Assembly: GCF_000002865.3 (NCBI RefSeq)
Contig: NW_001865042.1
Coordinates: 517,918 to 559,808 of the forward strand
DNA: 41,891 bases
Direction of reading: 5' to 3'
DNA from: Monosiga brevicollis MX1
Taxonomy: Eukaryota; Opisthokonta; Choanoflagellata; Craspedida; Salpingoecidae
Shown: one piece after another, positions 1 to 41,891 of the stretch
Layout: the number at the start of each line of letters is the position of its first letter
Position numbering within the stretch: the first letter of the stretch is position 1
Program-made: the position numbers and the translations under genes
The notes under the pieces: model-generated
What the model was told of the DNA's origin: nothing
Database searches by the model: none
Seen by the model: the letters and a program-made list of their open reading frames with translations, nothing else

Positions 1-3000
1 CTGAGCTCTCTAATTCACCGGCCAGGTAAAATTTGATCTCCAACTGTGCTCCCCGAGTCCCACTGAGATCGACCTCCCGCGTAACCTTGGTTGAGCCTCC
101 ATAGAACTGCCGGGTCAATACGAGCGCGCCGTTGTAGATGAACACGTTACCAGAGGATGCACCACCATTGCCTGCATCGGTCTCAACCCAGGACGCAGCC
201 CAAGGCTTGCTTCCGTCGTTGTTGCTGTAACTGTTTTGTGAAAATGCGTCATGCACGGTTTGAGACACGCTGCAGGGTGTTGTCGTGGTCGTCGTGGTCG
301 TCGTGGTCGTCGTGGTCGTCGTGGTCGTCGTGGTCGTCGTGGTCGTCGTGGTCGTCGTTGAAGCACACGTTTGATATTCCACAGAGACTTGCTCGATCAT
401 TAGATATTCATCCGATGCATGTAAGTTTGCTTTGACACCAAAACCAACCCACACGTCTCTTTGACCCAGCAGTGCTGACAGGTCATACACGCGTTCCGTC
501 AAGCTCTTATAGTCTGTTGCCACAAACTCCTCCCCCACCATGGCACCGGACGCAGTCATGGCGCCAATGTACGCCACGTCAACATTCTCCACGTCACCAA
601 CAAACTTGAACGAAACGCGTAACGTTGCTGCAGACGCGTGCTCCAAAGAAATGGCGCGATAAACCTGGGTTTCACCGTATCCGTTACCACTACCCTTCAA
701 ATAGAGTTGCCCACCACTGATAAGCGCGTTTCCGCCTGCCGCACCGCTTCCGCCTGCATCTGCTTCGACCCAGTTGCTACCAAAAGCTATGCTTCCAGAG
801 TTGCCTGAATAGCCGCCAGATGCAAAGTTGTCGGCGTACTGTAGGTCTTGACACGACTGCTCACAGTCATCAAACGTGATCTTGACGTAATCGATAACAA
901 AGTACTCGCCTGGGCCCGCGAAGCCACTGTCAATGTACAGCTTCACGACGGTGTGGGATGATGCATATGCTGACAAATCATACGTCTTCGTGTTGTACGT
1001 GTTCTTGCCACAACGTGATGCTGTATACGAGTCCAACTTGTAGTGCGAGCCATCCTTAATAATCCATAGAGATGCCTCATCTGAGCTCTCTAATTCACCG
1101 GCCAGGTAAAATTTGATCTCCAACTGTGCTCCCCGAGTCCCACTGAGATCGACCTCCCGCGTAACCTTGGTTGAGCCTCCATAGAACTGCCGGGTCAATA
1201 CGAGCGCGCCGTTGTAGATGAACACGTTACCAGAGGATGCACCACCATTGCCTGCATCGGTCTCAACCCAGGACGCAGCCCAAGGCTTGCTTCCGTCGTT
1301 GTTGCTGTAACTGTTTTGTGAAAATGCGTCATGCACGGTTTGAGACACGCTGCAGGGTGTTGTCGTGGTCGTCGTGGTCGTCGTGGTCGTCGTGGTCGTC
1401 GTGGTCGTCGTTGAAGCACACGTTTGATATTCCACAGAGACTTGCTCGATCATTAGATATTCATCCGATGCATGTAAGTTTGCTTTGACACCAAAACCAA
1501 CCCACACGTCTCTTTGACCCAGCAGTGCTGACAGGTCATACACGCGTTCCGTCAAGCTCTTATAGTCTGTTGCCACAAACTCCTCCCCCACCATGGCACC
1601 GGACGCAGTCATGGCGCCAATGTACGCCACGTCAACATTCTCCACGTCACCAACAAACTTGAACGAAACGCGTAACGTTGCTGCAGACGCGTGCTCCAAA
1701 GAAATGGCGCGATAAACCTGGGTTTCACCGTATCCGTTACCACTACCCTTCAAATAGAGTTGCCCACCACTGATAAGCGCGTTTCCGCCTGCCGCACCGC
1801 TTCCGCCTGCATCTGCTTCGACCCAGTTGCTACCAAAAGCTATGCTTCCAGAGTTGCCTGAATAGCCGCCAGATGCAAAGTTGTCGGCGTACTGTAGGTC
1901 TTGACACGACTGCTCACAGTCATCAAACGTGATCTTGACGTAATCGATAACAAAGTACTCGCCTGGGCCCGCGAAGCCACTGTCAATGTACAGCTTAACG
2001 ACGGTGTGGGATGATGCATATGCTGACAAATCATACGTCTTCGTGTTGTACGTGTTCTTGCCACAACGTGATGCTGTATACGAGTCCAACTTGTAGTACG
2101 AGCCATCCTTAATAATCCATAGAGATGCCTCATCTGAGCTCTCTAATTCACCGGCCAAGTAAAATTTGATCTCCAACTGTGCTCCCCGAGTCCCACTGAG
2201 ATCGACCTCCCGCGTAACCTTGGTATGAGCCTCCATAGAACTGCTGGGTCAATACGAGCGCGCCGTTGTAGATGAACACGTTACCAGAGGATGCACCACC
2301 ATTGCCTGCATCGGTCTCAACCCAGGACGCAGCCCAAGGCTTGCTTCCGTCGTTGTTGCTGTAACTGTTTTGTGAAAATGCGTCATGCACGGTTTGAGAC
2401 ACGCTGCAGGGTGTTGTCGTGGTCGTCGTGGTCGTCGTGGTCGTCGTGGTCGTCGTGGTCGTCGTGGTCGTTGGTCGTCGTTGAAGCACACGTTTGATAT
2501 TCCACAGAGACTTGCTCGATCATTAGATATTCATCCGATGCATGTAAGTTTGCTTTGACACCAAAACCAACCCACACGTCTCTTTGACCCAGCAGTGCTG
2601 ACAGGTCATACACGCGTTCCGTCAAGCTCTTATAGTCTGTTGCCACAAACTCCTCCCCCACCATGGCACCGGACGCAGTCATGGCGCCAATGTACGCCAC
2701 GTCAACATTCTCCACGTCACCAACAAACTTGAACGAAACGCGTAACGTTGCTGCAGACGCGTGCTCCAAAGAAATGGCGCGATAAACCTGGGTTTCACCG
2801 TATCCGTTACCACTACCCTTCAAATAGAGTTGCCCACCACTGATAAGCGCGTTTCCGCCTGCCGCACCGCTTCCGCCTGCATCTGCTTCGACCCAGTTGC
2901 TACCAAAAGCTATGCTTCCAGAGTTGCCTGAATAGCCGCCAGATGCAAAGTTGTCGGCGTACTGTAGGTCTTGACACGACTGCTCACAGTCATCAAACGT

Positions 3001-3203
3001 GATCTTGACGTAATCGATAACAAAGTACTCGCCTGGGCCCGCGAAGCCACTGTCAATGTACAGCTTAACGACGGTGTGGGATGATGCATATGCTGACAAA
3101 TCATACGTCTTCGTGTTGTACGTGTTCTTGCCACAACGTGATGCTGTATACGAGTCCAACTTGTAGTACGAGCCATCCTTAATAATCCATAGAGATGCCT
3201 CAT
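1..3203. repeat. Direct tandem repeats of 1080, 1053 and 1070 bp
   Basis: The sequence starting at 1 recurs at 1081, 2134 and 3204, giving units 1-1080, 1081-2133 and 2134-3203, followed by a divergent partial copy to about 3460. The copies are nearly identical, including silent positions. The first two lengths are multiples of three; the third is not. A few variants mark the copies: cagcttcacg in the first against cagcttaacg in the next two, and ccggccagg in units 1 and 2 against ccggccaag in unit 3 and the partial copy. Confidence 0.97.
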
Positions 3204-3495
3204 CTGAGCTCTCTAATTCACCGGCCAAGTAAAATTTGATCTCCAACTGTGCTCCCCGAGTCCCACTGAGATCGACCTCCCGCGTAACCTTGGTATAGCC
3301 GTTGTAAGACTGCTGGGTCAATACGAGCGCGCCGTTGTTGACAAACACGTTACCAGAGGATGCCCCGCCGTTGCCCGGGTCGGTCTCAACCCAGGACGCG
3401 GCCCAGGGCTTGCTGCCGTCGTTGTTGCTGTAACTATTTTGTGAAAACGCGTCATGCACCGATTGCGTACAATCCGACGTTCTTCTGATTCGCTC
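1..3495 (-). CDS. Tandem-repeat secreted/surface protein with polythreonine linkers (partial, frame-broken)
   Basis: The minus strand encodes repeats of about 350-360 residues. Each holds two related beta-sandwich-like domains of about 160 residues (one opening around YADNFASGG, one around VHDAFSQN) that share a W-V-E-x-D-A-G-G motif and conserved Cys pairs near their ends. Domains are joined by a Thr-only linker of mucin type, encoded by a 9-bp repeat. I do not recognise a named family; extracellular adhesion or matrix binding is inference from the modular, Cys-bearing, Thr-rich design. The gene runs off the left edge. A likely acceptor at 3496-3497 opens the frame at 3495. In the unit 2134-3203 the frame is broken twice: about 2 bp missing in the Thr linker near 2469, and 1 bp extra near 2225. 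The stretch downstream of 2225 is then open to the window edge. The breaks may be real or assembly errors. Confidence 0.7.
279..360. repeat. 9-bp minisatellite (gtggtcgtc) coding polythreonine, 8 copies
   Basis: A 9-bp unit read on the minus strand as three Thr codons. Equivalent arrays sit near 1359-1412 (5 copies) and 2419-2482 (about 7 copies with a 2-bp deficit). Copy-number change explains the 27-bp length difference between the first two kilobase units. Confidence 0.9.
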
Positions 3496-3664
3496 CTACT
3501 CAAACCACAATTCGTGTGAATGTGTGCCAAATCCAAGTTGACCGTATCCATTGTCTTAACTGACCTTTTGCTGATTTGGGCGATTTACCTCGTTAGTTAG
3601 GCTAAATGTAGCGAGCCCGTGGCTCATCTAATCACAACAATAAAATCACGTGACGTCGTGTCTA

Positions 3665-4072
3665 TCACATCACTGACTTATTCACTTTTATGAGAGCGGT
3701 GCGCCGTACTTGTTTCGTGATGCATGTTGTGTTTTGAAAAACAAACTCCTCTTGATCGTCTTGTCCAGCAACTTTGCAGGTTGTTGTCTGTGACAAGCGC
3801 AGAAGTGAGTGATGCGTTGGTGCTTGTGCTTTCCCAGTTTTGTCGTCAACCCTTGGTTCTGAAAAAGCGGCTCGCTCGGCTTGCTCAACAACACGTGAAA
3901 CTTTTACCTGAGCATCACCATCAACGTAGCATTCAGCTTCCAGAACCTGCAAGCAGGTGACGTTATGCTGGCAGCTCTGCACCTCACAGAGCCTGAGAGA
4001 AAGAGTAGTTTCTGCAGCTTCTGTGACCTTGCTGACTGCAAGCAAAAACACCAAGGCCAAGAAAGCCTTCAT
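3665..4072 (-). CDS. Signal-peptide ORF: small Cys-containing secreted protein, or first exon of the repeat gene
   Basis: The ORF begins at an ATG at 4072 with an A at -3. Its first ~19 residues (MKAFLALVFLLAVSKVTEA) are a typical signal peptide, followed by about 115 residues with several Cys and N-glycosylation-type NVT and NTT sites. As a single exon it would encode 135 aa and stop at 3665. A GTACGG donor at 3709-3708 falls in phase 0, and the acceptor at 3497-3496 would join it in frame to the repeat domains through a 214-nt intron. That reading supplies the signal peptide the repeat gene otherwise lacks. I slightly prefer the joined model, but cannot settle it. No homologue recognised. 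Confidence 0.55.
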   Translation of the reverse strand: MKAFLALVFLLAVSKVTEAAETTLSLRLCEVQSCQHNVTCLQVLEAECYVDGDAQVKVSRVVEQAERAAFSEPRVDDKTGKAQAPTHHSLLRLSQTTTCKVAGQDDQEEFVFQNTTCITKQVRRTALIKVNKSVM

Positions 4073-4526
4073 CTTCTCACTCGCTTTGAGCAGCGTCAAG
4101 CGCTGCTCAATTTACGAAGGAGCAGAAGCGTGCCAATGCCGCACAGCCACCGGCTGTGCGATGGCACAGACACGCTTGTTGCGAGAAAAAATTACGATCA
4201 CGTCTGCCAGCCCTCTTTGAGATAGAAGATTGTATGGACCTATACGTGGTGGGTTACCTGAGCTGCCATTGCACCAAGGCTCAGCAGGTCTAAAATCTAG
4301 CAAGTCTATTTCATTGACTCACCTGAAGTGCCTTCCTTGCCGAGGGTTCCTCGTCCTTGGCCAGGCCACCCCTCTGCGCCTTGTCAACTAGCTGTCTTGG
4401 ATCGGCTTTTTGGCAATCCAAGGAATGTCCAGTTGCACAGCTGTACACATGCACAGGCGCGCATGCGCTCAAAGCAGGGTGTGACCGCAAGACTCACAGC
4501 GCGCACGGGTGTTCGAATGTCTCAGC

Positions 4527-4546
4527 AAAAAAAAAAAAAAAAAAAA
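4527..4546 (+). repeat. Poly(A) run, 20 nt
   Basis: Uninterrupted run of 20 A. No coding sequence or target-site duplication was seen that would mark it as the tail of a retrocopy. Confidence 0.9.
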
Positions 4547-4806
4547 CGTCGAGCCTGACAAGCCCCGCCCGGGATTGGTGCAAGCTTGGTTTCCTTTTTG
4601 TGTTGGTGGTGGTGATGGTGGGGGTTGTGGTTGGCGGCGCTGCCTGGTCTCTTGCTACCCGTAGATGGTCATCCAGAGGTGACGTCACGGCAAGTGCTGA
4701 AACAAATACACGTTGAAAGATGTGTTTTATTCTGGGTAGGTGTGTGACGTCAGGACCCAAAGCACGCTGTTGGTGTGAAAAAAAAAACGCGCTCTTTTCA
4801 AACGAG

Positions 4807-4808
<2 letters not shown>

Positions 4809-4837
<29 letters not shown>
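4809..4837 (+). repeat. (GT)n dinucleotide microsatellite
   Basis: About 14 perfect GT units in intergenic sequence. Confidence 0.95.
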
Positions 4838-4838
<1 letters not shown>

Positions 4839-5660
4839 AAGAGCCTCATCCTTATCAGGATATGTGTGAGTGTCACTTCACCGATCAAGGTCGACAAGCT
4901 CTACGAAGATGACATCGCAATGGTTGTCGTCGTCATGTGTCTTCGTGCTCACCAGCGAAGATGTGAAATTGTGTGAGGTGCAGTCGAAATTCCTATTAAC
5001 TAGTTTTTGTCAGACTCGAGAAACAGCTGTCTCTTTCCCAAACAAGCCAAAAACACCTGCAAACGACTTTTGAAGAGTTGGGTTTTGCGCATCTGATCAT
5101 TTAAATTTTTTTTTCTGGGCTTGATGTCTGAGACAAGTTATGGTTGTTTTATGCATGCGAGCTGTAAGGGGTAGTTGTCTCTGACTAAGCTGTAACTCGA
5201 GAACGCGAACGAAATGAAAATGTCAGACTTTTTGGCAGTCGTGGTGGCAGCGTCGTGGCGCGTCACAGGAAGGAGTACCCTATCAAGTTCGGGTTTTTTG
5301 GAGGCTGTGCGCACCTCACCAACGCTCATGGTCGTGCTGCTAACTCCATTCGTCAGAAAAACAAGTTGCTAGGAATTTTGACTGCGCCTCACACAATTGA
5401 CATTGCTCAATGCCTTTTATTTTTTTCGCGTGTTTTCAGTGGTGAAGTTAGAATCAGATGGAGAGAAAAAAATTTGATGAATCAACTCAGTTTTATTCTT
5501 GCTTGTTTAAGAGAGAAGGAAGAAGAACGCCTTGACGGCACATAACAAACACATCAGCTCCGAATGACATTGTACGAAGGCACGAAGAACGAGAGGCGGC
5601 CATTGCCATGCAGCTTTTTTTTTGAAAAAAAAGGCCCAAATTATGACTCAGGGAGCGCAC

Positions 5661-5690
5661 AAATCAAGTTTGACTTTTGTAGCTTGATTT
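5661..5690. repeat. Inverted repeat at the 3' end of the barrel gene
   Basis: AAATCAAG (5661-5668) and CTTGATTT (5683-5690) form an 8-bp stem with a 14-nt loop. The right arm overlaps the stop codon (5689-5691), so the minus-strand mRNA could form this hairpin at the start of its 3' UTR. The role is unknown and chance is possible. Confidence 0.5.
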
Positions 5691-6541
5691 AGTGAGCAGT
5701 AGTATTGAGTCCCTTCGACGAAACGAGGTTGACGTATTGAGTAAAGCTAGCAAAGTCTGAGGTCGAGTAGCCTGAGAGAAAAACAGGAAAAATGAGAAGG
5801 CACATGCATGTGACACTGCTGAACCTGTGTGGTGGAGTATTGAGAAAATAGCATGGCGCTCTGGCACGTACCAAGGTAGCTGATCATACCGGCCGCGCCC
5901 TGAAAGTTGCCAGACCCGCCAGTAATATCGGCCGTGGAGGTAAACGCCATGCTGTCGCCCATTTCATCATAGGTGCCAATGCGGCCAGAGTTCGAGAAGG
6001 TCGAGAAGTACCTAGCACAAAGACAACAGTGTGTAAGGCGAAGCTCGCATTCTGATGCGCCTCGCAACCATCCCACAGCCAGCATAACAGCAACAAGAGC
6101 AGTGGCAACCATCGATAACGAACAGAGTGTGGAAGGTGGACTGGTGAATTCCGAAAGAGATGTTGCCCTTCTCAGTGAAGGTGTTGTCGTCGTTGATCAC
6201 GATGTCTGATGAGATGAGGGCATCTGCAAAAAAAGCATAAGATCCGTGATTTGGGGTGAGCACACAAGAAAAACGAGAACCGTCTGGAACATTCAAAGAC
6301 CATGCTTGAACAGCTTACAAGATCCGATGAGTGGTGTCACCGTGAAGGAGACAGCGTCCGATTGGGAAATGTAGGCGGCCAAGTCCTGGGATGGGGCCTT
6401 GCTGGTGCAAGTCAATTTTGAAGGGCCACCAACTTGAGTGCATGAGCCCTTGAACTGCATCGTAAACTCATAGTCCACCTTCTCCTGGGCCGAGGCCAAC
6501 ATGGTCAAAGCCAATGCGGCAGCAATGATGGCAATCTTCAT
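5689..6541 (-). CDS. Small secreted beta-barrel-like protein (dirigent/allene-oxide-cyclase-like motif)
   Basis: Four exons: 6319-6541, 6124-6223, 5872-6011 and 5689-5771 (223+100+140+83 nt), giving 181 aa. All three introns (95, 112 and 100 nt) are GT-AG and phases agree. Residues 1-19 form a signal peptide ending ASAQ. The mature protein has alternating hydrophobic strands and, near residues 138-149, a GGSGNFQGAAG-type loop preceded by a G-x-x-x-T-Y-D-E-M segment. This resembles the G-G-T-G-x-F-x-G-A-x-G signature of dirigent and allene-oxide-cyclase barrels. The barrel assignment rests on that motif only; no enzyme activity is claimed. The ATG has A at -3. Export from the cell is likely, since no membrane anchor is seen. 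Confidence 0.75.
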
Positions 6542-7120
6542 GATGGCGGTAGTGGGTAGAGCTCGGCTGCCAAATGGAAACGCAAAGTTAAAAAAATAAC
6601 AACAAAGAGTTGAGCTGTGTGGCTGGTCGAAAAGAGGCTCTGGTACATCAAATGTGCCGTGTATACGGCCGCGAAGGATTTATCACAAAAAAAAAAAGAC
6701 CAGATCCAGCGTCACTGATGGAAGCCCTGACCTTGATGTAAGTTCAAGTTGGTGTTGATCAACTGCCAGCCGTCGAGAAAAATGAAGCGAATCTTCACTG
6801 ACACACACACACACTCAGACACACACACACTGAACGAACGAACGAAAGAAACAAAAGGCGATTGGTGCAAGCACAAACCAGTCGCTTGCACAATCAAAGC
6901 AACAAAAGAAACATGTGGTGGGTCAATTTCGGTCATCACTTGTGGCTTAGAGCAAGAAGCGCCCCAGCGGCCCTTGACCACACACGTAGCGCTGGACGCT
7001 CGACTCTGTGATTGCGTCCAGAGCCAAGATAGTGATGGCTCTTGCGAATGAAAGGTTGAGCGCTAAAATTAGATTGGTGAATAACATAAGGTAGCGTTGC
7101 GGAAAAATTTTTATTTGCAC
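6542..7120. other. Intergenic between MED7 and the barrel gene
   Basis: No gene seen. It should contain the promoter of the barrel gene and the 3' UTR of MED7. It holds a (CA)n-type tract (6801-6830), a GAAC tetranucleotide tract just after it, and an A-rich run near 6687. Confidence 0.6.
6801..6830 (+). repeat. Interrupted (AC)n microsatellite
   Basis: Two (AC)n blocks split by ctcag, followed by short gaac repeats. Confidence 0.85.
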
Positions 7121-8567
7121 TCAGGCATTGATCGCCCTTGAGGCACCGAAGAGGAGGTCTGGGCCGGAAAAGAGGGCAGCGGTGTGAGGTACAGGCTCGA
7201 CTGCCTCCAAGCTGAGCAAGGCGGCGTCAATTTCTTTGGCTTTTGCTGCCAAACGATCCAGTGCCCTGCTCGAAGTGTAGGTCGGTAAAGTTAGTGGGCT
7301 CGGGTTGTCACTTTCAGCGAGGCGCGGCTCAAATTGGTCGCGTCCAGCAAGTCGATACGAGGGAGGCACTCAAAAACGCCAAACAACCGTGCAATGGTCT
7401 CACCGTTGCAGCTCAGCTGCTAGAGCTTGCTTCTGTTCGGCCTGGACTCGAAGCATGGCCTTGACCGTCTCTTGTGCCTGTCGAACGTTGATGCATAAGC
7501 CTCATATTCGGAAAGGAGAAGGATTCATAATAACCCGTGTCTTCAAGTTCAAGCTGGAGCAAACTCATGTGTGGGTTGAAGAACTTGCAAAAGCCAGCCC
7601 AAATGCCACCGGCATATTCAATCATGATCAAATCGATCACTCACTTGGTGAGGCCGAAAGCAGTTGAGAAGATGATGCTGGTTGATGAAGGTCAGGCGGA
7701 GCTGGTCAAGCAGCTCGTTTCGCTGTGAGAAGCAAAAAGAAGGGTACAAGTAAAGGCCAATCAAGATTGACAGGCGAATGAGGCAGTGGATGACTAGTCG
7801 AACGCGAAATGCGTCTGCACAGCACATTTGCCTTGGTGGCGACACAGCTCTGCACAGAAGACTCGCAACAGCCTGTTCACCCAGGAATGGCTTTGGTGGG
7901 AGGGGCGGTCTGGGATATTCCAGGATGTGACCGTGGGGCTGGCCCTGACACTCACTCGGGCAATGTCGTGATCGTTGCTCTGCAGTTCGTCAAGAAGGGC
8001 TAAAAAGGCCTTGGCCAGCGTGGTGACTAGCGTCCTTAGCTCACGAGCATGATCTGCGAGTGAGCCAGCGACAAGCCAGTGGCCATGAGCTACCCAAAAC
8101 ACGCCTCAAAAGCACAGTCAGGGTTGAGCGTTGAGACCAACCGAGAGTAGCATCTTCGCTGTAAAGCCGCTTGATGCCCTGCTCCTCTAGTGATGCCAAC
8201 GCCGAAGCACCCAGCTGTGACCAGTCCATGCAAAGACCTCAAGTCAGAGGACGGCCACCCAGCCAAATTGACAAGCAGCTCGCGTTGCAAGTGCTGCAGA
8301 TTGGCACGCAGGCATGTTGGTCGGCGAATGGAAAAGAGGGCCAGCGCGCTCTATCATACCTGGACAACCTGTCCGAAAATAATGGCCCGGCCATCGGCCG
8401 GCGGTTCGGGAGGCTTTGGCCAGTCATGTTCATCTTCACGAGCAACGAGCGGTTTGGCAATGAGAACTGCATTTCTGTCCATTTGAATCGGATACCCGCC
8501 AGCGAGGCATACCTTTGGCCGATGTGTAGGCCTGGTAAAACCTTGGAGGATGCACAAAATCGCCCAT
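7121..8567 (-). CDS. MED7: Mediator complex subunit 7
   Basis: Subunit of the Mediator middle module, bridging transcription factors and RNA polymerase II in the nucleus. Seven exons: 8513-8567, 8360-8466, 8142-8214, 7956-8053, 7645-7722, 7404-7477 and 7121-7265; total 630 nt, 209 aa, against about 230 for the human protein. Family landmarks appear in the correct order: an N-terminal PPRFYQAYT segment (res ~7-15), PKPPEPP followed by an IIFGQ block, LEEQGIKRLY (res 63-72), DHARELRTL followed by FLALLDEL, an LRLTFINQHHLLN segment leading to RPHQ (res 134-137), then a helical AQETVKAML stretch. These match MED7 closely, and the RPHQ junction crosses an intron exactly. The ATG has A at -3 and G at +4. 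Intron 1 is only 46 nt. The C-terminal tail is short and poorly conserved. Confidence 0.93.
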
Positions 8568-8911
8568 GATGTCGTGTGGACCTGCAACCAAGAAACTGCG
8601 AAACAAAAAAAGGGTATTTTTTTTCTCTCTCTCTCGCTCTCTCCTTCGGTGTTTGTGTTTTGTTTTTTTGTTTTGACTGATTGGAGCTGAGGGAAGCCAA
8701 GTCGTGGATGACTACTGCTAGAGATAACTAGATAGGTACTAATTTGCCCGTGTGCGTGTCGCGCAAGCAATGCCGATCTTTCAACCAAAGAAGTAACCGA
8801 TCAACTTTTACATTCGTATGAACATCAGACACTCAAAACCCCCTTCTGATCCAGTAGTGGGGCGACCTAGAGAAAGAATGGATCAGCTTGGCCCACCCAA
8901 AACACGTGCGC
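8568..8911. other. Intergenic between receptor-like gene and MED7
   Basis: No gene seen. It contains a T-rich/(CT)n pyrimidine tract at about 8617-8645 upstream of MED7, which may be part of its promoter. Confidence 0.55.
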
Positions 8912-11367
8912 TTAAAACTGGTCATAGTATGCAGAATCCTGCAGATGCCGTGGCATGCCCATTTGCTGGGATGTTAAAATGGCAGGTGCCACGGCGCTGT
9001 AGGAAACACGGCGACCGGAATGTGAGGACGGTGCGGCTGCTGCTTGGTGCGGCTTGGCATCAAAGTAGCCATCCGACTCCTCGCCAGCGGAAGGCGCAGG
9101 CTTGGCATCAAAGTAGCCATCCGACTCCTCGCCAGCGGAAGGCGCAGGCTTGGCATCAAAGTAGCCATCCGACTCCTCGCCTGCGGATGGCGCAGGCTTG
9201 GCATCAAAGTAGCCATCCGACTCCTCGGCTGGGGCCGGAGCTGTATCAAAGTAGCCGGCTGTCTCTTGTGAACCAGGCACAACGTCTTGGTAGAACCCGT
9301 CGGCAAGCTCGGGCCCCTGCCGGGACCTAGCTTCTTGATAAGTTGGGCCCCGAGGTGCCGGCGCTGTATCAAAGTAGCCATCCGATTCCACAGCCCCTGC
9401 CGACGGTGCTGGTGCTGTGTCAAAGTAGCCATCCGATTCAACGGCTCCCGCGTTTTGGGCCTTGACGGTCTTGGACAGCATGGGCTGAGAAACCGAATCC
9501 ATTCGTAGGTCCCGCCCGGCATCAATGTAGTCGCCCCCCTCGTCATCACCCGTGCCTGCCGTGTCGAAGTACTGGCCAAATTCAACTGCACCGGCGGTCT
9601 CAAAGTACTGGCCATCATCACCAGCCCGACGGGACCCTTGGCTATGCATACCAGCTGGACCGGCTTCTAAATAATGCCCGTCGGCACCGTCTGCACCCGA
9701 AGTGGTGAAGTATTGACCGCCATCGACTGGGCCAAAGGCTTGACCTTGATCGCCTGAAGTACTGTGCTGTTTCTGTGCACGTGCATAAGCCGAGTCTTGG
9801 ATTCGCCCACCGCCCGAATAAGCATTATTCAAATGAACACTTCGCGGAGGGGCTTCGTGGTGGTCAATGTCTTCCGATACATCGAGATAATCATCGCCAT
9901 CGACCACATTATCTTGCGCGCTGCCGGACCTCTGCAAAGGTAGAAAGCAAGCGAGAAACATGTGAGGCCAACAGCAAAGCCGAGCGTTTGAAGCACTCTG
10001 ATTCGTTCAGCAACAAACCTGTGTGGCGCCAGCGCCAGCGCCAGTCATGGGTAGATAGCCGCCTGTACTCTGGCGACCGGGTTGGTTCGCGTCTGCCATG
10101 TCCACGTAGCCGTCCGTTTGCTGTGCCCCGCCGACTTCAGAGTATGCGTTGCCCGGCATGCCAGCAGCAATTTCTGAATAGGCGTTGGTGGGCAAGGTAG
10201 CATCGTAACCGGGGTTCGCAGTTGGCTGTGAGCGAAATGGAGCGGTGGCCTCGGAGCCCACTCCCACGTAAGCCACGTTGGTGCGCATGAAGTTATCCTG
10301 GCCCGAGCCACGAGATGACGCTCCCTCAATGTGATTGTACCCGTCACCCTTGCTCAAAGCTAAGAATGTGTCAGAGAGGAAAAACAAATGAGAAACGACC
10401 GAGCAGGACGTGCAACCAAGCAACTAGCGCGTCATCATCTGGAGCCAGAAAGGGCGTACTGCTGCGTCGGCCGCTGATATGAGTATATTGCCCACTTTGA
10501 GACGACATCATGTGCTCGTTGTAGGCCGGGTTGGCCACGACGCTAGACGGTGCTATGGAGAAAAAAAATATAAATGTTCGGTCAATCGAACGTAGGCTTC
10601 ACGATCAAACACGTGCGCACGGGGATGAAATGAATGCTGTGGGACGGGATGAGTGCCATGAGGGGCGAGAGGAAAAGCGTACCCTGATGGCCCGGGTTTG
10701 TGGCGGCAAAAATCTTTGGCTGGCGGCGGCGGCAACAGGCGCAACACCGACACCCGTCGCAGCCATCACGGCAACAACAGCGCCAAATGCAGCAGAGGAT
10801 GATGAGAAAAGCGACAATGGAAGCCGCAATGATGATCCAGAGCAGGTTGTCCTGGATGGTATCGGAAACCTGGTCGCCTGTTGATTTATCCTGCTTGTTT
10901 GTGCCGGTTTCATCGTCATCGTTGTCCAGATCACTTGCATCTCCGCACTCGCGGTCGCTGCTCATGGAGGAATTCTTAATCGTAACTTTGTTCAAGTCTT
11001 GGCAATTAGTTAGGGCCTCACATTTGCCATTGTCCCAATTATTGTAGTAAGCACCAGTTTGGTACTCGCGACAATCTTTCAAGCAGGAATCAGACGTCGT
11101 CAAAAAGTACCAGTCCGGGACGCTGCTGGAGCTAAAGCGCGTGTCGCTACCCACGCGTGTTGGATACCGTTCTGCAGTCGGATAATTAATACAAGCATCG
11201 CAGGTGACCTCGTCAGAGCAGACGGCACAGCCTTCAGCACATTCATTGCAAAAGGAATTGACAGCTTGCTTCTCGCAGTACTGGCCAATTGAGCATTCGT
11301 CGTCGCTATCACAGGCCAAGAAGACGGGCAACAAGACCAGGCCAATCAGGACCCCAGCCCGTCGCAT
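8912..11367 (-). CDS. Receptor-like single-pass membrane protein with phosphotyrosine-motif repeat tail
   Basis: Four exons: 10683-11367, 10460-10552, 10019-10359 and 8912-9931; 2139 nt, 712 aa. Residues 1-18 are a signal peptide; 19-142 are a Cys-rich ectodomain with CxxC spacing resembling furin-like or growth-factor-receptor repeats; an acidic stalk follows; residues ~175-195 are a transmembrane helix; then a run of Cys (CCCRDGC...CRCCACC) likely to be palmitoylated. The ~500-residue cytoplasmic tail holds 29 Tyr: one NPAY, two YxxM sites (GYVDM, GYLPM), NAYSE(I/V) twice, and many acidic (G/Q)YFD(T/A), including a 16-residue repeat. No kinase or SH2 domain is present, so this is probably a substrate and docking platform for tyrosine kinases. 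That function is inferred from motif content. The longer ORF reading begins at TTG, so the ATG at 11367 (A at -3) was chosen. Confidence 0.85.
9044..9238 (-). repeat. 48-bp coding repeat, about 4 copies
   Basis: The unit around cttggcatcaaagtagccat recurs every 48 bp and encodes a 16-residue module containing ESDGYFDAKPAP. Copies are nearly identical, while flanking related modules (GYFDTAPAP) have diverged. This suggests recent local expansion of tyrosine docking sites. The repeat is in frame and lies within the last exon of the receptor-like gene. Confidence 0.95.
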
Positions 11368-12464
11368 GGTGATGGGTCTTGAGCCACTCAATCGTTAAGA
11401 CACGCGACCGTGGCTAAAGGTGAGCGCACGCTTGCTTGTGTGATATGAGGCCAGCACGCTGCTGCATTTGGAAACCAATATGCCGACGGCTCGCCTTCAG
11501 GAGCGCGGCGGAGATTGGGCAGAGCTGTAGCTCAAGGTCTCAAACGGAGCCGGATGGTGCTCCTTTCCCGACTGTTGCAAGTTTGAACACACCTGCAAAC
11601 ACACAAACACCTTTGAGTCAAAAGCCAAACAGCATGGAGAAGGCGCGAGGTACAACACGAGTGCACAAGAGTCTATCATTCCACAGCTCCCGCGTCTGAC
11701 CGCCGTTTGCCACAGACACACACACACACACACAGACAAGGAGAGAGGAGAGGAGGTCACCGCCAACCGCTGCACTTGACCAACCTCCCAAGCCTTTTTC
11801 CCGCTTATGGGTCAAAAGGGAGAAATGAACATACATGACAGAGAGAAACAAAAGAAAAGGAACAAAATAAAACCAAAAAAAACAAAAAAGATCAAGGAAT
11901 GACATTGTCATGGAGCCAATAGCACCCACAACGTGTTGACATGCTTGACGCTTGGCCAGCTGCCAGAGTTGGGGGGGATGCAAGGGGTGGCAAAGGGGCT
12001 CGAGCTCCGAGATCGGTAGGCAAACAACATGTTGTCAACTCCACACCAAACCTAAGTAAAGTGTAGCACTTGTCAGACCACTCGTGTTGGTTGCGAGGAC
12101 ATGAGCCCCACACGAGGAGGAGAGAATGGCGGTTTGTCACTGGCTTCGTCAACTGCGTTCGAATGGTAGCATTGTCAGCATTTTCAGGTCAATCGGGGGT
12201 TTTCACACACACACAGCGACGTACGGCACGACAACAAGACCCAGAAAGGCCTCCCGTCGAGGGTCGGAGGTTGACGCCGACACCGGGCTCGGACTAGAAG
12301 CAACTGCTTGGGTTATTAACCTGCTTGAGCTGTTTCTTTAGACTTCTGAGAAGGCTTGGCTTGTCTTTTCATGGACTGAAGGCAATCGTCTCGGCGCGAA
12401 GGGCGGCAGCTCAAGCCGCACATACCGACCATCAGGCACCAACTGGCTGCTTGCGTGTCCGAGA
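11368..12464. promoter_or_regulatory. Divergent intergenic/promoter region between receptor-like and PDZ-WW genes
   Basis: The two flanking genes are transcribed away from each other, so this 1.1 kb should carry both promoters and 5' UTRs. I see no clear TATA box and no supportable extra exon. It includes a (CA)n tract at about 11711-11735. Confidence 0.45.
11711..11735 (+). repeat. (CA)n microsatellite
   Basis: Short CA repeat in the divergent intergenic region, with one imperfect unit at each end. Confidence 0.85.
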
Positions 12465-15400
12465 ATGTCGCGGCTGCCGCGCACCATCACACTCGAGCCT
12501 GCCAAGCAAGGGCTGCAGTTTAGCATTCGCGGTGGCGCCGAACATGGGTTGCCCATCATCATCTCCAACGTCGACGTGGGCAGTGAGGCTGCACGCTTGG
12601 GCCTGCGCATAGGCTGCGAAATCCTTTCCGTCAACGGCGTTTCCTTTCGAAATATCGAGCACAGCGTCGCCGTTGCCCAACTCACAACAGAACCCACGCT
12701 TCGCATCACCTTTCGATCCAATCCTCTCATTGAACGTGCGTCGAATTAAATGCCCATCCCACTGTCTTGTTGAATTTTGTTTTGTTTGGCTTTGGCACTA
12801 CCTTTCTGCTCGCGCTCAGGCGCGGTCGAGCTGCACCCCTGCTGGTGAACAGCATCTTGCTTGCAACTGAACCACACCCGCCCCCCCCCTGCCTGTGCTT
12901 TTACACAGGTGCTTTCACAGGTCAAGGCCCGGATTGTGAACCCGATCTTGCTGTGGACGCACTGATTCCACCGCTAACTGCCTTGCCACATCCTCACTCT
13001 GAATCCTCGGTGAGCGTACAAGAGCAACCCGGGCCAGAGGATGACGCAGCTATCCGTTCCACCGTTATTCAGCCCACGCACATGGCTTTGCCCCCTGCTG
13101 CCGCTGCATTGGGTACGGAGAGTGTGCACCTCGATTTGCACGGTGGCCATGACGGAGATGACGCCTTTGATACATCAGGGGCTGGTTCCTTTGTCGAGAT
13201 TGACGAACCTAGCGACGCAGAAACCTTGTCATTGGCGAGCCTCTCCTCCTACGCCAGCACTGCTGCCACAGGCTGGTTTGCTGCCAATAAGCAAAACCAG
13301 TCGAGCGACGGCATCGAAGAGCGCCTCCGATCCCTCTTTCGCACACCCACGCGCCGTGCCTCTGAAGTTATCGTGCCCGCACACCCAGGCAGCCCCCGAA
13401 CACCCGCGATAACACCACCCCGATTTTCTTTTCCCGCCCAAACCCCACACCCGTCTGGCAACAGCTCTGCGGCCACAAAGACAGATAAACCGGCCTTTGA
13501 TCAGCGGCGCATGGAGGCTCGCCTCCGTAGTCTTTCTCATCTGGCCAGCACGCCCTCAACTCGCACCCGTGAGCTTGCCCGCCGACCACAGCCGTTCACT
13601 GCTCCAATACACACGCTGCACAATGAAGCAGACGATCGCGACCTGGCGCCTGGCTGGACGAGTCACGTGGATTCGCGCACGAACAGAATCTTTTACGCCA
13701 AGTAAGCCTGCGTTGGACCACGCAACGTGCACAACGCATGTGAATCACTTGCCATTCTGACCGCCCAACCCCGCCCATGCCCCTCCTGTTTTACCAGCGC
13801 GGCAACACGGCAGACGACCTGGATCAAACCCGGTCGCCGGCAAGGCATACCCAGTGATCCGCAACTCGTAGACTGGCGAGGTATGATGTGCACTCTTGCT
13901 CTTCACACCATCCCCCCGCACGCATGCACACACACACATATACGCGCGCGTGTGCGCCACTTCCATTGACCCGCCTCGTCACTTGACTTGTGTAGCCTTA
14001 CCACATGGATGGGACATCGCGACCCACAAAAACGGAGAACCTTACTACATAAAGTTTGTCTTAAAGCACCTGCCGAGGCTAGCCTTGCCCACCAGCACCT
14101 GCGTGGCTGCACAGCCCGCCCCAGCCTCCGTTTCACTTGGTTTGTTCCTTGGTCTTTCGCAACTCAATCGTGCTGCAGTCACCTCGAACGCTGCAATACT
14201 TGGCATCACCCGCGCTGTGGCCGAGAGCAACGTTTACTCGAGCAAGTGACACAACAGCTAAATGAACACAGCCTCAAGCTCCGAGTATGTATCAAGTCGC
14301 CCTGATGCGTGCGAGAGGGTGGCGCGTCATTGGGCCAGGCTGCGTGCTCCCTTGATGTGTACATGGCCTTTTTGGAATAGGAGCAAGAGGGTGTTTTGCA
14401 AAGCCGAAGGGCCGATGCAACAGAGATTCAACAACGTTTGAATCGCATGCAAGAGCGACGAGCGGCTCTGAGCATGACACTCGCCCAGACTGAGGGTCAA
14501 TCCGAAGTTGAGGCTCGTTTAGAAGGCCAGCTTGAAATGCTTTCGGAGCAGGTTAGCCCACCCAAAGCCACAGTGGTCTCAACACGACGTGTCGCTGATG
14601 CAAATTTCCAAATTCTTGTCATCGCGCCTAGATATCCGATGTGATTACCGCTCAGAAGAGCGCTGCTGAAGTTGTTGAAGCGCAGACACAAATTGTGCGT
14701 CGGCGAAGAGAGCGCATCGAAGCTGTGGCCGACGTTCTCAGCCAATGTCAACAGCGCAGTGCTAAAGTGCCTGAGGTGAGGCACGGTGGCGCCATTCCAA
14801 AAGCCCCACCGGGCTCGATTCGTGCACTTTGGTGCACTCTCACTGAGTGGATCTGTAGATCGACCGCTCCCGCCACGCAGCTAGCACTGGCATGCACTTG
14901 CTGCGCCGGCTCAAGGCGGATTTCGACACGGCCGTGCAAGAATTGGCAGCCCTTGTCGGTACGCCGTCACGCCCATTGTTGGTCAGGGGAGTGCAGGCGA
15001 GCCGAACAACGTTGACTTGAAGGACCCATGACCTTCCATGTGTTAGATGCAGTTCTGGAGCAGGCTGGTGTGGCCGAACCATTCGGTGAACAGAGCCTGA
15101 TGGAGCTCGAGCGGCATCGCGACCGTGAATGGCTGGTGCATGTCGACGCAGAGCAAAACTTGCGCAGCGACCTGGAGATGCAACTGATTTCACTAACGGT
15201 AGAGCTTGAGCTGGCCCCCAAGGTATGATTGTTGATCTTGAAGCTAAGAACATGCCCCGCGCCAATGCCCTCGCGTCGAGTCACTCGCCACATGCAAGTT
15301 GCGCTCATTCGGTGCTCTGCCCTATTGATCAAAACAACAGTTGCGACTGGCCTTGAGTGAGTTGGAGCAGCTGCGTCGGCAGGAAATGCTCCGCTCGAGC

Positions 15401-15577
15401 ATGGGGATCCGCGCTGCCGTGCATTTGCCGGACAAGGAGCGCGAAGTTGATCACCTTGCTCGGCGGCTCTTGAGCTGTGTGCCCCCATTCGAAAGCGCAG
15501 AGTGTGTGCAAATACTCTGTGGCAGCAGTGGGCTGGCCTTTCGCAACGAAACGAGTGGATCAGCGATTGAAGCTTAA
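12465..15577 (+). CDS. PDZ - WW - WW - coiled-coil scaffold protein
   Basis: Ten exons: 12465-12735, 12909-13701, 13798-13880, 13996-14053, 14179-14284, 14381-14551, 14632-14775, 14859-14958, 15047-15222 and 15341-15577; 2139 nt, 712 aa, all junctions in phase. Residues ~6-86 are a PDZ domain (GLQFSIRGG carboxylate-binding loop, then a GCEILSVNG strand). A Ser/Pro/Thr-rich linker of about 240 residues follows. WW1 (~338-368: PGW, IFYAN, TTWIKP) spans the exon 2/3 junction. WW2 (~384-414: HGW, PYYIN, NTWHHP) spans exons 4/5. The rest (~415-640) is Glu/Gln/Arg-rich coiled coil. PDZ binds C-terminal peptides and WW binds PPxY-type ligands, so it is probably a cytoplasmic membrane-proximal scaffold. 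WW-WW-coiled-coil recalls KIBRA and PDZ-plus-WW recalls MAGI or STXBP4, but the order fits none; no C2 domain seen. Confidence 0.87.
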
Positions 15578-15955
15578 CGCCTATGATCTGATTCACTGGT
15601 GTGGGCGCGCTGCCCCAAAGAAACCCGCCTCGCTGTTTCTCAAGGGTATGCAGGTGAAGAGGATGAATGTTGTCGCGTTGTGAGTTGCCAGAATCAATCA
15701 ATTACAAGACCCATCGGAAGCCAAGAGACTGGCAACCGCTGGAATCGGCGGGTTCATTTAGGCGAATGGCACAGTTTGCCTCATCAGATTCCAGAAGCAG
15801 GAACAGAACAAGCAAAATCCAAACGTGAAAGCATGGACACGAGCCAAGGTGACAGGATGGCATCACGTTCTCGTGGAAAAAGATGGTGTGGGAATGCGAA
15901 AACAGAGTGGCTGCATGGCTCAGGAAGACGACGCAACAGCGCGCAGAATGCACCC
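15578..15955. other. Convergent 3' intergenic region
   Basis: 378 bp between the stop of the PDZ-WW gene (plus) and the stop of EXOSC6 (minus). Expected to hold both 3' UTRs; no other feature recognised. Confidence 0.6.
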
Positions 15956-17503
15956 TCAAGCGGACGCGTGCTCAAGTAAGGTGGAGCGGAGAGCACTGCC
16001 ATAGTTGGCCGCTGCTTCTAGAAGTGTGTGAGTGGCCTGTGACGGTCCAAAATCGGAGAAGGAGTGTGAAAAGGAAGGCCAGGGCACAAGAGCAAGAGGG
16101 TGCTTGCAGTTCATACCGCGGTTTGTGCCTTGAGCTGCATCTTGCCGTCATGAAGGAGGCCACACACCTCGCCCACGGAAGGCATAAGGGCCAGTACCAT
16201 GCGAGCGTCCTGGCATGTGTGCACGTTTGTTAGAGTCGAATATCGTTGGTACTGATCAAAATGAATAACTGCTGGCAACGAAGCTAGCCAGTTGGCACAC
16301 GAAGTAGGGGCACATGTCAGGTCCCTTACCGCCGACTCAAGTTCAGCACGATCTGGATCAACACGCAGCTGCCCCCCCACGTGTGCCTACCCGAAGATTC
16401 GAGGGTACAAGGTACGTGCACATGGTTCCACATAAATGTGAGTGAATGGGCACCACGGACACCCTCTCCAAGGTCGCGAGTGGTGCGCGCCGGGGACAAG
16501 GGGGCCCTCTTGATGTGAGAGCAAACAAAAGGACATACACCAGCAATGGCAGTGACGATATCCCGTAGCTCAATGCCAGCCTCCACCAAGGCAGTGCTAG
16601 AGGCCATCACAAGGGCTGGCAGGACTGGACAGCGTCGATAAAGAGTGAGGCAAGAGCAGACAGCCCACTGACACGGCGGGGTGCGGCCAAGGCAGAGCCA
16701 GAGCAACAAGAGGGGGAAAGAGCGAAGAGCGACCCAGGACATACCACCGCCGTCATCCTCGAGAATAGTCGCCTGCAAGGCAATGGTGGACTTTGGATAT
16801 TTTTCCAATAGAATGGCGGGTTTGATCATGGCATCCAGGTCGCGGCGCAACCCTCGGTCCGCATCCGTCTAATTCCATGAAGCAAGTGGGATGCGGAACG
16901 TGATTGAAGGCGAATGTCTGAGGAGATTGGGTCGGAGGCAGGAGCTGGTTGTCTCGAAACCAGCACTAAAGCCGATTGAGGCCGCACCTCCTGAAGCGTC
17001 GCACGTTTTTGCTCAGCAAAGGGTGCACGTGTGATGTGGCATTCAAGCACACCCATATCGCTAAATGTTCCTGCACGAGCGGCTTCTTCAGGACCGTAGC
17101 TACAGCAGTCAGGGCAGATGATGAGGTGGAGGGTGCGCGTGCGAGGCAATAAGGGGACAGACTGAAGGAGAGCATGGCAAGAGCGGACGACGAGGGACCT
17201 ACCAGGCCACCATCACCTTGGTGCGGCCCATCTCGAGAAAGCATGAGCCAGCAGCACGGGAGACAACGCCAGTCTGCAGAGCCAGCGACCGAGGCTCGCC
17301 GGCTTCGCGGCTCCGCTGGAAGGTGTTGAGGTTCGGGACACCACGACACATTTCAATGAGCAAGCGCGATGGCTACAGCAAGGGAGCAGAAAGATCGCTT
17401 GATGTTTCACCTGGGTACGTTCAACCGGGGAGCTGGTCGGTGGCAGGAGAGTTTGCTCGGGACCGGCCACCCGCAGGCTATCCGTCATGATTGCGGTCGC
17501 CAT
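15956..17503 (-). CDS. EXOSC6: RNA exosome core subunit MTR3 (EXOSC6), RNase PH-like
   Basis: One of six RNase PH-like proteins of the exosome ring, which threads RNA to the 3'-5' nuclease; the ring is catalytically inactive in animals and yeast. Eight exons: 17411-17503, 17203-17372, 16988-17099, 16745-16868, 16539-16624, 16330-16386, 16117-16209 and 15956-16036, giving 271 aa (human about 272). Landmarks in order: RVAGPE near the N terminus, LQTGVVSRAAGSCFLEMG, TKVMVACYGP across an intron, RAPFA, EKYPKS, ILEDDGG, SSTALVEAGIELRD, VLALMPSVGEVCGL and a C-terminal helix. RAPFA, EDDGG and the short acidic insert point to MTR3 rather than RRP41. The start at 17503 has A at -3 and G at +4; an in-frame ATG at 17533 has weaker context. 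Intron 1 (17373-17410) is only 38 nt. Confidence 0.9.
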
Positions 17504-18106
17504 CCTGCTACACTGGCGCTCGTCTATGGGCATGGAGTTGAGCGATGGAGTTGAGCGTGAAAGGTGGAGTCGACCCGCCAGCCACCAGAGGTCGTGATCC
17601 AACACACGAGAGAGAGACCACCTGTGGCTGCGGAAGTGTGAGCAACAACACACTCAGGGCACTTTGTTCGAACAAGCTGTTGTTCGGGTGTTTTCTGATG
17701 TCAGATCGTATTGTCAGATGTTTCTTTTGACAGTCGCGTGTCATCATCACGGTCGTCATCACTCGCTACCAAAGGAAAGACGCATAAGAAGAACAAAGAA
17801 TGGCACATGTAACGTTTGATGGGGGTTTGTATTGCAGCAATAACAACAACCTGACGCCACCCTGCCTTCAAGAAGTGCCGTACCAGCAACAATAACTTCA
17901 TCTGCCCATACACTGCCTTATGCACCAACTTGGCAGCACCTCGACATCAACTCCACAATCAACTACCACAACCATGATCAACGCCACCCGCACCTCCCCC
18001 TTTCCCCAACAACCACCTCGAGGTTACGAGAAGCAAGGCATGACCGCAAGACGTAGACCGCTTGCTTCAGTCACACAACGGCTTGCTTCCGTTGAGAGCT
18101 GGCCCA

Positions 18107-18118
18107 AGTATAAGTAGA
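18107..18118 (+). promoter_or_regulatory. TATA-like element upstream of the hairpin
   Basis: AGTATAAGTAGAG resembles a TATA box and lies about 115 bp before the inverted repeat at 18222, on the same strand as the oligo-T runs that follow it. This is suggestive only; one such match in AT-variable sequence can be chance. Confidence 0.25.
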
Positions 18119-18221
18119 GGGCCAGGCGGTTTCAGTGGCATTTTACACCTCTTGGACTCGTAGAGTGACTGGTTGCTCTGCTGCTGGGGGACGTTGGGAG
18201 TCGTTGAGGGCAGTCGCCCTT

Positions 18222-18277
18222 CTCTCCCCTTTGCTTCTCCCCGTCGGCTGAATGCTGGGGAGTAGCAAAGGGGAGAG
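18222..18277 (+). repeat. Perfect-spaced inverted repeat: 21-bp hairpin stem, 14-nt loop
   Basis: The arm at 18222-18242 and the arm at 18257-18277 are reverse complements with a single mismatch, separated by a 14-nt loop (18243-18256). The stem is C/T-rich on one side and G/A-rich on the other. It lies outside any gene I can support. It could be a structured non-coding RNA, a cruciform-prone element or a remnant of a mobile element. Confidence 0.8.
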
Positions 18278-20506
18278 GCGTGTGATTGACTCACTCGTGG
18301 TGCTTTCCACTTCGCTTTTTTTTCTCTTCTCGACCCCTTTTTTTCTTCTTCGACTTCCAGGAAGAGTCACATCAAGAGCTTTTTTTTTCTTTTTTTGCGA
18401 TTTTGGCGACATGGAATGCAACAAGACAAAGACATCTTCGTTCGAGTTTGAGATTTTTTTTGCACTTGTGCCGCCCGTTCATCTGCATCGCACTTTGCCT
18501 GGCCGTCAAGTGTTGGAACAACCTTACCAGAATTGCTGTCATGATGCCGATATCGTTTGCACATTGTCGTTGCGAGGTTGAACCTTTGTGTTTTGGCTTG
18601 AGGATTGGCGGAACTTGGAAACTCGATTATGTACCATCATCAACATGAACATTTTGATCGTCTGAGAACGTGTCAGCATCGCCTGCTCGTATCGCGCCTG
18701 TATCGCGCCTTGACACCCGCTCGTCTGCACCACCACCTCGACCCGAGCTTGCCCTTTCTTCTTCTAGTTGGCCATGCATTTTTTTTCCGTTGCTGGACTT
18801 GTCTTGGTCTTGGGATTCTGCTTCCTTTCGATACGCCTCTTCTCGACACTTTGCAGTACTTGCTGTCTGTCTGCTACGTGCTGGATCATCGTCGCCGCCT
18901 TCTTTCTCTTTCCTTTTTTTCTTCTCCCTCTGGATTCCTCGCATAGCACATCATTTTGAAGCATCGTACTCTGTTGGCATGAGCAAGAACAAGCACTTCA
19001 CTTGCCTGCGTTTATTTTGTAAGCACAGCGTCCTCGACTGCCATGGACCGTTTTTGTCGTACTTCGTCTGCGAGGCTGTCTTCATAGCGGGTTGGATACC
19101 AAACGCCATGAGCTTGGGCACCACATCATCATCACGGCACCCACCAAGACAGGCTTCCAGGACCAGTATGTCTTTCAGTTCTCTCGCTTGAGCAGCACGT
19201 TGATCAGTTTGGATTGCCTACTTGCACATGCATTGCAACCAGATGTCGAGTCGTGTCACATGACCGTCAGCCCTGTGAAGCTTGTTCAAGATCACTGAAG
19301 TCACACACGGAATTGGTGCGCCACACGCAATACCACATCGCCATATACCCTTCCCCTGCTCCTTCGCAACACGGAAGCGCAGCCTGCACAGCGCTTGTCC
19401 ACAGCATTTTGACCATGGAGCTTTATGAAGAAGAGCGATCAGGACCTCAAAACCACCTGAGTCAGCAGCAACCAGAACTCCGGGAGTGAATGATCAAGGC
19501 AACGTCGCAATGTTCCTCCCCACGAACACTCATTTTGTCAAACCATGGCATGCGCGCACGCTTGCGGCACTTTCGATATGCTTGCTTTTGAACATGGCAG
19601 CAAACCCTTATCAGGGAGAGATACGAACCGTCATATTGGAAATGGAGGACATGCGCGCGGGATCGTCGAACTTCTATCACAGTTTGCAGTACACTCGCAC
19701 GGTCATGGGCTGGTTTTTGGTTGGCATCACATGGAACGTCGCCAAGCAAGCATGCGTGACATCTGACACCATCATCCTCTTGTGCCCCCACTATCCTTCT
19801 CTTCTCTTTTGATCAATTTTCCTCGACACTTCTTTCTAGCAGTCTCAACTGCCGCTTTTGGACAAATGTATCCTGGCTAAGTTTAAGCCAACTGCTACAT
19901 CGACTCGTGCTGTTTGCCTCCCTTGCTGTGCTTCCTCCCCCTACTGCTCTCGGGTTGTTCATTCCACGCGCCGCTAGAGGCCGTGATTGACATAATTATG
20001 GAGTCTCTCCCGTCACGCGCAAGTTCGGCAAGATGGCAAGTTTTTGCAAGTGTACCGCAAGGCATTCAAGCTTCTTTTCCTCCCTCCTTTTTTTTGCTGC
20101 TTGTTGTTTGCGCACGGCTACCCTAGTATGTGTGAACTATAGGTTGCAAGCGCAGCCAGAAGCTTTGAAGCTCTGCTGCTGGAACCCGTGGTTTTCACCA
20201 CGCTCATTCCTCTATCATCTATCCTTTGCGCACAAAGAGAAATCCCCTTTTTTTTTCATCGCGAAAAAGCAAAGCCGTGAGGTCGCAACAGATTCAACCC
20301 AGCACGAGAACCATCCCACAGCCTCTCGCCAAAACCCCTCGGAGTCAGTACAGTATATATTCAACACACACAAGAATGACTTGGTACATTACACATACAA
20401 CTCTGTTTTCGTGTCGAGCGAGCTAGCTGTTTGTGTGCATTGAGTGGCGCATCTTCCGCTGCTGCATGCACGTTGCAGGTCAGCTGGATTGGCCTTCTGC
20501 CGAGTT

Positions 20507-20525
20507 TGTGTGTGTGTGTGTGTGG
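20507..20525 (+). repeat. (TG)n microsatellite
   Basis: Short TG repeat about 180 bp beyond the 3' end of the dynein gene. Confidence 0.85.
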
Positions 20526-20705
20526 TGAAGAATGTGACGGACTGACTCGCAAGAACTTTGAAGACCATAGGTCAATTATCATGATATTTTTATATTCACA
20601 GGCACGACACACGTCCAACAAACAGCAACTTGCTAATTCCATAGAAAGAGCAGAAACGCACAGCCATACTCAAAGCGTCATAGGGCCGACGCGGAAGAAG
20701 CACAA

Positions 20706-23700
20706 CTAACTGTCCAAGCTCATCAGCAGTGCGGTGCCACGCTTGACCCAGTGTTCAGGGGGCAGATCACCGGTCTTGAGGTCCACCGAAATGACAAAGG
20801 ACCATGCAGACGCACCGCCTTCGCCCGTGCGGTTGGGATAGTAATAGCAGGGACAAGCATAGCTGCCTTTCTTGGCGACCTTCTTGTTCTCAACGGGTTT
20901 GAAGTGGATCGTGGGCATGCTGCTGACCAGCTGCATGGCCTCCGCCTCCACAAGGCAAGCATTGCGCTTATCCCACCCCGCACCCTCGAGGAAGAGTCCA
21001 CGCACGTAGACACCGTCCCTCGGCTCCTCCACAATGTTGACGTCATCGACGGTCATGACCGAAAACTCCCATGAGAGCGTGTCGATTGACACGCCGTTGG
21101 AGCGCGCCGCTTGCTGCAGCACAGCCGTGAGAAAGCCCGTCGGGAAGCTAAAGGCCGACATCCAGAAGATAAGGGGCTGGCGACCCGTGACTGCCCACTG
21201 CGTCAGAAATTCAATCCGCTCCACCAAGTCGCGCATCCACGAGGCCAACGGCTTTTGGGACGGGTACGTTGCTTTCCAAGCTACCGGCACCTCGCCCTGA
21301 TAGATGCACTCGAAAATCTGCTCCAGCTCGTGACTCATCACCACCAGTCCCTGGATACCGTGATCGAGGTCGACCAGGTTGACGCGCATCGCCTCCAGCA
21401 ATCGGTTGTATCGCTGGATCTCCTGCAGCAACACAATGTTCAACGGACGCGGATCAGCCGCCAAGAGCTTGGCCGTCGCCTCGTAATCGATGGTCTTGGG
21501 TAGCCGCGCCAGCATGTCCCGCGCCAGCTCCAAAACCTTGTCCTCCCGACTACCACCCTCTTTGGCGCTGACGGCTGGCTGCATGGACACCAGCGTGCCC
21601 AGCAACGTGCGGGCTTCCCGGATCATGCTTGAGATATCCGCGTTGGCATTTTGCCCAAAAGCGGTGGGGGGGTCCACGCCTGGCAGCGTGTTGATGTAAT
21701 CCTTGTATGACTGCAATGGGCCATCTGGAGGCACAAAGTAGAGCGGGCTGGCCGACACCGGGCACGCCTCCACCTGCAACACCTGATCACTGAACAGCTC
21801 GTTAATGTAGGTCAGCAAGAGGCGTCGATCCCAGTCATCTGTCACGTGGCCACCGTAGTTGATGCCCGCAATCAGGTACTTGAGTGACTCCCACGGTGTC
21901 TCCTCATACTCGTCCAGGAAGAGCGCCAGCAGGTTCTCCGAAACCTCAAAGTCCGAGTCGTTGAAGGGGTATTGCACGTTCCAGCCCAGCATTTGGAACT
22001 TGCGACGCTCGAGCAAGATGCTGTGGAAAAAGGTCAGGGAAAACATCAGTTTCTTGTACTTGGACGAAGCGTTGCAGCGCTCAAACTGCTCCTCGCTGAT
22101 GGTGTTGTACAGCCGCTTCATGTTCGCCTTGATACCATTTGGTGGTTCCGTTGTCATCTTGATACCCGCCTGCAAAATCGAAATCGGGAAGCGCGGGTCC
22201 GGCTTGGAGCTGAGCCACAGCCGAAAGTCGGGGTGCGGCTGCTGTGACTCCAGCAGCTCCACCAGCTTACTCAGGGAGGGCATCCAGCTCAAGGAGAGGT
22301 GACAATTCGCCAGGAACACCCAGTCACCACGCGAAGCACCCTCGGCAATGAGGCGCTCCGCAATTGGTGCCTGCCCTTGACCGAGAGACAGGCTGTGAAA
22401 GCGGTCGCTCATACCGGAGCGTTCAGCAAGATCCAGCAGCTGCTTCGTCGGATCCACGCCCACAGATAGAACAAAGATGAGTGGCGTCATGGCATTGGAA
22501 TCCGCCAACACGGCGTTCATGTCAAGTGGTGGTGGCTCCACGAAGCGCTGGCCCAGGTTGTTGACAATGTACTGGATGGCAACAATTGCCACGCGGTCCG
22601 GGCGCAGCGCCCGCACAATGCACATGCGCTGCAGCTCATTGCAGGTGGCCTGCCATTCCCCTGGCAGTGGCGCCGTCTCCGGTTCGGGATGCACATACCA
22701 CGCCTGCCAGTCGCGCAGCTGCTGCTCAAACGAAGCCGTCAGTCCTGCAAACTTGGGTAGCAGCCGCTCCATTTCCGTCACGTTGTCCCAAGCCTCTGAA
22801 GTAATCCAGCCGGGCGCGGGGTTGGGCACCTGCGCGTCGCGATCGAGCACCTGACCGCCGCGTAGAAAGAAGTTGTACTCGCCCAAGGCAATCTTGTTCT
22901 GGCTCTCCAAGATCTTGGCATTCATGTGCAGCGCAAAGAGTAGTTTGTGCTTCTCAAACAGACCTCGGCAGGTGTAACGGTACACCGCATAGTTGTGATA
23001 CTCGTTGATGCTCTCGATGCGCTGGTCGAGCGCTGGCGCCTTGGCGCTGTTGTCGATGCTGAGCGTGTACAGATTGATGTAAGCATCGAGCGAAAATTGG
23101 TACATAGGGTCAATCTTGGACACATCATCAAGCACAAAGAAGAGCACCGACGCTCGTGACGCGGACGGACGGTAACCCTCACGTGCCGCATCAATCTCTT
23201 TCTCCGTTGCTTCCGCCACCACAAGTTGCTCCGACACCTCCACCGAGGTGACCTTGGAGGTGTTCAGCGTGTTGACCAGCTCCTCGTCGTCCAGAAGCGA
23301 GCCCTTGGCCGAGCTCAGAAGCTGCAGGATCTTATCTTCCAAGTCCACCAGCTTCTTCTTGCCCGCGGCAATGTTCAGAACGAGCTCATTCTTTTGCTTT
23401 TCCAGCTCCGGGCGCTCCTTGGACACGACAATGCCGAGCAGCTGCGCCTCCAAGCCCTGTTGGACGACCGCAAAGTTGACGATCGTGGTCTTGGTCGAGA
23501 TCTCGGGAGTGTAGTGAGGGTTGCTCATCTTGGTCGTCAAGTAGAAGCGAAAGTCTGGATTGTACTCAATCTCCTTATCCCCGAGCTTGAGCATCAAGCG
23601 CCCGCCCACCTTGGTAAAGGCTTTGTTCAGCACGGGGGCCAAGGATGGGTCCAGCTCCTCGCCCACATTCTGCATCAGCACCGGCGTACCAAACTGGATG

Positions 23701-26700
23701 GCGTTTTCGAGCGTGCGAATGTAGTCAGGTTGTTGCATGTCCACCACCTGCAGCTTGCGGTCGCGCTCCATGTTTTTGATCCATTTGATGGCCTGTCCCT
23801 GAGGGTCAATCATCAGTGGCCAGCGCCGGCCGCGTGTCACAATCACACCGTTCTCCGTGCTGAATTGGTCGGACGGCAGGCCTTGAATGTTCCAGAAGCG
23901 CACGTCTGTTGCCTTCGCCAACAGAGTTGTCATGCTGAAATCGGGATCGGAAGGGATGTTGTTGTCCCGAATGTGGCGCCGCCACTGCTCGACAATGCGA
24001 GCACGGTACTCGCTGATAAAGGGACCCAGGTATGAGAGAAAGCCAGCACACATGAGGCAATCACCCACCAAGAATTTGATGCCGCGTCGCAGCTCGCCAA
24101 CGCTCTGCTCCCAGCGCGAGCGCTCGCCGGCCAAGCCCGACACCAGTTTGGCGGCACGCTCAAGCTTGATCTCTGTCTGTTCACTCTTGATGCGCAGCTC
24201 TTCCTTGGTCTGAAGCTTGCTCTCGTAATCAGACTGCAGCTTGGCCACCTTCTCCGTCACCTCGCGCAGCTTGGCCTCGGCCTCTGCCAACGAGTCTTCC
24301 TTGGCCTTGAGGGCCGTTTGCGCCGCTTGCAAGGCCTGGCGCTTGGGTTCCACGACCTTGAAGATGCGGCCATATACATCCATGGCCCGAACCCACATGC
24401 AGAGCGAGCGTGCCGCATTCGAAACGCGACCCACCACATCTGGATCAAACTCTGGGCGCACAACGTAGGTGCGTACCTTTTTCAGCGTCTTCTCAGACAT
24501 GTTGTCCTTGTCAAACTCAATCAGTTGGTTGATAAAATTGGTGTCACCCAGTTGACGCTTGGCTTCCGCCCAGTCTGGCTTGGATTTGCGCAAAACCATG
24601 ACAGCCTCCATGACCATGGCCACGAGATCGGGCGGCTTGCTGTACGACTTGATCTCCGTGATGTCGCCCTTATTAAGCGAGTTGAGTGCCTCCATAGCGC
24701 TCTCCAGAGCCGGCAGGGCCTCGTCAAGGTCGGCCTGCGCATCCGAAGCCAACTTCTGACACTGTTTGGCCTCCACGCTAATCTTCTCGCTGCGCTGGGA
24801 CACGGCCATCTGCTGATCGTCGGCCTCGCGCTTCTGCTGTACAATGATGACGAGGTACTCCTCACACTCGCGCTGAAACTCGGCCACTTGCTTCTTCGTC
24901 TCAACCAGCTCGATGGACATTTGCTCTACCTTGGCACTTGTCTCGTCAATCTTGCCCAAGCCATTGGCAAGCTTGTCGGCAGCATCGCCCAGCTCGCGGC
25001 GCTTCTCCGCCAGGAGCTGCTTGTAGCCCATGACGAGCTCGAGGTAGTTGGTTGGTGTCACATAGTTGTGTCGCTTGAGTTCCTCCAGCATCTGGGCCGA
25101 AGAGCTCAGGACCGACTGCTGAATAACGGCAAAGGTGGATGAGACGGCCTTGCGGACGGCCTCGCCGTCCTCCCCAGTGCCAAAGTCCACATCGTGCATG
25201 TATCGGTGTGCCACGGCGAGTAGGGCATCTTCGGGCCATGCATGAAAGTAGTCGATGGTGGTACAGTTGACAAGGCCGGGGTACATGCGCAGGCGGTTGC
25301 GGAAAGCCTCGCCGACGGGGCTCATGCACAGGACAACGCGCAGGTTGTTGCGAACACGGCTGATGAAATACTTGTACAGGCCCACCGGCGACTCGTCAAG
25401 ACCTTGCTTGCGCGCCAGCGGTGCCAGCTCATTGCGAATTTCCTCCAACTCATCCGGTGCAAACAAGTTGGGAACCTCGCCGGAACTCAAAATGTTGTTG
25501 ATATCCTCCAAAAAGTCTTCAATGACAATTTGTGTGTCAGTAAAGAGGAAGACTGTCGGCTTGTTCTCAAGACCGGCTTGTCGATACAGCGTCTTGAGGT
25601 CCTCGCGAAATTCGTTGATGCGGTACTGCCGCGTGACCTCAATTTGGAACACCTTAAACTCGAGCACGTACGAGGCGAGGCGCGTGAGCGACTGCCGCCC
25701 AGACCCACCGACACCAATGAGCAGCATGTTGCCACGCTCACACCGCACGACACGGACGACACGGCACACGTGTTCAATGGCATCACGGAACAGAACCAGG
25801 TCCATGGGAACAAAGCCCGATTCATTGTACTCGTCCAAACGCTCCTGCAGCACGCGTCGCAGCACTTGGGGATCGCGCACATCCTCGTACACGGGATTGT
25901 CTTCGGCTTTCAGAAAGTCCGCAAAGACGGGCACCACGCGATTGGGGCAAAGGGTCGAGTAGGAGATGTTGAAAAGCTCGTGCAGCTTGTCCTCAATAAG
26001 CTTGGTGAATTCAGCCACGTCCGAAGAGCTGATGAGGCGATCGCAGAAGACGCGAAAGCACTCGTGCACCCACAGGCGCGACAGCGCATCGGTGGTGTCG
26101 TGTACGTCCTTGTGAGCGCGCAAAAGACCCTGGAAAACCTTGGAAATATCGCGCAAGTTGAAGAGGTAGTGGATTTTGGCCGGCGTAGGCAGCATGCGCG
26201 TAGACATGTACTCATAAACGTCAATGGTGCCATTGGTCACCATGTCACCCACCGGCTTGCACGCCTCATCAAAATCCTGTAGCTTTTGGTTGATCATGGT
26301 TCCAAAGATGCGTTGAATCTGCGACCGGCTGGGAAAGGTCATGTTGATGACGTTAAAGCGGCTCTGAAGGCGCCGGCTGATGACAGAGCGGCCGCCCCCG
26401 GGCGGACCCATGGCCGCCACGACTCGCATGTCCTTGATGTGTTTCAACACCTGTTTCTGCCGGTCGTACATGAACCCGTACTCCATGAGCTGGCGCAGCA
26501 ATTCAAGCGGGGGCTGGCTTCCAAAAGTATCCTTGGCCGGCATGTTCAGGTCGTCCAGGAAGGTGAGCAACTGCTTGCCCCCAAGGGGCACAAACACACC
26601 CTTGGTACGCTTCTCCACCTGGCCCTCAATGATCTCTTGCACGTTGTTTGAGCTGGTTTGCGAGGACATGTTGATGGTTAGGCGATTAAACTGCGCTGCA

Positions 26701-29700
26701 TCGAGCTTGGCCATGACAAGCTCGACCACCGAAGTCTTGCCCGTTCCAACTGGACCCACCATCAACGTCGGGCGCTGATGTGCAATCAAGTTGGACAGCA
26801 GAAACTCGTAGCGCACTGTGTCCACCGTGGGCACTTGAATTGAGTGATAACTTGCATCAGGGGCGTACTTCCACCCCGCCGAAAGCTCCTTCTCCCAATG
26901 AGCCCAAGTGTGATTCTTCACGTCCACAAAGTACTCGTACACGGTGTCCTTGGCTGGGAATTGACCCTCAATCTCACGGATGAAATTGTCAACCAACTTG
27001 CGACCTGCCTCGTTCACGCCCGCGCAAAGGGACCACACACAAGCAAAGAGGAACCACTGTTCCAGAAGACGCGCAAAGTGGGCCTTGTCCGCGGGGTCGA
27101 TGCCATTCTCGGGCACCAAAAAGGCGTCGAGCAGGTTGCACAGGGACGTCACCCGACTCAGGAGGGAGGTTTCCACGAGTTCTTCGCATTTGTGGCGAAC
27201 AAAATCAAGAAGGCGTTCGACATACTTCTCGAAAAGGGCCTGCAGCGGGCCGCGATAGGCTTCAAAGCGCGGATTACTGAGCCACGAAGTGACATAGGGT
27301 TGCCAGCCGAGGTCAGCCGTGTCGTGGTACACCATGCCGCAACGTGACACGGTTGCCGGCGACGCAACGGCCAGATCCTCAACCTCAAAGAGCAGCGAAA
27401 CTTGCGCCGGCATGGAAATGCGATCACCGTTGATGAGGGTCAGGATCTTGTTGTCGTCCATGACCGAATTCATGCTCTCAATCCACAGCGTATCAACGGG
27501 ACCATCAAACACAATCCACTTCTGATCTGGCTTCTCATCGGAGCAGACGTTGCGCATCACCGAGGAGAGCACGCCATCCGTCCACTCGTTGGTGGCAATG
27601 TTGAACTCGCCATACAGCTCAGCCAAGGAAAGCGCCTTGGGATTGAGCGGGTACTCCCGCACAGGTACAAAGCCCTCCACGTTGTCGCGTGCACACTGCG
27701 TCATTGCACGCTGCAGCGTGTGCCAAGCAACACTCTTGCCTGAGCCAGTGCGCCCGACAATCATGACGGAGTGGCGCGAGTTTTTCGTCTCAAAGAGCTG
27801 AATGGCTTTGGTGATCATCCAGGGGGTGGCTTGATAGCCCTGCTTGACCAGATCCGCCTTGATGGCCTCGCGGAAGGCTCCATACTCCACCTCCATCGTC
27901 TCCACGCCTGGGAAGAGGTCGGACATCATGTGTTGGAGCAGAGGCAGGTCAGCGCCCGTCATCTTGGCCACGTTCATGTCCTTCATGGCAAGCAGCAGCA
28001 CCTCCTCATGCGGCATTTCGGGCATCGCCTCACGCTTGCGTCCAGCATACAACAGAGTTGAGACCATGGCGCGAAGACCATAGTCATAGTGGTCTTGCTT
28101 GGACAGCTGCTGAGCTGCAAGCTTGTACAGAGTGTCAGCCTTCTTGGCGAGCACGCGCGTGTTGTTGAAACCCTGGCCAAAGAGGATGATCTCGGCGATA
28201 AGTTGCGTGTCTGGCTTCATCATGGAGATTGGACGGAACATGGACTTGAGGTTATCTGGCAACTCGGTGCGCCCGGCATAGCCAGGGTTCATGGTGATGA
28301 AGATGCCGCAAGACCAAAGCAGGTTGATGTCCATGCCCTCGAACGTGAAGCGTGTCTTCGGGTTCTCTGGCGAGAGCGGAATCTGAGCCGAGAGGATGGA
28401 GAGGATCTGCTGGGCCACGACGGAAAGCACTTCGATGTTGATGCGGTTGAACTCATCAAAACAACCCCAGGCGCCAGTCTGTGCTAGACCGCGGAACATG
28501 ACGCCAAGCGACTTGTAGTCCATGCCGTCAGAGCAGTTAATGACAATGACGTAATCACCCAGTGACTTGCCAAGATCCTTGACCGTCTCCGTCTTGCCGG
28601 TACCAGCTGGACCCTTGGGCGAGCCACCGCGCTTCAAGTGCAAGGCCGTCGTCAGGGTCATGTAGCAGCGGTCCGTCAAAGGCGTAATGACCAGGCGGCC
28701 GCTGTTGCCGGAATACTCGTACCCATAGCTGAAATGGGTGTTGGTTTGGCGGATGATGCACTCCCCCTCGCTGGGACCGGTTTCAGGCTTTTCCCAGTAA
28801 AACCGCAGCTGCATCAGCCACTCAAACGCATTTTGGTCGATGTTCGCCACTTTCAAGAGGCGATCGATAACGTCGCGGGAATGCACTTCGATGGTGATGA
28901 GTGCCACAAGCTTTTTGCGTTGCGTCTTGTTCTTGACGGCTCGCACAGCCTCAGTCAGCTTGTTGAGGAGTGAGACCTGCTTCTTCTTGATAGCTTTCAG
29001 GCCAGCTTTGGCCCCGTGTTTCTTGTCAGAGATGGCCTTGAAGCACTCAGATGTCCAAGCCATTTGACTCACAGTGAGAACAAGCTGGCCGGGCCATTCC
29101 TTAAGCCACTTGTCGCGCTTTTGCTTTCGATGCGCGACCATGCATTCCTGAAGCAGCTGCTTAAGAGTGTGCCGCATCTCTGTCTCCACAGAGGTCAGCC
29201 AGACCTCAACTGGCCCATCCAGGGCAACAGCGGTCTTAAACGGCACGTACTCTGCATCTGCAGAGGTCATGCCCAGCGCTTGAACCTGGCTGCGCCCAAC
29301 GGCATTGTGCAACTCCAGACTCTTGACATTGTCAAAGCATTTCAGCAAGTGCGGCTGCACGGCAGGCGGATTTTTGGACTGCCCAAGAATCTCGAGAAGG
29401 TCATCATTGGATACAAAATAGAAGCGAGGAAAGGCTTGACGCTTGGTCTCGAGATATTCATCCAGTGACTTTTGAATTTGCTCGAGTACGCCATTCATGG
29501 CGACAAGCTGTGCGAGCAAGCCGTCGCGGTGGGTCGCGCGACAAGCGTGGCAGTCCTTGTGCAGGTGCACACCAATATCCTTAAACTGGGCATCCATGAG
29601 GTCAAATTGCTTGGTTTCTTCGGGCAGTTGCTGCCGAATGTCCTCGCCAAGGAAGATGTTCTCCAAGTAGATCCACTGACGCTGCACGGTCAGCAACATG

Positions 29701-32700
29701 TCCACCACCTCCAAAACCGTTCCCAAGGTCTTCTCCCAGCGGTCCACGTCTGCCTCAAACGCCTTGACAAAAGGACTGGCCTTCATGGTGGCCAACTTGA
29801 TCTGATCATCTTCGAGCAGCTGGTAAATGTCGTCCGTTCCCTTGAGAATGAAGTGGCCACGTTCCTTGTGGGCCGCTGCCTCGAGCTCAACCGTGGCCCA
29901 CACCTCGGTGATGCCGGCCAATGTTTGCTCGATGCTCAGTTCCTTGCTAGCAGCCCGCGAGATGTCGCCCACTTCTTCGTTGAAGCGGTCAAAGCCGAGC
30001 TCGATCATGCGGCCAAGGGTAAACTCTTCTGACGTATGGCTGAAGTTCTCGCCGACGTGGCCTTGAAGGCGGCTCCAGTGGCGCTCACGGAGCGCTGGAT
30101 TCTTCAGATCCTCAATGAGAGGCATGGTGCGTCGGAATTGATCGATTTTGTTGCGATAGGCGGCGGTCATTTCCCAGTCCTTGTCCTTAACCTCACGCAA
30201 CATTTTGAGAAGCCGTTTGTTGAAGCTGGTCGCAGTTTGCGCGAGATCGTCCGTAACAATGTCAGCAAACTGTGTGTCTCGCCAAGAGATGAAATTGTTG
30301 TCCCACTCCTCCGCCAGACGCCAGAGCTGCTCAAGGTGGCCCAAATCTTTGACCGTGTCCAAGATCTCCTGAAATGGCTCTTGAGTGATGTCAAAGACTT
30401 GCAGGCCATTCTTCAAGGCTTGCTCCGCCTGGCGCGTCGTCTCCACCTTGGCCTTGAAGGTATCAATGGCCTTGAGGGCCTGTTCGGGTGTGAGGGATCC
30501 CGAGGTCGGGCCATCCTCGAGGAACTGGGAGCGCAACCCGGCAGCGTTGCGCGCGAGCTCGTCCAAGGATGCCAAGAGGCCTGACTTGCATTCGGATTTG
30601 GCCTCCTCGATGAGAGCAGCGCCCTCGCGGAGGGCGTCGTTGAACGAGGTCCAGGCGGCAGCCAGGTTGAGGTGAGACTGCTCCACCTGAGCACTTATGC
30701 TGACATCATACTTGTGAAGAATCTCAAATCGCTCCTTGAGTGGAGCAAAGCGCTGTTGAGTTGACTCACGGCGCTTACGAGCCTCGTCGTACAGGGCGAC
30801 GGACGCAATGACGGCATCGAGGCCCTCGGGGCGCTGGCGCAGCAAGCGGGCCTGTTCCTCGAGATAGGCGTGCAGATCAGCCAACTCCTGCACCGTTTGA
30901 TCATGTAGAACCTGGCTCAATCGGGTCTGCCATTCCTTGCAATGGTCCAAGAGAGCAAACTTGAGCAACGACGTGTCCAGGTGCAGAAACTGTAGGATAA
31001 CGAAAGTCTCCTCCTTCTGCACGTTGTGAGAGACCTCCCCATACCGGGCAATGTCGCCATCAAACTTGGCCAGGGAAGGCTGCATCTCGATGTATCGCTC
31101 AATGAAGCGTGCTTTATCGGTAGCCCAGATTTCGTAATAACGGTCACGCCAGCCCTGCGCAAAGGCCTCGGCCTCTGGGCGGCACTTGTCCATATCCCGC
31201 GCAATACGGTCCAAGAGCACGCGAACATCGCGGTCGGCGCGGGCAGCAGCCTCGTAGGATGGCAGATCCTTGACCTCACGCTGGCTCACGGCCGCCAACA
31301 GCCGCGGGATGACCACGAGACCAGCCATGATGCGATCGGCAACGGTGTTGACCAAGCGATAGGTGAAATCGAAGCTCGGCTGGAGAAGGAGCGAAGAAGA
31401 TGCATCATCCAAAAGGACGCCGACCTTGAAAAGAGGCGCATTGAGCGTCTTGCCGTCACCATGCAAAGCTCGATTAAGCTCGCTGAGAGAGCGACGCGCC
31501 ACGGTCACCAGAGCATTTTGAAGCCGCTCATCAATGCCGGCCACGTACAGCTTCCAGGCCGATTGCACGGCGCTGGGGTCACCACTAAAATCCTTGTAAG
31601 TAGCCCGCAAGGCTGCCACGATCTTTTGGTGAATGGTGCCCAGTCGGCTGAGAACGCGTGCCACGTAGCGCTCCTGTTGTTGCGCAAACTCCGTGGGCTC
31701 GTACATGGTCTTGGCATCGTAGACGAAAAGAGATCGCTGAGCGGCCGTGTCGCACAAAGCGCGCACGTAGGCCTTAGAAGCGAGGTAGTTGTCAACTTGC
31801 TTGCGCACGGTCGCAGCATTGGCGCGCACCGTGTTCACGTACTCCTTGATGAACTTGGCCTTGTCCCAAGTTAACTTTGTCAAGCCGTTGTGCACCTTGT
31901 TGTCAAGCAGCTGAATGCGTCGGCTGAAAAGCTGCTGCTCGTCGTCCGCCAAAAGATCGTAGATGCGGTTGTAGTCTCGCACCACCAGCATGGTCATGTC
32001 ACGTAGACAGCGCAGCTCCTCCGATCGATGGAAAATATCCCGCGCCGGTGCTGGAATGCTCATGCCCAACTTGTCAAAGTACTGGATCTCGCGAAAGAGA
32101 CGCTCGAGGGAAGGATCAAAGTTGAGGGCGAGTCGACGATCAGGGCGGCGCTTCATGAGACTGATTTCCAGCAGTGCCTTGAGGTCGGTGCCTAGTTGCG
32201 CGACCCAAGCGGCATGGGTCTTGTTGGCAAAGTCTGCAAGTGCATTGCTGAGCAATGAATGGCTATGCAGCACTTCGTTGCTAAAGGTCGCCTCGTCACC
32301 GCGGTGGCCCGCATCGGACGTGGCATGCAGCTGACGCGAAGTCAGCAGTTGCTGAGATTGATCGATGTTGGTGCGCAGCGCCAGCGCCCACATGCAAGCA
32401 CCAGCATACTTGGGCATCGTGGGTCCTACTGGAGGCGCGTCGCGCTGCTTGGAGAAGACTTGCTTGACATGCTCGAGCTCGTCGTTGAAACGCTTAAAAA
32501 CGCTGTCCGTGTGGCGGTTCAGCGCTCGGCGCAGCGTCTCTCGAGCTCGCAAAGGTGCAAAGATGGTCAGGAGCTCGACACCCTGCTCCACTGAGGTGGC
32601 TGTCTCAAATGCAGTGCCGATGATGCCCTGCATGAGCACTTCCAGCTCCTTCAGCGAGGCCTTGAACTGGACAAACTCGTGCTGAAACTTGTTGGACTTG

Positions 32701-34747
32701 ACATCGAATACGAGATCCTGAACCTGTCGCAGTTGTTGTAGGCTCGCGGCAAAGTTGGCCTCGAGCTGCTCGAGGCTGCGGCTGAGCTCCGGACCTCGGG
32801 TGCCAGCCAGAAGTGGGGGTGGTCGAGTACCAGCGCCCTGACGCCGAGCAAAGTGCTTTTGACTGACGCACACTTCAAGGAGATCGCGGCAGCGCTGAAT
32901 GAAGGCATCAATGTGAGCAAAGAAGCTGCTATGATTGACGTCCCAGCCTCGATTGGAGCAGGTCAGGTGAATTTTCTTGCGGTGCCGATATGTGGCCTTC
33001 CAGGCCTCGCAACAAGCGATGGCATCACGGATGACACGAGATGAATCATCGACATCTCCTTCAAAGATTTCGTCCACAGCAATGCATTCACAACAGCGCG
33101 AAATGATGGCGTTGCTCAGCTTCTGGAAGAGACTGGTGATTTGCTCGCGCGAGTTGTAATGCTGAGAGTGCAGCCAGATCATGCGCACGAGGTCGACCAA
33201 CTCAGGCAGGCGCTCCGGGATCGCATTGAGACCCAGCGTGTTGAGACGAGTGCAAGGATCAGCCAGCACGGAGAGAAACTTGAAATTGCTTTCCGACTAC
33301 GTCATTGGGGGAACAGGATCAGGGGATGAACAGCAAGGGACGACACGTTGATGGTAATTGCATATAATCGATCACACATTGCCCAGATCACCGAGGTAAC
33401 GGGCGCGGGCAGGGAAGACTTACCACGCTCATGCCCTCAGCAATCTTAGAGGCCCAGGACTCAAATTGGGAGACGTAGGAAGAGTTGGCAGCCTAGAAGG
33501 CGTGTAATGATCGCGCAAATGAGGGACGGTTAAAAAAAAAAATGAGAGTAGAAACAAATGAGGGAAACAACAAATGCTCGAGCCATACCCTCGGGGGTGA
33601 GGCACGACAGCAAGACACGAAAAGAAGCGGACCTTGAGCAGAGACAAAATACGTTGAGCTTTTGGTTGATCGAGTTGAGCGTGAATGCCGCTCATGTCTG
33701 CTTGGCGCTGGCGCCAGTAGGCAATTTCGTCGAGGGGCATGTCGATGGCGGCCACGCCCTCGACGCTCGTGCTGCTGAGCACCTGTCGCAGGAGGCGAGT
33801 CCATTGAATGACGGTTGAATCAAGACGCTGAAGGAGGTCTCGGTCTTGGATGGCAGCATCAGACAGCTCTTCATTGGGGATGTAGAGCACGGTTTTTCCG
33901 GCAGAGCGATTGCTGGCTTCGGTGAGCGCAGACATGAAGCGGTTGAGGCCAGCAGAAAATTCATTGCGCACAGAATCGGGCCAGGAGCCACCGGTGGTAA
34001 GGAGTGGTGCATAAATGTCACTCATGACCCGCAAGAGACTGGCCAAGTAGTCACCATGCAGAGCGCCGCAACGGACGTTCGCGTCAAAATCGAGCCAGGG
34101 GTACAGGTAGGTGTCATTGGTCCGCAGGAAGTAGTTGATACTACCCACAAGCTCTGTTGGGACTTGGTGGGTCACTTGCAGCACGCCGTCCTCGACGAAA
34201 ATGATGAGAGCAGGAACTTGTCGCTGGGTAAAGAACTCATACACCGCGTGAAAATGACCCTCCTCACCCCACTTGGCATCGCCCAGAGAAATGGTGATGC
34301 GCTCTTGGATGGTTTTGAGCTAGAACCAAGGGAGGCAGTCAGAAGCACGCGTTGAGAGGCAATTTATTGAGCAGACGACACAATCAAACACGCATGCACC
34401 AGGAGAGACTGGAAAGATAGATGTTAACGAACCATGTATTCACGCATATCCATCATGGGCATAGATGCCGGAGGCTCCGAGTCTGGGGTTGGGTCGACCA
34501 ACACCTCGCGCACCAACGGCTCTGCTGGGCCATCTTCTTCAACAAGATCATTCCCATTTGTGGCCGCCTTGGCTTCAATGTCTGCAGCTGGTTCAGTCGG
34601 AGACGATGGGGAAGGATCCTCAGCCGAAGGCACAACGGCCACCTCGGCTTTGACACTATTCACGGGCTCTGGGTCCAATGACCCGGTAGTGGTGGCGCCA
34701 CCATTGCCACCATCATCGGCGCTGGTGGTACCCGCGGCACCGTTCAT
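20706..34747 (-). CDS. DNAH2: Axonemal dynein heavy chain, DNAH2 type (inner arm)
   Basis: ATP-driven microtubule motor of motile cilia or flagella. Four exons: 34433-34747, 33633-34319, 33424-33492 and 20706-33296; about 4553 aa (human DNAH2 about 4430). Residues 1-105 are low-complexity and probably disordered. The tail follows, with TVLYIPNEEL then RLDSTVIQWTR and a later NSREQITSLF segment that match DNAH2. Four P-loops mark AAA1 (GPAGTGKT, ~28590-28612), AAA2 (GRTGSGKS, ~27735-27757), AAA3 (GPVGTGKT, ~26735-26758) and AAA4 (GVGGSGRQS, ~25695-25720); AAA1 Walker B is CFDEFNR. The stalk coiled coil and microtubule-binding tip lie at about 25000-24150. The C terminus has GAGWDKRNACLVEAE and ends GTALLMSLDS, as in DNAH2. 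Dynein identity is certain; the DNAH2 paralogue call is by remembered similarity. Only the first ~1.1 kb of coding sequence has introns. Confidence 0.93.
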
Positions 34748-35136
34748 GTGGTTTGTTTTGGGAAGAAGACTTGCTTGAACACTATGAACAAGTCTTTCTA
34801 ATTTTTCTTGCAGGGTAAAAGCGGGGGCGCCGGGGCACCTGGATAACGAAAGCTACGAGCTGCTCAACGCGATGTTCAAGCGAAAGAAATCAGCCAAGAT
34901 GCCACCAACGAGCCAAATGCCAAAGGTAAATCCCGAGCCCAATTGAAAAACACACACAAGACACGCACAAGACACGCACAAGACACGTCAAGCCCTTGAC
35001 CCTGCCACCACAACCGCCTTTCCAGCGACTTGACCAGGGGACGTACCTCGATCGATGCTCACTCGCGCTCGTTGAAATGAAACCCCCCCCCTTTTTTTTT
35101 TCCCAAATACGCGTCGTCAACTGTTTAAAACTATAG
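34746..35136 (+). CDS. Weak candidate small gene divergent from DNAH2
   Basis: An exon-like stretch at 34814-34925 follows a good acceptor (ctaat, then tttttcttgcag) and ends at a GTAAAT donor. A second, 35026-35136, follows tttccag and stays in frame to a TAG. A first exon ATGTG (34746-34750) with a GTTTGT donor would be in phase; its ATG would overlap the dynein start codon on the other strand (CATG). The product would be about 75 residues with a basic central part (AMFKRKKSAKM). No family recognised. The homopolymer C/T tract at 35083-35101 inside the last exon counts against it. Chance splice-like signals are a real alternative. Confidence 0.22.
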
Positions 35137-35237
35137 TTTATCGATTTTTCACACCGTCATTGTTTCAATTTGAAGGATAAGATTTTATTTTAGACTGACA
35201 CAACTTTCTACCGTCGCCCGTTGAGCATCTGCAGTCG

Positions 35238-37170
35238 TCAGTTGAGCGTCTGCGCTTTGAACTGGGCAGCCAGGGTGCGCATGATGGCGGCATGCTCCAA
35301 GCCGGGCTCAGCCTGTTTGACCGCGCCAAAATTTTCTTTGACAAACAGGGAAAAGGCTGTTGGGGCGCGTTTCTTGCGGGGAGTGCCATCGGCCTTGAGC
35401 TGTGGCTGCAAGATTAACCGACTGTGGCAGCGACCGCAGACCTGACGATCGACGTTGATGGACTTGGAGTGACGACCAAAGACATGCCCACACTCAGCAT
35501 TCGTGCACTGATAACGATAACGGAATTCAATCTCATAGCTGTGACACGTCGTGATATTGAGGTGGCGGTATCGGCGCATGGCCCGCGCAGCCCATCCCTT
35601 GAACACGCGGCCATGCGGAGGCTTGTTAACACCATTGATGAGCCAGGCCGCAACATGGCACAACTCGTGACACAAGGTGTTTTCAAGCTTCTCCTTGGAA
35701 TCTACAACCTAAAAGCGATGTTGACCAGGCAAGCGGGCGCCGAGGGTGGTGTGAGCACACGAGGAGTCAAAGAGGAGGGTGCGGGATGGCTGATTTCAAG
35801 CCCAGCTTGGTTCACCTAAAGGCGGCCGAAGCAAGCCTTCGGATCGCCTCACCTTAGTGGAGAGCTCAATTGACGCTGTGCGATGACCTGTAGCCCGCTG
35901 CAACCGCAGTACGGCTCGCCCGGCGGTGGTATTGAGGCGATTGCTCCATTTCAGCTCAAGGTCCTGAGGAAGCTGGCGGTCAAAAACCTGAACATTATAC
36001 TCTTGAAAGAGTTGACTAGCCAGGTGCTCGCGGCTTCGTCGAAACATAGACTGGGACTGTCGAAAAGCGACCTTGCTCTTGTTGGTTTTGGCATTTGATC
36101 GGGACACGGTTGGCGTCGTCGGTGTGCAAGGGGTGCGCGAGGTGGAGCCTGTATCAAATTCATAAAATTGACCCGTGGGCGCCTCGCACAATGGACGCAG
36201 TGGCGAACGCTCTTGCTGCACGCTTTCTCGGTGGCGTCGGCGTGGTGTACGAGGGGTCATGCCTCGGAGATTCTCGCCCTTCCACGGTGATGGTACGCTT
36301 GAAGGCGGCGAAGCATACCCTGGGCCATCTTCGAGATTCTCATCAGTATCCTCCGCACCCATTCCGTCGTTGTCTTCCGCAGCGTCATCTTCAGTGACAT
36401 TATCAGAGTCTTGTGCTTCTTCCTCATCGTCGTCCTCACTCTCATCTTCATCGCCGTCGTCGTCATCGACAATAAAGTCACTGAGGTCACGATCCCAATC
36501 GTCATCCGAAACCTCATCGCCCGAACGCAGCTCCGAGTCGGCCAGACTGACACCACTCCCCTCGCTGGATGGCGTGGGAGATGCTGCCCCAGGGCTCTGT
36601 GCCTCAATTGCCTCTTGATCCGACAATGGTCCCTCCTGGCCATCATCGTCATCTCCATCGCTGTCTGAGAGCAGCACAGCACGAGCCGGCTTCGCGCCCG
36701 ATCGAGGGCGGCGGCGACGAGTCACAAATGGCAAATCATCCTCGGCGTCAGAGACTGATCCGTTGAGCCTGGTGGCAATCGTAGCAGAGGCAAGATGGTG
36801 GCTCTGTGATTGGCCAAGCCGGGGTGACGACGCCGCGGTATCAGCTGGCCTGGGGGAAATGGCACTTGTGACAACAAATTCAGGACTGGTGACATTTGGT
36901 GACGGCATGGAATCCAGCAAGGATGTGTCTTGAGGCATTTCCAACATGGCGGCTACCTAAAGGCGTGTCACGAAGCATCATCATCAAGGAAACGTGAAAG
37001 GTCGCAACCCGAGCACAAGCCAACCCCTGGTACGGCCATTCATGCCACCCACAAAGGCACAGTTGCAAGTGGAAGGAACCTACCGCTTCAATAGCTGCCT
37101 GCAATGATCCAAATTGATCCCATCCATACATTCGGGCGGCTTGAGGCCAAGCCGCCATGTTCCCCGCCAT
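35238..37170 (-). CDS. GCNA: GCNA-type SprT metalloprotease with acidic disordered region
   Basis: GCNA (ACRC) proteins are nuclear SprT-like proteases acting on DNA-protein crosslinks, linked to germline genome integrity in animals. Three exons: 37084-37170, 35853-36956 and 35238-35708; 553 aa. Residues ~30-330 are disordered with a strongly acidic stretch (~179-239, mostly Asp/Glu) typical of the family. The SprT domain begins near 338 (REHLASQLFQEYN). The zinc-binding HELCH motif (residues 411-415) is followed by a third His in PPHGRVF. A zinc-ribbon-like set follows (CTNAEC ... CGRC). The C terminus (PRKKRAPTAFSLFVKENF onward) resembles the first part of an HMG box but ends early, without the usual Trp. 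The exon 1 ATG is followed by GC-rich coding sequence and joins exon 2 in phase 0. Confidence 0.9.
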
Positions 37171-37317
37171 GTTTTTGGTTGAATGAGCAAGTCACGCCCT
37201 CTGCCGACAATCATTGATGGGAATGAGACGTTGTCGTTGCGGTTTTTGTTCACAAGGAAATACTCATATTTAAATTTTGGCGGGAAGATTCAGTCACAAG
37301 ACATTCATTGGGTTTTG

Positions 37318-38935
37318 TCAGGCTTGCTTGATGGGGGTTTTGCGATAGCTGCAAGTTCGGGTTCGGGGCCAGCGAGGCAGCGGCAACGATCCCAGAGCCA
37401 CAAGGCATATGAGCCCCGTTAAGAGGCACAGGCAGATGGCTGCGACCCCACCCAGGCTCTTTTGGAGGGGCACCAATTTCCCTAGTGCCGCCGGATTCTC
37501 AATATAAGTGTTGACATGTAAGATGAGCTGAGCGTCCCACGCATGCCACGAGTTACCGGGCAGATGACGAATGTGAAAGCCCAACTCGTCTACCACTGCC
37601 ACGGTGCCGGCACAGGTGGCCGAATTCGGTAATGGCCGAGACGCTGGCCCCTGGGCCTCGGCTCGAGCCTTGGCTTTGGCCATGAAGGGGAATCGCTTCA
37701 CGAGTTCTCGATGGGCTGTCGACATGGTTCGCGGTGTCGGGGTTGGATCTCCCGCGGGTGGCGAAAGCACTGACGCCGCATCGGCCTCCTGGGCTAGCTG
37801 AACAGTAGTCAGGCGTCGACTGTACTCGATGGGCCAGTGTTCGGACCAGGCGCACGCGCCGTCGATACCGGATGACAGAGGGTGGGCGTGATGACAAGCT
37901 TGTTTGTAGGCGGCCAGGCTGGCCGTGCAGAATAGAGATCCCGCCGAGAGAAGCGTTGTAAGGTACGGAACAAGATAATCCCGAGCGTGGGGCCTAAGGC
38001 GTTCCAACAGAAAGGCCAAAAATGGGTGTCCGGGTGGTGCCAGCATCATGTCATTGGAGACGCCCGCCGTCATGCCCTGGTTGAAGAGCATGCGACCACG
38101 AGCTCGTTCCAGGAGAGGGTCGTGACGTGCCGTAGCCACGATGTCAAGATCCACGTAAATGCCACCATAACGATGCAGAATCATATAACGAGCGGCATCG
38201 ACGCGCTGGATCACGCGTGGATACCCTTCAAAGGTGGCTAACAGTGATGGATAATGCGTGGCCACGAGTCGGTGCAGACGGGTATCACTCCAGAAAACGT
38301 AGCGACAGGCTGAGTGGTTGTGCAAGCGCTGCCACGACTGCGCACTCTTGCGCCAGCGGTTTGGGATGGAGCCGTAGTCTTTGTAGGTTTGATGAATCCA
38401 ACAGGGCACAGCCACTGATCCCTCGATTGACGGACTCACGTCTGGTAGCTCATCACCCGTATCCATCACGATGGAGCCAGTCATGAAAGACCCGACGGCT
38501 CGAAAAGCGCTACACCAATCACAAACAAGGCCGTCATCAGGCAAGGTGAGACGACGAGCGAAGGAAGAGGTGCCCCGTCTCAAGGGAACGCCAACACCAC
38601 CAAGATGATTGCGGTGCGCACCTGGCATTTGTAGCGTGAACGCGTTTCATCCACTGCGATGCTGCAGAGCAAGGCTCAGCACCCAGCTCGGCGCGAATTT
38701 CCAGATCTATACCGCACGCCCCCGGATCAGCCAGCAAAAGCGAGAGACGAGGGTATTGCTGACGGAAATTGTGACTCCTCGCTCAGTTTTCGGCCAACTC
38801 ACCAGATTCATAGTACGTGATTCCCAGCTGCAGGAACAAGTATGCCAAGAGTGTCAGTAGAATCCCAAGTCCAGGAAGCACGAGGCCGCAGCAACACCGG
38901 CGGGTGCCTCGTCGCAAGTAAGCCAGCATCGGCAT
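37318..38935 (-). CDS. GT32-family glycosyltransferase, membrane-anchored
   Basis: Probably a Golgi or ER sugar transferase related to inositol-phosphoceramide mannosyltransferases (SUR1/CSG1) and OCH1. Three exons: 38803-38935, 38622-38706 and 37318-38509; 469 aa. An N-terminal basic segment precedes a transmembrane anchor (res ~17-40), giving type II topology. The catalytic domain has WIHQTYKDYGSIP, FWSDTRL, then RVDAARYMILHRYGG followed by the DXD-type metal site YVDLD (Asp-Leu-Asp at 193-195), diagnostic of the DXD sugar-binding family. A second hydrophobic helix (~431-453) lies close to the C terminus, as in SUR1-like enzymes. The exact sugar donor and acceptor cannot be read from the sequence. 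An in-frame ATG 78 nt further upstream would add 26 residues. Confidence 0.87.
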
Positions 38936-39446
38936 GGCGTGGGCCACCAGCAAATCCCAAGTGCCCAAAGAACGTTCGACCCTCAAAGGCAAGTGTGTAC
39001 AGCAGCAGCCCAACTAAGACCGCCATCAAAGCAACTCCATGCACATGGCCGGTGTACATTCAAGAATGGCGACAAGACTACCAACAAGAATCAACAACTG
39101 GGGAGAGATTGTGCCGCCATGCTCGGGTGTGCTGTCCCCCCTCAAAACCAAAGTGTTCAATGCCAATTACGCATGAAATTGTGGTGTTGAAATGCTTTTT
39201 TTTTTTTTTTTTTTGTCACGCGAATCCATCAACACGTTCTATGCTATTCGTTCTATGCTATTCTTCTTGCGATCGCTGAGCTGCAGCAGCACTGTGACGA
39301 GAGCGACCGATGGAGGAACAATCAAGCCACAGTCTAGGACGTTGCTGACACCAGTGTCGCTGCTGTGGCTCCACTCAAAACCATCAAGTCGAGAAAGAAT
39401 GAAAAAAAAAAAACGAAATCTCAAGAGCACAATCTTTGCGCTGCGT
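38936..39446. other. Intergenic between SCCPDH and the GT32 gene
   Basis: No gene seen. It contains a 19-nt T run (39196-39214) and a small tandem duplication of ttctatgctattc near 39236-39262. It should carry the GT32 promoter and the SCCPDH 3' UTR. Confidence 0.55.
39196..39214 (+). repeat. Poly(T) run, 19 nt
   Basis: Uninterrupted T run in the intergenic region; on the minus strand it is poly(A) downstream of the SCCPDH stop. Confidence 0.9.
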
Positions 39447-41632
39447 TTACACTGAGGCACCAGGGCCCTGAAGACGGAATTGAACGCCGGCTTTCTGCGT
39501 GGTGGAATCAACCCAGCAAAACGCGACGTGCCAGTGGAAGACTCGCATGAGAAAAGGTTGAGCAGACACGTGCCCAAGTGCAACCTGCGTATGCATATTG
39601 CAAACAATCTAGACAGCAAAAACTTACATCAAGGCGAGAGATGATGTCGGTATTGCGGAATGCGGAAGCCGTGGTAAGGACACCAGTTGGGACCTGATCC
39701 TTGTTCTGAAGAACTGGATATCAGCATGCGAAGCAGGCGGGGAGGCGCTTCAGATCAGATGTCGGACGAGCCGAAATGGCCTCGGAGCGCATGACCATTG
39801 TCAAAGTTACTGGCATTGAAGCAAGGGTATCCATAACTTACGCGTCAGGGCCGACGTCACAATGCAGATGGGTGTGGTGACATAGCCAGGCTCGGGTCCA
39901 GACACAATCGCGCTCACCTGTTGAAATTGACATGTTGGAAAGGTTAGAAATGGAGACTGCAGCTAATCAAGCCAAGACGTAACACCAGGTTGCCAACGAG
40001 TGGTGCATTGAGCAAACATCGATAGGTCAGACGTACGTGGACATCGGGCTTATTCTTGCCCTGAGCCAGATCAGGCGATGAATAGCCCTGGGCGAAAAAG
40101 GTCATGCTGAACGCAGTCTCCGCCATCTGCTCTTCCGTTGGGCCTTCGTGAGAAAAGCTAAATTGCATAAGCCGAGTAGATAGACCATGAGCGTTTTAAG
40201 ATGAAGGGGTAACTTGAAGGAGAAAGGAGTTGAATGATCCGTTCATCGGGGCGCTCAGAGGGAAGGCAAAGGCCCTTCCTTTGCTCCGAGTTACGTACAC
40301 GCCCATGGAAAAGACTTTTGGGTACTTCAACAAAAAGGAGCGACCCCACTCAAAGCTGGCAAGAAGGCCAAACACGGTGCCACAAGCCTACGTTTTGCCT
40401 CCAAAGACAAGGAGAACCGTGAGCATTGGGGACGGCAGGCAGAAGACACAACCCGGGCCCGGCAAGGTGCAGCGCAAAGATGGCTCTGACCCACCACAAA
40501 GATGCTGGTCCACAAGAGCTGGGAGATGGTGAAAAAGGCCGAGTACTGAACGGGCGACACGGGTGACTCTGTCAGACACCAGAATCAAAAAGGAGATTGA
40601 GCAATTTCATGTGCCAGTCCCAGGGCAGCAAATCTAAAACTAAACTACCAATTGGGGGGCCACACCAGTTTGGGCGAGATAGCGCTGAGAGCGACGGACG
40701 ATTGAGGCATCCGAGCCCGGGAAGGGCAGGGCGTAGGCGTTTACGCGCTGATCAAAGCGGGGCAAGCTTGATTTGGGGCCGCGAGGGCCCACGACAGGCA
40801 CGTTGACCTTTGGCATGCGCTTGCGCAGGGCGCGGAGCTCTTCGGCACTGCCAAAGCCGTGGACAGCGCTCTCGTAGGTGGCATAATGCACGGCGCAGCC
40901 CTTCTCGCCAGCGTGGAGTTGGAGGTAGGACTCGACTGAGGCAGGACGAGAGCCTTCCGGAAACTGGGATACGGTGAAGAGCGTGCCCAGATCTGCGGGG
41001 ATGGAGTCAAAGCCGCAGGCACTGATGATGGTGATGCCCTTGGCCTTGGCTTGCTCATTGTACTCCACCTCGATGCGCTCGATAAATTCGGGTTCACCAG
41101 AGATGTCCAAGTAGTTGGTGCCAGTGTTGACGCAAGCCTGTGCAAATGGATGGTTTCGTTTCCAATGGAGGAGGGGTTACGATCAGAAACAAAGCTGGGC
41201 CAAAAGAGGAGGGTTCACAGGGCAAAGGCGACGAGCACAAACCTTGACAACTTGCTCGCCGAAGAAGCGGTAAGGGCCCACACAGTTCAGCAAGATGGTG
41301 GCCTGGCTACTGATGGCCTCGAGCGAGGCGGCATCGTTGACATCGCCGACCAAAACATCAAAGTTGGCGCCAAAACGCTCGTTGACGGCCTGCACCTTGG
41401 ACTGGCTGCGCCCTGGCACGTGACAAGCGATGCGAAAGGTGAGGGCGGATCGCCATGACGAGTCGCCAAAGCTGGGCACAGCGGCAGAGTGGCAACGAGG
41501 ACAGTCCCCAGGCGTACCAGCAATAGCCACGCGCAGGCTTTGGCAGGCATCATCCGTATGCAAAAACTTGACGACGTATTGGCCGGTAAAGCCCGATGCG
41601 CCAAAGACGACGAGATCATAGGGACGAGCCAT
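39447..41632 (-). CDS. SCCPDH: Saccharopine dehydrogenase-like oxidoreductase
   Basis: Nine exons: 41518-41632, 41243-41412, 40666-41137, 40495-40568, 40299-40387, 40037-40157, 39842-39917, 39628-39713 and 39447-39494; 1251 nt, 416 aa (human about 429). The N terminus is a Rossmann fold with the dinucleotide-binding GASGFTG loop (res 11-17), then VAIAGRSQSK across intron 1, and LNCVGPYRFFGE. Later landmarks are YLDISGEPEF, GFDSIPADLG, a DASIVRRSQRYL block, a hydrophobic QYSAFFTISQLLW stretch, FSHEGPTEEQ, TFFAQGYS, SGPEPGYVTTPI and a short C-terminal exon; all in the order of SCCPDH. These proteins associate with lipid droplets or membranes in animals, and the substrate is not established. True saccharopine dehydrogenase is less likely given these motifs. 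Confidence 0.94.
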
Positions 41633-41820
41633 GGTGCTGTCGATAATTCAAAAGCTGTGGGATCGAGTCCAACCAAACAGACCGCAAGAATCCAGGCAAT
41701 AGGAGACGCAGCAACGTGTAAGCCTCACCACACACGGATCAACCCGGAACCAGTAAAAAGGCAGATCAGGGCACGTAGATCAAGCCGACAGCAGCGCGCA
41801 CAAAGACGGAAACTGCCACC

Positions 41821-41828
41821 GAGAGAGA

Positions 41829-41891
<63 letters not shown>
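41821..41891 (+). repeat. (GA)n microsatellite at the right edge
   Basis: About 35 GA units with rare interruptions (gtga near 41833, gaaa near the end), continuing to the window end. It starts about 190 bp upstream of the SCCPDH start codon, so it may lie in that gene's promoter. Confidence 0.95.

Follow-up and report, generated by a model that had tools for sequence, protein, structure and literature searches.

Here, we present a computational analysis of a gene of the choanoflagellate Monosiga brevicollis MX1 that is predicted to encode a receptor with a long, tyrosine-rich cytoplasmic tail. Judged by its predicted anatomy, this protein is likely to be a kinase-free docking receptor that resembles LAT and is phosphorylated in trans. 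Because the tail carries signalling-like tyrosine motifs and no enzyme, the receptor is probably a landing strip for other enzymes and signalling proteins. The gene lies at positions 8912-11367, minus strand, of a 41,891-nucleotide stretch of contig NW_001865042.1 (hereafter the window).

A predicted single-pass membrane protein without a detected kinase domain

The gene model comprises four exons and predicts a protein of 712 aa (Table 1). All three introns are of the GT..AG type (130, 100, and 87 bp, with 5' ends GTACGC, GTACGC, and GTTTGT and 3' ends AG), and, in this model built from the sequence, the reading frame is kept across the splices. By eye, alternative splice sites are possible for intron 2, which was modelled with the same donor, GTACGC, as intron 1; those seen change no tail tyrosine count.

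Table 1. Predicted features of the receptor gene and its product, in window coordinates
Feature	Positions	Strand	Content or basis
Exon 1	10683..11367	-	Start codon, signal peptide, Cys-rich ectodomain, TM helix, Cys-rich juxtamembrane segment; donor GTACGC
Exon 2	10460..10552	-	Tail part with NPAY (Y239) and YTHI (Y251)
Exon 3	10019..10359	-	YNHI, YVGV (ITIM-like), NPGY, YSEI-x8-YSEV (ITAM-like, not strict), YVDM, YLPM
Exon 4	8912..9931	-	Distal tail up to stop codon; holds 20/29 Tyr
Signal peptide, residues 1-18	11314..11367	-	19-aa hydropathy windows >1.6 at residues 1, 3, 4; cleavage site inferred
Ectodomain, residues 19-173 (155 residues)	10849..11313	-	14 Cys, one N-glycosylation sequon (N132), acidic stalk
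Single TM helix, residues 174-195	10783..10848	-	Hydropathy peak 3.08; best-scored helix of a poor structure model
Juxtamembrane RCCCRDGCDGCRCCACCRRRQ, residues 196-216	10720..10782	-	9 Cys, four CxxC spacings, basic
NPAY, PTB or endocytic motif	10521..10532	-	Motif scan
NPGY, second PTB or endocytic motif	10205..10216	-	Motif scan
YSEIAAGMPGNAYSEV, paired Yxx(I/V) sites	10133..10180	-	Motif scan; no strict ITAM pattern
YVDM, YxxM site	10097..10108	-	Motif scan
YLPM, YxxM site	10046..10057	-	Motif scan
Distal array, residues 447-665	9056..9712	-	YFTT, YLEA, YFET, YFDT, YIDA, YFDT x2, YQEA, YQDV, YFDT, YFDA x4
48-bp tandem repeat with ESDGYFDAKPAPSAGE	9051..9227	-	3.7 copies, 98% match

Searched against Pfam at E values up to 5, the 712-aa protein had no domain over the cut-off and two sub-threshold matches; no kinase domain was matched, nor was a PH or PTB domain, a feature of Gab/IRS-type proteins, at its N terminus. 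No hidden kinase was detected in this gene model, in which the tail reaches its stop codon at 8912 without a Pfam kinase match. The original prediction of a tail without a catalytic domain is thereby upheld. The protein was absent from titles and abstracts among the listings searched, which cover a minority of journals.

Hydropathy and charge support a type I single-pass topology with an ectodomain, as expected from the earlier proposal of a transmembrane, Cys-rich receptor. Besides the N-terminal segment, the putative transmembrane (TM) helix is the sole strong internal hydrophobic segment; the sequence is acidic just before it and basic and Cys-rich just after. The ectodomain matched no Pfam family over the cut-off, the first 218 aa had no relative among PDB sequences (best E 0.07), and a single-sequence AlphaFold model of the ectodomain (pLDDT 44.7) was uninformative and too poor for a fold search. 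In the juxtamembrane segment, CxxC spacings begin at residues 203, 206, 208, and 209. This segment is a candidate inside-positive signal and, from the resemblance of its CxxC spacings to those of LAT, NTAL, LIME, and PAG in the available text of the review (PMC2803307), a candidate palmitoylation site.

Several neighbours in the window were recognizable. A PDZ-domain exon (12465-13705, plus strand, E 1.4e-10) belongs to a gene transcribed away from the receptor; its start is about 1.1 kb from the receptor start, and a common upstream region is possible. An axonemal-type dynein heavy chain (20706-34319, minus strand) has one open exon of 4196 aa with the Pfam DYH2-5-8 coiled coil and, upstream of it, a DHC_N1-bearing exon. 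At 35238-36956, minus strand, an acidic low-complexity region precedes SprT-like parts, a zinc ribbon that falls below threshold, and an HMG box, a layout reminiscent of GCNA/ACRC. At 2-3495, minus strand, large repeats, nearly identical and 360 aa apart within a single ORF, are joined by poly-Thr linkers; the array extends past the window edge, and its open frame shifts between 2248 and 2383, at an intron or a break.

Tail tyrosines occur in nonrandom contexts

Both the share of tyrosine among the hydrophobic residues of the tail and the motif contexts of these tyrosines are far beyond chance. The expected 29 cytoplasmic tyrosines in about 500 residues proved correct to the residue: the tail after the TM helix measures 517 aa, has a low hydropathy, and contains exactly 29 Tyr (5.6%), all of them in exons 2-4 (about 485 codons). 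It is rich in A, G, S, D, and P, and the charge-hydropathy line places residues 226-712 on its disordered side (0.414 vs. 0.443). Tyrosine density alone is moderately unusual (5.6% vs. 2.72% in the dynein ORF of the window, binomial P 2.5e-4); the densest 500 aa of that 4196-aa ORF hold 21 Tyr. The ratio of Tyr to FILMVW is 29:68 in the tail compared with 114:1323 in the dynein ORF (P 2e-9).

Contexts were compared with 5000 shuffles of the tail sequence. An acidic residue occupies +2 of 19/29 tyrosines (shuffled mean 3.9), a hydrophobic residue (FILMVWY) occupies +1 of 17/29 (mean 5.4), and the combined Tyr-[FILMV]-[DE] is found at 13/29 (mean 0.52); each of these counts was reached in 0/5000 shuffles. 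Collapsing the repeats, by which a 17-aa unit loses one copy and a 16-aa unit three, leaves 25 tyrosines. Among these, acid at +2 (15/25, mean 3.0) was reached by 0 shuffles, a hydrophobic residue at +1 (13/25, mean 4.8) by 3 shuffles, and Tyr-[FILMV]-[DE] (9/25, mean 0.42) in 0/5000, while K/R near Tyr is depleted (5/25 vs. 11.1 expected; 51 shuffles equally low). Two NPxY motifs compare with a shuffled mean of 0.05 and were reached by 4 shuffles. In the dynein ORF, Tyr-[FILMV]-[DE] occurs at 7/114 tyrosines, and the difference from the 9/25 collapsed tail sites has a Fisher P of 2.5e-4.

The tail has a diverse proximal and a repetitive distal zone

The proximal zone (178 aa) has 9 Tyr, with Yxx[LIVMF] at 7/9 compared with a shuffled mean of 1.16. 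The distal zone has 20 Tyr, or 16 with repeats collapsed; here, Tyr-[FILMV]-[DE] accounts for 8/16 (mean 0.35) and Yxx[LIVMF] for 4/16 collapsed sites (chance mean 2.35). From these counts, the proximal zone appears to be a mixture of different SH2/PTB (or sorting) sites, and the distal zone, for the most part, a single site in many copies. The original prediction did not set apart the proximal half, where the vocabulary is a different one (NPxY, YxxM, and YxxI/V). Equally, to call the tyrosines mostly (G/Q)YFD(T/A) was an overstatement, since the strict motif covers 8/29 sites, four of them in near-identical copies of the 48-bp repeat (the tandem unit is 16 aa), compared with 13/29 for Tyr-[FILMV]-[DE]; YF(D/E) is found at 9/29.

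Our motif scan of the tail detected two ITIM-pattern sites and two ITAM-like patterns (a V-variant spaced by x8 and a YxxI pair spaced by x12), while YxN, YxxP, and strict ITAMs were all absent. The distal YF(D/E)(T/A) sites match none of the reader motifs tested. The proposal of an SH2/PTB ligand stands in part: a kinase-free docking tail best fits the anatomy, but these distal sites fit no reader motif among those tried.

In the YF units, pN/pS is 0.14 for Tyr to +3 compared with 0.53 and 0.57 in the flanks, a contrast that is weak because the units were selected for Y-F, biasing Tyr to +3. When Y and F are disregarded, the +2 and +3 identities across the seven distinct YF units (0.48 and 0.71) overlap those of the flanks.

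A second array and candidate kinases elsewhere in the genome

The earlier suggestion to look for the same module elsewhere was followed within the M. brevicollis genome itself, and it yielded a weakly matching array on contig C34 and a similar kinase tail on contig C40. In searches in which the best first-look candidates were scored, exon 1 (E up to 0.1), exon 3 (E up to 1), and exon 4 (E up to 0.001) each matched only themselves; because such searches score those candidates alone, a missing paralogue match does not amount to absence. With E up to 10, exon 4 had one weak match besides itself, at C34:551249-551377 (E 0.0175, 44% over 45 aa), and the reverse search from the C34 exon recovered the window tail at E 0.05.

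In the C34 exon, QRAYFDVQPRSQATGYLDVKPGPQGAPGYLDVKPVPRS is followed by PTYEGV and LYVDAQP, giving an array YFDV/YLDVKP/YLDVKP/YVDAQP near the C terminus of the draft protein. Upstream of this exon, on the same strand, lies a TM segment with YRKRRRR after it; the locus (C34:551072-555499, L024, minus strand) thus drafts as a second single-pass membrane protein, with the further tail tyrosines YAVL and YTEV. The draft model is rough and omits the first YFDV site. No kinase family was matched in the seven ORFs of the locus or in the draft model joining them. PTB-like domains suspected by eye in the middle of the C34 tail found no support from Pfam or PDB sequences. In a six-frame scan of 26 loci, at least four Y-[FILMV]-D-[VATLMI]-x-P sites in one ORF occurred only in the window gene (also L001, L002) and at C34, which is not an independent estimate because C34 itself came from the search.

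Kinase ORFs with Tyr-bearing tails were common among 20 kinase loci sampled, which had been picked for strong matches and mostly long open frames. Counted per open frame, with several tails split by introns, Tyr-[FILMV]-[DE] reached three sites at 2/20 loci (L021, in 183 aa, and L004, in 765 aa) and four at 0/20. As three sites occur at only 2/20 loci, Tyr-[FILMV]-[DE] is not a general substrate signature of the kinases of this species. In L021, the kinase carries an HM motif (LVHMDLACRN). A PID match (E 3.3e-5) lies about 1.3 kb upstream, probably as an exon of the same gene. The tail exon of L021 contains QGQYFQA, KDDYVDV, TDLYLDV, DDSYIEL, and EGSYMQI, and by eye, the exon after it gives DEYIDA. 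At this locus (C40:525212-528700; L023, L021), a PTB match thus lies upstream of an HM-motif kinase with an acidic Tyr-hydrophobic-(D/E) tail, and this kinase is a candidate both to write and to read the tail of the window gene.

Candidate readers and writers are plentiful, in line with the repertoire anticipated by the original prediction. Profile searches of the genome gave 114 SH2 and 13 PTB/PID matches, with 0/14 control genomes matching in either case, and at least 169 exon-wise matches to the Tyr/Ser-Thr kinase family, which include more than tyrosine kinases and which 9/14 controls match. Among the kinase matches listed, PTB lies just upstream of the kinase at three places (contigs C44, C56, and C27), a layout described for HMTK kinases (PMC3082566). 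PI3K p85, considered as a reader for YxxM, is unsupported: its two matches are both below the cut-off, and 2/14 prokaryote controls match too.

When the E limit was set at 1e-100, the kinase domain of M. brevicollis RTKC8 (PDB 8e4t, 265 residues) had no match in the genome; with a limit of 1e-30, it matched two loci on C21 at 93-98% identity, exon by exon, over query residues 1-142 and 136-229 of 265. Such matches point to a genome of M. brevicollis or a very near relative. The second piece of each locus carries a stop, at an intron edge or otherwise. The two near-identical RTKC8-like exon copies at C21:293709-304893 lie about 10 kb apart, which suggests a recent tandem duplication. Another kinase match, at C7:86555-87166, falls within a 29192-aa open frame, which may be a stretch of N devoid of stops.

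Discussion

The closest precedents for the receptor, as far as the available text of the relevant papers goes, are RTKB2 with its RM2 repeats and the vertebrate transmembrane adaptors; RTKB2, the nearest in the same species, has an array plus a kinase. From the accessible part of the RTKB2 report (PMC3584944), the two share a choanoflagellate membrane protein plan with a Cys-rich ectodomain part and acidic, Tyr-bearing tail repeats. RTKB2 has its own kinase domain (PMC3584944), whereas none was detected in the window receptor. Moreover, the six RM2 units are about 80 aa long with site peptides EEVYGAV and EEVYEAI (PMC3584944, as excerpted), compared with a 16-aa unit and GYFD(T/A) in the receptor, and a string search found no EEVY, common to both published site peptides, in the receptor tail. 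The disordered RM2 repeat is described there as phosphorylated by RTKB2 and MbSrc1 and then binding the MbSrc1 SH2 domain in vitro; for the whole RTKB2 tail in mammalian cells, the same portion of the report gives weak phosphorylation and no detected complex with MbSrc1 (PMC3584944). RTKC8 likewise has tail tyrosine peptides that are kinase substrates, the best of which has Asp after Tyr, but in the portion of its description at hand, it is, unlike the window receptor, a genuine receptor kinase, whose CAP-Gly tail has 10 Tyr (PMC10263333).

LAT, NTAL, PAG, and LIME resemble the receptor in their single TM helix, lack of an enzyme, juxtamembrane CxxC, and long tail with multiple Tyr motifs; the CxxC palmitoylation motif is a feature of a subset of these TRAPs (PMC2803307, in part). 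In the same text, the extracellular domain of TRAPs is described as short and their Tyr motifs as numbering at most 10 (PMC2803307), compared with a predicted signal peptide, a 155-aa Cys-rich ectodomain, and 29 Tyr in the receptor. In the Pfam search, the one sequence comparison that bears on this point, no family passed the cut-off and no relationship to the TRAPs was seen. Because of the long ectodomain and the lack of visible homology, we do not file the receptor as a TRAP, yet it would be adaptor-like in its working. IRS and FRS2 are multisite Tyr docking scaffolds without catalysis and, as Gab/DOS, are soluble or lipid-anchored and recruited to membranes. The receptor, unlike Gab/DOS, IRS, and FRS2, is itself predicted to be a membrane protein with an ectodomain; it shares with Gab/DOS, as summarized in the text available (PMC2747914), a multisite Tyr scaffold without catalysis.

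The strongest alternative is an endocytic or sorting receptor, such as a Cys-rich cargo or scavenger receptor, in which NPxY and YxxPhi bind PTB-type clathrin adaptors and AP-2 without phosphorylation. The two NPxY motifs, the 11 Yxx[LIVMF] sites in the tail (shuffled mean 3.8), and especially their occurrence at 7/9 proximal tyrosines speak for it. However, the number of tyrosines is far above sorting needs, the motif scan found no dileucine signal in the tail, and in the collapsed distal zone, Yxx[LIVMF] is near chance, while Tyr-hydrophobic-acidic is strongly enriched. We therefore regard sorting as an unlikely account of the protein; for the proximal half, it is a real rival and is compatible with docking.

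It could also be argued that the tail is a low-complexity sequence grown by repeats, in which Tyr and Phe in Gly-Ala-Pro-Asp linkers act as stickers or spacers without any phosphorylation code, as the 48-bp tandem repeat, the A-, G-, S-, D-, and P-rich composition, and the +2 and +3 positions of the YF units, whose conservation (Y and F disregarded) does not clearly exceed that of some flanking positions, would allow. We judge this improbable: the motif enrichment persists after repeats are collapsed; the sites of exons 2 and 3 lie outside the tandem repeat in distinct SH2/PTB-like contexts; and codon differences among YF units are mostly synonymous from Tyr to +3, although this last measure is biased by the YF-based choice of units. 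Finally, an extracellular tail with acidic tyrosines sulfated or cross-linked for an adhesive or matrix use, for which acid at -4 to -1 of 19/29 tyrosines (shuffled mean 12.8) could be cited, is highly improbable, given that the hydrophobic N terminus, the 14 Cys, and the sequon all precede the TM helix and that acidic residues precede this helix and basic, Cys-rich sequence follows it.

Returning to a docking receptor phosphorylated in trans, we propose that it may work as follows. The ectodomain would sense a ligand or partner, and clustering of the receptor would bring it close to a receptor or cytosolic tyrosine kinase (Src-type or PTB-bearing HM-motif), which, as a neighbour, would phosphorylate the tail in trans. 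Proximal NPAY and NPGY could recruit PTB proteins, including PTB-kinases; in support of such a step, the PTB domain of HMTK1 binds an NPxY peptide in a pTyr-dependent manner, favouring NPxY phosphorylation (PMC3082566). The recruited PTB-kinases might then processively phosphorylate the dense distal YF(D/E)(T/A) array, while SH2 effectors would be drawn to the YSEI/YSEV, YVDM, YLPM, and YLDV sites. Being nearly identical, the distal repeats would confer valency (avidity and local clustering) rather than diversity, and, as for LAT, palmitoylated juxtamembrane Cys residues may retain the receptor within a membrane domain.

The tyrosine kinase complement of M. brevicollis has been described as a match for that of any metazoan (PMC3584944), and the cited work on this species, in the parts available, concerns kinases bearing their own tail sites (PMC3584944, PMC3082566, PMC10263333). 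More tentatively, and with considerable doubt, the window receptor could represent a class of kinase-free transmembrane docking hubs with a pTyr word of their own, Tyr-hydrophobic-Asp-(Val/Ala/Thr)-x-Pro, used by at least two otherwise dissimilar receptors, with an echo in the tail of a PTB-bearing HM-type kinase acting as both its writer and its reader. If so, multivalent scaffolding of the LAT type, phosphorylated in trans, would either predate animals or be independent of them. The receptor offers a cheap and clear test set: 29 sites that fall into a few vocabularies, plus another receptor whose array is similar. If it is indeed a substrate-only receptor, the separation of sensing and scaffolding from the enzyme, as in immune adaptors, would also have arisen in a unicellular organism.
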